A stretch of 64,000 nucleotides of DNA from Allocoleopsis franciscana PCC 7113 (GTDB taxonomy: Bacteria; Cyanobacteriota; Cyanobacteriia; Cyanobacteriales; Coleofasciculaceae), in assembly GCF_000317515.1 (NCBI RefSeq), contig NC_019738.1, forward strand, positions 3,436,001-3,500,000, given 5' to 3'. The notes beneath the pieces were generated by a model that was given only the letters and a program-made list of their open reading frames with translations, had not been told where the DNA came from and made no database searches. The position numbers were made by a program, and so were the translations under genes. Below are positions 1 to 64,000 of this stretch, one piece after another (the stretch's first letter is position 1; every line of letters starts with the position of its first letter).

Positions 1-89
1 TACCTCCAGATTAGTACCCATCCAAAAGAAACCTGCGGGGATTGTAACCCAGTCAAAGCTGTCTAATAACATTGCTCACCTAAAGTTAT

Positions 90-1088
90 TCACAGCAGAA
101 TTAGTTGAGATTGATACTGTCTGTCATCAAGTTTGCTCTGGTAAAAAAGTTGAAGCAAAGCAAAATCTTGAGTTTTATTAAATTGTTTCAGGGCATTGCG
201 GGTTTCTGGTTGATAATCCTTATGGACAGTATAATCGCCATAACCATCAGTATTGTTCTCAGACCACAACCCTGTATAAATCGGTACGTTCAAATCACGG
301 GTTTCGGCAATTACTTCAACAACACTTTGGATACGAACTGGCTTATACTGATGAAGTGAAAAAGCTTTGGCTAAAGGTGTGCCTTTGGCGACGTATACGG
401 GATTGAGATAAATCACCAAATCAGTACCAAATTTTTGACAAACTCCTGCCAGATATTCAATTGTTAAAATAGCCTCATTAATCCCTTCTTTTTCGGTCAT
501 TGTTGGGCCGGGTTTTAACAAGACATAGCTTGTCAGCCTAACCCCCATTTCACCCAGCAGCTTAATCTTGGCTTCAAAATTTTTCCGGCGAATGGTTTTA
601 TTCAAAATGACTTCGCGCAAATAATCGTCTTGTGTTTCAAAACCAACTGTCACATCAATGATCTCAGCATGGGTTAAATGGAAAATGTCTTCTAGGGTTG
701 CTGGTAAAATATATTCTGGGCGAGTTTCCAATGATAGGACTTTCAAAGAAGAAATCGCTCGTGCTTGCTCAAGTAAGTAAACTATTGCTTCCTTAGGAAA
801 ACGTTCCCGATCTAGGATAGACCCTTCGTTACCGACTGAAAGTTGTTGGAAACTACTCAATTCATCTGCATATTGCTCAAAACTCCAATCAATTTGTTGT
901 TTAATTTTCTTAACTGGCAGGGGTTCAGGATGGGATTTCGTTGGCAAACTACAATAAGAACATTGAAATGGACATTTTTGGGCATAAAACGCAATTACCA
1001 AATCTTTGAGGCCGAGAAATGTACGTTTACTTAGATAAATGGGACGCAAAATTTTATCCTGACTTTCCATATCGTGTAGCCTTTTCAT
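90..1088 (-). CDS. Radical SAM protein, COG1244/Elp3-like subgroup
   Basis: A radical SAM enzyme of unknown substrate. The CxxxCxxC motif CPFQCSYC (Cys39, Cys43, Cys46 counted from the ATG at 1088) is the 4Fe-4S cluster site that reductively cleaves S-adenosylmethionine. Downstream, the SLETRPEYI strand is typical of the Elp3/MiaB-related COG1244 group of predicted Fe-S oxidoreductases. The frame can be extended to a TTG at 1124, but ATG codons at 1088 and 1070 are more likely starts. It faces away from the 1623-8509 block across an AT-rich gap, so it is probably not part of it. The superfamily call is firm; the reaction is unknown. Confidence 0.8.
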   Translation of the reverse strand: MKRLHDMESQDKILRPIYLSKRTFLGLKDLVIAFYAQKCPFQCSYCSLPTKSHPEPLPVKKIKQQIDWSFEQYADELSSFQQLSVGNEGSILDRERFPKEAIVYLLEQARAISSLKVLSLETRPEYILPATLEDIFHLTHAEIIDVTVGFETQDDYLREVILNKTIRRKNFEAKIKLLGEMGVRLTSYVLLKPGPTMTEKEGINEAILTIEYLAGVCQKFGTDLVIYLNPVYVAKGTPLAKAFSLHQYKPVRIQSVVEVIAETRDLNVPIYTGLWSENNTDGYGDYTVHKDYQPETRNALKQFNKTQDFALLQLFYQSKLDDRQYQSQLILL

Positions 1089-1124
1089 TTGTATGGGTTT
1101 TAAACAATTAGCAAGCTGTCCCAA

Positions 1125-1622
1125 GAGAAGAAATCTTAATCAGCCTTGGGATAGGTTAGATATGTTTAAATTTTTTTGACGTTAGACTAATCAACCGATC
1201 AATTCAGAAATAAAACACGTAATTTTTTTCATTTTCATTTTAAAGTCTAGCTTTTTTGATTGTTGCGAATCGAGAGATTGAATTTTTACTTTGAGTAAGA
1301 ATACCAAAAAGTCATCACTTTGACAATTCATGTTTTTTGGTGTTCTTTAACTAATCTTTGTAATTAGCAACATAAAATATCCTTGATTTTTTTATTTTAT
1401 GTCTTGAGATAGATATACAAAATGAATTGAACCTTGGCTCAGTCTGAAATCCCTGAGAAACTACCTATCTATAGATAGATATAGCGAGAAATATATGTAA
1501 ATAAATTTTTCATGGATTAAATATTGATGATTTACGCATTGACAAATTAGATAAAACTTGTAACTATTTTCTAACTACTTAACCAACCAAATACGCCAAA
1601 TGAGACATTAACAATTACGATT
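1125..1622. other. AT-rich intergenic region
   Basis: About 500 bases with no convincing gene, visibly richer in A+T than the genes that follow. It contains a 12-base palindrome, TATCTATAGATA, near 1468-1480. It separates the divergent radical SAM gene from the amidohydrolase gene and should hold the promoter of the 1623-8509 block. Confidence 0.5.
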
Positions 1623-2738
1623 ATGGAAATACCTATCATCTCCGCAGACTCCCACGTTATCGAACCCCCTAACCTGTGGGTCGAGAGACTTGATAAGCAA
1701 TACCGGGACAGAGCACCGCACATCTTCTGGAATGAGGAACGCCAAGGGTGGTTTTTCGTATGCGAAGGGCTGCAACCTGCATTGGTCAACTCGCTGTATG
1801 CAGTGGACAAATCTCCAGAAGAGTTTGCTAAACAGCGGAAGGTGGGAATTGAGGCTGTCCGGCGTGGCGGGAATGATCCCGGCGAGCGCCTCAAGGATAT
1901 GGAGCGTGACGGTGTTGCGGCGGAGGTTCTTTACACCAGCTTAGGTATGTCGTTGTTCTGGCTTCAGGATGCTGCGTTCCAGAAAGCCTGTTTTCGGGCA
2001 TACAATAACTGGCTTGCTGAATTTGTCAGCTACGCGCCGAATCAACTGTTTGGAATAGGGCTGATCTCACTTTGGGACGTGGATGACGCGGTTCACGAGC
2101 TGTATCACTGTCAAAAAATGGGACTAAAGGGAGTTGCAATTTGGGCTTCTCCACCTGAAGAACGGGCATTCACAAGTACTTGTAATGACCCATTCTGGCG
2201 TGCAGCCGAGGAACTGGAGATGCCGGTGAGCTTGCATATCCTGACAGGCTACAAAGAAAGCCCAAAGGTCTTTGACTACAGCACGAATGTGGAGCGGTGT
2301 CAACGCAACATGATTTTCCCAGAAGAGATTCAGCACTCTTTGACGGATATCATCTTCTCTGGCGTGCTGGAGCGCTTTCCCAATCTGAAGTTGGTGCTGG
2401 CGGAGAACGATATCGGCTGGGTCGCTTATCATCTACTGCACGCAGACCGTATCCATGTCAAGCTTGGTCCCATCGCCCCCACTTCCCTGACGATGAAACC
2501 CAGCGAGTACTTCAAGCGCCAGGTCTACGCCACCTTTATGGAGGATGAAGTTGGCATCCTGACCATGCAGCTCCTCGGTGCAGACAACTTTATGTGGGGC
2601 AGCGACTATCCGCACTATGAGTCAACTTGGCCGAAGTCACGGGAAATTCTCTCGCAGTCCTTTCAGAATAGTCCCAATGAGGATCGAGTCAAAGTTGTCT
2701 ACAAAAACTGCGCGAAGCTTTATGGACTTGATGCCTGA
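1623..2738 (+). CDS. Amidohydrolase family 2 metal-dependent hydrolase
   Basis: A TIM-barrel amidohydrolase (PF04909 type, 371 aa). The N-terminal ADSHVIEP (His11) and the C-terminal GSDYPHYES (Asp328) match the metal-site signatures of this family, which includes hydrolases and decarboxylases acting on aromatic or cyclic substrates. An LHILTG strand near residue 205 supplies another expected His. Only 27 bases separate it from the next gene, which has a strong AAGGAGA ribosome binding site, so the two are probably co-transcribed and may be translationally linked. Base use is more G+C-rich than the upstream gap. The family is clear; the substrate is unknown. Confidence 0.8.
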   Translation: MEIPIISADSHVIEPPNLWVERLDKQYRDRAPHIFWNEERQGWFFVCEGLQPALVNSLYAVDKSPEEFAKQRKVGIEAVRRGGNDPGERLKDMERDGVAAEVLYTSLGMSLFWLQDAAFQKACFRAYNNWLAEFVSYAPNQLFGIGLISLWDVDDAVHELYHCQKMGLKGVAIWASPPEERAFTSTCNDPFWRAAEELEMPVSLHILTGYKESPKVFDYSTNVERCQRNMIFPEEIQHSLTDIIFSGVLERFPNLKLVLAENDIGWVAYHLLHADRIHVKLGPIAPTSLTMKPSEYFKRQVYATFMEDEVGILTMQLLGADNFMWGSDYPHYESTWPKSREILSQSFQNSPNEDRVKVVYKNCAKLYGLDA

Positions 2739-2765
2739 GACTCTGAAACTTTAAAGGAGAGCGTA

Positions 2766-4034
2766 ATGTCTAACCAGCAAATTATGATTGACGTCCCTTG
2801 GTATCGATTCATCGACAAAGATATCGAGTCTAGAACCCTAGCAAGCGTTGGCTTCACGAACCTAATTGCGAAGCAGCCCTATGCGATGGATGATGCAACA
2901 TTGGACGGGTACCGATCGCGATACACCACACTCAAGAAATTTCAGGAGATCACCCGCGACATCTTCGTGGCGAGTCTGCGTGGGGAAGCCGACCCTGCGA
3001 TCGCTCATACAGTTCTCGCCGGACAGCCACCTTGTCGTGGCAAAGAGTTCCATCTCAAACTCACCGAAAAGCAGCTGAAGCTCCCTGTTTTCTTCCGCAC
3101 CGACGAAGCAGCGCCAGGAGCAATAGTAGAGATGCAGTGTCCTGGTTCTGGATGGGAAATCGCGGATCATCTTAGAGACATTTACCTCGCTTTTCCCGAT
3201 GACTTCGGCAAGCCGACTCGATTTTCTCGCTCCCTAGCCAGTAGCTTCGCCCAATCTCTGCGCGGCTATGTTGGCGACGAACCGATTATTCATCATCTTC
3301 TTAATAATTCATCACGCCCGCATGGTGGGCGTTACTTTATTCAACGATGCCGGGAGGAGGGGCTGCGGTTTTTTAGCTGGGATGCTGTCCAGTGGAAAGA
3401 CTGCAACTTTATCCGTGCCCATGAGTTCTACGACCTGAGATACAACGGATTTTTTGACCAGTGGATGGAGGCTTGCGAAGAAGGACGTTTGCTGTTCGAC
3501 CATCCCCCCACGCCCTTGTATGATGCAAAAGTGATCATGGCATGGCCCTTTTGGAACAAGACGCGGGAATACTACTCCGATGACATCCGGGCGCTGTTTC
3601 CGCATACAGATATTATTACCCCAGAGGGCTTTCATCTGGCGGATGGCTCTTGGGTCAGCTTGGACGACTATTGCCAGACGGACAAGAAAAAACGCACCTA
3701 CTACTTTAAGTTTGCTGGTACAGACCCAAACCTGAACTGGGGAAGCCGCGCAGTCTATTACACGGGAAGTCTTTCAGGGGTAATGTGTCGTCAGATGTTC
3801 GACAGAATCCTTGCCGACTACCAAGTCGGGCATCACTGGATTGTCCAAGAGGCGCGAACCTGGCCCGAAACAGTGACGGCCATTGAGAGAGACGGACAAG
3901 AGGTTACGGTAGATGCCTATACCAAACTCAGTGGCTATTACAGTCCCGACGGACTGGTCGGTATCCTGATCATGCAAGAACACTCTCGGAAGGTTCACGG
4001 GTCGCCGAAAACCGTGGTGAGTATCGTGTTCTGA
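2766..4034 (+). CDS. Unrecognised protein, possibly ATP-grasp-like ligase
   Basis: A 422-residue soluble protein that I do not recognise with certainty. No signal peptide or membrane segment is visible. Near residues 313-330 a FKFAGTDPNLNWGSRAVY stretch could hold a nucleotide-contacting lysine. It is followed by HHWIVQEA and, at the C-terminus, GLVGILIMQEHSRKVHGSP. This order loosely resembles the last half of ATP-grasp ligases, where a lysine strand, a VxQE hinge and an acidic/Asn metal site follow one another. The N-terminal half is rich in aromatic residues. It lies 27 bases after the amidohydrolase gene and before an oxygenase gene. If ATP-grasp, it would join a carboxylate to an amine. 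This is a guess from pattern only. Confidence 0.55.
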   Translation: MSNQQIMIDVPWYRFIDKDIESRTLASVGFTNLIAKQPYAMDDATLDGYRSRYTTLKKFQEITRDIFVASLRGEADPAIAHTVLAGQPPCRGKEFHLKLTEKQLKLPVFFRTDEAAPGAIVEMQCPGSGWEIADHLRDIYLAFPDDFGKPTRFSRSLASSFAQSLRGYVGDEPIIHHLLNNSSRPHGGRYFIQRCREEGLRFFSWDAVQWKDCNFIRAHEFYDLRYNGFFDQWMEACEEGRLLFDHPPTPLYDAKVIMAWPFWNKTREYYSDDIRALFPHTDIITPEGFHLADGSWVSLDDYCQTDKKKRTYYFKFAGTDPNLNWGSRAVYYTGSLSGVMCRQMFDRILADYQVGHHWIVQEARTWPETVTAIERDGQEVTVDAYTKLSGYYSPDGLVGILIMQEHSRKVHGSPKTVVSIVF

Positions 4035-4142
4035 ATCCAATAAGGAAAAATGCATGAACTTCAAAAATAAGAGAAAGCGATGTTAGAAGAAATCATCGAC
4101 TTTTCGATTGAGAAAATTTAGTCTTGAAAGGTAGTTTTGGAA

Positions 4143-5006
4143 ATGACCGACGTTTTAAGTTCTACTCCATCAATTCAACTACAGGGAATTGTTCACCCTG
4201 ACTCCTATTTTCAAATAGTGGAAAAAAACGAGATTGATTGGCAGCTTTGGATTGATGTCTTGCGGGGAAAAGTAGCTGGCGCAATCTTCCGAGGTGTTGT
4301 AAATCAAGAAATACGTCAACAGATTTGCCACAATTTCTGGCACAGTGTTTCTTTAAAGCAAAAAAGCGATGGTCTACCTGCTCATGCAAAAGCTTTTATT
4401 GGCGCTTCACTTAGTAAATCACTAGAATTTTATTCTGAAGAGGTAGAAAGAACCAGTCAAGATATCGAGGCACTTTTTGACAATACGGGCGATTTCTACC
4501 TGTTTTTACTCGACAACATTAAGAAGCATCTGGCTGACCGAGGATGTTCGCTTCGAGTTGCTGAATATAACGGACGTCAAGCCGGAAAATATAAAATGCG
4601 TTCTTGGCTAAATACAGGCGATTTCGTGATTGTTCCTCATGATGATTCAGGGGTACTAAAAGCTCACCACCTGCAAGGTTTTGAGGTCGGGCAAATTGAT
4701 CGAGTTGTCGGAGTGCTGATTTGCCTAGAAAATGGAGAAGGTGGTGACCTTCACTACTGGAATATTTCTCCGAATGACGAAACCCGCGAAGCTCTCGGTT
4801 TTAAATCCGATAGTTTTGGTTATCCTCTAGAAGCTCTTGCAGACTTTGACAAAATTACTGTACCTATTTGTCCTGGTGATATTTACCTATTTGATGTTAC
4901 CAAAGTTCATGCTGTCGGAGCTAAGACCGACGATGAAGTCAATCGTACAACGATTTCCTGGAGTATGGGATTTCTCGATCCGAAAACCGTCCTGCATTGG
5001 GCTTAA
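4143..5006 (+). CDS. 2-oxoglutarate/Fe(II)-dependent oxygenase-like protein
   Basis: Predicted non-haem iron oxygenase of the cupin-fold 2OG-Fe(II) superfamily (287 aa). The facial triad is visible: His166 and Asp168 in VPHDD, and His256 in KVHAVGA. Arg268 in NRTTISWSMGF is the expected 2-oxoglutarate carboxylate-binding residue. Such enzymes hydroxylate, desaturate or cyclise small molecules and peptides. The ATG at 4143 is chosen over a TTG at 4137. It follows the ATP-grasp-like gene by 108 bases and precedes a glycosyltransferase, which fits a tailoring role. The substrate is unknown. Confidence 0.7.
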   Translation: MTDVLSSTPSIQLQGIVHPDSYFQIVEKNEIDWQLWIDVLRGKVAGAIFRGVVNQEIRQQICHNFWHSVSLKQKSDGLPAHAKAFIGASLSKSLEFYSEEVERTSQDIEALFDNTGDFYLFLLDNIKKHLADRGCSLRVAEYNGRQAGKYKMRSWLNTGDFVIVPHDDSGVLKAHHLQGFEVGQIDRVVGVLICLENGEGGDLHYWNISPNDETREALGFKSDSFGYPLEALADFDKITVPICPGDIYLFDVTKVHAVGAKTDDEVNRTTISWSMGFLDPKTVLHWA

Positions 5007-5176
5007 AATTGCTTGGTAGTTCTCAATAGACCTTTCCCAAAATTCTTGGAAAGATTTTAGTCTCTACAAGGATTTCGGGCAATGCATAGTTTATTTCCTA
5101 ATATTCTTATTTTAAAGCAAAAGAAAACAAGACTCCATGCTACAGAAAAAACCAAATCACGCAAGTGAGTAAGAGA

Positions 5177-6358
5177 ATGAAAATTCGAGTAATGTACGTC
5201 ATGGCGACAAATTTACGCTCCAAGACCTTTGAATGGATCTGTCGTGACTTAAACAAAGAGAAGTTTGAATTGTCATTTATAATATTTGACCAAGGCAAAA
5301 CGAACCTAGTCGAATATCTGGTAACACAAAATATTCCATGCCTTAGCATCAAATACTCAGGTATACAGAACCTGTTTTGGGCTACTTGGCAGATCTACCA
5401 CTACTGCCGAAGAAATAAGATTGATATCGTACACGCACATGGCGTAGATCCCTGCATAGCTAGTTTTATTGCTGCCTATTTTGCGGGAGTGAAAATACGT
5501 ATACAAACCAGACATCATGGAGGACCCTTTCCTTTCCCACTGCGTTCTCCTTGGAGTGGAGTTTACGACCGTTTTATCAATTTTTTATCTTCAAAAATCA
5601 TAGCACCTAGCCAGAATGTCAAAAACCTACTAGTCTCTTGCGATAAAGCTGCCCCAAACAAGATCGTTCTTATACGTTATGGTTTTGATCTGGAAGCTTT
5701 TACAAACGTTTCGGAAGAAAATGTGCAAACGATTAGAGATAAATACAATATCGGAAACGTCGCTCCAGTGATCGGCGTTATAGCAAGATATGTTGAATGG
5801 AAGGGTGTCCATTACATTATCCCAGCTTTTCAGAGGTTGCTTGAAGATTATCCATCTGCCTTTCTTGTACTCGCAAATGCGAGGGGTCGCGACAGCGACG
5901 TGATTCATAGGCAACTCCAATCAATACCGGATGACAGATATGTGGAGATTCCGTTTGAAGATGATCTCTTCTCCCTATATAAGATTTTCGATGTATTTGT
6001 ACATGTTCCAATTACTCCTACACAAGAAGCTTCTGGACAAGTGTATGTAGAATCTCTAGCAGCAGGAATACCTTCTGTGTTCACGCTAGCTGCTCCTGTG
6101 GATGAATTTGTTATTCATAATAAACATGCTTACGTGGTGGATTATCAAAGTAGCGAGCAAATATACACAGGAATCAAAACTATTCTAGAAAACCATTCTC
6201 TCAGAGAATCTTTAGTTTGTAATGGATATCAAGAAGTTCAAGAAAGGTTTAATATCAAGTCAGTAATTAGTTCTCTAGAAACTCTTTATTTTTCCGAATT
6301 TGAAACGATAAAAAGGGGAAGGGGCAGCCAACGGCTGCCCCGTGTCCACCCTTCGTAA
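5177..6358 (+). CDS. Glycosyltransferase family 4
   Basis: A GT-B fold, GT4-type glycosyltransferase. The N-terminal acceptor domain begins IRVMYVMATNLRSKTFEW and includes DIVHAHGVDPC. The C-terminal donor domain shows VIGVIARYVEWKGVHYII and the acidic nucleotide-sugar motif region PTQEASGQVYVESLAAGIPSV (E-x7-E pattern). The ATG at 5177 is preferred to a GTG at 5165. The last dozen residues (RGRGSQRLPRVHPS) are encoded by a GC-rich hairpin at 6321-6341 and look like a late C-terminal addition. Its position between an oxygenase and a B12 radical SAM gene suggests glycosylation of the same product, but a capsule or O-antigen role cannot be excluded. Confidence 0.8.
   Translation: MKIRVMYVMATNLRSKTFEWICRDLNKEKFELSFIIFDQGKTNLVEYLVTQNIPCLSIKYSGIQNLFWATWQIYHYCRRNKIDIVHAHGVDPCIASFIAAYFAGVKIRIQTRHHGGPFPFPLRSPWSGVYDRFINFLSSKIIAPSQNVKNLLVSCDKAAPNKIVLIRYGFDLEAFTNVSEENVQTIRDKYNIGNVAPVIGVIARYVEWKGVHYIIPAFQRLLEDYPSAFLVLANARGRDSDVIHRQLQSIPDDRYVEIPFEDDLFSLYKIFDVFVHVPITPTQEASGQVYVESLAAGIPSVFTLAAPVDEFVIHNKHAYVVDYQSSEQIYTGIKTILENHSLRESLVCNGYQEVQERFNIKSVISSLETLYFSEFETIKRGRGSQRLPRVHPS
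6321..6341. repeat. Perfect 9-bp stem hairpin at glycosyltransferase 3' end
   Basis: GGGGCAGCC and GGCTGCCCC flank a 3-base loop inside the last codons of the glycosyltransferase gene. A second stem, CCTTCG...CGAAGG, follows at about 6350-6368. No T-run follows either, so this is more likely an inserted small repeat or a processing/attenuation structure than a classical terminator. Confidence 0.5.
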
Positions 6359-6433
6359 TTTGCGAAGGTATTGTCTAATAAAGACCAATTTACTCATTAA
6401 ATTAATTAATGTTGAATCCAGAGAATAAAGCTC

Positions 6434-8509
6434 ATGGTGCCCGCATACACAGGGATTCGCCCCCCAAACCCAGAACCAGTTGATATACTCTTTCTCAACC
6501 TCAGCAACTGGCCCGGACGCCCAGTTTATCCTTACGCTTTTGTCCAGGTGTCGGCGCTTGCCCGTCGGGCAGGGTTGTCCGTTGTCCGTTGGGACGGGTT
6601 GGGTCTTAGTCGGCAACAGCAGCTTGAGTGTATCACGAAACTGGTCAAAGACCATCAGCCCCGCGCCGTAGCTTTTACCATTCGACAAGCTGATTCCACT
6701 ATCTCGGATGACTACATCAGCCCAGATCCCAAAGGCAGCCCTAAAAACCCTTGGTTCCCGGTCGAAGACACTCAGGCTGCCATTAAGCGTATTCGTGAGT
6801 TATCCGATGCCAAGATATTTGTCGGTGGATTTACTTTCACTGTTAACCCCGTGTCTGCTGCGGAGTATTTACAACCAGACTTTGGCATTATTGGCGAACC
6901 TGACGAATTTATCACGCACTTTGACGAAGTTCTTAATGGTCGTACCGAGGGCATATCAAACTTGCTCTATCGTGCTGATGGTCAATGGCAACAGAATCAG
7001 CGCGTATTTTGGGGACCTTTTGACGATATAGAATATACAGAAGACATTATCGACGAAATCTTCCGTTTTCACGGTGAGCGCAAACTCCGCAACAGCCACC
7101 TTGCAGATGTCCCAGGTCTTGGCACCGCTGAGGATTCAGGACGTTCCATCGCCATTGAAATATCGCGTGGTTGCCCTTGTTCCTGTGCTTTCTGTTGTGA
7201 ACCTAAGGTAAAAGGAAAGACCCTGCGGCTACGAAATTTGGATGTTATTGAAGCAGAAATTCACAACTTACTCCGGTATGGACTCAGGTATTACTGGTTT
7301 GTGTGTTCTGAGCTGAATTTCACGAAAGACCACGTTCTGGAGTTAGCTGAACGGGTGATTCGGATTAACGAAGTATTACCGCGCCCTATCTTCTGGCGGT
7401 CTTATTTTCTACCTGTAAAATTCAACAAGGACGATTTGCGGTTGCTCTTGAGATCAGGTCTGTTACTTGAACAAAATGGACCTTTTTCAGATCTGAGCGA
7501 TGAAACCCTAAAACAGATGCGCGAACCTTATCGAGCAAGACATGCTCTCCAGCACATCAAAGACCTTATAGAACTGAATGAAGAACCAGAGTTTAAGGCA
7601 AGACGTCTACCCCGCTGGATTTTATGGTCATGGCTCGCAAATCCTTACGCCACGCTGGATTCTGTCCGCACAACCTTAGAGATATTTAGCAAGGAGAAAC
7701 TTGATTTAAAGTACGATCAAGCAGAAGGTTATCCGGCATTGCGAGTCTATGAATGTCTTGACGGTCTCCCTGAACAGACAAAACAAGAGGCTATTATCGT
7801 AACCCAAGATGATGCTACTCCCAAAACGCTCATTCATCCAGCTTTCTACTACAGTCGTGAACTAGTAGAACATTTTGGAGGGATTGCAGATGTACACGAT
7901 TTCCTGAATTATGCACAAGAGACGTTGCTCTCACGATACTACAGAGTGACGCGCAACTGGCACTACTTTGCTCAAAAATTGGAATTTTCAACACTTCAGG
8001 AGATTGTAGCTCCTCTGAAAGCTGCGGACTTAGAAGCAATCCAACTGCCTCCTTGGGTGGAACATCCCGATCTGGGAAAGCTAGATCCCACACATTGGCG
8101 GGAACAAGCAAGTGTTTTATTGCAACAGAAAAATTCGGTGCTAGAGCAGCTAATCAATACTAAGCAACTAACAAAAGAAGTTCACCCCAAACAAGATGCA
8201 GAAAACGCAATCCTTGCCTTTATTTTACACGCGGCTTTCTCGGCAAGTCGCAAGGATTTGGCAGTTGTTTTTGAGAAGCTTAAATTGCCCCTTGACTGCG
8301 AAGGATATCCACCAGCATCGCCCTACCTCACCCTTTCTACATTGATGAGATTCCACACTACTGAAGCTTCGGCTCTTGAGGCTGTGAAGAAAGACTTCAC
8401 ACCCAAACAGCTAGCATGGTTTCGCTATTATCTCTATGCTATCAATGTTAAACTCGAACCAAAATACGCTTTTCTGGCACCGAAAGGAACAGGGAGTAAC
8501 TGCAACTAA
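6434..8509 (+). CDS. B12-binding-domain radical SAM protein
   Basis: A 691-residue protein with a Rossmann-like N-terminal domain of the cobalamin-binding type (VDILFLNLS at the start, IFVGGFTFTVNP and FGIIGEPDE later) and a radical SAM core. The cluster motif CPCSCAFC has Cys247, Cys251 and Cys254. The canonical DxHxxG cobalamin-ligand motif is not obvious, as in many members of this class. After the SAM barrel a C-terminal region of about 250 residues, ending near LEPKYAFLAPKGTG, has no domain I can name. Members methylate unactivated carbons or catalyse C-C and ring rearrangements in natural products. It ends the co-directional block and is the strongest sign that the block makes a specialised product. 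Confidence 0.78.
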   Translation: MVPAYTGIRPPNPEPVDILFLNLSNWPGRPVYPYAFVQVSALARRAGLSVVRWDGLGLSRQQQLECITKLVKDHQPRAVAFTIRQADSTISDDYISPDPKGSPKNPWFPVEDTQAAIKRIRELSDAKIFVGGFTFTVNPVSAAEYLQPDFGIIGEPDEFITHFDEVLNGRTEGISNLLYRADGQWQQNQRVFWGPFDDIEYTEDIIDEIFRFHGERKLRNSHLADVPGLGTAEDSGRSIAIEISRGCPCSCAFCCEPKVKGKTLRLRNLDVIEAEIHNLLRYGLRYYWFVCSELNFTKDHVLELAERVIRINEVLPRPIFWRSYFLPVKFNKDDLRLLLRSGLLLEQNGPFSDLSDETLKQMREPYRARHALQHIKDLIELNEEPEFKARRLPRWILWSWLANPYATLDSVRTTLEIFSKEKLDLKYDQAEGYPALRVYECLDGLPEQTKQEAIIVTQDDATPKTLIHPAFYYSRELVEHFGGIADVHDFLNYAQETLLSRYYRVTRNWHYFAQKLEFSTLQEIVAPLKAADLEAIQLPPWVEHPDLGKLDPTHWREQASVLLQQKNSVLEQLINTKQLTKEVHPKQDAENAILAFILHAAFSASRKDLAVVFEKLKLPLDCEGYPPASPYLTLSTLMRFHTTEASALEAVKKDFTPKQLAWFRYYLYAINVKLEPKYAFLAPKGTGSNCN

Positions 8510-8666
8510 ATCGCTTGACATCTTTTGACTTCTTTTTCAAGTTACTATTATCTTGCAGAACTTCTAGGCATTTGCCAAACACAGCTCCATGTCGAACAGC
8601 TTGCTTGTCACCCCTTCAGAATTCTGTCCTCACTCTCATCTCCGGTCTGCCTTCTGCCTTTTGCTA

Positions 8667-8722
8667 TAGATATAAACTCTCCTCACCCTTCTTTAAACCG
8701 TGCACATTTGGGATGCTCCCTA
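8667..8722 (-). repeat. 56-bp dispersed repeat, copy 1
   Basis: When reverse-complemented, this stretch matches 25013-25068 at 52 of 56 positions. The shared core begins TAGGGAGCATCCCAAAT and ends AGTTTATATCTA. It abuts the 3' end of the threonine aldolase gene. No coding capacity is apparent; it is probably a non-autonomous mobile or intergenic repeat family. Confidence 0.7.
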
Positions 8723-8724
8723 GC

Positions 8725-9789
8725 TTAGAATGTCGCCTCAACGGCTGGCAAACCCTCGGAAGAATAACGTCGAGCAGCTTCTATAAAAGCCATAACATCC
8801 GCCTCGCTCGTATTAAAAGCCGTCACTAATCGAACCGTTGTCGAATTTTCTCCTCCCCACGGATAGAAATAGAAGCCATCAGCAAGAAGACTGGAAATCA
8901 AAGCCTTAGGCAACTGAATAAAGATTTCGTTAGCCTGCACGGGGTAACAAAGTTCCACGCCCGGTAATTCTACCAGCCCCTGAGCTAACTTCTGCGCCAT
9001 CTGATTAGCATGGTTAGCATTGTTTAACCACAAATCCTGCTCGATATAAGCCAAAAGCTGCGCTGACAAGAATCGCATCTTAGAAAATAGATGCCCACTG
9101 CGCTTGCGACGATAGCCAAACGTTTCTGCTAAAGTCTGATTAAAAAAGACCACCGCTTCTGCTGCCATTGCACCATTCTTGGTTGCGCCAAAACAGAGAA
9201 CATCAACACCTGCACGCCAAGTTAAATCCGCAGGAGAACAACCTAGGCTAGCGACGGCATTAGCAAAACGTGCCCCGTCGATGTGGAGGTAAAGACGATG
9301 GCTCTTTGCCACCTCAGCCAGGGCACCGATTTCATCGGGAGTATAGACGGTGCCGGCTTCAGTAGCCTGGGTGAGACTCACCGCTGCCGGTTGGACGTGA
9401 TGCACAACGCCAGCACCAGCTTGGGCTAGCACAGTAGCTAAATCAGTGGCTAAAATTTTTCCCTGAGAACCCGGAAGTGTGACTAACTTCGCGCCACCCG
9501 TGTAAAATTCAGGTGCGCCGCATTCATCAACATTAATGTGGGATTCGGTATGGCAGTAAATCGCTCCAAACGGTGGAGTCATCACCGATAGTGCCAAGGC
9601 GTTGGCGGCTGAGCCAGTTGCCACCGGAAACACTGTTACGTCTGTCTCAAATAAATCGTTGAACTGAGTCTTTAAGCGCTGAGTGTATTCATCTTGTCCA
9701 TAGGGCATGGCGACTCCGGCGTTAGCCGCACTCAAGGCTGCCATGATTTCCGGTGAGATGCCGGTGACATTATCGCTAGCAAAGTTCAT
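8725..9789 (-). CDS. ltaE: Low-specificity L-threonine aldolase
   Basis: PLP-dependent beta-eliminating lyase/threonine aldolase family (PF01212, 354 aa), which cleaves L-threonine or L-allo-threonine to glycine and acetaldehyde. The Schiff-base lysine is Lys204 in CFGATKNGAM. The LHIDGAR strand supplies the PLP-ring Asp, and the start MNFASDNVTGISPE is the family's usual N-terminus. Length is normal. It stands alone on the minus strand, convergent with the B12 radical SAM gene, and its stop codon touches a 56-bp dispersed repeat. The symbol follows functional similarity only, because sequence subgroups of this family differ. Confidence 0.85.
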   Translation of the reverse strand: MNFASDNVTGISPEIMAALSAANAGVAMPYGQDEYTQRLKTQFNDLFETDVTVFPVATGSAANALALSVMTPPFGAIYCHTESHINVDECGAPEFYTGGAKLVTLPGSQGKILATDLATVLAQAGAGVVHHVQPAAVSLTQATEAGTVYTPDEIGALAEVAKSHRLYLHIDGARFANAVASLGCSPADLTWRAGVDVLCFGATKNGAMAAEAVVFFNQTLAETFGYRRKRSGHLFSKMRFLSAQLLAYIEQDLWLNNANHANQMAQKLAQGLVELPGVELCYPVQANEIFIQLPKALISSLLADGFYFYPWGGENSTTVRLVTAFNTSEADVMAFIEAARRYSSEGLPAVEATF

Positions 9790-9882
9790 GGTTTTGGTAT
9801 TTCAGGTTTTAGCCAGATGATGAGCAGTTCTTGGAGGTCGTGGTAAAAGTGTTAAAGGCGATCGCTGTTTGGATAGTTGCCT

Positions 9883-10413
9883 CTACTGTCGATTCTGCAA
9901 CTTTCTCATTTCTTCTTGCACACCGACGGCAATCTGCAAAGCTTGATCGAGTACCCGTCCATACTCACTGGCTTTATCGCTTAATTGTAGCGCTGTCAAA
10001 GCGGTCAAATTTGTTGTAAATAATTGTGGATGCTTGGCAATAAAATTTTTGTTTTCCCTCAGGATTCGTTCAGTTTTCAATGCCCGCTCTAAATCGGATT
10101 TCATCACACTTAGGGCTTGAATGACTTTTTCGCGATCGCTTAAACCCACGCCTGGGTTACCTGCTTCTTCGAGTTGATCGTTGATATCAACCGCTCTAAT
10201 CACGGCACTGTAGCGATCAACTTCTTTCACCAGCCGTCTGACAGATTTAAACTTTAGCCATCGGATTGTAGACATCCCTAGCTTAATCAACAAATCCCCA
10301 GGCTCTCTGGGTTTTCCTGCTGTATAAAAATATCTAACTTTATGGGGATTTTCACCAATTAAATTGGTTAGATATTCTTCTGAAATCACCAAGCCCTGCA
10401 AATCTGGTCGCAT
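9883..10413 (-). CDS. Conserved-looking hypothetical protein
   Basis: Not recognised. An alpha-helical, basic soluble protein of about 176 residues from the ATG at 10413 (MRPDLQGLVISEEYL); the frame is open to 10476. The middle (RWLKFKSVRRLVKEVDRYS, then helices around SDREKVIQALSVMKSDLERALKTER) suggests helical bundles. No signal peptide, membrane segment or catalytic motif is visible. It is transcribed the same way as threonine aldolase, about 90 bases upstream of it, so co-transcription is possible. Confidence 0.55.
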   Translation of the reverse strand: MRPDLQGLVISEEYLTNLIGENPHKVRYFYTAGKPREPGDLLIKLGMSTIRWLKFKSVRRLVKEVDRYSAVIRAVDINDQLEEAGNPGVGLSDREKVIQALSVMKSDLERALKTERILRENKNFIAKHPQLFTTNLTALTALQLSDKASEYGRVLDQALQIAVGVQEEMRKLQNRQ

Positions 10414-11042
10414 AGCCCTATATCCTCTGAGTTTCCCTCCCTTCGTCTCCCCTTCCCTTCCTAGTTTTCCAGCCAAAGCGTAGTGCCTTTGCTGGAGATG
10501 AAGGTAGAGAGATAGCCGCCATGCGGTAACCTCAAACGCGATCGCTCCTCAAGATTGCCGCTAGATTAATTGTGCCTGACAATTTGGTGCGATCGCTCTA
10601 ATTTTTGCCCTAGCGTTCAACATCACTTCACGTTTGCTTGAGGTAAAGACTTATAAGTATTACTTTTCTCAAGGTTAATGAAACTTTTTTGAAAATAGAA
10701 CTCCACCCCCTAGGGCGTGTTTTCAAACTTCCCCATTAAATTCAGATCCCTCCAGCTCTCCAGACTTCGTCTCGCTTCGCTATCACTAAAGCTCCGGTTA
10801 AAAAGGGAGGAGAATTCAGTCAAAATCCCCCTGATAAGCTGTCATGCATTTAAATTGGGTATCAGTAGCGACTAAGATGGTCGCACTACAAGGATTTTGC
10901 AATTCTTGATAATAGGATTTAAATGACGAACAGTTTATCTAACAGGCGAAGGTCGGCTAATTCCTCTTGTAGGGATAGTATAGCCGCCCAAAGGTATCAC
11001 GGAGACAATCCGCACGCCAATTCTCTCTGTAGTCACAATTAA
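10414..11042. other. Intergenic region with scattered HIP1 sites
   Basis: About 630 bases without a supportable gene. It contains several GCGATCGC-type octamers and, near its right end, a 28-base echo of the phosphoketolase gene (10996-11023). The rest looks like ordinary cyanobacterial intergenic sequence. Confidence 0.5.
10996..11023. repeat. 28-bp copy of a phosphoketolase gene segment
   Basis: This stretch matches 13475-13502, inside the phosphoketolase gene, at 27 of 28 positions, including 22 consecutive identical bases. Read on the minus strand it would encode IGVRIVSVI, as in the enzyme. Similarity stops on both sides, so it is a scrap rather than a gene. Confidence 0.6.
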
Positions 11043-11669
11043 TTATTGGCTTATCAGTTGAGTGAGACGCTTTAATATACTCAAAACCTGATGCAAGTCG
11101 TCGTCGCGTTCAATGGATAATGCGTAAGAGCGAGCATACTGCGGTTTTTCTGAATGGATTAGTTTGAGGAATACACACTCTCTGCCATTGACAAGTAAGC
11201 CAAAAGTTGGTTGTTCAATTGATGGAGCATATAGCATATAGGCTAGAGCTTGAGGGAGTGCAGACATGACATCAAATTTAGTGCTTTTTGACTCAATGAC
11301 GAGCATCCAAAATCGCTTCTGCAAAACTAAAACATCAATGTTTCCTTTAACAATAACTCCATCATCCTCAGCCGAAATCTCGACGGAAGTTTCCGTTTCT
11401 ATCTCAAAAGGAGACTGATAAAATCCGGCTAAATCTAGCAAAGGAGACAACACTACCATTTTTACAGCCTCTTCTGACATAGGACGACGCCTAGTCAGAT
11501 TTAAATAATTACTTTTCACTCGTGCTAGAGCTTGCTTTTCAGCCTCGTTCAATGTTGGTAAATTTTCTACCCACTCTGGAAAAAATTGAGCTTCTGTAAT
11601 TAGTTGTAAGCCAAAGTTCTCTTCTAGCTCGTAAAGACTGATTTCTTTGGCTTTTAAGGTTTGAACCAT
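11043..11669 (-). CDS. PD-(D/E)XK nuclease-like protein (HsdR N-terminal type)
   Basis: A stand-alone protein of 208 residues resembling the N-terminal nuclease domain of type I restriction R subunits, a form common in cyanobacteria. The catalytic pattern is visible as KGNIDVLVL (Asp) followed by MLVIESKS (Glu-x-Lys), with SALPQALAYMLYA as the expected following helix. No helicase domain or HsdM/HsdS gene is nearby, so it is not a restriction system here. Its target is unknown. It lies about 127 bases downstream of a Uma2 gene on the same strand. Confidence 0.7.
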   Translation of the reverse strand: MVQTLKAKEISLYELEENFGLQLITEAQFFPEWVENLPTLNEAEKQALARVKSNYLNLTRRRPMSEEAVKMVVLSPLLDLAGFYQSPFEIETETSVEISAEDDGVIVKGNIDVLVLQKRFWMLVIESKSTKFDVMSALPQALAYMLYAPSIEQPTFGLLVNGRECVFLKLIHSEKPQYARSYALSIERDDDLHQVLSILKRLTQLISQ

Positions 11670-11796
11670 ATTATAAAGATTTTCCTTTGACGTTATATTA
11701 TTAGGATGATTAGTTTAAATTTTATCTATTTCAAATAAATAACGTAATTATTTTTAATAAAATTATTGGTCTCTAGTAGATAAGATTAATCCTCGT

Positions 11797-12399
11797 CTAT
11801 CTACCTTGTTCTCGAATCGCATTAAGAAACTCAGTCATCGCCTCAAGCTGGGAAGGCATTAGCACACAGCGTACCAGCAAGTCTAAATCTAAATGTGGCA
11901 GAAACTCACTATGCGGAATCAGTTCATAATCTTCTCCACGAAAACAGTAGAGAGAAAGCTTGTTATTTTCCCAAAACCAAACTTCAGCAATCTTAAATCG
12001 CTTGTATCGTTCTAGTTTTTTAGTATCGCCACTTGTAAAGGCTACTTCAATAGCCAGGTCAGGATGCTCTTTTCTTTCTCCTATGTAATAGGACTGGTCT
12101 GGTTCAAATGAAGTCCCTTTAACTTCTGACTCACGAGTTGCACTGCCTACAGGAATAAATTCAATCCGCTTCTCTAAAAAATAAAGTCCTAGCAATAAAC
12201 CAATAATAGTTTTAATAATTTCATGCTGTTCCCCAATCGTCATCAGTTCCACACGCCCATCAAGATAAGATACTCGTACACCTGGTACTTCTGCCATCAA
12301 AGCTTGAATCGCCTTGAATTGCTGCCAACTTTGACGACCTGGTAAAACTAGCCGTTGTTCTTTAACTGGGATAATTTCTTTTATAGATTGTGTTGTCAT
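11797..12399 (-). CDS. Uma2 family (DUF820) putative restriction endonuclease
   Basis: Uma2/DUF820 protein of about 200 residues, a PD-(D/E)XK-fold family greatly expanded in cyanobacteria. Family marks are PGVRVSYLDGRVELMT, the FEPDQSYYIGE strand, and HPDLAIEVAFTSGDTKKLERYKRF with the catalytic Asp and Glu. The ATG at 12399 (MTTQSIKEI) is preferred to the upstream frame opening at 12438. Biological role is unsettled; many members sit alone or near transposons. Confidence 0.8.
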   Translation of the reverse strand: MTTQSIKEIIPVKEQRLVLPGRQSWQQFKAIQALMAEVPGVRVSYLDGRVELMTIGEQHEIIKTIIGLLLGLYFLEKRIEFIPVGSATRESEVKGTSFEPDQSYYIGERKEHPDLAIEVAFTSGDTKKLERYKRFKIAEVWFWENNKLSLYCFRGEDYELIPHSEFLPHLDLDLLVRCVLMPSQLEAMTEFLNAIREQGR

Positions 12400-12633
12400 A
12401 GGTGTACTACCCCCTACTCTAGGATGACCAACCCCCACCTAGCTGTAACCAACCAGAGGCTTACATTCAGCAAAACTGGAGTCAGACTTGACGATTCACT
12501 GTATTTTCTCTAGGTTTGTTGTTGTTATTATAATTGTTTGATTGCACTCGCTCCTCAGATTTTAGGATGCGATCGCGCGACTTAAGTATACCGCCTTCAT
12601 GGACATGAGTCTCACTGGAGAGATGACAGAAAT

Positions 12634-13047
12634 ATGGCAACTTCAACAACAGCTAATAAACGTCCCAAAGAACTATCAGAGTTTGTTTTTTTCCTACCGT
12701 CTAAATTTGGCTCGATTATGGCAGGCGGAGACACAGCTTACCTGACCAAGATAAGAAAGACTGAAAGACCTGTTATCTATATTGAGCGCCGTAAAGGGAG
12801 CTATCCTTATACTGTTCTTTTAGATGTCGTTGAAGGTTTTTCTACAAACCAAATAGACCTAACAGAAGACACCATTGCTCAAATCCGTAAAGCTTTAAGG
12901 ACTAGACAGACTACGAAAGGCTGTTTAGAGCAAGTGGAAATCAGTGAACGTGTCTTTTATTGCTATTATCGAACGATAGAAGATGCTGTTGCTGTTGCTA
13001 ATACTTTAGCTGGCATAGAGTACAAGATTGAACATCGGACGGTGTAA
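12634..13047 (+). CDS. Hypothetical protein
   Basis: A small soluble protein of 137 residues that I do not recognise. It starts MATSTTANKRPKELSEF and has alternating strand/helix pattern with no membrane segment or known motif. It is flanked by an intergenic region on the left and a bidirectional hairpin terminator on the right, so it is probably monocistronic. Confidence 0.5.
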   Translation: MATSTTANKRPKELSEFVFFLPSKFGSIMAGGDTAYLTKIRKTERPVIYIERRKGSYPYTVLLDVVEGFSTNQIDLTEDTIAQIRKALRTRQTTKGCLEQVEISERVFYCYYRTIEDAVAVANTLAGIEYKIEHRTV

Positions 13048-13083
13048 ATTTGTGCGAGCGCAAATATGCTAACCAAGTAATAA

Positions 13084-13121
13084 GTAAGGGGTGCGATCGC
13101 CTTTGCGAACACACCCCTTAC
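13084..13121. terminator. Hairpin between convergent genes
   Basis: A 10-bp perfect stem, GTAAGGGGTG with CACCCCTTAC, around an 18-base loop, placed between the convergent genes ending at 13047 and 13180. A short T-rich stretch (TTTTC) follows on the plus strand. It probably acts as a bidirectional terminator. Confidence 0.5.
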
Positions 13122-13179
13122 CATGTTTTCAGGCTCTAAACTAATGCGGTGCTTTACGTATCCTGTGTACTAACCCAGT

Positions 13180-15378
13180 TTAATGTACTAACTCGATCGC
13201 TCTTTTAGTCAGCGCCTCAGCCGTTATCCCATTAAACGCCATCAACTCCCCAGCACTTGCAGTTGTTTCTCCTCGTTTCCAAGCAAAGGTATCCCGCTTA
13301 CAATTACTCCGCAACATGATCGGTTCCAGCATCAAAGAAGCACCACCTGTGACTCCAATCAACGCATCACCATCAAACAACCCTGCAAACCCAGCATCAT
13401 CCAAAAACCCACTATCCGATTCAGAACAAGTATCCCAAGCAACATCGTGAGGACGGTACAAACGGCGAGGATTAATCACCGAGACAATCCGCACGCCAAT
13501 TCCTTCGGTTTCCAAATGGGCAGCGGCTTCAAACACTGGAATCAGCGTCATATCACCAATTACGGCAAATACAACCTGCTTACCGCCCTCGACTTCGTGC
13601 AACACCACCGCACCATTTTGCAAGCCTTCACGAGTTTGTGCAAATGTGGTGCGAATCGGCAAGGGTGACTTACTTGCAGTAATCACAATTCCCTTATTCT
13701 TCGTTGTCAGCGCCCACTCATAACAGGCTTGGATACTATTCGCATCCGGGGGAAACAGGGGGAAGACATTACCATTCCGCATCATGGCGGCAAAATATGC
13801 CTCAATTTCCGGACGCTGGTGAGTCCAACCGTTGCGCCCTTGCTCTAATGCCCCTGCGGTATATAGGGTAATCGTAGAAGGAGTGGGACGGCGTAATTCT
13901 GCCATCGCCTGCGTTACCGTTTGCCAAATCGGTAAACCGTTAATCGCAAAGGATTCGTAAGAACACCAAAGAGTACGAGCACCCATCAGGGATAAACCCG
14001 CAGCCAATCCCGCACAAGCATCCTCACTCAACGGTTCATAAACTTGTCCTTTAGGCGCTTGGTTGTAGAGAGTATCCGCTGTGGGGTGGATAATCTTGAG
14101 GGCTTGGTTAATGTTGGCAATACCAGAGGCTTCATTACCGTCGGCGTTGGTGACGAGGAAATTGCGATCGCTCTCTCCCACCTTACCAACCAACCGCCCC
14201 ATCGCTGTCGTGGAAACTTTTGGATCGCCTCCTACCGCAAACTCTTCCAGGGGTAATTCCCCCAATTCTGGTAAGGATAACTCAAATTCCGTTACCACCG
14301 TCTTCGCAGCCGGGCCACCTCCTGCGCGTTCGCAATTAGTTCTTACCAACTCCCACGCTTCAATCGGCAGCGATCGCGTTTTCAGCGCTTCCATAATATG
14401 GGGACTATCCAGCGTGTCTTTAGGATACAGATTGTGAGACTTCGCCCCCCGTGCGTGGACACCCGCCCCTTTGAGCTGTTTAATGATAAACACCGTCAGC
14501 TTCCCACCCAGGGCAGACTTCGCGGCTTTATCCATCGCCACCAACACCGCTTGGGTAAATTCTAAGCGCTTCTCCAGGGAGAAAGCCGTGCTATCCACAT
14601 AATCCCCTGGCTGGTTTTGGTCGTCAAAGTCCTTCGCATTGACTAAGATCACTTCTTCAAACCCATTACCCCGCCAGTACTCCACCATCTCCTCGTTGGA
14701 TTTGGTGGACACCATGCTGTGATGTTCCTGGCTGTAACCATTCCACACCAGCACCGGTAGGAAGTTCGTCACTTCGGGATAAGCCGTATGGAAATGCGCC
14801 ATACTGCTCATTGGATAAGGTTCACCCATCCCCCCATCACCGAGGGTAAAGGCAAACAATTTATCACGATGCAAGAGTGCGGCTGCCATAGCGAAGTGTT
14901 GCCCTTGTCCCAAAGGGCCAGCCGGTGCCAGAATGCCAGGAATATAACCAGATAAATGACCTAAAAGGCCGTGTTTTTCCCGGAAGCGATCGCGCAATTG
15001 CTGCACGGTAGAAATCCCCATATCCTCTAAGGAGCGATCGAGGAACATGGCGCTATAGAAACCCGGAGCATGATGTCCGACTTCTGTCAAGATATTTTTA
15101 TGCCCTAGCATCACTAGAGCTGCATAGGCTTCCGCTTGACTGGCAAAGCCGCCAGGGTGTCCAGAAGCTTTACTCGCCGTGACTTGCAAGGTCAGGTAAC
15201 GCAGGGCATCAGCCGCTAGCAGAGTCTGAAATACAGCTTTTGGGTCATTGGGTTGAGCGATCGCTTTTTGTCCTTGTGCGATCGCAGGTTCCTTACCAAG
15301 CTTGTCAAAACCGGGCAACGCTTCACCAAAATACTGAATCCCCTCGCAAAAACTAGGGGCTTGAGTGGCAACGGTCAT
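13180..15378 (-). CDS. Phosphoketolase/transketolase-type TPP enzyme
   Basis: A thiamine-diphosphate enzyme of about 732 residues from the ATG at 15378 (MTVATQAPSF), which has a GAGGGAT ribosome binding site. The N-terminal half has KASGHPGGFASQAEAYAAL, the TPP-region GDGGMGEPYPMSSMAHFH and NGYSQEHHS. The C-terminal half has LWCSYESFAINGLP and FPLFPPDANSIQACYEWAL, resembling phosphoketolases more than transketolases. Phosphoketolases split xylulose 5-phosphate or fructose 6-phosphate with phosphate to give acetyl phosphate. It is a little shorter than classical phosphoketolases and belongs to a cyanobacterial variant. The exact substrate is not decided by the sequence. Confidence 0.75.
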   Translation of the reverse strand: MTVATQAPSFCEGIQYFGEALPGFDKLGKEPAIAQGQKAIAQPNDPKAVFQTLLAADALRYLTLQVTASKASGHPGGFASQAEAYAALVMLGHKNILTEVGHHAPGFYSAMFLDRSLEDMGISTVQQLRDRFREKHGLLGHLSGYIPGILAPAGPLGQGQHFAMAAALLHRDKLFAFTLGDGGMGEPYPMSSMAHFHTAYPEVTNFLPVLVWNGYSQEHHSMVSTKSNEEMVEYWRGNGFEEVILVNAKDFDDQNQPGDYVDSTAFSLEKRLEFTQAVLVAMDKAAKSALGGKLTVFIIKQLKGAGVHARGAKSHNLYPKDTLDSPHIMEALKTRSLPIEAWELVRTNCERAGGGPAAKTVVTEFELSLPELGELPLEEFAVGGDPKVSTTAMGRLVGKVGESDRNFLVTNADGNEASGIANINQALKIIHPTADTLYNQAPKGQVYEPLSEDACAGLAAGLSLMGARTLWCSYESFAINGLPIWQTVTQAMAELRRPTPSTITLYTAGALEQGRNGWTHQRPEIEAYFAAMMRNGNVFPLFPPDANSIQACYEWALTTKNKGIVITASKSPLPIRTTFAQTREGLQNGAVVLHEVEGGKQVVFAVIGDMTLIPVFEAAAHLETEGIGVRIVSVINPRRLYRPHDVAWDTCSESDSGFLDDAGFAGLFDGDALIGVTGGASLMLEPIMLRSNCKRDTFAWKRGETTASAGELMAFNGITAEALTKRAIELVH

Positions 15379-15758
15379 AATCTTAGATCCCTCTTTTAAC
15401 AACTGCGTCCCTGTAACGGGTTGACCTTACTAGGTAGATCGTACAATCTGGCAACCCCGGAAATAGCGCTTTTAAGGGGGTCAATTCAAGGATTCTAAGC
15501 GATGAAATATCTTATTGATTGGATAGAGAGTTCTAAATCACCTAGCTACCAGGACTACTGGCTAGAGCGTCCAAGCCTTTGTCTCTTTTTTTAACTACAT
15601 CTTTTTTGTTGGATCGTTCATACTTTCTGTGTAAGTAAGTTCCACTTTACGACCTGCTCAGAACTGGCTCAATTGCCTTTGCATCTAATTGGCACAAAGG
15701 AAGTAGCCAAGAAGGTTGCCGCCGTTGAATTTCTCGCTGTTGAATTAGGAATTGCAGT

Positions 15759-17144
15759 ATGACATTACCTCCTAGTCCATCCACACCACCCTTAGTGCAG
15801 ATGCTCCAGTGGATTGCTCGCCCTATGGCCTTAATGGAAGACTATACCCGAAGGTATGGCGATTGCTTCACATTACCTGTAGGTAGAAATTTTGGCTCTG
15901 TAGTTTTTGTGAGCCATCCCCAGGCAATGCAGGAGATTTTGAGCGACTCCAAGCATTGGGAGGCTCCGGGTGAATTTAACGAAATTTTTGCGCCTATACT
16001 CGGAAAACATTCGGTGATCACAGTGAGCGGCGCACGTCACCAGCGTCAGCGGCAACTGTTAATGCCTCCCTTCCATGGAGAACGAATGCGAGCTTATAGT
16101 CAGCTCATTGAGAAGGTGACCGAGCAAGTCATGTCGCAGTGGAGGCAAGATGAACCGTTCTGTGTCCGGTCTTCCACACAAGCGATCGCACTGCGGGTGA
16201 TCTTGAAAGCCGTATTTGGTCTAGATGAAGGCCCACGCGGTCAACAACTCGAACACCTTCTGGCTGCCCTGCTGGATGAGACCAGTTCTCCCTTCAGCGC
16301 CGGTATTCTTTATTTTCCCATCCTACAACGGGATTTAGGCCCACTGACTCCTTGGGGGAACTTTCTACGCCGCCAGCGAGAGACGGACAAACTGATCTAC
16401 GAGGAAATTCAGGAACGTCGAGAACACCCCGATCCCACTCGCACAGACATCCTCAGCTTGCTGATGGCGGCTCAGGATGAAGCCGGTGAGTCAATGACGG
16501 ATGTAGAGTTACATGATGAATTGATGACCCTATTGGTCGCCGGTCATGAGACTACGGCGACGGCATTAGCTTGGGCGTTGTACTGGATTCACAAGCTACC
16601 ATCGGTGCGCGAGAGACTGCTAGAGGAACTGGATAGCTTGGGTGATGACCCAGACCCTAACACCATTTTCCGACTGCCCTATCTGAGCGCCGTTTGCGCG
16701 GAAACCCTGCGGATTTATCCCGTTGCCATGCTGACCTTCCCACGGGTGGTGAAAGTCCCTCTATCGCTAATGGGTTACGACCTTAAGCCGGGTACAGTCG
16801 TGATTGGCTCGATTTATCTCACCCACCGCCGAGAAGATTTATACCCTGAACCGGAGCAGTTTAAGCCAGAGCGCTTTTTAGAACGTCAATTTTCTGCCTA
16901 TGAATATTTACCTTTTGGGGGCGGCAGTCGGCGCTGCATTGGTTTAGCGTTTGCCCAGTTTGAAATGAAAGTGGTACTGGCGAAGATACTGTCCCGCGTT
17001 CAACTGAAACTGGCGGATAATCGTGAGGTACGACCGACGCGCCGGGGTTTGGTTACCGCCCCCGATAGTAGCATCCGACTGGTTATGATGGGTCAGCGTC
17101 AGGAGAAAATGCCCGTGTCCCAAACCGTTGCCAGCGTGGGATGA
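15759..17144 (+). CDS. Cytochrome P450, CYP110-like
   Basis: Soluble P450 mono-oxygenase (461 aa). The I-helix oxygen-activation motif is AGHETT, the K-helix ExxR is ETLR, the PERF region is EQFKPERF, and the haem-thiolate loop is FGGGSRRCIG. No N-terminal anchor is visible. CYP110 members, widespread in filamentous cyanobacteria, hydroxylate fatty acids, terpenes or aromatic compounds. A close paralogue lies 202 bases downstream on the same strand, so the pair arose by tandem duplication. No ferredoxin or reductase gene is adjacent. Confidence 0.88.
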   Translation: MTLPPSPSTPPLVQMLQWIARPMALMEDYTRRYGDCFTLPVGRNFGSVVFVSHPQAMQEILSDSKHWEAPGEFNEIFAPILGKHSVITVSGARHQRQRQLLMPPFHGERMRAYSQLIEKVTEQVMSQWRQDEPFCVRSSTQAIALRVILKAVFGLDEGPRGQQLEHLLAALLDETSSPFSAGILYFPILQRDLGPLTPWGNFLRRQRETDKLIYEEIQERREHPDPTRTDILSLLMAAQDEAGESMTDVELHDELMTLLVAGHETTATALAWALYWIHKLPSVRERLLEELDSLGDDPDPNTIFRLPYLSAVCAETLRIYPVAMLTFPRVVKVPLSLMGYDLKPGTVVIGSIYLTHRREDLYPEPEQFKPERFLERQFSAYEYLPFGGGSRRCIGLAFAQFEMKVVLAKILSRVQLKLADNREVRPTRRGLVTAPDSSIRLVMMGQRQEKMPVSQTVASVG

Positions 17145-17345
17145 AGTCCTCTCTAACTTCGCTATGGACAGATGAACCTGAACATGAGATGAATCTATCC
17201 TGAGCTGTTAAGCCCTAATGCCGCTTTGCTATTGTCGATGGCGGAAATTCTGGGTGAGTATGTTAAACCCAAAAAACAACTCTTGTTGTTGATTTTGGTT
17301 ATTTGACTGAAGTCAACAACGATTATTCCTGACAAAAACCTACTC

Positions 17346-18749
17346 ATGAAATTGCCTGACGGTCCGCAGACCCCTTCTTTATTACAGACAGTTCAATTAA
17401 TTGCACAACCAACTCAATTTTTGGATAACTGTCGAGAACACTATGGAGACACCTTCACCACACGAGTACTGGGTTTAAATTCTCCGCCGGTTGTATTTTT
17501 CGGCAATCCTGACGCCATTCAAGAAATTTTTGCGTTGCCTTCCTCCAAGTTAGATTTTCGCAAAGCCACCCATGTCTTTGAACCTCTGATGGGAGAGCAG
17601 TCGATCATTTTGCAGGAGGGACGTAGCCATAATCGCTTGCGTCAGTTGATGATGCCTCCCTTTCATGGCGAACGCATGAGAAGTTATAGTCAACTGATTT
17701 GCGAAATTACTCAGCAGGCGATAGAAGGCTGGAGTATTGGCTCTACTGTATCCATGCAGGAGGTCATGCCCCAAATTACCCTCCAGATTATCTTAAGGGT
17801 TGTGTTTGGCATCGATCCCGGCCCTCGTTATCAAGATCTCGAACAAAGGCTGAGTTCACTCTTAGATGACGTTACGACTCCTTGGTACTCCAGTTTGTTT
17901 TTCTTCCCCCCCCTACAGCGGGATTTAGGAGCATGGAGTCCTTGGGGGCACTTTCTGAGACGCCGTCAACAAATTGACAGCCTAATTTACGACGAGATTA
18001 AAGAACGCCGTGAGCAAGCTGATGCCTCTCGCACAGATATCCTCTCAATGTTGATATCAGCGCGAGATGAGAACGGTCAACCGATGAGTGATGTTGAGCT
18101 GCGTGATCAACTCGTTTCACTCTTGCTCCTCGGTTACGAAACGACAGCCGCTGTCTTGGCTTGGGCTGTTTACTGGATTTACTCTACCGCCTCAGGGGAT
18201 GAGAAATTACGAAAAGAACTTGAGGCTTTAGGGGATGACATCCAGCCAGAAGCGATCGCCCAACTCCCTTATCTGACAGCCGTCTGCGCCGAAACCCTGC
18301 GAGTCAATCCCATTGCCTTGATTTGTACACCACGAAGAGTCTTGGAATCGGTGCAAGTGGCAGGCTACCATTTTGATACGGGAACAATTCTGATTCCTTG
18401 TATTTATCTGGCTCATCGCCGTCCAGAAGTCTTCCCAGATGCCAAGCAGTTCCAACCAGAGCGGTTCCTCAACCAAAAATTCTCGCCTTATGAGTATCTC
18501 CCTTTTGGGGGTGGCGCTCGTGGCTGTATTGGAATGGCCTTTTCAATGTTAGAGATGAAACTCGTGCTGGCAACAATTCTATCCCGTTATCAGCTGGCGT
18601 TAGCCGATCCCCGTCCTGTGCGACCCGTTCGTCGGGGCATTACCCTAGTTCCTTCGGGAGGGGTTCCGGTTGTGGTCAAGCACGAGCGAACTACTAAGCC
18701 CTTTCCGGCGATTAAAGTCTGGGATTATAAGCTCACGAGTAACCATTAA
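17346..18749 (+). CDS. Cytochrome P450, CYP110-like, tandem paralogue
   Basis: Second P450 (467 aa), clearly related along its length to the gene upstream: both contain MMPPFHGERMR-type and RTDILSML/LSLL segments. Motifs are ETLR (K-helix), KQFQPERF and the haem loop FGGGARGCIG. The I-helix reads LGYETT in place of AGHETT, so the usual small residue and His are replaced; this suggests altered oxygen or substrate handling. The start ATG at 17346 gives the family-like N-terminus MKLPDGPQTPSLLQTVQ. Likely co-transcribed with, or diverged from, its neighbour. Confidence 0.87.
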   Translation: MKLPDGPQTPSLLQTVQLIAQPTQFLDNCREHYGDTFTTRVLGLNSPPVVFFGNPDAIQEIFALPSSKLDFRKATHVFEPLMGEQSIILQEGRSHNRLRQLMMPPFHGERMRSYSQLICEITQQAIEGWSIGSTVSMQEVMPQITLQIILRVVFGIDPGPRYQDLEQRLSSLLDDVTTPWYSSLFFFPPLQRDLGAWSPWGHFLRRRQQIDSLIYDEIKERREQADASRTDILSMLISARDENGQPMSDVELRDQLVSLLLLGYETTAAVLAWAVYWIYSTASGDEKLRKELEALGDDIQPEAIAQLPYLTAVCAETLRVNPIALICTPRRVLESVQVAGYHFDTGTILIPCIYLAHRRPEVFPDAKQFQPERFLNQKFSPYEYLPFGGGARGCIGMAFSMLEMKLVLATILSRYQLALADPRPVRPVRRGITLVPSGGVPVVVKHERTTKPFPAIKVWDYKLTSNH

Positions 18750-18952
18750 TGCGGCTAATCAACAATTTGACGAAACAAGATTATGAAGTATGAAGGATAA
18801 ATTTCTGGTAGAAGCAGGAGTTCGTCCCGCTTGGAAGAAAGCCCCTGGCAGGCGACCCGATCTATTTCAGCCTGATTCGCCTCTTTTAGGTGACCCTGAG
18901 TCTGGGCGCGAGGGCCAGAAAGCCTTGCCTAGACCCAATAGGATGGCGTCTC

Positions 18953-19372
18953 TTAATAATGTTTCACGAGCAATAAACAGTTGCGGTTGTCATCCGTGCG
19001 CGTATAACTGAGCTGGTCGGCAATTTGTTGTAAAATTGCCAGCCCACGCCCACCCCCAGCGCTAGCATCTATCTTATGCTCGTGAGCCTGGAGCCACTGT
19101 TCTAAATCAAACGGCGGCCCATGATCCCAGATTCGCAGTTCTAAATGTTGGGGGAATATAGTAACTTCAAGATCTACGGATATATTGGTCGGGAGACCTT
19201 TGTGAGCATGACGGACGGCGTTGGTGAACCCCTCGGCTAAGGCTAATTGGCACTGTAACCAAACTTTTTTGGGGATAGAAGGTCGGTTAAGTTGGTCAAA
19301 CCACAACAAAACCTCTTCTAATACCTTGAGGTCACTCTTTACTTGCTTGCTAGATTGGTGAAAGTCTTTCAA
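18953..19372 (-). CDS. RsbW-like anti-sigma HATPase
   Basis: GHKL-fold ATP-binding protein of 139 residues, of the RsbW/SpoIIAB anti-sigma kinase group. The N-box is ALAEGFTNAVRHAH, the G1 region is IWDHGPP, and the glycine-rich lid is GGGRGLAIL. It would bind and inhibit a partner protein and phosphorylate a STAS antagonist. A phosphatase (19611-20750) and a STAS protein (20781-21107) lie next door, completing a partner-switching set. No sigma factor gene is visible, so the output target is unknown. Confidence 0.8.
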   Translation of the reverse strand: MKDFHQSSKQVKSDLKVLEEVLLWFDQLNRPSIPKKVWLQCQLALAEGFTNAVRHAHKGLPTNISVDLEVTIFPQHLELRIWDHGPPFDLEQWLQAHEHKIDASAGGGRGLAILQQIADQLSYTRTDDNRNCLLLVKHY

Positions 19373-19610
19373 TTGCTCAAAGCCTTTTAAATCAACAACA
19401 CTTTCATCGTGGTTGTCAAGATGCCGATACTCCCTGTTGAAAAATCTAGTCTAGCCTGGATTTAACCCATGCTCTACCATTGATTAACTTGCTGTGCAGT
19501 TTTATCTGACTTTCTCATTAGACTACACTCGAACTGAACCTAGTAATTATCGACCTTCTAAATCTGTGCATCTGCAATCTTCTAAGCATGACTTGTAGTA
19601 CCTCGATGCC

Positions 19611-20750
19611 ATGAACCAAATTTTGATTATTGATGACGATCCGGCGATTCAAATCTTGCTGAAGCGGACACTGCACAGCCAAGGTTACGAGGTTTCAGTT
19701 GCCAGTAACGGTGAAGACGGTCTAGTACTGGCACGCAAGCTACGTCCGGGACTTGTCCTTTGTGACTGGAATATGCCAAAGATGAACGGACTACAGGTCT
19801 GTCGCCAAGTTAAGGCAACACCTGACCTTTCAACGACTATCTTCATTTTGCTGACATCTCGAAATGCACTTGAGGATCGGGTTGAAGGGCTGGATGCGGG
19901 CGCGGATGACTTTTTGACCAAGCCAGTGGAAATGGCTGAATTGAAGGCACGAGTCCGGGCCGGATTGAGGTTACATGAAGCTAACCGCGACTTGCAACAT
20001 CAGAAGCAGTTGTTGGAGGAAGAATTAGCCGAAGCGGCTGAATATGTGAGTTCGATTCTGCCCGAGCGACTGACAGAGCCACCTGTAACAATCGATGCTC
20101 GCTTTATTCCTTCTCGGCAACTGGGAGGTGATGGCTTTGATTATTATTGGCTCGATTCAGAGCATTTAGCCGTTTATCTTTTGGACGCCTCTGGACATGG
20201 TTTACGAGCTGCCTTACCGACGCTTCAAGTTTTGAATCTTCTCAGGTCGCGAGCGCTTCCTAAAATTAATTACTATCAACCCAGCGATGTTTTACGAGGA
20301 CTGAACGAAACCTTCCAGATGACCCACAAGAATGATAAGTACTTTACCATCTGGTACGCGGTCTATAACCGAGTCAAGCGTCAACTGGTTTACTCCAGTG
20401 CAGGACACCCACCTGCCCTATTGCTTTCTGGAAGGTCAGATTCGTTCATCCAGGTGCAACGCTTGAAGACTCCAAGCTTACCTGCTGGGATGTTCCCTGA
20501 TGCCGATTATATTGATGAATGCTGTGAAATCGTCGAACCCAGCACCCTGTATATTTTCAGCGATGGGATCTACGAGATTAACCAATCAGACGGCACCATC
20601 TGGGGACTTGATCCGTTCGTCCAGCTTCTGACGGAATGTAGGAGTAAAAATACTCGTGACTTAGATCAGATTTTGGAGGCTATTAAAGCCGTGAACCCCA
20701 AAGACTATTTTGATGATGATTTGTCTTTACTGGAAATCAACTTCGATTAA
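19611..20750 (+). CDS. Response regulator with PP2C/SpoIIE phosphatase domain
   Basis: Two-domain protein of 379 residues. The N-terminal receiver domain has the phospho-acceptor in LVLCDWNMPKMNG, Thr/Ser in LLTSRN and the conserved Lys in LTKPVEM. A coiled linker (HQKQLLEEELAEAAEYVSS) joins it to a PPM phosphatase domain with GGDGFDYYWL, DASGHGLRAALP and FSDGIYE metal-site motifs. By analogy with RsbU/RsbP it dephosphorylates the STAS antagonist when the receiver is activated. It is divergent from the HATPase gene and convergent with the STAS gene. Confidence 0.88.
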   Translation: MNQILIIDDDPAIQILLKRTLHSQGYEVSVASNGEDGLVLARKLRPGLVLCDWNMPKMNGLQVCRQVKATPDLSTTIFILLTSRNALEDRVEGLDAGADDFLTKPVEMAELKARVRAGLRLHEANRDLQHQKQLLEEELAEAAEYVSSILPERLTEPPVTIDARFIPSRQLGGDGFDYYWLDSEHLAVYLLDASGHGLRAALPTLQVLNLLRSRALPKINYYQPSDVLRGLNETFQMTHKNDKYFTIWYAVYNRVKRQLVYSSAGHPPALLLSGRSDSFIQVQRLKTPSLPAGMFPDADYIDECCEIVEPSTLYIFSDGIYEINQSDGTIWGLDPFVQLLTECRSKNTRDLDQILEAIKAVNPKDYFDDDLSLLEINFD

Positions 20751-20780
20751 CACGGTCTTCAGGCAAGAGATTCTCTTGCC

Positions 20781-21107
20781 TTAGTGGGTAGAAACAATAG
20801 CGTTTTCAAATTCTTCTCGATTTGCAAAGATTTCAAAAACGCGATCCATGCTCGTTAGTTCAAATAACATTTTTATTTGCTCGTTAACCGAGCAAATAAA
20901 GAGCTTGCCACCAGCAGCCCGAACCGTTTTCAGCGCCAAAACTAGCGCCCCTAACCCTGAGCTGTCCATGAAAGTAACGTCTTGGAAATCAACCAACACC
21001 ATATCGACACCAGAATCCACCAGGTTAGCAATCTCTTGACGAAATTGACCGGCTTTAGTGCCGTCTAAGATTCCAGAGGGTTGAACAACTTTAACTACAG
21101 GATTCAT
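20781..21107 (-). CDS. STAS-domain anti-sigma factor antagonist
   Basis: Single STAS domain of 108 residues. The switch serine lies in FMDSSGLGALV, the canonical phosphorylation site of SpoIIAA/RsbV proteins. It is the expected substrate of the neighbouring HATPase kinase (18953-19372) and of the receiver-linked phosphatase (19611-20750). Its 3' end converges on the phosphatase gene with only 30 bases between. Confidence 0.88.
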   Translation of the reverse strand: MNPVVKVVQPSGILDGTKAGQFRQEIANLVDSGVDMVLVDFQDVTFMDSSGLGALVLALKTVRAAGGKLFICSVNEQIKMLFELTSMDRVFEIFANREEFENAIVSTH

Positions 21108-21540
21108 AGGCTATTGCAGACTTAATTAGTTACACAAAGAACCAGACTTTGCCAGTATAGCTGTGGCAAAGAGTTTCAGCCAGACTCTTGTGATCGATAG
21201 AACTATCAATCCAAGAGTAAGAGGCAGTAGCACCTGTCATCATTATCCGCTCTCTCTGAGCGAAGCGCTAGATAAACGCTTCCTCAGCAATTGCTGAGTT
21301 CTCTAGGGTTACCTTCTCTCAGGCGTCATACACCACGGGATTCTAAGATTTGCCCCCCACACTCAATGCTCGATCCTAGGCCATGCTCCTGTGGCAAAAA
21401 CCCTGAAAAATCTACTCCTAGAGCCTTCCCTATTCACTTGGGACTATCCCCCAATATCCTTCCTGTGATAGACTAGCGAACATTTTCATTTCTTTACAAT
21501 CAGGGAGTTATTGGATTTACTGTTTTGTAGAGCGTTATTC

Positions 21541-23235
21541 ATGCAATCTTACGATGTCGTTATTATCGGTGCGGGTCATAATGGACTGGTCTGTGCTGCC
21601 TACCTGCTAAAAGCGGGTTACAGTGTGTTACTTCTGGAAAAGCGTTCCGTCCCTGGCGGTGCAGCTACAACGGAAGAAGTCATGCCAGAAGAAGCCCCTG
21701 GTTTTAAGTTCAACCTCTGTGCCATTGACCACGAGTTTATTCACCTCGGCCCTGTTGTTGAAGAATTAGAACTAACCAAATACGGATTAGAATATCTATT
21801 CTGTGACCCCGTTGTCTTCTGCCCTCATCCCGACGGGAAGTATTTTTTGGGTCACAAGTCGGTTGAGAAGACTTGTGCGGAGATTGCCCGATATAGCGAT
21901 CGCGATGCTAAAAAATACGCTGAATTTATCGACTACTGGCAGCGCGTCACCAAAGCCATTACTCCCATGTTCAATGCGCCGCCTAAGTCGATTATCGATA
22001 TTGCAGGCAACTATGGCGCACAAAATATCAAAGATCTGCTCTCCGTCATCGGTGGCGTTGATAAAGCCCTGGACTTGGTTCGTAATATGCTAACCAGCCC
22101 AGAAGACCTACTCAACGAATGGTTTGATTCCGAGTTCCTCAAAGCCCCCCTAGCAAGACTCGCCGCAGAATTAGGAGCGCCTCCTTCCCAAAAAACCCTT
22201 GCCATTGGGGCGATGATGATGTCATTACGTCATAACCCTGGTATGGCTAGACCCCGTGGCGGGACAGGCGCACTGGTTAAAGCCTTATTAAATCTGGTTA
22301 AGAGTCAAGGTGGCGTTGTCTTGTGTGACCAGCACGTTGAGCAAGTTTTAGTGGATGACGGTCGTGCTGTCGGTGTCAGAGTGGGTGGAGGTCAAGAGTA
22401 CCGCGCTAACAAAGGTGTGATTTCTAATATTGACGCTCGACGCTTGTTCCTGCAAATGGTTGACCCGGCTGATGCCCACTCAGCCGATCCCAACCTACGA
22501 GATCGATTGGAACGACGTATTGTCAATAACAATGAAACCATTCTTAAAATTGACTGTGCCCTGTCGGAAGTGCCACGTTTTGAACGATTTGACCACAAAG
22601 ACGAGTACTTGATTGGCTCAGTGCTGATTGCTGACTCTGTGGCTCATGTAGAAGAAGCCCACTCCCTAGCAACGAGGGGAATTATTCCCGACTCTAATCC
22701 CTCAATGTACCTGGATGTCCCAACCGTATTAGACCCATCAATGGCTCCCGAAGGCAAGCATACGTTATGGATTGAGTTCTTCGCTCCTTACCAAATTGCT
22801 GGTGCTGAGGGGACAGGTTTGAAGGGTACAGGTTGGACGGATGAACTGAAAAACAAAGTGGCTGACCGCGTAATTGATAAATTGGCAGATTATGCGCCGA
22901 ATCTCAAAAATGCGATTATGGCTCGTCGTGTAGAAAGCCCAGCAGAATTAGGAGAGCGGTTGGGGGCATACAAAGGCAATTACTACCATGTGGACATGAC
23001 CCTCGATCAAATGGTCTTCTTCCGTCCCTTGCCGGAAATTGCTAACTACAAGACGCCGATTGAAGATCTTTATCTCACAGGTGCTGGGACTCATCCAGGC
23101 GGTTCGATCTCTGGGATGCCGGGACGTAACTGTGCTCGTGTGTTTCTCAATACTCAACAGCCAATTGCCCAAAAGCTGAAAGATGCTGGTAATACTGTTA
23201 AATCAGCAGTAGAGTCTGTATTCAAGATTACTTAA
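21541..23235 (+). CDS. crtO: CrtO-type beta-carotene ketolase
   Basis: FAD-dependent enzyme of the phytoene-desaturase superfamily (564 aa from the ATG at 21541). The dinucleotide-binding motif is VVIIGAGHNGLVCAAYL, followed by EKRSVPGGAATTEE, and the C-terminal FAD contact is GAGTHPGGSISGMPGRN. The stretches CAIDHEFIHLGPV and GLEYLFCDPVVFCP match the cyanobacterial CrtO subgroup, which adds 4-keto groups to beta-carotene to form echinenone and canthaxanthin in membranes. An upstream in-frame TTG at 21511 is possible but less likely. The next gene downstream is a saccharopine-dehydrogenase-like protein. Confidence 0.82.
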   Translation: MQSYDVVIIGAGHNGLVCAAYLLKAGYSVLLLEKRSVPGGAATTEEVMPEEAPGFKFNLCAIDHEFIHLGPVVEELELTKYGLEYLFCDPVVFCPHPDGKYFLGHKSVEKTCAEIARYSDRDAKKYAEFIDYWQRVTKAITPMFNAPPKSIIDIAGNYGAQNIKDLLSVIGGVDKALDLVRNMLTSPEDLLNEWFDSEFLKAPLARLAAELGAPPSQKTLAIGAMMMSLRHNPGMARPRGGTGALVKALLNLVKSQGGVVLCDQHVEQVLVDDGRAVGVRVGGGQEYRANKGVISNIDARRLFLQMVDPADAHSADPNLRDRLERRIVNNNETILKIDCALSEVPRFERFDHKDEYLIGSVLIADSVAHVEEAHSLATRGIIPDSNPSMYLDVPTVLDPSMAPEGKHTLWIEFFAPYQIAGAEGTGLKGTGWTDELKNKVADRVIDKLADYAPNLKNAIMARRVESPAELGERLGAYKGNYYHVDMTLDQMVFFRPLPEIANYKTPIEDLYLTGAGTHPGGSISGMPGRNCARVFLNTQQPIAQKLKDAGNTVKSAVESVFKIT

Positions 23236-23259
23236 GGAGTCTGGTCATCAGTACCCGTA

Positions 23260-23281
23260 GGGGCGCTCTAAGGGTGCGCCC
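23260..23281 (+). terminator. Hairpin after crtO
   Basis: GGGCGC and GCGCCC form a short stem 25 bases after the crtO stop. A weak T-rich tract follows at some distance (23301 onward). Plausible but not strong as an intrinsic terminator. Confidence 0.35.
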
Positions 23282-23511
23282 TTACTTAAGGTGACAGGGG
23301 TTTTTTCAAAAAGTTTATTATTCATTGGTCAAAATTTCCTGACTATTGATTAATGACTAATTTTATAGGTTCATCTAAGTTGCGTTCAAACATCTCCCCT
23401 AGGACGACTAACATCAACCTTTTTACAGAGAAGATGTCCTCCGAGCTAATGATGATTTGGACAAAGCAAAAGTGGTGAAATAAGGAACGCAATGTTACTG
23501 ATGCAGGAGCG

Positions 23512-24639
23512 ATGACAGACCAGCAGGTTTTAATTCTTGGAGGACAAGGCAGAATCGGCAGGAGTGTAGCGCAAGACCTTGTTGCAAATACTCAGGCCAA
23601 GATTACTGTGACAGGACGGACGTTGAAATCTGAAGCCTCTGTGCAGCGGCAGGAATCGCCGCAAATAGAGTTTTTGGCCTTGGATTTAGCAGATTATGAA
23701 GGGTTAGAAAAAGCGATCGCTTCTCATCAGCTTGTGATTCATTGTGCAGGGCCGTTTCTCTACCGGGATACGAGTGTCCTCAAAGCTTGCATCGAACAGG
23801 GTGTAAACTATTTAGATGTCAGTGATAGCCGCTCCTTCACTCGTAAAGCGCTAGCATTAGGGGATGCCGCTAAGGCAGGGGGCGTTACGGCGATTATTAA
23901 CACGGGCATCTTTCCCGGCATCTCTAATAGCATGGTGCGTCACGATGTCGAAAAACTCGATCAGGCGGAACAAATTCACCTCAGCTATGTGGTAGCGGGT
24001 TCCGGTGGTGCTGGGGTGACGGTCATGCGGACAACATTTCTGGGTTTACAAGAACCGTTTGAAGCTTGGATTGATAATCAATGGCAATCGGTGAAACCTT
24101 ATAGCGCACGCGAAACGGTTCAATTCCCGGAACCCTATGGTAAAGCAGGAGTTTACTGGTTTGATATGCCAGAAGCTTTTACACTCGTTGACTCCTTCCC
24201 TGTAAAAACAGTTATTACCAAGTTTGGCTCTATTCCCGACTTTTACAATCATCTCACTTGGATTGCCGCTCACATCTTTCCGCCCTCCTGGATCAAAAAT
24301 CCAGCGGGGATTGAGTTTTTGTCCCATGTCAGTCACCGCATGACGAGTGTGAGCGATCGCGTCAGTGGTATTGGTGTCGCCATTCGCTCTGAAGTTCGGG
24401 GTCAAAAAGATGGTCAACCGACCCTGATTTGCTCAACTTTGGTGCATGAAAATACAGCCGTGGCGGCGGGTGCCGGTACTGGTAGCATTGCCGAACTTAT
24501 GCTTGCTAATCAACTTAAGAAACCAGGTGTTTGGCCTGTTGAACAGGCTCTTCCGACTGAATTGTTTAAACAAACCATTCAAAGTCGGGGTCTCAAGCTT
24601 AATGTTGAGAGTACCGTAATACCTTCTCCTGTAGCCTAA
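23512..24639 (+). CDS. Saccharopine dehydrogenase-like NAD(P)-binding protein
   Basis: A 375-residue oxidoreductase-like protein. The Rossmann motif LILGGQGRIGRSVAQDL at the N-terminus and LVIHCAGPFLYRD followed by GVNYLDVSDSRSF match the saccharopine dehydrogenase NADP-binding domain family. No lysine-pathway partner is nearby, and many cyanobacterial members are unassigned. A GCAGGAGCG ribosome binding site lies just before the ATG. It follows crtO by about 275 bases with a hairpin between, so it is probably transcribed separately. Confidence 0.7.
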   Translation: MTDQQVLILGGQGRIGRSVAQDLVANTQAKITVTGRTLKSEASVQRQESPQIEFLALDLADYEGLEKAIASHQLVIHCAGPFLYRDTSVLKACIEQGVNYLDVSDSRSFTRKALALGDAAKAGGVTAIINTGIFPGISNSMVRHDVEKLDQAEQIHLSYVVAGSGGAGVTVMRTTFLGLQEPFEAWIDNQWQSVKPYSARETVQFPEPYGKAGVYWFDMPEAFTLVDSFPVKTVITKFGSIPDFYNHLTWIAAHIFPPSWIKNPAGIEFLSHVSHRMTSVSDRVSGIGVAIRSEVRGQKDGQPTLICSTLVHENTAVAAGAGTGSIAELMLANQLKKPGVWPVEQALPTELFKQTIQSRGLKLNVESTVIPSPVA

Positions 24640-25577
24640 TAAAGCCTCAGCCAAGAATATTCATACCAGAGGAGATACTCCCGAATTAGAGAGTAGTTAC
24701 GCACTACTCTCAGCCTTTCACCTTTTGAGAACAGAGGTCGATACACTATGGCTGGAGTTCCCCGTCTGTACAAGTGTTGTTTTTGAGACAGATTTTTTGA
24801 AATTGGTGGTTATTTAGCCGATCTTTTTTACTAAGCACTCCATCAAGCTACATAAACAATTTTTAGATTGTTTATGTTTACGAAACGATAAAAAATTAGA
24901 GTAAGAGTTACGTAACTGAAGATAAATATAGGTATTTTGAGGAAAATTTAGCGCTCCAACCCTCCGGATTTAATCAATAAGGGATGAAAAGGTTAGTAAA
25001 CAGGGTTTTCAGTAGGGAGCATCCCAAATATGCACGCTTTAAAGAAGGGTGACGATAGTTTATATCTAAATTCCCCCCTGCTCCCCCACCAACCGTATTT
25101 TTACAAAAACCGGATTTGCATTTTTCAGGGTCTCTATATAACACTCCAATCAGCGACGGCAGTAGAAATTTTTCTTTGTGAGAGATATTAATAAACCAAA
25201 TGCTTAGGTCAAGGTAGAGAGTCTATCAGTAATTTATCTAGAATTTCTTAATATCTCCAAAAGTAGGAATTTAGACCCTGCTTATCTATAGAAATACTTA
25301 GAATAAATTGCTGAAACTGAAGTAAATACTTGATAGGTATAATGCTTATGTGTTCAGTATCTATCAGGTTTTAAATACAAGCCCAAGGAAATAAACCAGG
25401 AACTTATCACAAAAGTTTTTTTACTTTTTTGGAAAAATTTTATGGTCAACTAAGACCAAAAGTTCTTCATCAAAAAAATACAAAAAAAATCCTGAAGTAG
25501 GCAGGAAGCACCTGTTTAAACTGTTAGAAAGGAAAAGTAAAAAAATTTCAATTCAGGCGGAAAACCAAAGGAAAATT
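24640..25577. other. Long regulatory/intergenic region before the globin gene
   Basis: About 940 bases without a gene. It holds a perfect 9-bp inverted repeat (ATAAACAAT at 24852-24860 with ATTGTTTAT at 24867-24875), a 12-base palindrome AGTTACGTAACT at 24906-24917, and a 56-bp dispersed repeat (25013-25068). The last 300 bases are AT-rich and should contain the promoter of the protoglobin cassette. Confidence 0.5.
25013..25068 (+). repeat. 56-bp dispersed repeat, copy 2
   Basis: Inverted copy of 8667-8722, 52 of 56 bases identical. It is non-coding and lies in the long gap before the protoglobin gene. Confidence 0.7.
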
Positions 25578-26132
25578 ATGAGCTTAAATTCCCATACCTT
25601 CATGACCACAATGGAAAAACGTGTGAATTTTACAAGTGAAGACAAAGCGCTTCTAAAATTTCATGCTGAATGGGGAAAAGCAATTGCGCCGACAATGGCA
25701 GATCATTTCTACGAATACTTAAGTCGCGATCCAGAAATGAATGCCATTATGAATGCCAAAGAGGGGCGTATTCATCGCTTGCGTGAAACCTTTATTCCCT
25801 GGTTTTATGAAATGTTTACAGGTATGGATGAATGGGGAAATGCCTATGCTGATCGTCGTTGGCGGATTGGCCTTGTGCATGTGCAAATTGGAATTGGTCC
25901 CCAACATGTTGTGCCAGCTATGGCAACGGTAGTGAATGAAGTTAGCAAACAACTGAAGGCGGATGGCAAGCCTGAAGAATTACGAGATGCTTTAGGACGA
26001 ATTTGTATGATTGATTTAGCCTTCATTGAGCAAGCTTACGTAGAAGTTAGTTCAGCTGCGGTACTCAAAGAAACTGGCTGGACTGAAGGTCTCTTCAGAC
26101 GTTTGATCGCAACAGGTGCCGGTTCAATGTAA
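25578..26132 (+). CDS. Protoglobin-family haem sensor protein
   Basis: Single-domain globin of the protoglobin/globin-coupled-sensor type (184 aa), with no fused output domain. The segment RIGLVHVQIGIGPQHVVPAM contains the likely proximal haem His in the family's F-helix (GLVHxxIG). Aromatic residues in the preceding FIPWFYEMF helix fit the distal pocket. An AAGGAAA ribosome binding site precedes the ATG. It is followed 73 bases later by a roadblock gene and then a small GTPase, so oxygen or another gas may be the input to that GTPase pair. Confidence 0.8.
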   Translation: MSLNSHTFMTTMEKRVNFTSEDKALLKFHAEWGKAIAPTMADHFYEYLSRDPEMNAIMNAKEGRIHRLRETFIPWFYEMFTGMDEWGNAYADRRWRIGLVHVQIGIGPQHVVPAMATVVNEVSKQLKADGKPEELRDALGRICMIDLAFIEQAYVEVSSAAVLKETGWTEGLFRRLIATGAGSM

Positions 26133-26205
26133 ATCCTTTGCGGTCAATTCAAGCACCAAACATCAACCCAATTCCATGATTTTAAATTAGAGCAGGAACA
26201 CAAGC

Positions 26206-26577
26206 ATGGCTATCAATTCTCAAAAATTGGGGAATATTCTCCAAAACTTTGTCTCCCAAACCTCTGATGTTCAGGGAGCAGCAATGGTCACTCCTGATGG
26301 TTTACCTCTGGCGTCAAGCTTACCCGGAGGGATGGATGATGAACGGGTTTCTGCAATGTCGGCTGCTATGCTCTCTTTGGGTGAGCGTATTGGCAAAGAA
26401 CTCGTCAGAGGTGATATTGATCGCATTTATGTAGAAGGAGACGAAGGCTTTAGTATTTTGACCAGTTGTGGTGAAGATGCGGTATTTCTTGTCCTCGCCA
26501 GCAAGGCGGCGAAGCAGGGAGTTTTGATGTTAGAAATTAAGCGTGCAGTTGCGGAACTAAAGCCAGCTTTGTCCTAA
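26206..26577 (+). CDS. Roadblock/LC7 (MglB-like) protein, copy 1
   Basis: A 123-residue roadblock/LC7 domain protein. Family marks are SDVQGAAMVTPDGLPLASSLP, the helix ERVSAMSAAMLSLGERIGKEL and the strand DRIYVEGDEGFSILT. MglB-type members are dimeric GTPase-activating partners of small Ras-like GTPases. It lies between the protoglobin and a GTPase gene. A second copy at 28757-29128 differs at only about 16 of 123 positions, so the cassette was duplicated recently or has been homogenised. Confidence 0.88.
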   Translation: MAINSQKLGNILQNFVSQTSDVQGAAMVTPDGLPLASSLPGGMDDERVSAMSAAMLSLGERIGKELVRGDIDRIYVEGDEGFSILTSCGEDAVFLVLASKAAKQGVLMLEIKRAVAELKPALS

Positions 26578-26600
26578 TTCAACTTCCTCTGAATAGTATC

Positions 26601-26638
26601 ATGCCTCCTGCTAATTTGAAGACTTGAGCAGGAGGTAT
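26601..26638 (+). promoter_or_regulatory. Conserved mRNA hairpin between roadblock and GTPase genes, copy 1
   Basis: ATGCCTCCTGCT pairs with AGCAGGAGGTAT (12-bp stem, one G-T wobble) around a 14-base loop, 23 bases after the roadblock stop. The 3' arm holds a Shine-Dalgarno-like AGGAGGT. A structure with the same position and a compensatory base-pair change follows the second roadblock gene (29156-29194). Possible attenuator, processing site or terminator without a T-run. Confidence 0.55.
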
Positions 26639-26731
26639 CATCTCACTTAAATCTAATCTTGGTGCGAGGTTCAAAAGTCTAGATAAGCTTTCAATCTTTA
26701 ATTTCAATTTTCTTTTGCGGAGCTAAATTCC

Positions 26732-27367
26732 ATGAAGACATTACGTTTAGTCGTAGCAGGAACACCAGGGGCAGGTAAGTCTACTTTTGTACGGACAATT
26801 AGTGATATTGAAGTGATAGACACAGACCGTAGCGCCACCGATAAAACTGCTCTATTAAAGCCAAAAACCACTGTAGCTTTCGACTATGGTCGATTCGTCT
26901 TTGGTTCCATTTTGGAAGTCCAAATTTACGGTACCCCTGGTCAATCTCGCTTTAATTTCATGTGGGATTTTTTGATTCAGAGAGCTCACACCTATATTCT
27001 CTTAGTCGCCGCGCATCGACCCAATGATTTCCACTATGCTCGTCAGATTCTCCTGTTTATGAATCAACGAGTACAGATTCCGATGCTCATTGGTATTACT
27101 CATAGCGATTGTCCAGGTGCCTGTACCACCGATGAGATTATGAATCGATTGGGCTTTATGAATGATAAAAATCGTCCACCAGTCTTGAACGTTAATCCTA
27201 CGGAGCGAGGCTCAGTCGTAGAAGCCGTCATGGGGTCGATGGCTCTGTTGGTGGCTCAACAGAATGTACCTCAATCAACAAACAAAGGAGAACCCAGCCC
27301 AGCGCCTCAGGCTAAAGCGAAGACTCCCTATCAATTCCCTCTGCCGAACTTCTCACGAGGTCGGTAA
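26732..27367 (+). CDS. Ras-like small GTPase (MglA/Gtr-type), copy 1
   Basis: A 211-residue small GTPase. The P-loop is GTPGAGKST, the switch II/G3 region is YGTPGQSRF, and the G4 position reads ITHSD. It belongs to the prokaryotic GTPases that pair with roadblock proteins, as in Myxococcus MglAB and the Streptomyces conservon operons. A proline-rich C-terminal tail (PSPAPQAKAKTPYQFPLP) is absent from the second copy at 29473-30042. Its gene follows globin and roadblock genes and a conserved hairpin. Confidence 0.87.
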   Translation: MKTLRLVVAGTPGAGKSTFVRTISDIEVIDTDRSATDKTALLKPKTTVAFDYGRFVFGSILEVQIYGTPGQSRFNFMWDFLIQRAHTYILLVAAHRPNDFHYARQILLFMNQRVQIPMLIGITHSDCPGACTTDEIMNRLGFMNDKNRPPVLNVNPTERGSVVEAVMGSMALLVAQQNVPQSTNKGEPSPAPQAKAKTPYQFPLPNFSRGR

Positions 27368-28141
27368 AAATCGATGAGCAAGTGGAAGGAAATGAGATAG
27401 CAGTCTCTACTTAACAGTACAAGAGGCAGTGTACTGTGCCCTAGGCGGCTGTAGACCTTATAACATTAACTTCACAGCACTCTGTTTTTTTCTCAAAAAC
27501 AGAAAAATCTGTTAATTTTAGGCTGCATTTAAAATTATCTAACCGACGAATATTGATTAATTATTTTCTGCTTTTAAAGCTTAACTAACCGTTGGGCTTT
27601 ATTTAATTGTAGATATCTATGAGTTAATTCATATAGAAATAAATATAAAACAACAAAAACCTTTTTTATGTTTACTTCATAAGAAATGCTTTTAAATTAA
27701 TGTTTATTTTAAATAAGACTACAGACATCAGTAAGATATTTTTGCTAAAACTGAATCAAGGAGATAGATTTCCCCTCACAGCTAAAGAAAAGTATAAACT
27801 TGAGTTTTTTTAGCTGCTCAGTCAATCTATCGAAAAAATATCTGGGTTGGCGAAGATAAGTTTTATCTAAGAATGCAGCTCAACTTAAATAATTAAGGAC
27901 TTAAAAAGCTGCATCAAGTTTTTCTGCTAACAGGGTATAAAGAACTACCTGATTCTGGCATAAAGACCCAAAATTTATACTGATTAAAGCCAGATTCGTC
28001 AGTAATTAATACTGTCTAGCAGATTAAATCAGGAGAAAGTACAACAGCAGGGTGTACACAGGAAATTACTAAGCGGACTAACTGTTTAAGCGCTTAGTAA
28101 TTTATTCAATCTGTTCACATCAAATACAGGCAATCAACATC
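27368..28141. other. AT-rich intergenic region between the two signalling cassettes
   Basis: About 770 bases with no supportable gene. A hairpin CTGTTTTT...AAAAACAG near 27482-27502, about 115 bases after the GTPase stop, may end the first transcript. The right part should carry the promoter for the V4R-like gene. Confidence 0.45.
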
Positions 28142-28627
28142 ATGTCAGTTACTAAAAATTCCTTACGTCCAGAACTCGGCGAGTTCAGCAGTGTCGTTTG
28201 CTTCAAAGCCGTAGTGATTGGTATAGAAGAAGCTCTCGGAGATAAAGCCGCTGCTATCGCCTTAATTTCGGCCGGTCGCCAACGCGGTAAACAGTTAGCG
28301 GAAGAGTTAAATTTAGCTAACAAGGGTGAAGAAATGTCTTTGTCGGAAGTCACAGAAAAAGTTCAGTATGCCCTAGGTTCAAACGGCACTCGTTTGTGCA
28401 TTGTGGACAAGATTATTCAAGAAGGAGAAGCCTACAAAGTCTATACCCGTGAAACCGTTTGCTCAGCAGGTGAAGAAGAAGGATCTCCACGGCAGTGTAC
28501 TTTTACTTTAGGCGCAATTCAAGGCTTTTTAGAAGCCTTTTTAGGTAAGCGCTTACGGGGAAAACAGACGGAATCCATTTTACGGGGTGGTAGTAATGAT
28601 GTCCTGGAATATAAAGTTCTAGGTTAA
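28142..28627 (+). CDS. V4R-like (4-vinyl reductase/hydrocarbon-binding) sensor protein
   Basis: A 161-residue soluble protein. Its C-terminal half, ETVCSAGEEEG followed by QCTFTLGAIQGFLEAFLGKRL and GGSNDVLEY, matches the shape of V4R domains, where paired Cys residues and a glycine-rich helix form a small-molecule or metal binding pocket. It occupies the place that the protoglobin has in the first cassette, just upstream of a roadblock and a GTPase gene, so it is probably the alternative sensor input. The ligand is unknown; the domain call is by eye. Confidence 0.6.
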   Translation: MSVTKNSLRPELGEFSSVVCFKAVVIGIEEALGDKAAAIALISAGRQRGKQLAEELNLANKGEEMSLSEVTEKVQYALGSNGTRLCIVDKIIQEGEAYKVYTRETVCSAGEEEGSPRQCTFTLGAIQGFLEAFLGKRLRGKQTESILRGGSNDVLEYKVLG

Positions 28628-28756
28628 ACTGAGACTCCCTAAAACATTCCTTTGACGCAAGTCAAAACTGGCCCTAAGTTTAGACAAATTTTAGGAACCA
28701 GAAACAACAAAAAATTGCCGAAGCATACTTTATAAACTTAAATCAGGAATCCAACA

Positions 28757-29128
28757 ATGGCGATTAACTCTCAAAAAATTGGTCACATTCTGCAAAACTT
28801 TGTGACAACAACCAGTGATGTTCAAGGTGCAGCATTAGTTACTCCTGACGGCTTACCCTTGGCGTCAAGCTTACCCAGTGGCATGGATGATGAACGGGTT
28901 TCAGCTATGTCTGCTGCCATGCTTTCTTTGGGTGAACGCATCGGTCAAGAACTGGCTAGAGGTGATATTGACCGCATCTATGTAGAGGGCAATGAAGGCT
29001 TTAGCATTCTTACAAAATGCGATGAAGAAGCAGTCTTTATCGTTCTTGCCAGCAAGGCGGCAAAGCAGGGAGTTTTGATGTTAGAAATTAAGCGTGCTGT
29101 CGCTGAACTGAAGTTGCTTTTACTGTAA
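28757..29128 (+). CDS. Roadblock/LC7 (MglB-like) protein, copy 2
   Basis: A 123-residue paralogue of the protein encoded at 26206-26577, nearly identical in the core (DGLPLASSLP, MDDERVSAMSAAMLSLGERIG, ASKAAKQGVLMLEIKRAVAELK). It differs mainly in a few surface residues and the last three positions. Likely partner of the GTPase encoded at 29473-30042; cross-talk with the first GTPase is possible because of the similarity. Confidence 0.88.
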   Translation: MAINSQKIGHILQNFVTTTSDVQGAALVTPDGLPLASSLPSGMDDERVSAMSAAMLSLGERIGQELARGDIDRIYVEGNEGFSILTKCDEEAVFIVLASKAAKQGVLMLEIKRAVAELKLLLL

Positions 29129-29155
29129 GTTCTATTAAGTAAGTGCCGCGAAACT

Positions 29156-29194
29156 ATTCCTCCTACCTGGATTCATGGATTGAGTAGGAGGAAT
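29156..29194 (+). promoter_or_regulatory. Conserved mRNA hairpin between roadblock and GTPase genes, copy 2
   Basis: ATTCCTCCTAC pairs with GTAGGAGGAAT (11-bp perfect stem), 28 bases after the roadblock stop. Compared with 26601-26638, one inner pair has changed from G-C to A-T on both arms, which is compensatory. It is the only conserved feature of the two roadblock-GTPase spacers that I can see. Confidence 0.55.
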
Positions 29195-29472
29195 TTAGTC
29201 ACAAAAATTGAACTTTGTTATCTAGAGTAATTTCCAAATTCAAGCCTTGTTGACTCCCAAGAGATAGGGAAGCCAAAGCATCAGGAAGCAGGTAAAAGAG
29301 GGCGTTATTGCTTCAAACATGACTGGCTATAAAGAGTCTCCCCAGTCTTGAGGAGTATTCGGGCAATATTGCTCGTCTATCTTCATTCTTCCCCACTCTC
29401 CCACTCCTCCACTCCATCCCGAATCAGCTTTCATTCTCTATTTTTGAGTAAGATTTAGCGGAGCAAAATCGA

Positions 29473-30042
29473 ATGAAAACCATGCGTTTAGTAGTCGCCG
29501 GATCTGTAGGAGCTGGTAAGTCTACGTTTGTGCGAACGCTCAGTGAAATTGAAGTTGTAGATACAGACCGTACAGCTACCGACGGGACAGCACTATTTAA
29601 ACCAGAAACCACCGTTGCTTTAGACTTTGGCAGGCTTGTGCTTGGCCCCAATATGGATCTGCATATCTATGGCACTCCGGGTCAGGCTCGTTTTGATTTC
29701 ATGTGGGATTTGTTAATTCAAAATGCTCACTGCTATATTCTGTTGGTCGCAGCTAATCGACCCAATGATGTCAACTATGCTCGTGAAATTGTCTCATTTA
29801 TTAGCGATCGCGTCCAAATCCCGATGATTATTGGTCTGACCCATCTAGATTGTCCGGGCGCTCTAACTTCAGAAGAAATTCTGACGAATCTGGGCTATGA
29901 CATTCATGATAAAAATCGACCCCCTGTGGTGAATATTAATCCCAATGATCGCACGACCGTCCTCGAAGCGATGGTTGTATTAATGGCTCTTGTCGTTGCC
30001 CACAGTAATGTGAAACTATCCCATACCCCTGAAAAACGATAA
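29473..30042 (+). CDS. Ras-like small GTPase (MglA/Gtr-type), copy 2
   Basis: A 189-residue paralogue of the GTPase encoded at 26732-27367. The P-loop is GSVGAGKST, the G3 region is YGTPGQARF, and the G4 position reads LTHLD. It lacks the proline-rich tail of copy 1. It is separated from its roadblock partner by 344 bases, longer than in copy 1, so it may have its own promoter. A STAND ATPase gene follows about 150 bases downstream. Confidence 0.87.
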   Translation: MKTMRLVVAGSVGAGKSTFVRTLSEIEVVDTDRTATDGTALFKPETTVALDFGRLVLGPNMDLHIYGTPGQARFDFMWDLLIQNAHCYILLVAANRPNDVNYAREIVSFISDRVQIPMIIGLTHLDCPGALTSEEILTNLGYDIHDKNRPPVVNINPNDRTTVLEAMVVLMALVVAHSNVKLSHTPEKR

Positions 30043-30194
30043 AGTGTGAAGTATCGATGAAGGGTGAATGAGCAAGGATAAAAAATGTTAATCTGTCCAC
30101 TTACCCCTTCAGGCTTCATACTTCTTTTAACAAGTTTTGAGGGTGACTGAGTACGGGTGTTGATGACTGTGGCAACAAGCTACGGGAGCAAGAA

Positions 30195-32207
30195 ATGGTT
30201 GAGCATAGACCAAGGTACGAACTGCACTTTCACGTCAGTGTGCAAAGTGCTGTCGTTCGTGACCCTAACAAAGTTAGACAAATTTTTCAGGGAAACTTAG
30301 CCCGCTTTACCTGTGATCCTCTGCATCAGCTACCGGCGGATCTGCCTGATTTTACAGGTCGCCAGGACGAGCTAGAGCGTGCGATTAATTTGCTCACCAC
30401 CACCAGACCCAGTGGGGAAGTCGCCGAGAATACGCCCACGTCACGCTTTGGGATTACAGCGATTATCGGCATGGCAGGCGTAGGGAAATCCGCTCTGGCG
30501 ATTCATGTTGCCCATCAGTTGAAACAAGATTTCCCCGATGCTCAACTCTATGTCAACCTGCGCGGAACCGAAAGCCAACCCCTCGATCCGTTGGACGTGT
30601 TAGCTGGTTTTCTCCGCGCTTGGGGTGTCGATGACCTATCGATGCCTGACAATCTGACCGAGCGATCGCAACTTTACTGTTCCTTTCTGACAGGCAAACG
30701 GGTTTTGGTTGTATTAGACAATGCTCACGACTCGGCTCAGATTCGCCATTTGCTACCGGATAGTTCTTCTTGTGCAGTTCTGGTTACTAGCCGTAAACGC
30801 CTTGCGGCACTGGAAGAAGCCGCTCCACTCGAACTCGATGTACTCCCAGAACCGGAAGCTCTAGAACTCTTGCAGAAATTGGTTGGGATAGAACGAGTGC
30901 AGGCTGAACCCGCAGCCGCTCAACAGATCATCAATCTTTGTGGTCGGTCTCCCCTAGGAATTCGGATTACAGGTGGCACGCTGAGAAATCAGCCTCAGTG
31001 CCCCTTAGAAAACTATTGGCTTGAACTCACTCAGGAGCAACAACGCATTGCTCAACTGAGCTTAAATCATCAAGATGTCCGCACCAGCTTTGCGGCTAGC
31101 TTTAAGCAGCTCGATGAAATCTCGACTCGTCTGTTCCGTTTGCTGGGATTACTCACAGGACAAAACTTTGCGCCAACGGTAGCTGCTGCGCTGCTAGAGT
31201 TGGAGCCAGTCACCGCCGAGCAGTTTGTCAAATATCTCGTTGATTTGCAACTCTTGGAGCCAGCAAGTGTTGGGCGCTACTTTCTCCACGATTTGATGCG
31301 CCTGTTCGCTAAAGAGCAATTAGCGATCGAAGAGCCTGCCTCAGAGCGTCAGGCGGCTCGTCTGAGGGCCGCTCGCTGCTATCTAGAAGCTTCTGAGATT
31401 GTCAACTTGGCTCTCAAGCCGGAGACTCGTCCCCTTTTAGCCCAAGTCTTGAGCGACGACAAACACCAATCCCTAGCAACCGCAGAGCAAAATTGGTTTT
31501 TAGCCGCCTTAAACTGGTTTCAGCTAGAGCGGATGAACCTATTAGCGTCGATTGAATGGGCTTACCAGGCTCAGGCATGGGATATTGTTGTCCCATTGGT
31601 GAGCTACTTAGTTAACTTTTTTAACATTTATGCCGATCATGCCGATTGGGAACGCACTCACTTGTTGGCATTGGAAGCCAGTGGCAAATTAGGCGACCCC
31701 CAAGGAGAAGCTCAGACTTTAACTAATCTGGGCAACGTGTACGCTTTGCAAAATGCCTGGGACAAGGCTCGCAACAGCTACGAGCAAAGCTTAGTTATTT
31801 TTGGCGAGTTAGGAGACAGCACAGGAATGGCGAAGACCATGGGGAACCTGGCGAATGTTTATTGCCAACAGGATAACTGGGAAAAAGCGAGTGAATTTTA
31901 TGAGCAGAGTCGGGTGATATTCCGTGAATTGGGAGACTTATACGGAGAAGCTCAAACGTTAGCCAATATGGGCATCTTCCATCTCAAACAAAGCCATGAA
32001 GCGGAGGCGGGCGTGTTATGGCAAGAAGCTCTCACCAAACTGCCCCCCAATTTGCCCAAGTCCAAACGGGTCGCACAGTGGCTGGAGTTAATTCAGAAGC
32101 CAATTTCTGTGAGTGAAACGAGCGAGGGTAGCGCACAAACGGGTGTGAAACCTTGGAGTCCGTTAGAGTTCGCCAAGAATGCCTTGCAGTGGTTTCGCAG
32201 GAGTTAG
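30195..32207 (+). CDS. NB-ARC/TPR STAND ATPase
   Basis: A 670-residue AfsR-like STAND NTPase. After an N-terminal segment of about 45 residues, QLPADLPDFTGRQDEL marks the start of the NB-ARC domain. The Walker A motif is GMAGVGKSAL, Walker B is VLVVLDNA, and the sensor region is VLVTSRKRL. At least three tetratricopeptide repeats follow (GEAQTLTNLGNVYALQ, MAKTMGNLANVYCQQ, GEAQTLANMGIFHLKQ). No DNA-binding or effector domain is fused. It lies directly after the second roadblock-GTPase cassette on the same strand, so it may be a scaffold or effector of that pathway. A GGGAG ribosome binding site precedes the ATG. Confidence 0.85.
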   Translation: MVEHRPRYELHFHVSVQSAVVRDPNKVRQIFQGNLARFTCDPLHQLPADLPDFTGRQDELERAINLLTTTRPSGEVAENTPTSRFGITAIIGMAGVGKSALAIHVAHQLKQDFPDAQLYVNLRGTESQPLDPLDVLAGFLRAWGVDDLSMPDNLTERSQLYCSFLTGKRVLVVLDNAHDSAQIRHLLPDSSSCAVLVTSRKRLAALEEAAPLELDVLPEPEALELLQKLVGIERVQAEPAAAQQIINLCGRSPLGIRITGGTLRNQPQCPLENYWLELTQEQQRIAQLSLNHQDVRTSFAASFKQLDEISTRLFRLLGLLTGQNFAPTVAAALLELEPVTAEQFVKYLVDLQLLEPASVGRYFLHDLMRLFAKEQLAIEEPASERQAARLRAARCYLEASEIVNLALKPETRPLLAQVLSDDKHQSLATAEQNWFLAALNWFQLERMNLLASIEWAYQAQAWDIVVPLVSYLVNFFNIYADHADWERTHLLALEASGKLGDPQGEAQTLTNLGNVYALQNAWDKARNSYEQSLVIFGELGDSTGMAKTMGNLANVYCQQDNWEKASEFYEQSRVIFRELGDLYGEAQTLANMGIFHLKQSHEAEAGVLWQEALTKLPPNLPKSKRVAQWLELIQKPISVSETSEGSAQTGVKPWSPLEFAKNALQWFRRS

Positions 32208-32253
32208 CGGGAATGGCTGAGATCGCACAAAAGCGCAGCACTTCATCCATAGA

Positions 32254-32733
32254 TTACCGATTCGCAAACTCAGGGCAGTACTGGTTAATGGCCAAAGCAT
32301 AAGTAATTTGCTGTTTGGCGACCTCACTAGGGGATGAGTGATAAGCGGCTAAGGCACGAGAGCGGGTTAACTCGGCTTGTGATCCGCCATATCGGAGAAC
32401 TCGGCAGGTGGTTTTGGCAGAAGCGATCGCGCTATCTCTGTGTTTCTCACTATACTGATTCAGTTCTTGCCTGATATTGGGCGGATAATTCTTCGCCAGC
32501 GATCGGAAATTAGAGACAAATGAAGCGCTAGGAGACAGCACTGCTGGGGGATTCTTAACGCACCAAGACGAAAGGTCTATCACTGTGCCATCAGACTGAC
32601 GCACATAACAGGGACTATCGGGTTCTTCTAGGAAGTTCTGTGCTGGTGATGATAAACTTTGCGCGATCGCTACCCCAGGCAGGAGAACAACCAGCGAGAG
32701 GATAGCTACAGACCGAATAACTGTACCTTTCAT
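32254..32733 (-). CDS. Exported hypothetical protein
   Basis: A 159-residue protein with a clear signal peptide from the ATG at 32733 (MKGTVIRSVAILSLVVLLPGVAIAQ); further in-frame starts lie upstream to 32811. The mature part has three cysteines and a mostly helical C-terminal half. No known domain recognised. It is convergent with the STAND gene. Confidence 0.6.
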   Translation of the reverse strand: MKGTVIRSVAILSLVVLLPGVAIAQSLSSPAQNFLEEPDSPCYVRQSDGTVIDLSSWCVKNPPAVLSPSASFVSNFRSLAKNYPPNIRQELNQYSEKHRDSAIASAKTTCRVLRYGGSQAELTRSRALAAYHSSPSEVAKQQITYALAINQYCPEFANR

Positions 32734-33445
32734 AAGCCTGAACCCACAGAACTTCATGATGAAACCGGACTTTCGGTATGGGGTTGCCCCTGATCCATTC
32801 CTATTCCCCATTACCTATAACAAATTTTTCTCTGGGAATTGTTAAAGAATTGTAGCTGTAACTTCTATCAGTAATCACATCACGCTATACTTCCCCCTAT
32901 CAGTTTATTGAAAAACAAAATTGTTCTAGTAAACTGGCAACATTCTGAGCCGTTATTCAGCCACAATTCAATCGACTGATTCCACTTAAACCCCATACAC
33001 ACTTTCCTATAGTGCTAGCTTAGTCTTTTTGACTACAGACAGCTAAGCTAACCCTATCAAGTAACTACCATGCCTGTAATTAAGCCTGATAGATAATTTT
33101 TTAGCGCCTAGTTTTGAGAGGTGACTCTAGATTTTGCCTTTGGCTTAACTTTTTTTTGCCCAAAAGTTTTAGCTATCTCTACTTAATGATAACTAAACAT
33201 GAAGTAGATGGGTATGAATCAAGACAGGTGGAAGAAGAGAGTTCAGATTCCAAATCAAACTAAGCCTAAACAGGCTAAGAATTTTAATAGTTATTCTGAG
33301 CCTTGACTCCTACCTGACTAAATATATCGAGGCATTAATGGCACTAACCTAACTACTGGGAAATAACAAGGTAGAACCATGAACGGCGCAGCCGAGAGCT
33401 GACAAAATTAACACTCTTCTACACCGAAATATTGAGGAAGCATAT
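32734..33445. other. Intergenic region before the di-heme cytochrome gene
   Basis: About 700 bases, AT-rich, with no supportable gene. A small inverted repeat TAGTC-ttttt-GACTA lies near 33023-33037. It should hold the promoters of the two divergent flanking genes. Confidence 0.45.
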
Positions 33446-35473
33446 ATGCGTTGGCGTCAGAGAGCTTTCCTATTTATCTTGATGCTGGTAGCAAGTTTAG
33501 CGGCAGTTGTTCTATCGAATATTTTGATGGAACCTAGAGCAACGCTAGCCACGGAGGCTCTTCTCCTGCCTGCCCCAACCCAGCAAATCGGAAACTACGA
33601 TTATTTTGGGAAATCCATTACCCCCCAAGAGGCCGCTCAACTCGTCAGCCAGAAAGGACTCAACCCCCAAGAGCCAGCCTCCTATCAACGGATTGGAGCC
33701 GTCCAAATCACGGATCAATTACTGGCTCGTGGTGAGGATATATTCTTCAACCGCAAGATTGGCGACGCATTTGGCTTGCAGAGGGTGTTTGGTTTTGGAG
33801 TCGGTTTGGCTCGCCTTGCGCCAGAGATTGCCAAGGCCATTGTTGACTTAAACGGTCAACCCACGAGCAACTTGATCGTAACTCTGCAAAAAGATTTAAA
33901 GATAGGCAGTCGCACATTTCCCAAGGGAACAGCCTTCCCAACCGGTCTTGACGTGGAAAAGGGAGGTGTTTTACCGATAGGATTGAAACTCACCGGCGAC
34001 CTGAGCTGTGCCATTTGTCATGCAGTGGTTTCTCCGACGGGTCAAACCCTGAAGGGAGTCCCGAATGGTGACCTAGCCATTCCCTTTTTTATCGCGCTAG
34101 CCCCCAATTCAGCCTCAGGTTTTGCGCGTTTGAACCTCAACCCCTTTGACCCCAAATACAAAGGCAACGGCAAAAAAATCATCGATAGTACGGGTCAAAT
34201 CATCGAATTGCCCGATCCCGACAAGTTTGAAGCAGCTTTTGATGATGCCGTCTTGGATGTACCCTTTGGGAACTTTGAGAGTGCACCCGATATTATCAAT
34301 AACACGACTCAAATCCCCAGTATTTTCACGTTTCAGGGTAGTCCCTATTTACCAGATGGTCAGTTTGCCGTCGGTTCCTTTGGTGGACTCAGTGCACAGG
34401 CTAATTCAGTCTACTCTTCCGAAATTAACCTGCTAGCCGCAGCTCAAATGAGTGCGGAAACGATTGGTGTCGATCCCGAAGTTTATCTCGGTATGGTGCT
34501 TCAGAATGCCGCCGATCCGACCATTCGTCTACCACAGGGATCACCTGTCAAACCCTCACAGTGGCTGCGTAAGGTTGCTCCGAATGTTAAACAGGCGGAA
34601 CTTGAAGACCAAATTCCAGCTCCTGGCACGGGTGCTTACCCCAAACTGAAACCCAGCTTAATCACCTACAACGGTCTTATTTTCAGCCCTAACACCAATT
34701 CCCTCGATCGCGCCAAAGGCCCATTTTTATTCGGGATGAATGCTATAGCGGCTTGGGAAAATAGTCTCGTCCCACCACCCAATAAAACACCTGAAAACCA
34801 GCAGGCACTAGCCAATGGTTCTGTCCAACGTGGTGCGAAAGTATTTCAAGAGGCGGGATGTATTACTTGTCATCCTTCACCCTTCTTCACCGACAACAAA
34901 ATTCACCCCCTGAGTGAAATTGGCACGAACTCCGCTCGTGCCGAATCTCGCCTCGCCCTGAATGATTTGCTGGTGGCACCGAAGCTTTACACGTTCAATA
35001 CTCCCGTTCCTGTTCCGGCTAATGCAGAAGTTTTAAATGTGCCAACGGAAGGCATTTCTGCCAGCCCAACCACGTTACCCAATGGCATCTTGCCGGATGG
35101 GGGCTACAAGACTACGTCCTTACGGGGAATCTATCTCAGTGCGCCTTATTTACACGATGGTGGGGTAGCGGTGCGGGCAGGAGCGATTCAAGCTACGGCT
35201 AATGGTATTACGGTGGTTGACCCCACGGGGTTGGGATTGACCGGAACGTTGAGCCAAGGGATATCGGCTGACAGTGCCAATAGCTTACGCGCTCTTCTGG
35301 ATCAGGGACTTCGGAGCAAAGTGATTTATGCTAATTCGTTAAATCCATCCCTCGGTAAAGATCGGGCTAACCTGGATGGTACGGGTCATAATTTCTATGT
35401 CAACGACCCAGCGAAGCAGACCGATTTGGTGAATTTCTTGTTGGCGCTAGATGATAATCCAGGTCAGTTTTAG
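33446..35473 (+). CDS. Exported di-heme c-type cytochrome (CcP/MauG-like)
   Basis: A 675-residue periplasmic cytochrome. An N-terminal signal/anchor (residues about 7-28) precedes two CxxCH haem-binding motifs: CAICH at about residue 187 and CITCH at about 471, the spacing of the two-domain CcP/MauG superfamily. The C-terminal stretch GGYKTTSLRGIYLSAPYLHDGGVAV is typical of the second domain. It is longer than bacterial cytochrome c peroxidases (about 320-480 aa). Role could be peroxidase or electron transfer. A strong terminator follows. Confidence 0.8.
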   Translation: MRWRQRAFLFILMLVASLAAVVLSNILMEPRATLATEALLLPAPTQQIGNYDYFGKSITPQEAAQLVSQKGLNPQEPASYQRIGAVQITDQLLARGEDIFFNRKIGDAFGLQRVFGFGVGLARLAPEIAKAIVDLNGQPTSNLIVTLQKDLKIGSRTFPKGTAFPTGLDVEKGGVLPIGLKLTGDLSCAICHAVVSPTGQTLKGVPNGDLAIPFFIALAPNSASGFARLNLNPFDPKYKGNGKKIIDSTGQIIELPDPDKFEAAFDDAVLDVPFGNFESAPDIINNTTQIPSIFTFQGSPYLPDGQFAVGSFGGLSAQANSVYSSEINLLAAAQMSAETIGVDPEVYLGMVLQNAADPTIRLPQGSPVKPSQWLRKVAPNVKQAELEDQIPAPGTGAYPKLKPSLITYNGLIFSPNTNSLDRAKGPFLFGMNAIAAWENSLVPPPNKTPENQQALANGSVQRGAKVFQEAGCITCHPSPFFTDNKIHPLSEIGTNSARAESRLALNDLLVAPKLYTFNTPVPVPANAEVLNVPTEGISASPTTLPNGILPDGGYKTTSLRGIYLSAPYLHDGGVAVRAGAIQATANGITVVDPTGLGLTGTLSQGISADSANSLRALLDQGLRSKVIYANSLNPSLGKDRANLDGTGHNFYVNDPAKQTDLVNFLLALDDNPGQF

Positions 35474-35509
35474 CGTCTTGGGCTAAGTGTAATACAGCTT
35501 ATTCGTAAG

Positions 35510-35532
35510 GGCACGATGCTATCGTGCCTTTT
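35510..35532 (+). terminator. Intrinsic terminator after the di-heme cytochrome gene
   Basis: GGCACGAT and ATCGTGCC form an 8-bp perfect stem with a GCT loop, followed by TTTT, 37 bases after the stop codon. Confidence 0.75.
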
Positions 35533-35608
35533 CCGTTTGTATTGGACTTCGGACAAAACAGAATTTGTTCGCGAATGATTTTGTTGAACGTTTCTCAATG
35601 TTAGCTGC

Positions 35609-36835
35609 CTAAAGAAGTGCTAGACTCGGTTTCGTCAGTGCCGGGACGATGCGATCGCTAGCCATTCTTGCACCAGAGAGATTGCGGGCGACGGGTCCAA
35701 CCTGTAAAGCTGCCAACCCTCCCATTACAAAGAGTTCGCAACGAGGCCAGCGAAGATGAGCATCGAGAACAGGCAAGCCATTAACAATTGGGGTCGGGAA
35801 ACCATCCAAAACCTCGCTCAGCATAGAATTGGCTGTAACATTTAGTTTCGTTCCCGTTGCCAACCAGATGCGCTCGCACTGATGCTCTGTGCCATCATAG
35901 CAGCGAACCTGCCAATAGTTGTCCTGCCATATCGCTTCAACAATTTGGCACTGCTCGTGGAGCGATATTTTCCCACTGTGGTAGGCACGTCGCAGTTGTG
36001 TCATGATGGCTGGAGTGAGAGAACCCCCATTGCGAGCCTGTTGAATCATCTGCCAACGGTTCTGCCAATCCGTTTCAGCCCAAAATTCCTTCAAATATTT
36101 GGGTCCCAGCCAGCCTGGATCGGCATCAAAGAGCTTTTCTTGAAAATCGCGCCGTGCCATCAGTATTACCTTAGCACCACGAGCCACTGCTCCCACTGCC
36201 AAGTGACCGGACGTTAAGCCACCTCCCACAATCAGCACTCGTTCCCCAGCCAGTTGCAATGAGCGCAAATCGACATCATGTGAATGACACAGCCGCTCTT
36301 GTGGATAGGGCGTACTGATGTGACTCACCCAGTCCGGCAAGCTTGGAGTACCGCCCCCCGTTGCCAGAACAACACGTCGAGCGAGGATTGAATGCCCATT
36401 ATCTAACCAAAGGCGAAAGCGAGTCTTGCCCCTTTGAGTTAGGGGTTCAAGGTGAGTCACTTGGGCTGGGACGATGCACTGCTCCAGTTGCCAGCGATTA
36501 ATGAGATGCAAGCAAAAATCCTGAAAAAGCTGAGTACCCGGTAAGTCGTAAGGGGGATGAAGCTCTGTTGGGCGAGATTCGGCAAAGCTCCGCAGTGCAT
36601 AGGGATTGGGGTCGGGGTGGTGAACCGCAGGCGACCTGAGATGGGGGATTTCTAAGGCAGCAAAGGCGTGAAACCACTGGCTCATCCATCTGCCACTCTT
36701 GTCAAACACTAAAAACCTGCCCTGCATCTTCTGACATTTTTGCAGCAGATGGGTGACCAAGGTTAGGGCATGAGGACCAGCACCAACGATAGCAATGTCA
36801 ATCCCTGTAGGTATGGGTGCCGAATTATATGCCAT
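35609..36835 (-). CDS. FAD/NAD(P)-binding flavoprotein, SidA/ornithine-hydroxylase-like
   Basis: A 408-residue flavoprotein. The FAD motif is IAIVGAGPHALTL and a second nucleotide-binding motif is VLIVGGGLTSGHLAVGA; a C-terminal IWLATGT strand is typical of group B flavoprotein mono-oxygenases and related oxidoreductases. No siderophore synthesis genes are adjacent. The promoter region, shared with a divergent porin gene, carries two Fur/Zur-type boxes (36857-36894), so it is probably induced by metal shortage. The precise reaction is unknown. Confidence 0.72.
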   Translation of the reverse strand: MAYNSAPIPTGIDIAIVGAGPHALTLVTHLLQKCQKMQGRFLVFDKSGRWMSQWFHAFAALEIPHLRSPAVHHPDPNPYALRSFAESRPTELHPPYDLPGTQLFQDFCLHLINRWQLEQCIVPAQVTHLEPLTQRGKTRFRLWLDNGHSILARRVVLATGGGTPSLPDWVSHISTPYPQERLCHSHDVDLRSLQLAGERVLIVGGGLTSGHLAVGAVARGAKVILMARRDFQEKLFDADPGWLGPKYLKEFWAETDWQNRWQMIQQARNGGSLTPAIMTQLRRAYHSGKISLHEQCQIVEAIWQDNYWQVRCYDGTEHQCERIWLATGTKLNVTANSMLSEVLDGFPTPIVNGLPVLDAHLRWPRCELFVMGGLAALQVGPVARNLSGARMASDRIVPALTKPSLALL

Positions 36836-36856
36836 GCCAAATCAAACCTCGTTGCG

Positions 36857-36869
36857 ATAATAATTATCA
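36857..36869. promoter_or_regulatory. Fur/Zur-type box 1a
   Basis: Perfect 6-1-6 inverted repeat GATAAT-A-ATTATC, lying between the divergent flavoprotein and porin genes. It matches the core of cyanobacterial Fur-family operators (TGATAATNATTATCA). Zur is the likelier regulator because of the island's gene content, but Fur cannot be excluded. Confidence 0.7.
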
Positions 36870-36879
36870 TTCCAAATAT

Positions 36880-36894
36880 GATAGTGATTATCAT
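36880..36894. promoter_or_regulatory. Fur/Zur-type box 1b
   Basis: TGATAGTGATTATCA, a 7-1-7 inverted repeat with one mismatch, spaced ten bases from the preceding box. The tandem arrangement suggests cooperative repression of both divergent genes. Confidence 0.7.
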
Positions 36895-36982
36895 AACCAC
36901 AGTCACCCCTTAAGTGATGGGTGTGCTGTGAGGTCAGGAGTGAATTTCTGTTGAATCTCGAACGAGGGTGTGAGGAATTGTG

Positions 36983-38887
36983 ATGTCAAAAACGTGGTGG
37001 AATGCTTTACTTGTGAGTCCAGTGCTGTTTGGGGGTACTCTAGCTGCCGGGGAAAGCGCACTGGGTAGCGAAACATCAACAATAACCAAACTGGTGCAAC
37101 GACCAGTGGCAGAAATTTCAGTAGCCGCTATACAGGATAATCATGCAAAAAACGCAGAAGATGAGATAAGTCAGCTCTCTACAAAACCATCCCCCGCTGC
37201 GTCTCAACCTCCTTCAGTAGCAGTGACACCGATACAGAACCTAGTAGCATCCGAGACGGCTAATGTTTTGGAACAAATCGAGCAGTATAGCGATGAAGGC
37301 GGTGCTGACTCCCTCGAGCAAGTCACCAATGTCTCTCAACTGCGGGATGTTTCTCCGGGAGACTGGGCATTTGAAGCACTGCGAAATTTGGTCGAACGCT
37401 ATGGTTGTATTGCTGGATATCCCGATGGCACTTATCGCGGCAACCGCGCCTTAACCCGGTATGAGTTTGCGGCTGGATTGAATGCCTGTTTGCAACAAAT
37501 TGAGCGTATACTGACCAGCAGTGGCGAAGGTTTTGTTACTCGTCAGGATTTAGAGGCGCTGCAACGGCTGGTGCAAGAGTTCCAAACCGAGTTGGCAACG
37601 TTGGGTACGCGGGTGGATACGCTGGAAGGTCGTGTGGCGTTCTTAGAAGACCATCAGTTTTCCACGACTACCAAGCTTCGGGGAGAAGTCAGTTTTTCTG
37701 CCAGTGGTGCATTTGGCGACGAAAAAGCAGATGGCAGTGGTGAACAGGTAGAGGATAACATTGTTCTCGACTACCGAACACGTCTGTTTTTTGAGACAAG
37801 CTTTACAGGCAAAGACTTGTTAGTTACCCGCTTGGATGCTCTAAATACCATTCCCTTCGGCCCTGGTGAAGACGATAATCCTAATGTAACTGGAACGAGT
37901 ATGACTCGGCTCGCCTTTGATGAGGGGACTAACAATAGCGTTCGGATTGGGAAGTTGTTCTATCGGTTCTCAGTGGGTGAAACGGCAGAGTCCCATGAGT
38001 CGGAAGAAGAGGAACACGGACACGGACACGGACACGGACATGGTGCTCCCGAAGGTGCGAAGCTCTCATTTGTTATCGATGCCGTTGGGGGTGAGTTTAA
38101 TGAAAACTTCGCCAACTTCAACGAATTTTTCTCGGAAGAACTCACGGGTGCAATTTCCCGTTTTGGGCGGTTCAATCCGATTTACTACCAGGGATTGGAA
38201 GGTACGGGAGCCAGTCTTACTTATAACTTTAGTGACGCACTCAGCCTATCTGTAGGCTACCTGGCACCGAATGCCAGCGACCCCAGCGAGAAAAATGCAC
38301 TGTTTGATGGTAGCTATGCGGCTATCGGGCAGCTTAGTTTCGATCTTAGCGATCGCGTGGGGTTAGGTCTGACCTACGTGCGAGCCTACTATCCTGGAGG
38401 ACAGGTGGTTGTCTCCGGGGAAACGGGTAGCGAGCTGGCAAATGTGCCGTTTGGAGAAGATACAGCCACTTCAGCCGATCACTTTGGAGTTTCTGCACGC
38501 TTTCGCATCAGTCCAGCCTTCTCGCTTTCGGGTTGGGCGGGGTTGACAAGAGCTCACGCTAAAAATGATGGGTTCAACGATGGTGTCCTGGTGAGCAAGG
38601 GGGATGATGCCACTATTTTCAACTGGGCTGTCACCCTAGCATTACCAGACTTGGGTTCAGAGGGCAGTTTGCTTGGGTTCATCGTGGGACAACCCCCGAA
38701 GGTGACTGATAATGATATCGGTCTTGAGGATGGTGACACGTCTTGGCATCTGGAGGCTCAGTATCGCTACCAACTTACCGATAATATTGCCCTTAACCCA
38801 GGTGTGCTGGTGATTCTCAATCCAGAACACAACAATAATAACGACACCATTTGGGTAGGAACCCTTCGTACCATCTTTGAATTCTAA
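36983..38887 (+). CDS. SLH-domain outer-membrane porin (iron-uptake-porin type), His-rich
   Basis: A 634-residue outer-membrane porin of the cyanobacterial SLH-OprB type. A signal peptide (residues about 1-25) is followed by one SLH domain (FEALRNLVERYGCIAGYPDGTYRGNRALTRYEFAAG region), a coiled segment (RVDTLEGRVAFLEDH), and a beta-barrel ending in aromatic IFEF. An acidic/His insertion EEEEHGHGHGHGHG near residue 345 is unusual and suggests metal binding. The ATG at 36983 with a GAGGA site is preferred to a GTG at 36980. Two Fur/Zur boxes lie upstream. A paralogue without the His run is encoded at 52495-54450. Probable metal-limitation porin; zinc is inferred from context. Confidence 0.82.
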   Translation: MSKTWWNALLVSPVLFGGTLAAGESALGSETSTITKLVQRPVAEISVAAIQDNHAKNAEDEISQLSTKPSPAASQPPSVAVTPIQNLVASETANVLEQIEQYSDEGGADSLEQVTNVSQLRDVSPGDWAFEALRNLVERYGCIAGYPDGTYRGNRALTRYEFAAGLNACLQQIERILTSSGEGFVTRQDLEALQRLVQEFQTELATLGTRVDTLEGRVAFLEDHQFSTTTKLRGEVSFSASGAFGDEKADGSGEQVEDNIVLDYRTRLFFETSFTGKDLLVTRLDALNTIPFGPGEDDNPNVTGTSMTRLAFDEGTNNSVRIGKLFYRFSVGETAESHESEEEEHGHGHGHGHGAPEGAKLSFVIDAVGGEFNENFANFNEFFSEELTGAISRFGRFNPIYYQGLEGTGASLTYNFSDALSLSVGYLAPNASDPSEKNALFDGSYAAIGQLSFDLSDRVGLGLTYVRAYYPGGQVVVSGETGSELANVPFGEDTATSADHFGVSARFRISPAFSLSGWAGLTRAHAKNDGFNDGVLVSKGDDATIFNWAVTLALPDLGSEGSLLGFIVGQPPKVTDNDIGLEDGDTSWHLEAQYRYQLTDNIALNPGVLVILNPEHNNNNDTIWVGTLRTIFEF

Positions 38888-38900
38888 AACGTTCCGGGGA

Positions 38901-38951
38901 GTAACAGGCGTTGCTGGCGAATAAGCATTTTCAGCTAGCGCTGCCTGTTAC
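38901..38951 (+). terminator. Hairpin after the His-rich porin gene
   Basis: GTAACAGGC and GCCTGTTAC form a 9-bp perfect stem around a long loop that is itself partly self-complementary. No strong T-run follows, so it is only a possible terminator. Confidence 0.35.
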
Positions 38952-39016
38952 AGCCTGCTTTCCAGAAGGTTTGGTGTTAGAAAACACGAGCAATCGATCG
39001 TTTGTTCCAAGATGTA

Positions 39017-39031
39017 TAATGATAATCATTA
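39017..39031. promoter_or_regulatory. Fur/Zur-type box 2
   Basis: Perfect palindrome TAATGATAATCATTA, 16 bases upstream of the ATG at 39047, where it would block the promoter of the three-gene operon that follows. It resembles the box at 60889-60905 almost exactly. Confidence 0.78.
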
Positions 39032-39046
39032 CCAAAAACACCATCC

Positions 39047-39817
39047 ATGATTATTGCTGTCGCTGGTTTACCAGGAGCAGGGAAAACCACTTGGATTCGA
39101 CAACAGCTAGCCATTGCCAACCAACCCGTGCAGTATTTCAGTCCGGGTTCTGACCCAGTTCCCATTGACATGACCTGCATTGCTGCTGAATTTCCTGATG
39201 TCAAAGTCCTCAAGGAAGGTGAGGAACATCAATTGTCAGACTTGGCTGGGCTTGAGTCGATTACCTACATAGAACTCGGATTTCATGTAGATTTAGCGTC
39301 AGTTGAGCCAGTATTATCGGTGTTAGATGACCTCTCAATTCATCGCGTTGCCTTGATGCCACCAAACATACAGAATACGGGATGGCACGCTTGGGCGGAC
39401 GAGGTTGTACCGGGAGTTACAGTTGAACCCACGGAAGGTAAACCAGAGCTTTGGCGTGCGCCGATTAGCGGTCAAGTTTTAGACCCAGCAAGTCTGAATG
39501 TCTTTTGGTACGAGTTGACTCAAGGAGCCTATGGCAACGTTAACCGAGTGAAGGGAATTTTTGACCTAGCTGACGGACGAGCCTTTTACTTTGATTTTGT
39601 GGCTGGAATTCCTGATAGTACCTACACCGAGTTAACTGTTCCCCGTTGGTTAGAAGGGCGTCCTCAGCGTTTTAGTGGGATTGAAGTGGTCGGGATTGAG
39701 TTGGATAAAAAAGCAATTTCTCAAACCTTAAAAGATTGTTGTTTAGCCGACGCTGCCATTCATCACTACCAACAACAAATCCAAGAATCATTAGAAGAAG
39801 ACTTAGAGGAAGTATGA
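39047..39817 (+). CDS. Small CobW-like P-loop GTPase
   Basis: A 256-residue protein that begins with a P-loop, AVAGLPGAGKTTWIRQQ, and resembles COG0523/CobW metallochaperones in overall order. It lacks the hallmark GCxCC metal motif seen in the proteins encoded at 61656 and 63587. Two adjacent cysteines (DCC) near the C-terminus and an acidic tail are present. It is first in a Zur-boxed operon; its stop overlaps the next start (ATGA). Probable role in metal homeostasis, but the missing CxCC means zinc transfer by the usual route is doubtful. Confidence 0.68.
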   Translation: MIIAVAGLPGAGKTTWIRQQLAIANQPVQYFSPGSDPVPIDMTCIAAEFPDVKVLKEGEEHQLSDLAGLESITYIELGFHVDLASVEPVLSVLDDLSIHRVALMPPNIQNTGWHAWADEVVPGVTVEPTEGKPELWRAPISGQVLDPASLNVFWYELTQGAYGNVNRVKGIFDLADGRAFYFDFVAGIPDSTYTELTVPRWLEGRPQRFSGIEVVGIELDKKAISQTLKDCCLADAAIHHYQQQIQESLEEDLEEV

Positions 39818-40623
39818 AACTTGCTGTTATCTCATGCATTCACGGTAATTACGAAGCCTTAGATGCCGTTTTATTGGATATTGATCGCCAAAACGCTGAC
39901 AAAATTTTTTGTGTGGGTGACTTAGTAGGTTACGGTCCCTATCCTAATGCCGTAGTCGAACAAATTCGCTCCTTAGATATTCCCACTGTTCAAGGCTGCT
40001 GGGATGAAGATGTCGTAGAAGGACTCAATGCCTGCGAATGCTCCTATCCTTCAGTATTAGCCGAAAAACGGGGTCGTCTTGCCCATGAATGGACTAACGA
40101 GGAAATTTACCCGGAAACACGAGAATTTTTAGCTCAATTGCCTCATAGTTTAAAAGAAGGGAACTTGTGTTTTGTTCACGGTAGTCCTCATAGCAATCAC
40201 GAATACTTGTTACCCGAATTAGATGCTTTTCTCGCCATTGAACGAGTCATTTCTACAGGTGCTGATGTGCTGTTCTGCGGTCATACCCATGTGCCTTATG
40301 TCCGCGACTTAGATGCTAGTCAACTGCAAGTCAAAGTGAATGCAGCAGGCAAGCAGCAAGAACAAACTTTTACTGCCCCTCTCAAGCGCATTGTCAACGT
40401 GGGTTCGGTCGGAGAACCGCGTCATGGGCGGCCGAATGCCACCTATGTGATTTACGACACTGATACCGAACAGGTAACTCTGCGAGAGGTCGAGTACGAC
40501 TACCAAAAAACCTGTGCTGCGATCATTGATAAAGGCTTACCTGCTATTTTTGCGTGGCGATTAGCACGAGGACTAGAGTTTGCTGAAATGGCGGATGATC
40601 CAACTCATGTGTGTGAACGGTAA
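39814..40623 (+). CDS. Metallophosphoesterase-fold protein with altered metal site
   Basis: A 269-residue protein of the calcineurin-like phosphoesterase fold (YfcE/MJ0936-like), from the ATG at 39814 that overlaps the preceding stop. The usual SDIHGN reads SCIHGN, so the first metal-ligand Asp is Cys. The usual GNHD/E reads GCWDED, losing Asn and His. GDLVGYGP, HGSPHS and CGHTHVPY remain. This mixture suggests changed metal preference or lost catalysis. Position in a Zur-boxed operon between a CobW-like GTPase and a methyltransferase supports a metal-starvation role. A more degenerate paralogue is encoded at 54490-55239. Confidence 0.72.
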   Translation: MKLAVISCIHGNYEALDAVLLDIDRQNADKIFCVGDLVGYGPYPNAVVEQIRSLDIPTVQGCWDEDVVEGLNACECSYPSVLAEKRGRLAHEWTNEEIYPETREFLAQLPHSLKEGNLCFVHGSPHSNHEYLLPELDAFLAIERVISTGADVLFCGHTHVPYVRDLDASQLQVKVNAAGKQQEQTFTAPLKRIVNVGSVGEPRHGRPNATYVIYDTDTEQVTLREVEYDYQKTCAAIIDKGLPAIFAWRLARGLEFAEMADDPTHVCER

Positions 40624-40627
40624 AGCG

Positions 40628-41329
40628 ATGACTAAAAGCCCTTTCGATTTTGATACTAATCCCAATTTTCAAGTTACTGATTATGACATCGTGGTTCGTC
40701 AAAGTATTCCGGGTTATGATGCTTTACTCAGCATGGTAACGGCTCTGTTACAGCTTGAGCTAACGGATACAGCCGATATTCTTATCGTTGGAGCGGGTGG
40801 AGGCAATGAGATCAGTGTATTAGGACAAGCTCATCCCACCTGGCAATTTACAGGTGTCGATCCGTCTGAAAAAATGCTGGCAGTCGCTCAATCAAAAGTT
40901 GAGTCGCTGAATTTAGGTAACCGTGTCGCCCTTCATAACGGTTTCGTTCAGGAACTTCCATTGCACCAATTCAGCGCAGCCACAAGTCTGCTAGTCATGC
41001 ATTTCCTGCCGGATGATGGCACCAAACTGGATTACTTACAAGCGATCGCTTCTCGTCTTCAACCCGGTAGTCCTTTCTTATTAGTCGATTTTCAGGGCGA
41101 TAAGCAATCTGAGTCATTCAAGCGGCTAGTAGACGGTTGGCAGCAACGAGCAAGAACGGCTGGCATGGAACCACAACGCTTAACTGAACTAGCTAATGGT
41201 ATCTGGCAACATCTCCACTGTATCCCAGAAGAACGAACGCTTGAATTACTGGCTCAAGCTAAATTCAAGAACGTTGTCCGTTTCTATACCGGGTTTATTT
41301 TTACAGGCTGGTTAGCGTTTGCAGAGTAA
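40628..41329 (+). CDS. Class I SAM-dependent methyltransferase
   Basis: A 233-residue methyltransferase, with the ATG at 40628 (MTKSPFDFDTNP) chosen over the upstream frame opening at 40580. Motif I is ILIVGAGGGNEISVLG, with VDPSEKMLAVA as the adenosyl acidic strand. A TSLLVMHFL region supports the fold. The substrate is unknown. It is third in the Zur-boxed operon and is followed 41 bases later by a truncated phosphoesterase-like gene. Confidence 0.75.
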   Translation: MTKSPFDFDTNPNFQVTDYDIVVRQSIPGYDALLSMVTALLQLELTDTADILIVGAGGGNEISVLGQAHPTWQFTGVDPSEKMLAVAQSKVESLNLGNRVALHNGFVQELPLHQFSAATSLLVMHFLPDDGTKLDYLQAIASRLQPGSPFLLVDFQGDKQSESFKRLVDGWQQRARTAGMEPQRLTELANGIWQHLHCIPEERTLELLAQAKFKNVVRFYTGFIFTGWLAFAE

Positions 41330-41370
41330 TTGCAGTTGGCTGAACTACGAGAATTTGTGGTGTAGTAATG

Positions 41371-41496
41371 ATGACAAACTGGGCAATTTTAAGTGGAATC
41401 GAAGGTAATTTATCCGTCTATAAAGCTGTTATAACGAATATTCAACTTAACGGTGAAGTTGTGCGGCGGCAGACAAGCTTGAACTCTCACCGATAA
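41371..41496 (+). pseudogene. Truncated phosphoesterase-like gene
   Basis: The first 29 bases and first 13 residues (MTNWAILSGIEGN) are the same as in the gene starting at 54490, and similarity continues for about 27 residues. It then ends at an attC-like element, with a stop at 41494-41496. It is a 5' remnant of a paralogue of that gene, apparently cut off when the element and its toxin-antitoxin cargo arrived. Confidence 0.75.
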
Positions 41497-41530
41497 CCTC
41501 TGTCCCGTCCGCACCAACGTAGTGTTAGGT
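41445..41530 (-). other. 86-bp attC-like structured element, copy 1
   Basis: Ends are ACTTAAC and GTTAGGT, which satisfy RYYYAAC and GTTRRRY of integron attC sites. Inside, GTTGTGCGG pairs with the CCGCACCAAC arm, with unpaired bases on one side, as in attC hairpins. It aligns without gaps to 47621-47706 (also 86 bp), sharing GCGGCGGCAGA, TTGAACTC and GTCCGC blocks and showing a compensatory pair swap. It lies just downstream of the DUF433/DUF5615 pair. No integrase gene is in the window. Confidence 0.55.
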
Positions 41531-41548
41531 GGCGACAATCACTGTTGC

Positions 41549-41902
41549 CTATCGTAGAGGGAGAAATCTTACTTGTCCTTCCCACTCTCCCTCAAGGCTG
41601 CACTCTGCAATCAGGATAATCTCCTCTATCGCCACCCCTACTGGAACACGACGGCTCACCTCAAACAACCCAGGCATACGCAATCCTGCTTGAATGCGTT
41701 GATAGGCAAAAGTTGTCATGGTAGCAACATCATGAGTCAAGACAATTCGTTCCTCTTGGGCTGCCCATTCTAAAACGGTTGGGTCATCTACTCCAGACAG
41801 ATCAACATCTTGAACACGCGCAATATCAACATCTGGGCTTTGACGAAGAACACCTCGTACAATTTGATTATTAAAATTTTCATCAGCCAGGAATCGAGCC
41901 AT
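41549..41902 (-). CDS. DUF5615 PIN-like putative toxin
   Basis: A 117-residue DUF5615 protein, a PIN-like nuclease family. The N-terminal FLADENFNN carries the conserved acidic pair, and VLTHDVATM carries the later Asp. Such proteins are usually encoded after a DUF433 antitoxin-like gene, as here (6 bases between). It probably degrades RNA when released. It lies immediately next to an attC-like element and appears to be a mobile cassette inserted into the zinc island. Confidence 0.8.
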   Translation of the reverse strand: MARFLADENFNNQIVRGVLRQSPDVDIARVQDVDLSGVDDPTVLEWAAQEERIVLTHDVATMTTFAYQRIQAGLRMPGLFEVSRRVPVGVAIEEIILIAECSLEGEWEGQVRFLPLR

Positions 41903-41908
41903 TTCAGA

Positions 41909-42241
41909 TCACCTGGACTGATCTCGCCTAGCAAGTAAGCGATCGCGTATTCCAATAGGATTAAACCGCTGTTCAGCCTCCTGCTGAATCATATTTGCCT
42001 GATGCTGGCGTTCTGCAAGATAGATATGAACCTCATCTCGGTGTCTAAGATAGTAGCCGATAACCAGATATATATCTGGCAATTGAAGTGACGGGTACTG
42101 CTCTCCTATTTCCTCAGGAGTACAACCCTCCAGAAAAGCGGTAACAATAGTGTCTAGGGTGACGCGAGTTTTGGCAACTCGTACAACTCCATAAGGATCA
42201 GTCTCTATAGGTGTAGGTTCGAGGGCAATTGCTAGAGCCAT
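41909..42241 (-). CDS. DUF433 antitoxin-like protein
   Basis: A 110-residue DUF433 protein with a winged-helix-like core: VVRVAKTRVTLDTIVTAFLEGCTPEEIGEQYPSL is the family signature. It is the expected antitoxin or repressor of the DUF5615 protein encoded directly downstream. The long basic C-terminal helix (IRDRLLARRDQSR) probably contacts the toxin. Confidence 0.82.
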   Translation of the reverse strand: MALAIALEPTPIETDPYGVVRVAKTRVTLDTIVTAFLEGCTPEEIGEQYPSLQLPDIYLVIGYYLRHRDEVHIYLAERQHQANMIQQEAEQRFNPIGIRDRLLARRDQSR

Positions 42242-42301
42242 AGACTTTACCCATCGGTTTTTAACTTATATGGTAGCAAATGCCCAAGCAGTCTGGAGCC
42301 T

Positions 42302-42439
42302 TTACAGCTTATAGGATTGCTCAATTACCTTAGCTTGAAGATTACCAAAACGCCCAATTAGTTGATCACCTCCTGTTAAATCATCGGTAGAGATGCACTC
42401 AATATCAATGAGTGTTATGAACTGCGGTTGGTTAGACAC
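42302..42439 (-). CDS. Small 45-residue ORF of unknown role
   Basis: A GTG-started frame not usually reported because it is short. The product begins MSNQPQFITLIDIECISTDD, continues LTGGDQLIGRFGNLQ and ends EQSYKL. The composition is protein-like. The pattern of a strand followed by CIxTxDLxGGDxL recalls small cyanobacterial calcium-binding-like modules, so it could be a trimmed remnant. The Gly-Gly after an acidic stretch also resembles a RiPP leader end, but no clear core follows. Ribosome binding site is weak. Confidence 0.3.
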   Translation of the reverse strand: MSNQPQFITLIDIECISTDDLTGGDQLIGRFGNLQAKVIEQSYKL

Positions 42440-42722
42440 TTGAAAAAACTCTAGAAACAACCTCGTTTAGAAGCACCTTCGTTGCTAGAATTAATCTTCC
42501 AGCTTTCTAGTTAATCTTTGCTAAAAAGCTAGAATTTTAGCTTCCTAATAAACCCTTGCTTAACCCTGAAATCATGAGCTAGATTTCAAAAATGTTTACA
42601 TCGAAAAAGCTACCTAATACTGGATGTACTTCAGTTGAATATGCAGATAGAGTCAATTTATAGGAGTCATTCGGTGGCAGTTCTCTACATTTGGGGGGAT
42701 TTCATTATCTATACTTCGACAA
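42440..42722. other. Intergenic region downstream of hlyD
   Basis: About 280 bases, AT-rich, with repeated GCTAGAATT-like words near 42484-42535 that could form imperfect hairpins. No gene seen. Confidence 0.35.
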
Positions 42723-44051
42723 CTATAGGTCTGTAATCAGCCTTGCCTTCCTTAGCAGAAATTGCAGGACTGTTTCTTCTCTGGAAATAATATCGGCTCT
42801 CCCCTCCATCCCTAATTGAATCGGACACTGACGAGTACCATAACCTAAAGAGAGGCTTTCTGGCTGAATCGTGACCTCATAAAATGAGGGCGTACCACTG
42901 ACATTAGACCTTACAGTTGCAGTCGTACCGTCTCGTTGAAGTGGGATAGCATCTGGGGAAATCGTACTCACTACACCTTGGAGGGTGCCGTAATCGGGGT
43001 AAGGACAGGCGGATACTCGCAGTTGTACGTTTTGACCGCCTTTTACCTTGCTAATGTCTTGTGATGTCACTGTTGCCTTCACAACCAACTGGGTATTACT
43101 GGGAGCAATTTGGGCGATTTCTGTACCAGGTTGCACTGTCTGACTAGAATTTCGTAAGTTCAACTTGAGGATTGTGCCGTCAGTGGGTGCAGCAATGATG
43201 GTTTGCTTGAGGTCAATTTCCACTTGTTGGAGTTGGCGGATATCCCGTTCTAGCTGGTTCTGAAGTTCAATTTGCTGCTGAATCAGGGCAACCCGTTCTT
43301 TGTTTAATGTAGCGGTGGTGGCTTCTCCCGTCGCTTTTTCTTGGGCAATGCGCTCTGATGCGATCGCTACATTAGCAGCGCTAGGATTAAGAGAGGCTTG
43401 GACACCTTCGAGTCGAGCAAGAGCTGCTTTAACTGCTTGTTGTTTTTGCTGAAATTGAAGCTGAGACACTGCCCCAGACTCTACGAGCTGTTGATAGGCT
43501 TTTAGCTCAGCATTGGCTAACCCTAACGCTGCCTCCGCTTCTTTTACGTCTGTTTGTGTGGTAACTTGTCGGTCTTGATAATCGCGTTGGTTGCGGCTTA
43601 AATCGGCTTGAGCAGAGGCGATAACTCGTTGATTGCGGTTCGTTTCTGCGGTAATTTGGCGATCGAGGGCAGCAATTTGGGCGTTCATTTGAGTGAGTTG
43701 TCGCTGAAGCTGCTGGATATTGCCTTGCAACTGGCGTTTTTGGGTTTGCAGGCGGGAGTCGTCGAGGATAGCAATAATCTCTCCCTGCTTCACCACCTGA
43801 TTTTCTTTCACTTTTATTCGCTCCACCGTGCCTTCTTTCGCCGCTTGGACAATTCGCAATTCACCCAAGGGACGGACGGTGGCTGGGGCTTTTACCGTAA
43901 CGTTGTACTTAAATAGGGCAGCAAGGATAAATGCAACTCCAACCGTGCCAACCATAAATAAGCCACCGAGGGTTGTCCATCGGCTGATAGGAGGTAGAAA
44001 TTCATCGCTAGAAGCTTTGGGGAGAACAGCCTCGTTAGAATCGTTAAGCAT
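42723..44051 (-). CDS. HlyD-family membrane fusion protein for lanthipeptide export
   Basis: Periplasmic adaptor (about 442 aa from the ATG at 44051; a TTG extension reaches 44084). One N-terminal membrane segment (GGLFMVGTVGVAFILAALF), then half-lipoyl motifs (GTVERIKVKENQVVKQGEIIAILDD), a long coiled coil rich in Gln, and a beta-barrel end domain. It would connect the inner-membrane ABC exporter LanT (45450-47555) to an outer-membrane channel. It lies 121 bases downstream of the precursor gene on the same strand, so both are probably transcribed from the Zur-boxed promoter at 44459-44510. Confidence 0.85.
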   Translation of the reverse strand: MLNDSNEAVLPKASSDEFLPPISRWTTLGGLFMVGTVGVAFILAALFKYNVTVKAPATVRPLGELRIVQAAKEGTVERIKVKENQVVKQGEIIAILDDSRLQTQKRQLQGNIQQLQRQLTQMNAQIAALDRQITAETNRNQRVIASAQADLSRNQRDYQDRQVTTQTDVKEAEAALGLANAELKAYQQLVESGAVSQLQFQQKQQAVKAALARLEGVQASLNPSAANVAIASERIAQEKATGEATTATLNKERVALIQQQIELQNQLERDIRQLQQVEIDLKQTIIAAPTDGTILKLNLRNSSQTVQPGTEIAQIAPSNTQLVVKATVTSQDISKVKGGQNVQLRVSACPYPDYGTLQGVVSTISPDAIPLQRDGTTATVRSNVSGTPSFYEVTIQPESLSLGYGTRQCPIQLGMEGRADIISREETVLQFLLRKARLITDL

Positions 44052-44172
44052 CTTGCAAGAATGACCCAGAAGAGATAGTGTCAAGTCCTCTCTGGGTCAA
44101 TAATTTAATCAATTAGCCAGCCTTGATTATGGCAATTGCATCACAAGAGATGATGCCGAAAGCAATCTAGCA

Positions 44173-44391
44173 TTAAGCAATGTCAGTCGCGATCGTGTCA
44201 GCAAAACAAGCAATCCGAGTGTGCAAGGGATTGCCACAGGGAGTACATCCCCCCGACACTGAGGAAAGATCTTCATCCGACAGTTCGATCAGTCCAACTG
44301 GATTTTCTGGCAACAGTGCCTTCTGTTCATCGCTCAAGCTGGCACGGTAGTCTTCATCTTTCCACGCACGGATAATATCGGCGTTAGACAT
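44173..44391 (-). CDS. lanA: Mersacidin-type class II lanthipeptide precursor
   Basis: A 72-residue precursor. The leader begins MSNADIIRAWKDEDYRASLS and includes ALLPENPVGLIELSDEDL, the signature of mersacidin/lichenicidin-family leaders. It ends VSGG, the double-glycine cleavage site. The 24-residue core starts CTPCGNPLHTR, has three Cys, four Thr, no Ser and one His, and ends TDIA. Thr dehydration and Cys addition would give methyllanthionine rings. The CxxC and His could also bind metal. A GGAGG site seven bases before the ATG fixes the start. Two Zur-type boxes lie 68-119 bases upstream. Confidence 0.82.
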   Translation of the reverse strand: MSNADIIRAWKDEDYRASLSDEQKALLPENPVGLIELSDEDLSSVSGGCTPCGNPLHTRIACFADTIATDIA

Positions 44392-44458
44392 ATACACCCT
44401 CCATTGGGTATGGAACTTAACTTGGCTTTTCGCCGTAAGTAAGCATAGCCGATTTACG

Positions 44459-44475
44459 AGAATGATTATCATTCT
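44459..44475. promoter_or_regulatory. Fur/Zur-type box 3a
   Basis: Perfect palindrome AGAATGATTATCATTCT (8-1-8), in the divergent promoter between the lanthipeptide precursor and the oxygenase gene. Confidence 0.78.
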
Positions 44476-44495
44476 AATGCATTATCTAAACCAAT

Positions 44496-44510
44496 GAGAA
44501 TGATTATCAA
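44496..44510. promoter_or_regulatory. Fur/Zur-type box 3b
   Basis: GAGAATGATTATCAA, sharing the GAATGATTATCA core with the box 21 bases before it. It is closer to the oxygenase gene, so each divergent promoter may have its own operator. Confidence 0.7.
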
Positions 44511-44582
44511 AACTGATGTTAGCCTCAATGGAGACATCATCATGGGTAAAATTCGATCGCACTATCACAGGCTCAAATCAGC

Positions 44583-45494
44583 ATGGAACCCGTTCATCAG
44601 TTCTTACATCAACTGAAACAAGACCAAAAACTCCGAGAAGAATTAGCCGAAACGCTTAGAGTAGAAAACGATTGGAACGTTGCCACTCATATAGCGGAAA
44701 AATATGGATACAAATTTACCAGCAAGAAACTCTGGGAAACTATTCAGGAACGCCAGCAAAAAGGCGAAACCTGGGAAGACGAACCCCAACCTGCGATCGG
44801 AGTAGAAAATGCTAGTATTCAGCTCGACAACTTTCTGACAGCAGAGGACAATCATCACCTCCTAGAATATGCCCTACAACATGAGTCAGATTTTGTCAGT
44901 AGCTTAACGGTTGACCTTGATGATACTTTGCACCTATCACCAAATCATCGTCGCTCTTTAATGTTGCCATCATGCTCCGATGTAGTTGAAGGGGTTATCC
45001 ATCGTATTCACCAAGTTCTCCCAGAGGTGAGGAATCAATTATTGCTGCCATCTTTTCCTATTTCCGGAATTGATGCCTCCCTAACGGCTCATAATGATGG
45101 ACATTTTTACAGATTGCACAAAGATAATAACTCTATCCGTCTGGCAACGAGAGAAATTACCTTTGTTTACTATTTTTGTAAAGAACCTAAACCCTTTACA
45201 GGTGGAGAGTTACGAATTTATTACAACCAGGTTAAGAAAAATTTATTTGCTTTTAAACTAATAGAACCTCGAAACAATAGTATTGTCTTCTTTCCGAGTC
45301 GCTACCTACATGAAATTTTACCCGTGCATTGTCCTTTTCAAAATTTTGCCGATAGTCGATTCACCATTAACGGTTGGATTGAACAACAGGTAGGTAGCAG
45401 TAGAGGCGCAAATTTCCGGGACTTAATGTTAACGTTGATGGTGATGATTTCAAGGAGTCAAAAAAACCAAATGCTCTCCAGCTTTGGAACCTAG
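44583..45494 (+). CDS. Nif11-domain/prolyl-4-hydroxylase-like 2OG-Fe(II) oxygenase fusion
   Basis: A 303-residue fusion. Residues 1-60 (FLHQLKQDQKLREELAE, then IAEKYGYKFTSKKLWE) match the Nif11 domain that serves as leader in many cyanobacterial RiPP precursors. The rest is a P4H-type 2OG-Fe(II) oxygenase: HFYRLHKDN gives the H-x-D pair, RYLHEILPV the second His, and SRFTINGW the 2-oxoglutarate Arg. It faces away from the precursor gene across two Zur boxes and overlaps the 3' end of lanT by 45 bases. Likely a tailoring hydroxylase for the lanthipeptide; the Nif11 part may bind the modification machinery. Confidence 0.75.
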   Translation: MEPVHQFLHQLKQDQKLREELAETLRVENDWNVATHIAEKYGYKFTSKKLWETIQERQQKGETWEDEPQPAIGVENASIQLDNFLTAEDNHHLLEYALQHESDFVSSLTVDLDDTLHLSPNHRRSLMLPSCSDVVEGVIHRIHQVLPEVRNQLLLPSFPISGIDASLTAHNDGHFYRLHKDNNSIRLATREITFVYYFCKEPKPFTGGELRIYYNQVKKNLFAFKLIEPRNNSIVFFPSRYLHEILPVHCPFQNFADSRFTINGWIEQQVGSSRGANFRDLMLTLMVMISRSQKNQMLSSFGT

Positions 45495-47555
45495 AACTTC
45501 TGGACTTCCTTGAAGTTTTACCTGTCCTTCTTCCAAGAAGACAATCCAGTCGGCACGGTTGATAACTCTGGGGCGATGACTAATCAGAATTGTGGTTTTT
45601 CCTTGACGGTGGGAGAGGAGTCGATCAAGGACTTCTGTTTCACTCACTGGATCGAGACTTGCCGTAGATTCATCTAAAATTAAGATAGATGGGTCAGTGA
45701 CAATACCTAATGCGATCGCTAATCGTTGCCGTTGTCCTCCTGAAAGATTAGCGCCGAATTCTCCTAAAATAGTTTGATATTTGTTGGGAAGTTTACTAAT
45801 AAATTCATCTGCCTGAGCAATCTGACAGGCTTTAACAATTTCCTCAAAGCCAATCTGAGGATTTCCCAGAGTAAGATTATCAATAATTGAGCGACTCCAA
45901 AAGTGAGCTTCTTGGGGAATTAAAATAATCTGCTTTCTAATGCAATCGAGCGAGAGGTCTTGTAAATTGTAAGCATCAATGCGAATATTACCAGACTGGG
46001 GCAGATATAACCCTGCAATTAGTTTAGCTAGGGTACTTTTCCCACAGCCAGATTTACCAATTAAGGCAATCACTTTACCCCCAGGAAGGGTAAGAGAAAA
46101 GTCTTGGAGTAACTCCACTCTCCCCTTGTGATGAAAGTTGAGATGAGTGCAGGTAATCGTGGCATTACTGGGAATTTTAACCCTTGGCTTGGGTGTGTTA
46201 TCCTGAATTTCAGGTGTAGAATCAATCACATCCATCAAGCGCTGAATGGCAGTTTGAGTGAAGGCGAGTTGATTGACAAAACTTAGAATTGTTGTAATTA
46301 AAATCAGGCAATTTCGGTTCATTGCATTAAACGCTAACAATTGCCCGATGCTTAGGGTTTGGGCAAAGACTAAACTACTTCCGAACCATAGCAGAATGGT
46401 TTCACCACTGAGAGAGACAAACCCAGAAAATACATTATTGACAATAGCCATCTGTAGGGTATTGAAGGTGAGGGTTGCTTGTCGTCCATAGCGAATCTGA
46501 AATTCTTCAAAAAATTGAGGGGCTGCATTTTTAGTTTTCAGAGTGATTGCCCCTTTGAAGGTTTCAATTAATAAACTTTGGTTTTCTGCGGTTAAGGCTA
46601 ATAGATTGCGGATTTTTTGCTGAATCTTGGGGATTAAGATGACAGTGGATAGAGTCATGATGACAGTAATAGCCAAAGCAACAAGCAAGAGTTGAGGGCT
46701 ATAAACAAGCATGAACCCCAGGGAAACCAAGGCAATAAAAATCTGACTGGGCAGAATAATCCCGGCTTGAGAAATAAGTTGGTTAATGGCTTGAATGTCG
46801 CGCAAGCGGCTGATAATTTCACCACTCCGATGAGATTCGTAGTAAGGCAGGGGTAAACTCAGAATAGTACGACCAAATTCTAGAACTAAATTTAATTCCA
46901 GTCGTTGAGCAAAATGAGCCACTAAGTTGGATTGAATAAATTTAAGGCTACTGCTAATGAGATGCATCACCAAGACAGCAATGATGACACTATTGAGCAG
47001 GTAAGTATCTCCTCGAATCAGTACATCATCAGTGAGAACTTGCAGTAAGAAGGGAGAGGTAAGCGAGAGCAATCCTAAAAAAAAGTTCAGTAATAACGCT
47101 TCAGCTAGAAGAGTCCGATAATTCCAGAATTGTTGGAAGAAGCGATTAAAACTACCAACTTTGTTTCGATCATCGGGTTGGCTTTTAAAGTCAGAACGTG
47201 GTTCTAGTAAGAGCATCACGCTATTAGTCCAGCCAGACAGTAATTCTTGGCGAGATAAATAGCGCATCCCTACGGCTGGATCGGCTATGACATACTTGTT
47301 TCCCTTGCGCCCATACAACACAACCCAGTGATTCCCTTTCCAGTGGATAATTCCGGGTAATGGCACAACTTTTTGATCGATCAGTTCTAGGGGTGCTTTA
47401 ACACCTCGTGCATCGAATAAAAGCGCTTTTGCCCCTTGTCGGAGGTTGAGTAATGTAGTACCTAGTGGCCCTGTTCCTGCCACTTCCCGAACCCGATTGA
47501 TGGAAAAAAAACGCCCATAATATTTAGCGATCGCAAGCCTTACAAGCTGCACCAC
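45450..47555 (-). CDS. lanT: LanT-type peptidase/ABC exporter, frameshifted peptidase domain
   Basis: A 701-residue PCAT-family exporter. The ABC domain has Walker A IGKSGCGKST, signature LSGGQRQRLA and Walker B LILDEST, behind a six-helix membrane domain. The C39 peptidase domain keeps its His (IIHWKGNHWVVLYG) and Asp (IADPAVG), but the open frame starts at a GTG inside the domain, after the catalytic Cys. The missing start (MKYQVILQHNEEDCGAAC) lies in another frame just upstream (47524-47595), joined by a one-base insertion near 47539-47544. As read, it could export but not cleave the leader unless frameshifting restores the domain. Confidence 0.75.
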   Translation of the reverse strand: MVQLVRLAIAKYYGRFFSINRVREVAGTGPLGTTLLNLRQGAKALLFDARGVKAPLELIDQKVVPLPGIIHWKGNHWVVLYGRKGNKYVIADPAVGMRYLSRQELLSGWTNSVMLLLEPRSDFKSQPDDRNKVGSFNRFFQQFWNYRTLLAEALLLNFFLGLLSLTSPFLLQVLTDDVLIRGDTYLLNSVIIAVLVMHLISSSLKFIQSNLVAHFAQRLELNLVLEFGRTILSLPLPYYESHRSGEIISRLRDIQAINQLISQAGIILPSQIFIALVSLGFMLVYSPQLLLVALAITVIMTLSTVILIPKIQQKIRNLLALTAENQSLLIETFKGAITLKTKNAAPQFFEEFQIRYGRQATLTFNTLQMAIVNNVFSGFVSLSGETILLWFGSSLVFAQTLSIGQLLAFNAMNRNCLILITTILSFVNQLAFTQTAIQRLMDVIDSTPEIQDNTPKPRVKIPSNATITCTHLNFHHKGRVELLQDFSLTLPGGKVIALIGKSGCGKSTLAKLIAGLYLPQSGNIRIDAYNLQDLSLDCIRKQIILIPQEAHFWSRSIIDNLTLGNPQIGFEEIVKACQIAQADEFISKLPNKYQTILGEFGANLSGGQRQRLAIALGIVTDPSILILDESTASLDPVSETEVLDRLLSHRQGKTTILISHRPRVINRADWIVFLEEGQVKLQGSPEVLGSKAGEHLVFLTP

Positions 47556-47626
47556 AATCTTCTTCGTTGTGCTGTAAAATAACTTGGTATTTCATCCCCA
47601 TTTTGGATTTGGTTCCATCAGTCTAA
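47433..47626 (-). repeat. Duplicated lanM-lanT junction, copy A
   Basis: 194 bp matching 48726-48919 without gaps, with 7 mismatches (about 96% identity). It covers the last three codons of lanM, the short spacer and the first 50 or so codons of lanT. The match ends exactly where the attC-like element begins. Confidence 0.85.
47524..47595 (-). pseudogene. Out-of-frame N-terminus of LanT peptidase domain
   Basis: From the ATG at 47595 this frame reads MKYQVILQHNEEDCGAAC with the catalytic Cys (codon 47554-47556), then KACDR and a stop at 47524-47526. Removing one base after the second Cys codon would give CRLAIAKYYG and join the downstream 701-residue frame. The same shift is present in the duplicate at 48726-48888, which argues against a simple sequencing error. 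Confidence 0.7.
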
Positions 47627-47706
47627 TGTTCCCAATCAGCGGCGGCAGATAGCCTTGAACTCAGCACCAATAGCTCGCTCTCGTCCGCTCATTGGGGTTG
47701 TTGTGC
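47621..47706 (-). other. 86-bp attC-like structured element, copy 2
   Basis: Aligns without gaps to 41445-41530. Inner arms AATCAGCGG and CCGCTCATT pair, with the T-A pair next to GCGG swapped to A-T relative to copy 1. Its outer ends (GTCTAAT and GTTGTGC) are weaker matches to attC core sites. It lies just downstream of the PIN-domain toxin gene, and its left edge coincides with the end of the lanM-lanT junction repeat. Confidence 0.5.
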
Positions 47707-47710
47707 TGCG

Positions 47711-48175
47711 CTATGGATGGTCATTTGGGTTTTCAACCAATAGCCCTTCGTTAACAGCAGCTAAATTCAATTCATCGTCTGCGGATACAAGAATAATGGA
47801 TGGCAAACCATTAGCGATACAAAGCTCATTCACTGCATATCCTGCTGCTAACTGAACAGCATCATACCCTCGTAATCCGTGTGTCTCAGCCAGTGCCATC
47901 CCAGAATTAATAAGTCCTTCTATAATTTCAACAACTTGGTAGTCTGTTTGTAAATCATTCCGCAATTGATTACAGACTAACTTTGCATCTGCGGCACTGA
48001 TACTGCCATTACGTGTCCTTCGTGTAATTGCTGCAACAATTTCAACCCCTGTAATTGCTGCAACAAAAAATTCATTGTCTAGCGTCGGATCGAATAACCC
48101 CAAAACCCAAGCTGAACCAGTTTCACTGATGTATCTCTTAACCAGCGCACTACTATCTAGAAAGTAGATTGCCAT
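47711..48175 (-). CDS. PIN-domain (VapC-like) toxin
   Basis: A 154-residue PIN-domain ribonuclease. Acidic active-site residues are in YFLDSSALVKRY, TGVEIVAAI, GYDAVQLA and VSADDELNLAA, the standard order for VapC-type toxins. The start touches the stop of the antitoxin gene (adjacent bases 48175/48176), indicating translational coupling. The pair interrupts the lanM-lanT operon and is bracketed by duplicated junction sequence. Confidence 0.85.
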   Translation of the reverse strand: MAIYFLDSSALVKRYISETGSAWVLGLFDPTLDNEFFVAAITGVEIVAAITRRTRNGSISAADAKLVCNQLRNDLQTDYQVVEIIEGLINSGMALAETHGLRGYDAVQLAAGYAVNELCIANGLPSIILVSADDELNLAAVNEGLLVENPNDHP

Positions 48176-48439
48176 CTATCGGCGTTCCCCGATAATTGTT
48201 TGAGAAACAGACTCCCCCTGAACCTGAATAAGATGCTGAGGTGTTCTGTGTTCAAAAGTTGGATTCTTAATCTGCCGAACCAATCCAGACTCTACTAATG
48301 CTCGGTTGAATGCCACTCGCCTAGCAGATGCTTCTCTGTTTTTCAAGTATGCTTGGAGTACTTGACTAAGTTGCTGTAGCTCAGATGGCTCCAGCGCCTG
48401 CAACTGGTTGAGGATTTGGTTCAGAATTGCTTGCGGCAT
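48176..48439 (-). CDS. Antitoxin partner of the PIN toxin
   Basis: An 87-residue helical protein (LNQILNQLQALEPSELQQLSQVLQAYL at the N-terminus) directly preceding and abutting the PIN toxin gene. No DNA-binding fold is obvious, but such short helical antitoxins are common before cyanobacterial PIN toxins. The C-terminal part (RTPQHLIQVQGESV) probably occupies the toxin active site. Confidence 0.75.
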   Translation of the reverse strand: MPQAILNQILNQLQALEPSELQQLSQVLQAYLKNREASARRVAFNRALVESGLVRQIKNPTFEHRTPQHLIQVQGESVSQTIIGERR

Positions 48440-48725
48440 CGGTTGTAACCTGCGGGCTGGCTTTGCTATCTATTCTACAAAACCTTAAGCAAGCATCTCA
48501 CAGATCGCCTGACAGAACCGCTCTTACCAAAAACTTCAGCAGCAAAACTTATTATTATGCCGCAATGTGCAGTAAGCGTCCCCATACAGGTCAGGCTATC
48601 CCGCACATCGCCGTTTAGCATCCTTTGTTTACGGAAACTTCAAACTCGTCATCGTACTCTCACACATTACTCGTTGGGAACAATATTCTGTAGAGCGGCT
48701 AGTCCTGCTATGAGAGTGTATTTTT

Positions 48726-48919
48726 CCCTTGTCGGAGGTTGAGTAATGTAGTACCCAGTGGCTCTGTTCCTGCCACTTCCCGAACCCGATTGATGGAAAA
48801 AAAACGCCCATAATATTTAGCGATCGCAAGCCTTACAAGCCGCGCCACAATCTTCTGCGTTGTGCTGTAAAATAACTTGGTATTTCATCTCCATTTTGGA
48901 TTTTGTTCCATCAGTCTAA
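48726..48919 (-). pseudogene. Duplicated lanM-lanT junction, copy B, with 5' lanT fragment
   Basis: The 194-bp partner of 47433-47626. It contains the real 3' end of lanM and a second start of lanT (ATG at 48888: MKYQVILQHNAEDCGAAC), with the same +1 shift and stop. It breaks off after about 50 codons. It is the relic of the original or a duplicated lanT start left behind when the toxin-antitoxin cassette entered. Confidence 0.8.
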
Positions 48920-51900
48920 AATGGTGTTGGGAGGGGAAAGTACCAAGATGGAAGGAATTTTGTCAGGTGCAGCAAGACGCAGCAATCCGTAACCGATTCC
49001 TGCCAAACCAGTCATTAACCCTAGTGTTTCAACTCCTAAGGGTACTCCGCAACACCAACCCTGCTGGCGAAGGCTTTCTAGGATACTGGCGGCAAGGCGA
49101 GTAACTGGAGAATGCCAAGTTGAATAATTAGGAGTTTGACTCACTTGTAAGAGAAATTCCAGATTACCCAGCATCCCGTTACACAACGAATGATTTCCAC
49201 AAAAGCCATGAGCAAGCGTTGTTTCTAAGGCAGTATTAATCTCCAGGGGAATTTGTGCATCTTCCAAGTGTTTGAGGGAATGTAACCGTGCTAATCCAAT
49301 TCCAGGGGCACCATAACTCCAGGCAACGCTAAATGTATCCCGCTCCCCAGGCTGATTTAACCAATTTTTAGTATCAGGAGAAAATAAACTGCGCTCATCA
49401 GTTATTGCACCAACTGCTGAAGAGCGAAAACGTTCCTCTCCCGTTAATGTAGCTAATTCCAACAGCGCCCAAGCCATCCCTGCGGCACCGTGAGAAAATC
49501 CAGTTAAGGGGTTAGTTCCGTCTCCAGGCATCCAAGCTCTACCCTGTTCCATTGCTTGATTTTGGGATATTATGCGATTGCCTTTGGCACCACCTAAAAG
49601 GTGATCGCCACATTGAATCGCAACCGCTTTAATCCGCTCATCCGGAATACTCTGATATAGAGCTACCAACGCCCCAATACAACCCGCAGCCCCGCCGATG
49701 ATATCCAGTTGATTATCATTCTCAATCAATCCAGGCAGGATATCCACCCACTCCAAGGCTTGATTCAACAATTGGGGTTGACGCCACAAACTCCCCAAAT
49801 GCGTCAGAGTGTAAATCAACCCTCCCCACCCATCAAAGGCACCAATGGAGGTAATAATAGAGCGATCGTACTCAACCTGACGTTGTAATGTAAAGAGAGC
49901 CTGTTGAGCAAGTTTTGTATAGCGTGATTCTTGAGTAATTTCTCCCAAATAGGCAAAAAATAAGGCAATTCCAGGGATACCATCAAACAAACTCCATCCT
50001 AAAGGAGCAACAGCCCAATGGTGTTTACCCATAAGTCTGATGCCAATCCAACTCGCCATTTCTCCATCGCGTAACGCCAATGATTCCAAGCATTCAGCAA
50101 TCGTACAAGCGGTTTGTAAAAGTTCTGAAGTTAAGGTTTCTTGCTCAGGAATTGTCGGAATTTCAGGCAAAGAAACACTTACCCATTCTACTGCCTCAGC
50201 GTCCATTCCTAGAGTATAGAGAGAACTCTCGATTAACCTCACTTGCCACGCTAAATCTTCTGGGTTCAACTGTTGTATACGATGCCGCACCTGTTCCATC
50301 CCTGATGTCTCAAAAAAATCAGGAATTTGCTCTTGTTCATTCAGCCTAAGTTCACGGGAATTGGGGTAAGTGGTGAATTTAGGAATGTCTCCCTGCCATA
50401 ATGACTCTTGTTCTGCTTTGATTAGCTGTGTCAGATAAGAGCGATTTTCCACATCCACCCACAGGCGATCGAATAAGCGATCGCGATTTAAAGCATCCCG
50501 TAAAACATCGGGATGAAAACTCTCTCGCAATAATAAAGCATAGGTTCGACTTTCACGCAAAACTACACGCACTTCATCCGAGGCAAAACGAGTTAAAAGT
50601 CCATCCTGTGCTAATAGTTCATCCCGGTGTTTCATCAAAAATTGATATATCGTTGTAAATCCGGTGATGATTGCCTCTTTGTAGTCTAAAACATTCACTT
50701 GTGCCTCATGCAATCGCGGTCGATTTTGGCTTTCTGGTAGGGGAATTTGCTGCCGAATCATTCGCATTTCATCAGTTCCTTTCCCCGCCAAAGTAAGAAT
50801 CCGCTCCGGCATTATTTGACCATCAGTTGCACCAATTCCACTCACTTCAATCCCCGCAGATTCCCCCTGTCTCCATAACCGCTGAGGCAGTAAGCCAACG
50901 CGAAACACGGACTGAGCCATTCGCTGATTTGCTATAAAAATTGCTTCGGGGGAGTTGGGTTCAACTTTACGCGGCTGGAATAGGGTTTCCAAATCAATGG
51001 GCATGGGATGTTCCCCCGATGCAATTAAGTTTTCTAAGTGAAAGTCTGTCGCATCAAGTGCATACAATAACGCTAAGTATCCTCCCATTCGTTGATAAAA
51101 ACGCTCGATTTGCGACTGATGGCTGCAACTTGATGATTCAATAAATTCTACCCAACCATAAGTTCCACAGTTAATAATCTTTAAAGGTTTTAATGGCAGA
51201 AAATCAGCCTTTTGATTAATCCAATAGAGAAGGTCTTGAAAATGGACATCTACCGCTAAAGGTTTTGGCTTATAGACGACCTTAAAGCCTGACTGAAATT
51301 TAGCAATAACTACAGAACGCCCACCATTATGGTTATCGCTGATACTGCAATTAATTTGTTCCAATACCCCCGGTTCTTTGTCAGGACTGAAAGCCGTGCA
51401 AATTGCTGCCCAATCTGTACAAAGCCGTTGAATAAATTCAAGCTTTACCTCAATGTGTTGCTGAATGCAGAGTGCAAGTTGACGAGCAAGAACCGGATAG
51501 TCTTGTAACAGTTGTATTGCTACGTCTTGCTCTTGGAGACGTTGTAAAAAGCTTAAGTATCGCTCTTGGGCAGTTTCACCAGATAATAGCCCTTGCAGAC
51601 GTGCTACGTTGAGTTCTAGCACCATCGTCGGAGTCAACATCCAGAGTAAATGCTGGGGTAAATCTGCCAATAATATAGATAAAATGCTGTTGGAATCGAA
51701 AGGCAGTTTGGATGATAAAAGTAAGGGAGTAGGGAATAAGGCATTTCTTTCCCCACTCCCCATTCCCCATTCCCCATTCCCCACATTGTTTCTAGATTTT
51801 TGGTTAACTTCAATGGCTTGAAGTCCTGCCTGTAAGCGGTTAATCCCTTGATGAATGAGTGGGGCGATCGCACACAGAAAGTTATCGGACGTAATAACAG

Positions 51901-52240
51901 ATTTTAAATTAGAACAATCAGCAGTAGAAAAAGCCTGCTCAATTTCTCTGAGCCATTCTGGAATAGTGGGAAAACGTTCAGCAAGCGATCGCATTGATTC
52001 CCCTAAAAGAAAGCGAAACTCTTGTTCCGTTATCCCCTCTTGAGTGAGCTTGGCATCAAAAAAAACAGGTTTTGTCAAGGGTTTTTGCGATCGCCAGCGT
52101 TGAATTCGCCGTTCAGCCAATTCTGCGTTATACCCATTTTCGGCAATCTGACGCCCCCTTACCCCCAAAGATGCCACCCTTTCGGTCAATTTCAACGCCT
52201 GATACCAGTTCCCAGCTTGAAAACAGTCTTGACTCATCAT
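48911..52240 (-). CDS. lanM: Class II lanthipeptide synthetase LanM with degenerate zinc site
   Basis: About 1109 residues from the ATG at 52240 (a TTG extension reaches 52312 inside the operator). The N-terminal dehydratase domain is intact: DNHNGGRSV, VVYKPK, DATDFHLENLIASGEHP and IDLETL. The C-terminal LanC-like cyclase keeps GFSHGAAG, but the first zinc-ligand Cys of the usual WCxG is Ser (AWSYG, codon 49316-49318), and the usual CHG or CCG is CNG (codon 49178-49180). Only one of three ligands remains; a nearby CGNHSLC could offer substitutes. A CCCCATT repeat tract is translated in a linker. The gene is under a Zur-type box. Confidence 0.88.
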   Translation of the reverse strand: MMSQDCFQAGNWYQALKLTERVASLGVRGRQIAENGYNAELAERRIQRWRSQKPLTKPVFFDAKLTQEGITEQEFRFLLGESMRSLAERFPTIPEWLREIEQAFSTADCSNLKSVITSDNFLCAIAPLIHQGINRLQAGLQAIEVNQKSRNNVGNGEWGMGSGERNALFPTPLLLSSKLPFDSNSILSILLADLPQHLLWMLTPTMVLELNVARLQGLLSGETAQERYLSFLQRLQEQDVAIQLLQDYPVLARQLALCIQQHIEVKLEFIQRLCTDWAAICTAFSPDKEPGVLEQINCSISDNHNGGRSVVIAKFQSGFKVVYKPKPLAVDVHFQDLLYWINQKADFLPLKPLKIINCGTYGWVEFIESSSCSHQSQIERFYQRMGGYLALLYALDATDFHLENLIASGEHPMPIDLETLFQPRKVEPNSPEAIFIANQRMAQSVFRVGLLPQRLWRQGESAGIEVSGIGATDGQIMPERILTLAGKGTDEMRMIRQQIPLPESQNRPRLHEAQVNVLDYKEAIITGFTTIYQFLMKHRDELLAQDGLLTRFASDEVRVVLRESRTYALLLRESFHPDVLRDALNRDRLFDRLWVDVENRSYLTQLIKAEQESLWQGDIPKFTTYPNSRELRLNEQEQIPDFFETSGMEQVRHRIQQLNPEDLAWQVRLIESSLYTLGMDAEAVEWVSVSLPEIPTIPEQETLTSELLQTACTIAECLESLALRDGEMASWIGIRLMGKHHWAVAPLGWSLFDGIPGIALFFAYLGEITQESRYTKLAQQALFTLQRQVEYDRSIITSIGAFDGWGGLIYTLTHLGSLWRQPQLLNQALEWVDILPGLIENDNQLDIIGGAAGCIGALVALYQSIPDERIKAVAIQCGDHLLGGAKGNRIISQNQAMEQGRAWMPGDGTNPLTGFSHGAAGMAWALLELATLTGEERFRSSAVGAITDERSLFSPDTKNWLNQPGERDTFSVAWSYGAPGIGLARLHSLKHLEDAQIPLEINTALETTLAHGFCGNHSLCNGMLGNLEFLLQVSQTPNYSTWHSPVTRLAASILESLRQQGWCCGVPLGVETLGLMTGLAGIGYGLLRLAAPDKIPSILVLSPPNTILD
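51749..51784. repeat. CCCCATT heptanucleotide repeat inside lanM
   Basis: A tract of about five CCCCATT/CCCCACT units, typical of cyanobacterial short tandemly repeated repetitive sequences. It lies in frame in lanM and encodes the Gly/Trp-rich VGNGEWGMGSGE linker between dehydratase segments. Confidence 0.75.
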
Positions 52241-52310
52241 TTTTTGCCCCTGCACCCAACTTACTTCGATCTCTTCAGGATGCTGCCCCAAGTTCTCTAC
52301 TTTACACGAC

Positions 52311-52338
52311 AATAATGATTATGATAATTATTCTCATT
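52311..52338. promoter_or_regulatory. Fur/Zur-type boxes 4, overlapping
   Basis: AATAATGATTATGATAATTATTCTCATT contains overlapping ATGATTAT and GATAATTATTCTC half-sites. It lies between the divergent lanM and porin (52495) genes and overlaps the possible TTG start of lanM. Confidence 0.68.
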
Positions 52339-52494
52339 GTGGAGTCAGTGGTTTTTAGCAGGGAGCAACTAGACAGCCGAGAACGAGTTGAGTTGTGTCA
52401 GAGTCAGCGATCGCGATAATCACGGATTCCGACAATCTCCTGAAACCGATGAGCCGAGTTTTTTACGGATTGGGTGTGAGGATAAAAAATTAAA

Positions 52495-54450
52495 ATGCCA
52501 AAAATCTTGTGGGATTCCTTTGTGGGTGCTGCTTTCGGAGTGTCGATTTGTGCGCTATCTGCCAGCGCCGACATCACTACCCCAGAAGTGCTGATGGGGG
52601 AAGAAGGGAGTGTAGAAAGTACAGAATTCCCTGTGTCTGTCTCTCCCTTAGCGGAATCAAAGAGTCTCGATGTGCAGGAACCGTCGGTTTCCGATTCCTT
52701 AGCTGTTTCTTCCCCAGAGTTAGAAATCACCAATCCTGAAGTAGAAACCCCGACTGCACCAGCACCATCAGAAGTCTTCTCACCGCAAGTAACACCGGAC
52801 AACGCGCCTTCGGTTGACTCTCTCCATCTCTCTGAGGAAGAGTCGTCTAATGGGGCAATGGAACAAGTCACCTCTGTGTCTCAGCTATCTGATGTTCAAC
52901 CCACAGATTGGGCGTATGAGGCATTGCGAAGCTTAGTTGAACGCTATGGCTGTATTGCAGGGTATCCCGACGGTACCTTTCGAGGCAACCGGGCAATGAC
53001 GCGCTACGAATTTGCCGCCGGATTGAATGCCTGTATGAATCAAATCGAGCGTTTAATTGCGGCAAACACCGCTAACTTTGTAACCAAAGAAGACTTAGCT
53101 ACCCTGCAACGCTTAGTTGACGAATTTCGCAGCGAATTAGGAGCATTGCAAGGTCGGGTGGATACGTTAGAAGCGCGAACTACCCAACTGGAAACTCAGC
53201 AGTTTTCCACCACCACAAAGCTATCCGGTGAAGCAATTTTTGCCATTACTGATGTGTTGAGTGGAGATTCTGACCCATTTAATGTTGGCATCACCCGCAA
53301 CAATACGGTATTTGCTAATCGGGTACGCCTAAACTTACTCACCAGCTTTACGGGTAACGATGTCTTACACACCCGTTTGGAATCGGGGAATTTCCCCCAT
53401 CCCCAGCGTCCGCGTGCATTTCGCTACGGTGCTGACCCCATCCTGAGTGATTTCGGGATACTGGGAAGCACGCCAGAAGGAGGACAGACGTTCAATATCG
53501 GGGCAACTGAACCGCCGGGAAGTGTGGCATTAGGTCTTCTCAGCTACAAATTCTCAGTGGGGCAAAATCTCCGCGTTGCTATTTTCGGCAACTTGGGTGA
53601 ACATCCAGATTATCTTCCCACTACCTTCAGCACTTGGGCAGATGACGATGGAGGAACGGGTTCCATCTCTACCTTTGCTCAGTACAGCCCGATTTACCGC
53701 ATTGGTGTGGGTGCAGGTGCAGGGTTAAATTACAGCTTTAGTCCTAGTGTCAGCCTCAGTCTGGGGTATCTAGCGGCGGAAGCGAACATTCCAGAGAGTT
53801 TGAGTGCAGCTAATCTTCGTGGGGGCGGTTTGTTTAGCGGTAGATATGGAGCGCTAGCGCAGTTAACTTTTCAACCTAATGACAATATAGCGCTGGGTCT
53901 AACCTACAATCACAGCTACTCGGCGGGACTACCGCTTTTTTTCAATGATGTGGGTACAACGTCAGCTAATGTCAATATTACACTCACGTCCCCTTCGTTG
54001 CGATACTCGGCGGATTCCTTTGGTGTCGCTGGGATGTGGCGAGTGACGCCAGGGTTTGCGGTTAATGGTTGGTTTGTCTATACCAACGTCAAGGGTAAAC
54101 CCCCGGTAGGGGACGAAGGCGGGAGTGCGGATGTGTTCAGTTATGCGGTTTCCCTGGCATTCCCCGATTTAGGTAAACGCGGAAATCTCGGTGGAATTGT
54201 GGTGGGTGTTCCTCCTTATGCCACCCGAATTGGAATTGCGCCTTCTCTCCAAGACCTTTTTGGGACAAATGATGCTGTTAAACTCATTCCTAATCGAGCA
54301 ATTCCATTGCACATCGAAGCCTTTTACAAATATCAACTGACGGATAATATCTCGATTACACCAGGCGTGATTTGGCTAACAGCACCTAATCAAACAACGA
54401 CGAATTCTGATGTGGTCATTGGCACACTTCGGACTACATTCACGTTTTAG
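52495..54450 (+). CDS. SLH-domain outer-membrane porin, second paralogue
   Basis: A 651-residue porin with signal peptide (VGAAFGVSICALSASA), an acidic Pro/Ser-rich linker, one SLH domain (AYEALRSLVERYGCIAGYPDGTFRG region), a coiled segment and an OprB-like barrel ending TTFTF. It matches the gene at 36983 in order and in the SLH segment, but has no His-rich insertion. It shares a Zur-boxed divergent promoter with lanM. It may admit scarce metals or a metal-peptide complex; that link is inferred. Confidence 0.82.
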   Translation: MPKILWDSFVGAAFGVSICALSASADITTPEVLMGEEGSVESTEFPVSVSPLAESKSLDVQEPSVSDSLAVSSPELEITNPEVETPTAPAPSEVFSPQVTPDNAPSVDSLHLSEEESSNGAMEQVTSVSQLSDVQPTDWAYEALRSLVERYGCIAGYPDGTFRGNRAMTRYEFAAGLNACMNQIERLIAANTANFVTKEDLATLQRLVDEFRSELGALQGRVDTLEARTTQLETQQFSTTTKLSGEAIFAITDVLSGDSDPFNVGITRNNTVFANRVRLNLLTSFTGNDVLHTRLESGNFPHPQRPRAFRYGADPILSDFGILGSTPEGGQTFNIGATEPPGSVALGLLSYKFSVGQNLRVAIFGNLGEHPDYLPTTFSTWADDDGGTGSISTFAQYSPIYRIGVGAGAGLNYSFSPSVSLSLGYLAAEANIPESLSAANLRGGGLFSGRYGALAQLTFQPNDNIALGLTYNHSYSAGLPLFFNDVGTTSANVNITLTSPSLRYSADSFGVAGMWRVTPGFAVNGWFVYTNVKGKPPVGDEGGSADVFSYAVSLAFPDLGKRGNLGGIVVGVPPYATRIGIAPSLQDLFGTNDAVKLIPNRAIPLHIEAFYKYQLTDNISITPGVIWLTAPNQTTTNSDVVIGTLRTTFTF

Positions 54451-54489
54451 TTATTCTAGTTATCCAAGTTACCTGAAAACTAATAAACA

Positions 54490-55239
54490 ATGACAAACTG
54501 GGCAATTTTAAGTGGAATTGAAGGGAATATAGCTGCCTACGAGGCGGTGTTGGCAGATATCAAGCGGCAACGACACCCGGTAGAAGAGATGTATATCCTG
54601 GGGGATGTGATTGCGGCAACTCCTGCAAGTATAAAAGTAATCCAACGAATTCAATCCCCTCGTGCCAATGAACCTGCGCCCCAGGTATGTCAGGGTTGGT
54701 GGGAAGAACAGTTGCTTATCTTGCATGGCTTGGGACGAACGGGAGAACCGACTGAACTGATTGAGCGATATGGCATAGACAGGGTAAAAACCTTATGGGA
54801 TGCGATTCCGCGAGAAATGGTGGAATGGGTGCGATCGCTTGACTTCGGTTTCTTTGAACTCGATTGCTTACTGATTCACGGCAGCAGTGTCAGTGTGAGT
54901 GATGAATTAACTCCAGATACATCGCCAATTCAAATGCTCGATCGCCTCCTGAGAATGGATGCCAACACCTTATTTTGTGGTCGTTCTGGTTTGACATTTC
55001 AGTACAAAATTGAGCAAGGTACTGTGACATCCAGCGTCACAACCCTAGATCAATCCTCCTCGCCACAAGCCACTTTGGTAAAACCTCGGCAGATTGTTGG
55101 TGTTGGCAATGTTGGACATATCCCTGGTCAAGCCACGTACACTCTCTACAACCCCAATTCCAACCAAATTGAATTCAAAACTGTTCGCTATGGCTTTGGA
55201 AGAGGATTTCAAACTGTAGACAGGCGCATTTCTCAATGA
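54490..55239 (+). CDS. Degenerate metallophosphoesterase-like protein
   Basis: A 249-residue protein related to the product of 39814-40623. The SDIHGN metal motif reads SGIEGN, GNHD reads GWWEEQ, and GHTH reads GRSG, so four ligand positions are lost; only GDV and IHGS remain. It is very unlikely to be an active phosphoesterase. It is probably transcribed with the porin 40 bases upstream under the Zur-boxed promoter. A 5' fragment of a close copy lies at 41371-41496. Function is unknown, possibly structural or regulatory. Confidence 0.68.
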   Translation: MTNWAILSGIEGNIAAYEAVLADIKRQRHPVEEMYILGDVIAATPASIKVIQRIQSPRANEPAPQVCQGWWEEQLLILHGLGRTGEPTELIERYGIDRVKTLWDAIPREMVEWVRSLDFGFFELDCLLIHGSSVSVSDELTPDTSPIQMLDRLLRMDANTLFCGRSGLTFQYKIEQGTVTSSVTTLDQSSSPQATLVKPRQIVGVGNVGHIPGQATYTLYNPNSNQIEFKTVRYGFGRGFQTVDRRISQ

Positions 55240-55274
55240 GTTTCTAGCTTGTTGTGGAAGAAATCGAGCAATCA

Positions 55275-55697
55275 CTAAGATATTTGATGGGTGCAGGGTT
55301 CACAGAGTCCGAAAAATTCCAGGGTGTGATAGTAGATTTTGAACGGAACGGAGGGCTGTAAGTGAGTTTCTAATTCCTGTACCGGGCAGTGGTCGAGTGG
55401 AAACGACTGGCCACATTGCAAGCAGGTGAGGTAGTGCTGATCGGGTGCAACAGGACTGTAGAATGCTTCGCCGTTTGCACTCATCCGACTTTTGATTAAT
55501 CCATGCAACTTCAAGGTTTCTAATGCCCGATACACCGTTGCCAGCCCGATCGCCTGTCGTTCACGCAGCAGGCTATACAACTCCTGGGCTGAGCGGGCAT
55601 CCGCTTGCTGGTGCAGCACATCGAGTACCGCTTGCTGATTGCGAGTCAGGCGGGGTGAGTGGGTTGCACTTTCTTGAGATGAAGAGTCACTTTTCAC
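55275..55697 (-). CDS. zur: Fur-family zinc uptake regulator Zur
   Basis: A 140-residue Fur-family repressor. The winged helix includes LTRNQQAVLDVLHQ and GLATVYRALETLKLHGLI. The dimerisation domain has DQHYLTCLQCGQ and LCEPCTHQ, the two CxxC pairs of the structural zinc site. Assignment to Zur rather than Fur rests on the adjacent znuA-znuC-znuB genes. It starts with GTG at 55697 and is divergent from hemB across a Zur-type box, so it is probably autoregulated. Its stop converges on the phosphoesterase-like gene. Confidence 0.87.
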   Translation of the reverse strand: MKSDSSSQESATHSPRLTRNQQAVLDVLHQQADARSAQELYSLLRERQAIGLATVYRALETLKLHGLIKSRMSANGEAFYSPVAPDQHYLTCLQCGQSFPLDHCPVQELETHLQPSVPFKIYYHTLEFFGLCEPCTHQIS

Positions 55698-55716
55698 GGC
55701 GAGTGCTGTAGAATAA

Positions 55717-56814
<1,098 letters not shown>

Positions 56815-56817
56815 GGG

Positions 56818-56855
56818 AGTGGGGAATAGGGAATAGGGAATGGGGAATGGGGTGA
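56818..56855. repeat. GGGAATR heptanucleotide repeat between hemB and znuA
   Basis: About five GGGAATA/GGGGAAT units, the same repeat class as in lanM (opposite strand). It separates hemB from znuA and may affect read-through. Confidence 0.7.
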
Positions 56856-56904
56856 AGAGTTTCTTTACTCCTTTACGCATCGATCTAAAAACTGCTGTAA
56901 ATAC

Positions 56905-58026
56905 GTGAATATTCTTCAGATGATTCATTCAAAAACAAGTTTACAACCATCCAGCAATTTCGTTCGTCGGTTTTCCGTAGCGGTTGTATCGGCGATCGCC
57001 GTTAGTTTAGGCAGTTGCCAAACGAATGCACCGACAACAAACACAGATTCACAAGCACAATCGACGACTGCCGCAACAACGGATGAGTTGCAAGTGGTGA
57101 CAACGTTTTTACCGATCACTCAGTTTACAAAAGCCGTGGCGGGCGATCGCGCCGAAGTGACACAGCTACTGCCAACCAATGTCGGCCCCCATGATTTTCA
57201 GGCAAGACCAGAGGATGCCCAAAAGCTGGCTAAAGCCGATGTGCTGGTGCAGAACGGGCTGGAGATGGAGGAATTTCTGGAAGATCTGGTCAAGAATGCG
57301 GGCAATGCTAATCTGAAAGTGATTGATTCCAGTCAGGGCGTGAAAACGATCGCCAATGAAGCGACCGAGGGGCATGACCATAATCATGGCGCAAATGAAA
57401 AAGCAGAAGCTGGACATGGACACGAGCATGGAAAATACAATCCTCATGTCTGGCTCGATCCCAAACGTGCCATTGAACAAGTTGAAAACATTCGAGATGG
57501 ACTGATTGCGGCTGACCCTGGTGGAAAGGAAACCTACACGGCAAACGCAGCAGCTTATATCCAACAACTGCGAGATTTAGATGCTGAAATCACAAAAAAA
57601 CTGCAACCCTATGCGGGTAAAACCTTTGTTGCCTTCCATGACTTTGCCCCGTACTTTGCTCAAAGCTATAACTTGAAAGCCAATTTTCTGGTAGATGTGC
57701 CGGAAGAAAATCCATCGCCGAATGATGTCAAACGGGTGACGGATGAAGTGAAGGAATCTAATCTCAAAGCGATTCTGACGGAACCCCAGGCTGGAGAAAA
57801 TGCGTTTGCAGGGTTGGCAAAGGATCTAAATGTCAAGATCAGCACTTTTAATCCGATTGAAACTGGTGGTTCCGAAGCACTGGAACCGAACTATTACATC
57901 ACAACCATGCGTCAGAACGTGCAGAGTTTGGTCACTGCTTTTGGTGGTTCAACCCAGTCTGTGTTGCCGATCTGGATGCCTCAGCCTGTTGCAGTAGTGC
58001 CACAGCGAGTTGGGTTTAGGTTTTAG
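56905..58026 (+). CDS. znuA: ZnuA zinc-binding lipoprotein
   Basis: Periplasmic solute-binding component of the zinc ABC transporter (about 370 aa). The lipobox is VSLGSC, so it is probably membrane-anchored. Metal ligands: His in VGPHDFQ, His in YNPHVWLDP, His in FVAFHDFAPYF and an acidic residue near the C-terminus. A charged His loop (EGHDHNHGANE, GHGHEHG) between the first two is the hallmark of high-affinity ZnuA. Start is GTG at 56905 or ATG at 56920. Followed closely by znuC. Confidence 0.92.
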   Translation: MNILQMIHSKTSLQPSSNFVRRFSVAVVSAIAVSLGSCQTNAPTTNTDSQAQSTTAATTDELQVVTTFLPITQFTKAVAGDRAEVTQLLPTNVGPHDFQARPEDAQKLAKADVLVQNGLEMEEFLEDLVKNAGNANLKVIDSSQGVKTIANEATEGHDHNHGANEKAEAGHGHEHGKYNPHVWLDPKRAIEQVENIRDGLIAADPGGKETYTANAAAYIQQLRDLDAEITKKLQPYAGKTFVAFHDFAPYFAQSYNLKANFLVDVPEENPSPNDVKRVTDEVKESNLKAILTEPQAGENAFAGLAKDLNVKISTFNPIETGGSEALEPNYYITTMRQNVQSLVTAFGGSTQSVLPIWMPQPVAVVPQRVGFRF

Positions 58027-58035
58027 GAGGTTAGA

Positions 58036-58800
58036 TTGCAAGACATTGTACTCGCAGTTGAGCGGCTCACGGTTTATCGAGAAACCTACGCGGCGGTGCA
58101 GGATGTTTCCTTCTCTCTTGAGGCAGGCACCGATACGGCGATCGTCGGTCCGAATGGGGCGGGCAAAAGTACGCTGGTGCAAGCCATTCTGGGCATTCTG
58201 CCACGTCTTGCTGGGAACGTTTTCATCCTGGGGCAACCGTTGAGCCGCAAAGGTTCACTCGCGCCGCAAATCCGTCAACAGATTGCCTACCTGCCGCAAA
58301 ACTTCCTGTTCGATCGCCGCATTCCCATAACGGTTGAGGAACTGGTGGGCTTGGGCTGGGATAGGTTGGGATTCCAGGTGCCCTGGGTAAACAGTAGAAA
58401 ACGTCGTCATGCTGTTCGAGACGCTTTAGCCAAGGTAGATGCACTCCATCTTAGACAGCAACCGATCAGTGGGCTTTCTGGGGGTGAAACGAAGCGGGTA
58501 TTGCTAGCATATTGCCTGGTTTACCCACGTCGATTGTTGATTCTGGATGAAGCTCCGGCAGGATTGGATATGCGCGGCGAAACTGAGTTTTATCAACTGC
58601 TCTATCAACTTAAGCAAGAGGAAGGCTGGACAATTTTGCAAATCTCCCACGATTTAAACATGGTGCGGCGACATTGCGATCGCGTTCTCTGCCTCAATCG
58701 CACTTTACTTTGTCAGGGAACGCCAGAAGTTGCCCTTTCTCCCGACAATCTTTCTGCTGCCTATGGCTCTGAATTCGTTCGCTATCACCATCACTGTTAG
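58036..58800 (+). CDS. znuC: ZnuC zinc ABC transporter ATPase
   Basis: ABC ATPase of 254 residues. Walker A is GPNGAGKST, the signature is LSGGETKRV, Walker B is LLILDEAP, and the H-loop is ISHDLNM. It starts with TTG at 58036, fixed by an AGGAGG site seven bases upstream. It powers zinc import with ZnuA and ZnuB. Tight spacing (9 and 18 bases) to both neighbours shows an operon. Confidence 0.92.
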   Translation: MQDIVLAVERLTVYRETYAAVQDVSFSLEAGTDTAIVGPNGAGKSTLVQAILGILPRLAGNVFILGQPLSRKGSLAPQIRQQIAYLPQNFLFDRRIPITVEELVGLGWDRLGFQVPWVNSRKRRHAVRDALAKVDALHLRQQPISGLSGGETKRVLLAYCLVYPRRLLILDEAPAGLDMRGETEFYQLLYQLKQEEGWTILQISHDLNMVRRHCDRVLCLNRTLLCQGTPEVALSPDNLSAAYGSEFVRYHHHC

Positions 58801-58818
58801 CCCTTACCCCCCACTCCC

Positions 58819-59655
58819 ATGCCGACTGAACTCACCCGAATCCTCGAACTGTTCCAATTTCCCTTCATGCAACGCGCTATGATGGGTGGCATTCTCACCG
58901 GATTGATGGGGGGAATGCTGGGCAGTTTTACAATCTTGCGCCAGTTGTCTTTCTTCAGCGATGCATTGGGTCACTCGGCATTGTTAGGCATTAGCATCGG
59001 ATTGCTTTTGGGGTTAAATCCCTCGGTAGTATTGCTACCTTTTGCGGTTGTATTTGCTTTGGTGGTGACGTACCTGCTGGAACGGACTCGCTTATGGACG
59101 GATGCTTTACTCAACATCATTTATTCCTCGTCATTGGCGATCGCCATCATTACGCTCAGCTTTGTTGGACAGTACAAAGGGGGACTGAATAATCTTTTGT
59201 TTGGCGATATTCTGGCAGTGCGAGAACCGGATTTAGTCTTTAGTGCGGGATTATTGCTGGTTTGTACCATCTTTATTGGGCTAACGTTGCGAACGCAAAT
59301 GTTGTTGACGCTGCATGAACCACTGGCGATCGCTCGTGGCGTATCGGTTTCGGCTCATCGCACAGCATTTATTGTGCTGCTGTCGCTGGTCGTGGGAATC
59401 TCGATTAAGGCGATCGGGGTATTACTGGTGAGTGCATTTGTGGTGATTCCTGCCTGCGCTGCCCGGTTGCTGAGTCGTACATTTGCCAACTACGTGGTGC
59501 TATCGGCGGGGCTAGGAGCGTTGAGTGCGGTGGTTGGCATGGTGGTTTCTGCCCTTTTCAATTTACCGTCCGGTCCCAGTATTGTGGCAACCCAGTTGGC
59601 GATTTTTCTAACAACAATGGCATTACCTCGATTGCGTGTCTTGGGACATGGGTAA
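58819..59655 (+). CDS. znuB: ZnuB zinc ABC transporter permease
   Basis: ABC-3 family permease of 278 residues with about eight membrane segments, starting FMQRAMMGGILTGLMGGMLGSF. GLTLRTQMLLTLHEPLAIARGV is the cytoplasmic loop that meets the ATPase, and FVVIPACAARLLSRTF is a family mark. A 23-bp piece of this gene (59279-59301) is repeated at 61399-61421 inside a broken DUF1830 gene. Confidence 0.9.
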   Translation: MPTELTRILELFQFPFMQRAMMGGILTGLMGGMLGSFTILRQLSFFSDALGHSALLGISIGLLLGLNPSVVLLPFAVVFALVVTYLLERTRLWTDALLNIIYSSSLAIAIITLSFVGQYKGGLNNLLFGDILAVREPDLVFSAGLLLVCTIFIGLTLRTQMLLTLHEPLAIARGVSVSAHRTAFIVLLSLVVGISIKAIGVLLVSAFVVIPACAARLLSRTFANYVVLSAGLGALSAVVGMVVSALFNLPSGPSIVATQLAIFLTTMALPRLRVLGHG

Positions 59656-59989
59656 AAGCGCGATGGCTGACTCTAATATCACTTCCGAAATTCTGAAGAC
59701 GATCGACATTCTGGAGGTTTTAGAAGCCTTATTGGACAATGCTCCCAATTCTGAAATTGAGAATATTTTGCAGGAAGCCTGGATTAAGGTGAGTGAAACC
59801 TTCCCAGATGACTTTAAAGAGGCAACGCGAGAAGATGCCGGAGCAGAGGGGCTGCGGCGTTATATTCGGGTCAAAGCTTTTTTTGAAAATCCAGCCCAGA
59901 ACCCCATCAGTTCAGAAGAATTGGAGGCATACTATCGCAATCGTGCGCCCGTAGACGAGGATTCAGCAGAGTTTTTCTTTCCGGAATGA
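59648..59989 (+). CDS. Small acidic protein of the znu operon, unknown
   Basis: A 113-residue soluble, acidic protein (EILKTIDILEVLEALLDNAPNSEIENILQEAW, ending SAEFFFPE) that I do not recognise. The ATG at 59648 overlaps the end of znuB by eight bases; another ATG lies at 59663. The overlap shows that it belongs to the znu operon, so a role in zinc uptake or in binding ZnuC is plausible, but no metal motif is visible. Confidence 0.65.
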   Translation: MGKSAMADSNITSEILKTIDILEVLEALLDNAPNSEIENILQEAWIKVSETFPDDFKEATREDAGAEGLRRYIRVKAFFENPAQNPISSEELEAYYRNRAPVDEDSAEFFFPE

Positions 59990-60006
59990 AAGGGCGATCG
60001 CAGAAC

Positions 60007-60828
60007 CTACTGTATTGCGATCGAGGGTGGGCGATCCCAAATGATGAGGAGTGAGCCACTGCGGGCATTGAGTGGAACAACATGGATATAGCGAGTAAAC
60101 CCATGTTTAGTGGCTGCGAATACTTTGTTACTGCCGTAGGATTGCTGTTCTTGTAGGGTAAAGCCCTGGCGATCGCCCAGTTCTATTTGCACGATTTCCT
60201 GAATCACCTGCTCTAATGACTTATCAGGCAGCACTTGAAATTCGAGAATGCCAGGTTTCTGCTCTTCTTGCTGATTAAAAAACAGTTCAATCTGCCCTGG
60301 TTGTCCAAATAGCTCTAGAATTTCCAGCAGGGAGTAGGTTGTAAAATTATTGTCCGTTTTAACAGCGGTAATAAACACTTGAAACTGGCTCTGAGCAGCC
60401 TCGGCATCAAGAATTGGCTGCGATGCAACGGGTGGATTTGAAGGAAGAGCGGTTGGGGCTGGCTCAGGTTTGGGAACTGTTGTCTCCGAAAGCTTTGACG
60501 ATCGATTGCTCGGCGTTTCAGTCACGTTGGGTTGGTTGACAGAAGGTGGCACAGATATGGCTGATGAGGAAATCGATTCAAGCCGACGAGATGATTGAGC
60601 ATTTGAAACTGTTGAATCTGGCTGGGGCGACTGTGGTTTGGAACTGACTAGAGGTGACGATCGCGGTCGGGGAGGAAGCTGGACAACTCTCACAGGCTGT
60701 AAGTCAGAAGTTTTTGAGGGCTGGTCTGGGGTCGGCATTGGAATCATTAACACGATCGCATGGAGTGCCAGGGATATCCAGAGAGGCAGATGGTGTGAAG
60801 GCTTGAATCGAGTCGGTTGGTGTTTCAA
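60007..60828 (-). CDS. TonB-like membrane-anchored Pro-rich protein
   Basis: A 273-residue protein with a TonB-type N-terminus: basic cytoplasmic residues, then one membrane segment (LPLWISLALHAIVLMIPMP). A long Pro/Ser-rich periplasmic spacer (PPRPRSSPL, PKPEPAPTALPSNPP) follows, then a folded C-terminal domain of about 120 residues that does not show the usual TonB YP motif. The start is TTG at 60828. A Zur-type box lies 61 bases upstream. It may energise an outer-membrane metal receptor, but the C-terminal domain is unassigned. Confidence 0.6.
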   Translation of the reverse strand: MKHQPTRFKPSHHLPLWISLALHAIVLMIPMPTPDQPSKTSDLQPVRVVQLPPRPRSSPLVSSKPQSPQPDSTVSNAQSSRRLESISSSAISVPPSVNQPNVTETPSNRSSKLSETTVPKPEPAPTALPSNPPVASQPILDAEAAQSQFQVFITAVKTDNNFTTYSLLEILELFGQPGQIELFFNQQEEQKPGILEFQVLPDKSLEQVIQEIVQIELGDRQGFTLQEQQSYGSNKVFAATKHGFTRYIHVVPLNARSGSLLIIWDRPPSIAIQ

Positions 60829-60888
60829 TGCAAATGCAGGAACAGGAAGAATTGACAGGATGGCAGGTCAATCCTAGAATCACACAAT

Positions 60889-60905
60889 ATAATGATAATC
60901 ATTAT
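60889..60905. promoter_or_regulatory. Fur/Zur-type box 6
   Basis: Perfect palindrome ATAATGATAATCATTAT between the TonB-like gene (minus) and the truncated znuA-like gene (plus). It is nearly identical to the box at 39017-39031. Confidence 0.8.
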
Positions 60906-60959
60906 CAAGCCTTACGCAAACCTGGTAGTTCCTCAACCAAATCATTGGAGCACATCAGA

Positions 60960-61286
60960 ATGGTTCGTTTTTTCTGTCATCGTTGGTTACTCGCGATCGC
61001 CTCGGTCACAGTCAGTGTTTTGGGGCATAGTGCGGTTGCTTCTAGTGCAACTCCAAAAGTAGTTGCCACCAACTCCATTCTCTGTGACTTGACGCGACAA
61101 GTTGCCCAGGAGAGCATTGATCTGACCTGCTTGATGAAGCCAGGGCAAGACCCCCATACCTATCAACTCACACCCTCAGATCGTCGGGCGATCGAAGAAG
61201 CACAACTGATTCTCTATGGTGGCTATGGCTACGAACCTGCGTTAGAGCAAGCGATTAGAGCCAGTGAATTGACTTTGCAAAAGTGA
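60960..61286 (+). pseudogene. Truncated ZnuA-like binding protein
   Basis: A 108-residue frame with a signal peptide (LLAIASVTVSVLGHSAVASSA) and the first part of a ZnuA-family domain: KVVATNSILCDLTRQVA and KPGQDPHTYQLTPSDRRAI with the first metal His. It stops after IRASELTLQK, about a third of full length, and I see no continuation in other frames. A GGAG site and a perfect Zur-type box precede it, so it may still be transcribed. Most likely a decayed znuA paralogue. Confidence 0.7.
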
Positions 61287-61368
61287 TTTGGGATTAGGCA
61301 GAAATGTATTAAAGCGGTTAGGGCTACCAAAATTCATTCAGTGCTTCGATATGTGAGGAGAATGATTC

Positions 61369-61644
61369 ATGTCTGAGATGATTGTATCTACAAAATTCGG
61401 CTAACGTTGCGAACGCAAATGCAGCTATCACAACCCTTCATCCGACTTACAAATTGCTCGAATTTCCAACATTTCCCATTGGTATTTTGAACGAGTCGTA
61501 TTTCCTGGCGACTTGCTCCTCTTCGAGGCTGTTGCAGGGGCAACACTTGAAATCTATAGCGGTGATGATATCACGACATTGCTTTCCGACCGTATTCCAT
61601 GTGAAAGTTTACAGATTACAACGCCAAATTACTCCATTTCTTAG
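61369..61644 (+). pseudogene. DUF1830-like gene with in-frame stop
   Basis: From the ATG at 61369 (GAGGAG site upstream) the frame reads MSEMIVSTKFG then TAA at 61402-61404. The same frame continues to 61644 with LQIARISNISHWYFERVVFPGD, LLLFEAVAGATLEIYSG and LLSDRIPCESLQI, a clear DUF1830 match, a small cyanobacterial family of unknown role. The stop lies within a 23-bp copy of a znuB segment. No good start codon follows the stop, so the gene looks broken by that insertion or conversion. Confidence 0.72.
61399..61421 (+). repeat. 23-bp exact copy of an internal znuB segment
   Basis: Identical to 59279-59301 within znuB (begins GGCTAACGTTGCG, ends CGCAAATG). A match this long about 2.1 kb apart is not expected by chance. 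It introduces the stop codon that breaks the DUF1830-like frame. Confidence 0.75.
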
Positions 61645-61655
61645 GCTCATATAAA

Positions 61656-62759
61656 ATGACATCTTCACTATCAGAACTGCCCCTCAAGCGAGGAATGCCT
61701 GTCACTATCATTACAGGGTTTCTCGGCAGTGGTAAAACTACTTTGCTGAATCATATTCTGAGCAATTGCCAGAATTTAAAAGTTGCGATTTTAGTGAATG
61801 AGTTTGGAGACATTAACATCGATAGCCAATTACTCGTATCAATGGATGAAGATATGGTGGAACTGAGTAATGGCTGTATTTGTTGTACGATTAATGATGG
61901 GTTGGTGGATGCGGTTTATAACGTGCTAGAGCGTGACGATCGTGTGGATTACATGGTAATTGAAACCACAGGCGTTGCTGACCCGCTGCCAATTATTCTG
62001 ACGTTTTTGGGTACAGAATTACGCGACTTGACCCAACTCGATTCGATTATTACTGTTGTTGATGCCGAAACCTTTACGCCCGATCACTTCGATAGTGAAG
62101 CCGCCTTCAAGCAGATTGCCTACGGAGATATCACGATTTTGAACAAAACCGATCTAGCAGATCCAGATCAGATTCAGAACCTGGAGGCTTACATTCGCAC
62201 CGTCAAAGAATGTGCCAGAATTCTTCATAGCCAGCATGGAAAGGTTCCACTACCGTTGATTCTGGATGTAGGTTACAACAATCCGGAAGCCTATGCTGAT
62301 TTAGTTCAGGAAGAGATTGAGCAATCTCAGCACGATCGCGACCATCATTCGCACGATCATCATGAAGATCACACCCATCATCCCCATGAACACCATCATC
62401 ACCATTCGCACGATCATCATGAAGATCACACCCATCATCCCCATGAACACCATCATCACCATTCCGATCATCTAGATAATGATGGATTTGTGTCGATCGC
62501 CTTTGAGAGCGATCGCCCTTTTGATGTCCACAAGTTTGAATCGTTCCTGCAAGAACAATTGCCCCAGGAAGTCTTCCGGGCAAAAGGAATCCTCTGGTTT
62601 GCTGACAGCGAGTTGCGCCATATCTTTCAACTGAGTGGTCCGCGCTTTGACATTCAGGCAGAAGAGTGGCGGACTTCACCCAGTAATCAACTTGTGTTTA
62701 TTGGGCGCAATCTGGATGCAGAGAACCTGCGGCAAAACCTGAAGCATTGTCTTGCCTAA
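61656..62759 (+). CDS. COG0523 zinc-chaperone-type GTPase with His-rich loop
   Basis: A 367-residue CobW/ZNG1-type GTPase. The P-loop is GFLGSGKTT, the metal-binding GCxCC is NGCICCTIND, the base-specificity motif is LNKTDL, and the C-terminal CobW domain ends the protein. Between the domains is a run of about 50 residues dominated by His and Asp/Glu, built from a perfect 57-bp tandem duplication (62347-62460). Such proteins bind zinc and pass it to client enzymes when zinc is scarce. It precedes folE, whose zinc site is intact, and another COG0523 gene. Confidence 0.88.
   Translation: MTSSLSELPLKRGMPVTIITGFLGSGKTTLLNHILSNCQNLKVAILVNEFGDINIDSQLLVSMDEDMVELSNGCICCTINDGLVDAVYNVLERDDRVDYMVIETTGVADPLPIILTFLGTELRDLTQLDSIITVVDAETFTPDHFDSEAAFKQIAYGDITILNKTDLADPDQIQNLEAYIRTVKECARILHSQHGKVPLPLILDVGYNNPEAYADLVQEEIEQSQHDRDHHSHDHHEDHTHHPHEHHHHHSHDHHEDHTHHPHEHHHHHSDHLDNDGFVSIAFESDRPFDVHKFESFLQEQLPQEVFRAKGILWFADSELRHIFQLSGPRFDIQAEEWRTSPSNQLVFIGRNLDAENLRQNLKHCLA
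62347..62460 (+). repeat. Perfect 57-bp tandem duplication in the COG0523 gene
   Basis: Units 62347-62403 and 62404-62460 are identical and each encode 19 residues (HSHDHHEDHTHHPHEHHHH phase). The exactness suggests recent expansion of the metal-binding loop and possible length variation between strains. Confidence 0.9.
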
Positions 62760-62860
62760 TCGGAGTCTTTCAGTAGCTTTGCCGTCTGCTGGAGGTAGAG
62801 CCATGCATACTCTGTGTCTCTACACCATACGGCTGGTTGTCATCTTACTTTAATTCACTC

Positions 62861-63499
62861 ATGACATTATCTATTTCACCGGACGATATCCGCAAGCAAA
62901 CCATTAGCACTCAAGCCAAGTCTCCCGTTTCTGAAGAAGAAATGCGGCAAGCGGTTCGCACATTGCTATTGGGCATGGGTGAAGACCCCGATCGCGAAGG
63001 GCTTCGTGATACCCCCAAACGAGTAGTCAAAGCGCTCAAATTCTTAACCTCTGGCTACCACCAATCCCTAGATGAGTTGCTCAATGGGGCTGTTTTCCAT
63101 GAAGATGCCAACGAAATGGTATTAGTGCGCGACATTGATTTGTTTAGTTCCTGTGAGCATCACATTCTACCGATTTTGGGACGTGCTCATGTAGCTTATA
63201 TTCCCAATGGGAAAGTGATTGGCTTATCCAAAATTGCCCGAATTTGTGAAATGTATGCCCGTCGCTTGCAAGTACAGGAACGACTCACTGCACAAATTGC
63301 CGATGCTATTCAAGGATTGCTTAAACCGCAAGGGGTTGCCGTAGTCGTTGAAGCTACTCATATGTGTATGGTGATGCGGGGCGTGCAAAAACCCGGTTCT
63401 TGGACAGTGACAAGTTCGATGCAAGGCGTATTTGCCGACGATGCCAAAACCCGTCAGGAATTTATGGATTTGATTCGTCACAGACCATCCTTCCACTAA
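62861..63499 (+). CDS. folE: GTP cyclohydrolase I, zinc-dependent type
   Basis: FolE converts GTP to dihydroneopterin triphosphate for folate and pterin synthesis. The zinc ligands of the type IA enzyme are present: Cys and His in SSCEHHIL and Cys in [32 protein letters not shown] is the family signature. The ATG at 62861 is preferred to a TTG at 62837. Length (212 aa) is normal. It sits between two COG0523 GTPase genes, suggesting a protected zinc supply. No Zur box was seen directly upstream, so it may be expressed from the gene before. Confidence 0.93.
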
Positions 63500-63516
63500 T
63501 CTCTTTCCTCACAAGC

Positions 63517-63555
63517 GAGGCAGTGGTTTTCTAGTCCACCATTGCCTCTTTTTTT
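63517..63555 (+). terminator. Intrinsic terminator after folE
   Basis: GAGGCAGTGG pairs with CCATTGCCTC (10-bp stem with one G-T pair), followed by seven T residues, 18 bases after the folE stop. Confidence 0.82.
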
Positions 63556-63586
63556 CAGTTCAATTGCTGAGTTCCGAGCTGAATTT

Positions 63587-64000
63587 ATGTTAGATACTCT
63601 TGCCACTTCATCTGATAAACTACCCGTAACTATCATTACAGGCTTTCTCGGCAGTGGTAAAACAACATTGTTGAATTACATCCTGCAAAATTTTGACAAC
63701 TATAAAGTTGCTGTTTTAGTCAATGAGTTTGGCGATATCAACATAGACAGTCAGTTCTTGATTGGTGTTGAAGAAGACATGATCGAACTGACGAATGGCT
63801 GTATCTGCTGTACAATTAACGACAATCTGACAGAGGCAGTTTATCGAGTATTAGAACGACGCGATCGGATTGACTATCTGATTGTTGAAACCACAGGTGT
63901 GGCTGACCCGTTACCGATTGCGCTGACCTTTTTAGGAAAAGACTTGCGAGACCTAACTCAGTTGGATGCAATTTTAACGCTTGTGGATGCAGAAACATTT
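63587..64000 (+). CDS. COG0523 GTPase, second paralogue, cut by window end
   Basis: The first 138 codons of a CobW/ZNG1-type GTPase starting MLDTLATSSDKLPVTIITGFLG; the frame runs off the window. The P-loop GFLGSGKTT, NEFGDINIDSQF, NGCICCTIND and VETTGVADPLP all match the protein encoded at 61656-62759 closely, so this is a tandem paralogue on the other side of folE. Whether it has a His-rich loop cannot be seen. Confidence 0.88.
   Translation, partial: MLDTLATSSDKLPVTIITGFLGSGKTTLLNYILQNFDNYKVAVLVNEFGDINIDSQFLIGVEEDMIELTNGCICCTINDNLTEAVYRVLERRDRIDYLIVETTGVADPLPIALTFLGKDLRDLTQLDAILTLVDAETF

Follow-up and report, generated by a model that had tools for sequence, protein, structure and literature searches.

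The window, that is, the whole 64-kb stretch of DNA analysed here, contains a zinc island holding a class II lanthipeptide gene set: lanA, lanM, lanT, and hlyD, together with a divergent oxygenase and a divergent porin. At the sequence level, this Zur-tagged make-and-export gene set occurs in many cyanobacteria and is distinguished by its gene content, its promoter boxes, the single clade formed by its LanMs, the loss of zinc ligands in one lineage, and His/Cys-containing core peptides. We propose, on a judgement that is evenly balanced, that this is a Zur-repressed system whose peptide is made and exported under zinc scarcity and most likely binds zinc.

Gene content of the zinc island

The preliminary description had placed class II lanthipeptide genes between zinc-uptake genes, and profile searches bore this out by identifying lanA, LanM, LanT, HlyD, and a 2OG-FeII oxygenase (Table 1). 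A GG-leader precursor with a Ser/Thr/Cys core adjoins lanM; its leader (MSNADIIRAWKDEDYRASLSDEQKALLPENPVGLIELSDEDLSSVSGG) is of the mersacidin/lichenicidin type, and its core (CTPCGNPLHTRIACFADTIATDIA) has the layout Cys-x2-Cys-x4-His-x4-Cys. LanM has both expected domains, a dehydratase (PF13575, E 4.8e-138) and a LanC-like cyclase (PF05147, E 8.6e-71), and its residues are numbered here from the upstream TTG at 52312. The probable zur gene encodes one of five FUR proteins of the genome. Relatives of the FAD monooxygenase-like protein are located within the lan cluster in three of the compared loci (L062, L106, and L191).

Table 1 Features of the window
Feature	Position	Strand	Remarks
FAD monooxygenase-like protein	35609..36835	-	Zur boxes at 36855 and 36879
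Zur-type box	39020..39034		13/14; before COG0523/CobW_C gene
COG0523/CobW_C gene	39047-39817		
hlyD, membrane-fusion protein	42723..44051	-	TIGR01843, E 4.6e-48; downstream of lanA
lanA, precursor	44173..44391	-	TIGR03898, E 1.6e-20; GGAGG before ATG; relatives
Zur-type box CGAGAATGATTATCA	44457..44471		12/14
Zur-type box TGAGAATGATTATCA	44495..44509		13/14; 118 nt upstream of lanA start; common to divergent oxygenase
2OG-Fe(II) oxygenase	44583..45494	+	PF13640, E 1.5e-17; divergent from lanA
lanT, C39 peptidase-ABC transporter	45450..47555	-	C39, ABC membrane and ATPase domains (profile search)
194-bp repeat, copy 1	47433..47626	-	lanT 5' end; 96% identity to copy 2
PIN-like toxin of inserted toxin-antitoxin pair	47711..48175	-	PF01850, E 0.00098, under cut-off
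Probable antitoxin	48176..48439	-	Adjoins PIN-like ORF; no Pfam match
194-bp repeat, copy 2	48726..48919	-	Identical frameshift
lanM	48911..52237	-	DUF4135 and LANC_like; TIGR03897, E 2.9e-301
Zur-type box TGATAATTATTCTCA	52322..52336		13/14; 99 nt upstream of lanM ATG; common to divergent porin
SomB/OprB-type porin	52495..54450	+	NF033921, E 6e-157; divergent from lanM
Fur-family regulator, probable zur	55275..55697	-	PF01475, E 2e-16
Zur-type box	55722..55736		12/14; between zur and hemB
hemB, znuA, znuC, znuB	55744..59655	+	ORFs; hemB NF006762, E 3e-159; znu names from sequences

The tailoring oxygenase of the preliminary description stands only in part. A 2OG-FeII gene does belong to the set in the window, and its N-terminal ~60 residues resemble Nif11 leaders (TIGR03798, E 0.0011, below the cut-off). 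However, no counterpart was found in the related Zur-type clusters compared, and 2OG enzymes related to it are widespread in cyanobacteria; we therefore rejected it as a marker of the system and regard it as a local addition rather than a core part.

Zur-type boxes at the lan promoters

Candidate sites were scored out of 14 against TGATAATNATTATCA, which we take to be the 15-bp 7-1-7 cyanobacterial Zur consensus; an independent matrix and literature mentions of a 15-bp 7-1-7 site back this choice. The Fur/Zur-type boxes previously noted at both lan promoter regions were recovered with scores of 12/14, 13/14, and 13/14, compared with a chance expectation of 0.1 sites of at least 12/14 per 64 kb under a Markov model of the window. 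A strict pattern (TGAKAATNATTMTCA) occurs three times in the 7.97-Mb genome, always in the island (the lanA promoter, the lanM promoter, and a znuA-like gene), and a control pattern does not occur in that genome. Under the independent weight matrix, trained solely on the five island sites at non-lan genes, one of the two main lan boxes ties for ranks 2 to 4 among all window positions and the other for ranks 5 to 6. The znuA-like, zur/hemB, COG0523, lan, and porin genes share one type of box, and the lan promoters carry putative 7-1-7 Zur sites.

Control by FurA was also considered, but the Anabaena FurA consensus (AAATAAATTCTCAATAAAT) differs from the motif of the lan boxes (PMC4005646). The motif, its genome-wide rarity, its sharing with znu, zur, hemB, and COG0523 genes, and its conservation in the LanM clade make Zur-type rather than FurA-type control, as first suggested, a well-supported prediction. 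Zur would then bind the lan promoters, and zinc shortage would induce the genes behind them.

Related clusters in other cyanobacteria

Related clusters were found in other cyanobacterial genomes, where the preliminary description had proposed looking for the same gene order; in the scan of genome contigs, a single-LanM query matched nothing and an alignment query recovered the relatives. The LanM tree has 98 rows, and the 30 that bear boxes group together in a single clade (98% SH-aLRT), which has bootstrap/SH-aLRT support of 100/99 in a careful tree. It covers many cyanobacterial families, and the remaining LanMs lack boxes. Box presence requires one change on the 98-row tree against a mean of 25.8 after shuffling. 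Genes related to zinc (znuABC-like, COG0523, and TonB receptor genes) recur next to the lan clusters. TfuA-YcaO genes are added in some of the relatives' clusters; the genome of the window has two YcaO copies, each distant from the lan cluster.

Both lan boxes of the window sit in divergent promoters, as would be expected if the boxes served the neighbours (porin and oxygenase) alone and the lan genes were bystanders. We consider this very improbable. The relatives share a single-strand order lanM-lanT-[box]-lanA-hlyD, in which a separate box precedes lanA (by 70-130 nt in nearly all clade members read), and the lanM box is kept in six loci without the porin (L107, L129, L130, L132, L140, and L157).

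Lost zinc ligands in the LanM cyclase

The CylM zinc ligands are Cys875, Cys911, and His912 (PMC4550811). LanM of the window has Ser1001 in place of the first Cys (WSYGAPG), retains Cys1046, and has Asn1047 in place of His (SLCNG); in the alignment, columns 1001 and 1047 correspond to the WC.G and CHG motifs in LicM2, and column 1047 also to His912 of CylM. Two of the three ligands are replaced across the subclade of the window (14-15 LanMs), and all other Zur-clade LanMs have the Cys-Cys-His site. Among 197 near-invariant columns of the LanM alignment, C1001 and H1047 are absent from all 15 ligand-less LanMs (0%) and present in every one (100%) of the 15 other Zur-clade LanMs and 62 other LanMs. 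That this lineage has lost zinc ligands suggests a peptide system adapted to zinc hunger and perhaps serving to relieve it.

The gene for the exporter is damaged in this strain. The lanT frame is broken at the catalytic Cys of C39, with CGAAC encoded just upstream in a different frame, so that the window appears to lack a LanT with a working C39 leader peptidase. In addition, lanM and lanT are split by the PIN-type toxin-antitoxin insert with its 194-bp repeat. As the main lanT frame lacks the C39 Cys, the strain may fail to process its peptide. Other C39 proteins that could potentially process the leader in trans are present in the genome, none evidently dedicated to it. The broken lanT, the lost LanM ligands, and the local nature of the oxygenase had all been missed in the earlier reading.

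These observations raise the question of whether the whole system is decaying in this strain, with the ligand loss as part of the decay. The lanT frameshift, found in both repeat copies, and the insert would fit, and decay of lanT itself is likely here. We nevertheless see only a slim chance of general decay, and the extension to LanM is disfavoured: the ligand loss is common to 14 LanMs of one clade (support 100/100), the other conserved cyclase columns are otherwise kept, and the cyclase domain is predicted to be intact (pLDDT 91.7; fold match to LicM2, Z 42.5). Moreover, the C39 motif is intact in nearly all relatives, including 12 of the 15 ligand-less loci, where it lies in a full-length LanT frame. 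The boxes, lanA, and lanM of the window are likewise intact, as judged from their sequences.

Core peptides and proposed function

All 27 Zur-clade cores read contain His, compared with 11 of 39 in the sister groups (Fisher 6e-10, kinship not corrected for), and nearly all Zur-clade cores have at least three Cys; this pattern, too, was absent from the earlier reading. The biosynthesis and export genes appear to be controlled together with zinc uptake, as would be the case for a zincophore, and the His/Cys cores and co-regulated uptake genes favour zinc binding by the peptide. Thioether-locked cysteines are poor zinc ligands, half of the Zur-boxed clade retains a zinc cyclase, and the conserved His might serve another role; these points speak against zinc binding. 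No dedicated uptake receptor appears to be conserved among the compared loci (a TonB receptor was found in 3 and the porin in 22).

The main rival to zinc binding is a weapon, an antimicrobial lantibiotic whose attack Zur would time to zinc scarcity and whose target would be the envelopes of neighbours and not zinc. The leader belongs to the mersacidin/lichenicidin family, export by LanT/HlyD is typical of bacteriocins, and many cores have CT at the N-terminus, reminiscent of mersacidin ring A. However, the lipid II-binding motif of the mersacidin group, a segment of the kind CTLTxEC, was absent from the cores when these were read, and no immunity genes (LanFEG or LanI) are conserved among the gene families common to the loci. 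The His/Cys layout is constant across distant families, unlike the widely varying cores of the sister groups, and LctM mutants in the zinc ligands were reported to yield a linear product that lacks activity (PMC11356792). We consider a lantibiotic rather unlikely. A zinc-starvation signal or surface peptide, which would carry a message to neighbouring cells or cover the cell surface and play no part in metal handling, is improbable: it would account for export genes without immunity genes and for the RTX exoprotein gene beside lanM in six loci, but the gene families conserved with the clusters include neither a receptor kinase nor a regulator, and the His/Cys cores would be left unexplained.

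For the zinc-binding peptide, we infer the following route, from Zur binding and induction to peptide chemistry, zinc binding, and uptake. While zinc is present, Zn-Zur would occupy the boxes at lanM/porin and lanA. When zinc is absent, Zur would leave, and precursor, synthetase, exporter, and adaptor would be produced alongside the zinc uptake genes. LanM would dehydrate the core, and LanT/HlyD would then cleave and export it. The exported peptide would most likely bind extracellular zinc through its His and three Cys, or modified forms of them, and would help feed the porin/Znu route. The ligand-less cyclase may either cyclise metal-free, like class III enzymes, or leave thiols free; in either case the pathway could operate in cells starved of zinc. 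A ribosomal zincophore in the full sense, a Zur-controlled lanthipeptide metallophore with a zinc-free LanM in one lineage suiting zinc-lacking cells and TfuA-YcaO thioamidation in some members, is a tentative possibility.

Comparison with known systems

The literature searched contained no description of a Zur-regulated lanthipeptide, in agreement with the preliminary description. Through these clusters, zinc homeostasis is tied to a RiPP family in a large part of the cyanobacteria, and zinc chelation should bring the silent cluster to expression. A zinc-binding product would be a ribosomal zincophore; a killing one would represent zinc-timed warfare. The natural LanM series with and without zinc ligands bears on the open question of metal-free lanthionine cyclases.

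Zur-controlled metallophores such as coelibactin, and opine-type zincophores, are small molecules made under zinc control; their chemistry is NRPS or opine, whereas that proposed here is ribosomal. CylM, LicM2, and LctM, class II LanMs with mersacidin/lichenicidin-type leaders, share with the present system the DUF4135 dehydratase and LanC-like cyclase, the GG leader, LanT, and HlyD. The present system differs from them in its Zur-type promoter sites, the replacement of two of three zinc ligands in the subclade of the window, and cores that always contain His. The Zur regulon of Anabaena PCC 7120 (znuABC, hemB2, folE2, thrS2, COG0523, TonB receptors, and zepA) has the same 7-1-7 site type and partner genes, but no peptide biosynthesis genes have been reported in it (PMC6103462, PMC10957091). 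The metal-independent class III enzyme ThurKC is a precedent for metal-free cyclisation, having a cyclase without the Cys-Cys-His site and Ser at the first ligand position (PMC10604976); the LanM of the window has a LanM-type dehydratase instead of a kinase plus lyase, and Cys and Asn instead of Phe and Asp at the other two positions. The Pseudanabaena "cyanotin" synthetase (PMC11356792) and clostridial CA_C0082 (PMC10301443) are also LanM homologues without the zinc site. In those systems, the core lacks Cys or the dehydratase residues are also lost, whereas the cores here have about three Cys, most other conserved LanM columns are kept, and the ligand loss is tied to Zur boxes.

Zinc island and Zur-type boxes

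The zinc island forms the right-hand part of the window, and the host genome (7.97 Mb, 9 contigs) contains a single LanC-like gene according to a whole-genome search. The genes lanA, lanM, lanT and hlyD, a 2OG-Fe(II) oxygenase gene divergent to lanA, and a toxin-antitoxin insert are interspersed among the zinc-island genes, which include two SomB/OprB porins (see table). This bears out the preliminary description, which had placed class II lanthipeptide genes amid zinc-uptake genes. At its N-terminus, the oxygenase is similar to the Nif11 leader peptides known from other lanthipeptides of cyanobacteria (TIGR03798, E 0.0011, and tblastn matches), and the protein resembles an oxygenase with a leader-like domain fused to it.

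Features of the window (positions within the window)
Feature	Position	Remark
FAD monooxygenase-like gene	35609-36835	boxes adjoining
COG0523 protein	39047-39817	zinc island
Phosphoesterase-like protein	39736-40623	zinc island; relatives of the two such proteins adjoin the LanM regions L062, L157 and L192
hlyD	42723-44051	minus strand
lanA	44173-44391	minus strand
Oxygenase, N-terminal part	44583-44810	Nif11 leader-like
lanT	45450-47555	minus strand
lanM	48911-52237	minus strand
Phosphoesterase-like protein	54490-55239	zinc island
Fur-family regulator	55275-55697	zinc island
hemB, znuA, znuC, znuB		zinc island
znuA-like ORF	60828-61286	short, early end, yet perfect 14/14 Zur box at 60893
COG0523 GTPase	61656-62759	zinc island; long His-rich repeat; likely zinc chaperone

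When the 64-kb window was scored against the 7-1-7 site TGATAATNATTATCA, nine sites of at least 12/14 were observed (36855, 36879, 39020, 44457, 44495, 49710, 52322, 55722, and 60893; 49710 is within lanM), compared with 0.1 expected per window. As previously claimed, both lan promoter regions bear such boxes (44457, 44495, and 52322). A matrix trained solely on the non-lan sites 36855, 36879, 39020, 55722, and 60893 placed 44495 and 52322 among the six top-scoring positions of the window. The strict form TGAKAATNATTMTCA occurs three times genome-wide, always in the zinc island (lanA/oxygenase, lanM/porin, and znuA-like). The Anabaena FurA consensus, AAATAAATTCTCAATAAAT, is unlike the Zur-type boxes (PMC4005646), and known Anabaena Zur targets comprise znuABC, COG0523 genes, hemB2, and TonB receptors (PMC6103462). 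Promoter-like hexamers overlap the boxes in the window, and the Zur sites at all3515 likewise overlap promoter elements (PMC10957091). Because of the box rarity, independent matrix, distinct FurA consensus, known targets, and hexamer overlap, the lan genes are likely under Zur control. The genome encodes five FUR proteins; the position of the Fur-family regulator in the island suggests that it is Zur.

Conservation of the box-bearing loci

The search for LanM covered 388 genomes at class level and 389 at order level; named genomes were then scanned with an alignment, and full regions were retrieved. The retrieved LanM regions comprise two kinds of locus. The first has boxes at lanM and lanA, as a rule of 12-14/14 (11 in two members), most commonly arranged as porin< [box] lanM> lanT> [box] lanA> hlyD>. 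Loci of the second kind have lanA close to lanM, with upstream matches reaching at most 11/14. Per 100 kb, there are 17 boxes of at least 12/14 in loci of the first kind versus at most 2.4 in those of the second. The 30 box-bearing LanMs form one clade in a 98-LanM tree (SH-aLRT 98; 100/99 in a careful 40-row tree). This Zur clade includes Microcoleus, Okeania, Coleofasciculus, Iningainema, Spirulina, Anabaena, Calothrix, Nostoc, Nodularia, Goleter, and Gomphosphaeria. On the 98-LanM tree, the box trait requires one change versus a shuffled mean of 25.8 (0/500 shuffles as low). Because locus labels came from the boxes and the tree from the LanM sequence alone, their agreement involves no circularity. 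The Fischerella thermalis PCC 7521 locus (L126) matches the first kind in boxes and layout, and was left out of the tree owing to its short reading frame. Several clusters adjoin znuA-, znuB- or COG0523-like genes, and a TonB receptor-like gene is present at three.

The C39 motif of LanT is intact in one frame in relatives, with few exceptions. In the window, lanT is frame-shifted exactly at the C39 cysteine, with MKYQVILQHNEEDCGAAC and LAIAKYYGRFFSI... in different frames. Adjoining lanM is a second copy of 194 bp from the lanT 5' end (direct repeat, 96% identical, frameshift common to both), and a PIN-type toxin-antitoxin pair sits between the two copies, i.e., between lanM and lanT (47433-48919). 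Therefore, this strain may have lost leader removal, and perhaps export, or may rely on another C39 protein for them.

Core peptides and proposed function

Three sets of cores can be distinguished in the Zur clade: CTTCGNPLHTPIIKC-like (with CTTC...HT...C variants), CTCGSTQCSMPWHHY-like, and HTKTCKHCC-like. His is present in 27/27 Zur-clade cores versus 11/39 in sister groups (Fisher 6e-10, kinship not corrected), and 26 of the 27 have at least three Cys. The window core, CTPCGNPLHTRIAC..., has the spacing Cys-x2-Cys-x4-His-x4-Cys, which is that of a zinc knuckle, as a resemblance only. In the HTKTCKHCC group (L107 7457-9181; L129, L130, L132, L140, and L157), a gene for a 574-aa RTX/Ig-like exoprotein replaces the porin beside lanM.

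In the simplest reading, Zur derepression would lead to production of the peptide, which would be exported and bind zinc. The chief rival, an antimicrobial peptide, is weakened by the absence of immunity genes conserved among the loci and by the conserved His/Cys patterns. The open-licence literature searched contained no Zur-controlled lanthipeptide, in line with the preliminary description, and no lanthipeptide zincophore.

Loss of the cyclase zinc ligands

The window LanM and its subclade have WS.GAPG and SLCNG, or similar, in place of the cyclase motifs WC.GAPG and SLCHG; the aligned positions are WCHG and SLCHG in LicM2 and LCHG in CylM, whose zinc ligands are Cys875, Cys911, and His912 (PMC4550811). 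C1001 and H1047 are retained in 0/15 ligand-less LanMs versus 15/15 other Zur-clade members. Among the 197 columns at least 95% conserved outside the Zur clade, Y778 and P1099 change alongside them, and most others are unchanged. The predicted cyclase domain (pLDDT 91.7) matches LicM2 with Z 42.5 and rmsd 2.5 over 384 residues. The ligand-loss group has 14 members with 100/100 support, and a single clade with the L189 LanM added was not rejected (p-AU 0.48). Outside the Zur clade, the LanM of Dictyobacter kobayashii (L179) has WSYGAPG and SLYHG, another zinc-ligand loss.

TfuA and YcaO genes of the McrA-glycine thioamidation type lie beside or in the Zur-boxed lan operon at nine loci, counting near-copies (L062 14342-16942; L065 2364-4909; L104, L106, L112, L114, and L191-L193), all in the ligand-less subclade and none elsewhere. 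TfuA has its own 14/14 box in L065 and follows the porin in L062. The FAD monooxygenase-like gene is within the cluster in L062, L106, and L191.

LctM zinc-ligand mutants are described as retaining dehydration while cyclising poorly (Paul et al. 2007, as cited in PMC10301443 and PMC11356792). The class III enzyme ThurKC, whose first ligand position is occupied by Ser as in the window LanM, performs metal-free cyclisation (PMC10604976). The ligand-less LanMs may cyclise poorly, as LctM mutants do, or without metal, as ThurKC does. Known cases exist of zinc-free paralogues being produced when zinc is limiting (PMC5912738, PMC2770081); a lanthionine synthetase would add a new one.

Follow-up and report, generated by a model that had tools for sequence, protein, structure and literature searches.

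Loss of the zinc ligands in Zur-boxed class II lanthipeptide synthetases of cyanobacteria

A class II lanthipeptide synthetase (LanM) of Allocoleopsis franciscana PCC 7113 carries a cyclase domain from which the zinc triad has been lost, and we consider it highly probable that this is a zinc-free domain within a Zur-controlled system. Class II cyclases have, to our knowledge, been described as strictly zinc-dependent, and we know of few roles assigned to cyanobacterial lanthipeptides. The gene lies in a stretch of 64,000 nucleotides (contig NC_019738.1, positions 3,436,001 to 3,500,000), hereafter the window, to which all coordinates refer. We favour, with moderate confidence, a reading in which the genes form a Zur-controlled class II RiPP system with a zinc-free but still-active cyclase domain and a product that serves zinc acquisition.

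An intact synthetase without a zinc triad

The lanM reading frame is uninterrupted over 1133 amino acids and matches both expected domains (DUF4135, E = 5e-138; LANC_like, E = 9e-71), scoring 1001.6 bits against a TIGR03897 cut-off of 304 and matching PF13575 and PF05147. The class III model NF038151 gave only 72.8 bits against a cut-off of 575; DUF4135 and LANC_like were the only domains found, and the domain search detected neither a class III lyase nor a Ser/Thr kinase domain ahead of the cyclase. Translation likely starts at the ATG at 52240, judging from the position of the Zur box and from relatives. This is the only LanM in the genome.

48911–52312, minus strand: lanM, class II lanthipeptide synthetase (DUF4135 and LANC_like, TIGR03897)
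48944–50005, minus strand: LanC-like cyclase domain without zinc triad (PF05147, residues 770–1123)
49316–49318, minus strand: codon of Ser999, replacing the first zinc-ligand Cys, in W-S-Y-G (from alignment)
49181–49183, minus strand: Cys1044, the sole triad residue left (from alignment; Gly or Ala in L030 and L044)
49178–49180, minus strand: codon of Asn1045, replacing the third zinc-ligand His, in L-C-N-G (from alignment)
49703–49705, minus strand: Asp870 (LDIIGG), NisC Asp141 equivalent by an alignment-based reading
49490–49492, minus strand: His941 (GFSHG), proton donor, NisC His212 equivalent
49313–49315, minus strand: Tyr1000, enolate-stabilising position

The initial annotation had noted that WCxG reads WSYG and CHG reads CNG, and the codons agree: on the minus strand tgg-agt-tat-ggt gives W-Ser-Y-G and ttg-tgt-aac-ggg gives L-C-Asn-G. 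The window LanM is thus S/C/N, where cyclases of the CCH and CCC types have three zinc ligands. In an alignment of about 80 relatives, Cys and His fill the first and third ligand columns in all CCH enzymes, hence the two ligands are absent rather than shifted elsewhere. The kinase/elimination residues of the dehydratase, earlier described as intact, are conserved: D326, H328, K348, D423, N428, D440 and R586 are invariant in 11 relatives and align with LicM2.

Ligand loss is shared by a diverse clade

Relatives were collected within the family, order and class of the strain and by a scan across GTDB; no relatives were found on viral contigs. Recurrence of Ser and Asn among homologues had been proposed as a check, and 13 LanMs (clade A), most of them Zur-boxed, share the loss with S or N, then C or G, then N or S at the three positions. 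They come from Iningainema, Microcoleus, Oscillatoriales USR001, a Coleofasciculus MAG, Spirulina and others. Clade A is monophyletic with full support (SH-aLRT 100, 13 rows), and a subset of ten retained 100/100 after the ligand columns were masked. As the same loss occurs in many genera within one fully supported clade, it is not local damage and is shown by the tree to have arisen in the common ancestor of clade A. Within the tested set, clade A is also set apart without overlap from the zinc enzymes at positions 776 (Tyr to Phe/Trp), 895 (Leu/Ile to Lys/Arg) and 1097 (Pro to Leu).

A fourteenth ligand-less LanM, L044 (S/A/Q), represents a separate loss. L044 and L030 (S/G/N) are without all three ligands, and the other 12 of the 14 ligand-less enzymes retain Cys1044. 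Across the 14, the replacements are S or N, then C, G or A, then N, S or Q, a variability which is expected if no metal is bound.

Two observations concern other relatives. A second type of ligand-less LanM with W-A-x-G/L-C-W-G motifs was found in L004, L018/L027, L161 and L167, which are ProcM-like relatives; in these the catalytic His is replaced by Gln and a Zur box is absent. In Fischerella thermalis PCC 7521 (L078), a member of a Zur-boxed branch, lanM (9994–13192) is split into two open frames and is probably disrupted.

The predicted cyclase fold and the acid-base residues are retained

Structure prediction, a further check proposed at the outset, returned a toroid with a pLDDT of 90, and this model matched LicM2 best (PDB 6ST5, Z 43.8, 30% identity), with the class III cyclase ThurKC further away (Z 32, 15% identity). 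The predicted fold therefore lies on the class II side of this comparison, and the class III-type cyclase that characterises LanMbC enzymes is not what the model suggests for the window LanM. The equivalents of Asp870 and His941 are kept in 14/14 ligand-less relatives, and the position of Tyr1000 is His or Tyr in all 14; the enolate-stabilising residue is His277 in LanCL1 and Tyr285 in NisC (PMC9934072). The roles given here to the acid-base and enolate-stabilising residues follow PMC9934072 and PMC10604976.

Pairs of clade A cyclase domains gave dN/dS ratios of 0.15–0.26, close to the values for zinc-type pairs and for the dehydratase domains. Purifying selection on the clade A cyclase domain is thereby shown for close pairs.

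Zur boxes are confined to a wider clade

52322–52336, plus strand: Zur box between lanM and the divergent porin gene, TGATAATTATTCTCA, perfect
44457–44471, minus strand: lanA Zur box 1, one mismatch
44495–44509, minus strand: lanA Zur box 2, perfect
55275–55697, minus strand: Fur-family regulator, probably Zur (PF01475), adjoining hemB and znu genes

The cluster had been described as a Zur-boxed operon, which holds for the boxes at 52322, 44495 and 44457. The perfect box TGATAATNATTNTCA has only three sites in the 7.97-Mb genome, one upstream of lanA, one upstream of lanM and one next to a znuA-like gene. Allowing up to two mismatches, the window contains 20 Zur-box matches against 2.8 expected, and 0 of 100 shuffles reached 20. 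From these sites we infer that lanA and lanM are Zur-regulated. The Fur-family gene scored below the cut-off of all NCBIfam Fur/PerR/Zur models and is named as the probable Zur from its gene context.

In a tree of 74 LanMs, those with a Zur box near the gene start all belong to a single clade with 27 members (SH-aLRT 99, or 100/99 once the ligand columns were masked), inside which clade A is nested at 100/100, and no Zur box precedes any LanM outside it. This Zur clade has three branches: clade A; a Nostocales branch which retains C/C/H and also includes L044; and a third in which C/C/H is likewise intact. Upstream regions were readable in 12 of the 13 clade A members (L090, at a contig edge, was left unscored), 11 of which are Zur-boxed, while in L065 the lanM box is weak (two mismatches) and the lanA box perfect. 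L141/L044, with the core HPTVRPTTCSCCGSAALTA, lacks a porin homologue as well as a Zur box ahead of lanM and of lanA; this independent loss may have departed from Zur control.

Zur boxes accompany ligand loss in 11/13 ligand-less LanMs vs 12/56 others (Fisher p = 4e-5, 69 rows, relatedness ignored). Counted by event, both losses fall within the Zur clade, which makes up 38% of branch length, with a chance of about 0.14; two independent events are too few for significance at this level. As clade A and the sister branches with intact C/C/H all lie in the Zur clade, the tree is most simply read as Zur control being the older trait and ligand loss the later one. Zur control does not require zinc independence, since the Zur-boxed sister branches keep C/C/H. 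A strict rule, with ligand loss if and only if a Zur box is present, was rejected on these branches and on the box-less W-A-x-G/L-C-W-G enzymes, which lost their ligands.

Precursor cores and gene neighbourhood point to zinc

44173–44391, minus strand: lanA precursor (TIGR03898), leader ending in SVSGG, core CTPCGNPLHTRIACFADTIATDIA
42723–44084, minus strand: HlyD-type export adaptor (PF13437), conserved in the clade
45450–47555, minus strand: lanT, peptidase/exporter ABC protein (ABC domains and truncated Peptidase_C39; frame without the C39 catalytic Cys)
52495–54450, plus strand: SLH/OprB-family ion-uptake porin, divergent from lanM (PF04966, NF033921)

Precursors of the Zur clade have a common mersacidin-type leader and short, His/Cys-rich cores. 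With relatedness ignored in each comparison, His occurs in the core of 25/25 Zur-clade precursors vs 30/80 controls, HT or HH in 24/25 vs 7/83, and the pattern C-x2-C..H..C in 13/25 vs 0/83. The window core CTPCGNPLHTRIACFADTIATDIA has the spacing C-x2-C-x4-H-x4-C, that of a zinc knuckle, and this resemblance suggests a putative zinc-binding site. A near-identical core, CTxCGNPxHT...C, is paired with ligand-less LanMs (window, L065) and with zinc-type sisters (L078, L079, L142).

Porin homologues (51–66% identity) were found close to lanM in 17/28 Zur-clade loci vs 0/20 controls; they are absent from the third branch and from L044, and some further absences are contig ends. Several Zur-clade loci, the third branch included, have znu or COG0523 genes close by. 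The genomic surroundings of lanM in the Zur clade thus also point to zinc.

Relation to known systems

Zur-regulated zinc-sparing paralogues are known, for example ribosomal proteins without the zinc motif. The window LanM resembles these in being a zinc-free version of a zinc enzyme with Zur boxes, and the Coleofasciculus MAG has a ligand-less LanM alongside zinc-type LanMs without a box. It differs in that the window genome has no zinc-type LanM to replace.

Among lanthipeptide synthetases, the closest likeness is to LicM2 and the class II LanMs of the mersacidin-lichenicidin group (TIGR03897/TIGR03898), with which the window LanM shares domain order, fold, dehydratase residues, leader family and the cyclase Asp and His; it differs in having S/C/N for C/C/H, Zur boxes and short His/Cys cores. 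The class III cyclase ThurKC closes rings without metal and has a Ser/Phe/Asp triad of which Phe and Asp are needed (PMC10604976). Like the window domain, it is LanC-like without zinc ligands and has Ser at the first position, but LanKC enzymes possess lyase and kinase domains, the S/F/D triad and replacements of the Asp/His pair (Ser608, Asp667), whereas the window LanM keeps this pair and has a DUF4135 dehydratase. CcaM (LanMbC, dehydrazoles) fuses DUF4135 to a cyclase, does not depend on zinc and yields a product without rings (PMC10676384); its cyclase is of class III type and acts after a YcaO enzyme, whereas the window domain is of class II type.

Two further groups lack a recognised zinc site. 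Clostridial CA_C0082 LanM-like proteins have neither zinc motif nor dehydratase residues and a role in Agr signalling (PMC10301443); the window LanM shares the absence of the zinc motif but has conserved dehydratase residues. "D-Unk" is a computational category of DUF4135 with an undefined triad, covering 47 peptides, and the new synthetase combinations in the same study include cyanobacteria (Leptolyngbya, Oscillatoria acuminata; PMC11251773). By the category description, the window LanM falls within D-Unk, but PMC11251773 makes no tie to Zur, zinc, a porin or a core pattern. Undefined-triad DUF4135 synthetases have been tallied already, and the Zur link and core pattern appear to be new: a literature search, with most subscription journals outside its coverage, found no Zur-controlled lanthipeptide and no lanthipeptide zincophore. 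The ligand loss, the Zur boxes and the core pattern together suggest a zinc-starvation peptide system which has not been described before.

A proposed zinc-starvation system with a zinc-free cyclase domain

Under the reading we favour, zinc scarcity would cause Zur to leave the promoters of lanA, lanM and the divergent OprB-type porin gene. By analogy with their families, LanM would then dehydrate Ser/Thr residues of the short His/Cys core and LanT/HlyD would export the peptide. The cyclase domain would bind no zinc and still act on the core; its most likely task would be to steer thioether formation in the absence of metal, in loose analogy to class III cyclases. A metal-free class II domain guiding Cys addition is favoured by the Ser at the first position, as in ThurKC, and by the retained Asp/His pair. 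Whether the domain still closes rings is, on sequence grounds, an evenly balanced matter. The product would help to acquire zinc, possibly being taken up through the porin, and that role for the product seems rather likely from core and gene context.

The initial annotation had proposed a zinc-independent or differently metallated cyclase. Zinc independence is in line with the clade-wide loss, the Zur boxes, purifying selection and the retained acid-base residues; a different metal fits poorly with the variable replacements. More tentatively still, the Zur clade may include a ribosomal zincophore family of cyanobacteria, consisting of a Zur-induced metal-free class II LanM, a secreted C-x2-C..H..C peptide and a dedicated porin of the outer membrane, in which zinc was shed so that the scavenger could be made without zinc.

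As a diverse clade without a zinc site has kept the fold, the acid-base residues and the signature of selection, metal-free class II thioether chemistry becomes directly testable, and a ready comparison is at hand in the sister branch, whose core is almost identical and whose triad is intact. If the reading is correct, zinc acquisition would be a function for cyanobacterial lanthipeptides and RiPPs would join the Zur response.

Alternative explanations

The synthetase could instead act as a dehydratase only, which we regard as the main rival though somewhat unlikely. The cyclase domain would make no thioethers and be kept for LanM folding or dehydration, the product would have dehydro residues and free Cys thiols, and free Cys and His would form a C-x2-C-x4-H-x4-C zinc site, the loss of cyclisation itself being the adaptation. 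The zinc-knuckle spacing of the window core agrees with this, as does CcaM, where a zinc-less cyclase domain is needed for dehydration and the product is ringless (PMC10676384). The replacement residues vary and include no obvious new catalytic base, and zinc-ligand mutants of lacticin 481 synthetase are impaired in cyclisation (Paul et al. 2007, as cited in PMC9934072). Zinc-type sisters with intact triads, however, process near-identical cores, and the acid-base pair and enolate-stabilising residue, which are important for Michael addition, are kept in all 14 ligand-less enzymes, whereas the W-A-x-G/L-C-W-G enzymes lost the His.

The Zur link might also be incidental, with an antimicrobial or signal peptide that zinc starvation just happens to induce and a change of substrate or drift behind the ligand loss. 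That Zur-boxed sisters retain their zinc ligands, that there were only two loss events and that there are other ligand-less LanMs without a Zur box are all compatible with this, but the porin linkage, the nearby znu/COG0523 genes and the His/Cys core patterns, with C-x2-C..H..C absent from all 83 controls, point to zinc, and we judge an incidental link to be unlikely.

Decay of the cluster, in which the ligand changes would be the degeneration of a gene losing function in the window strain, has a basis in lanT.

47524–47595, minus strand: out-of-frame N-terminal lanT piece, MKYQVILQHNEEDCGAACKACDR*, the same region being in-frame in 21 relatives
48710–48919, minus strand: lanT 5' end, second copy of 210 nt (93% identity with 47417–47626)

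The two 210-nt copies flank a VapBC-like toxin-antitoxin pair (47711–48439), and in both the same frameshift puts the C39 catalytic Cys out of frame with the rest of LanT, hence the lanthipeptide system of the window strain may be impaired. The lanT start is, however, in-frame in 21/21 relatives checked, lanM is open over 1133 codons, and ligand loss predates the frameshift, which therefore does not explain it. Decay may apply to the lanT of the window strain but not to ligand loss, for which a pseudogene account is rejected because 13 LanMs from many genera, united with full support, have it in common and because cyclase dN/dS is far below 1; as an explanation of the changes in lanM we consider it very improbable.

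Least credible is a different or rebuilt metal site, in which the remaining Cys and its neighbours would hold another metal or low-affinity zinc: Cys1044 is kept in 12/14 ligand-less enzymes, and in some of them an additional Cys lies close to the conserved C-G-V-P motif at the C-terminus (W-C-C-G in the window, C-Y/R-C-G elsewhere), but L030 and L044 are without even the middle Cys and the additional Cys is placed differently or missing from one enzyme to another. CGNHSLC, earlier put forward as a source of substitute ligands, was rejected: zinc enzymes commonly contain NHS, and the Cys of CGN is absent from all other clade A members yet present at the same place in zinc-type LicM2.

Other genes in the window

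A 2OG-Fe(II) oxygenase gene with a weak Nif11-like N-terminus (44583–45494) is divergent from lanA across both lanA Zur boxes; no homologue was found in other Zur-clade loci. Two Zur-like boxes (36855, 36879) lie between an FAD-dependent oxidoreductase gene and a second SLH/OprB porin gene (35609–38887), and homologues of the oxidoreductase (66–76%) occur near lanT/lanA in L061, L067 and L138. The window also encodes a COG0523 (ZigA-like) GTPase (61656–62759) with long His/Asp-rich tandem repeats (HSHDHHEDHTHHPHEHHHH).
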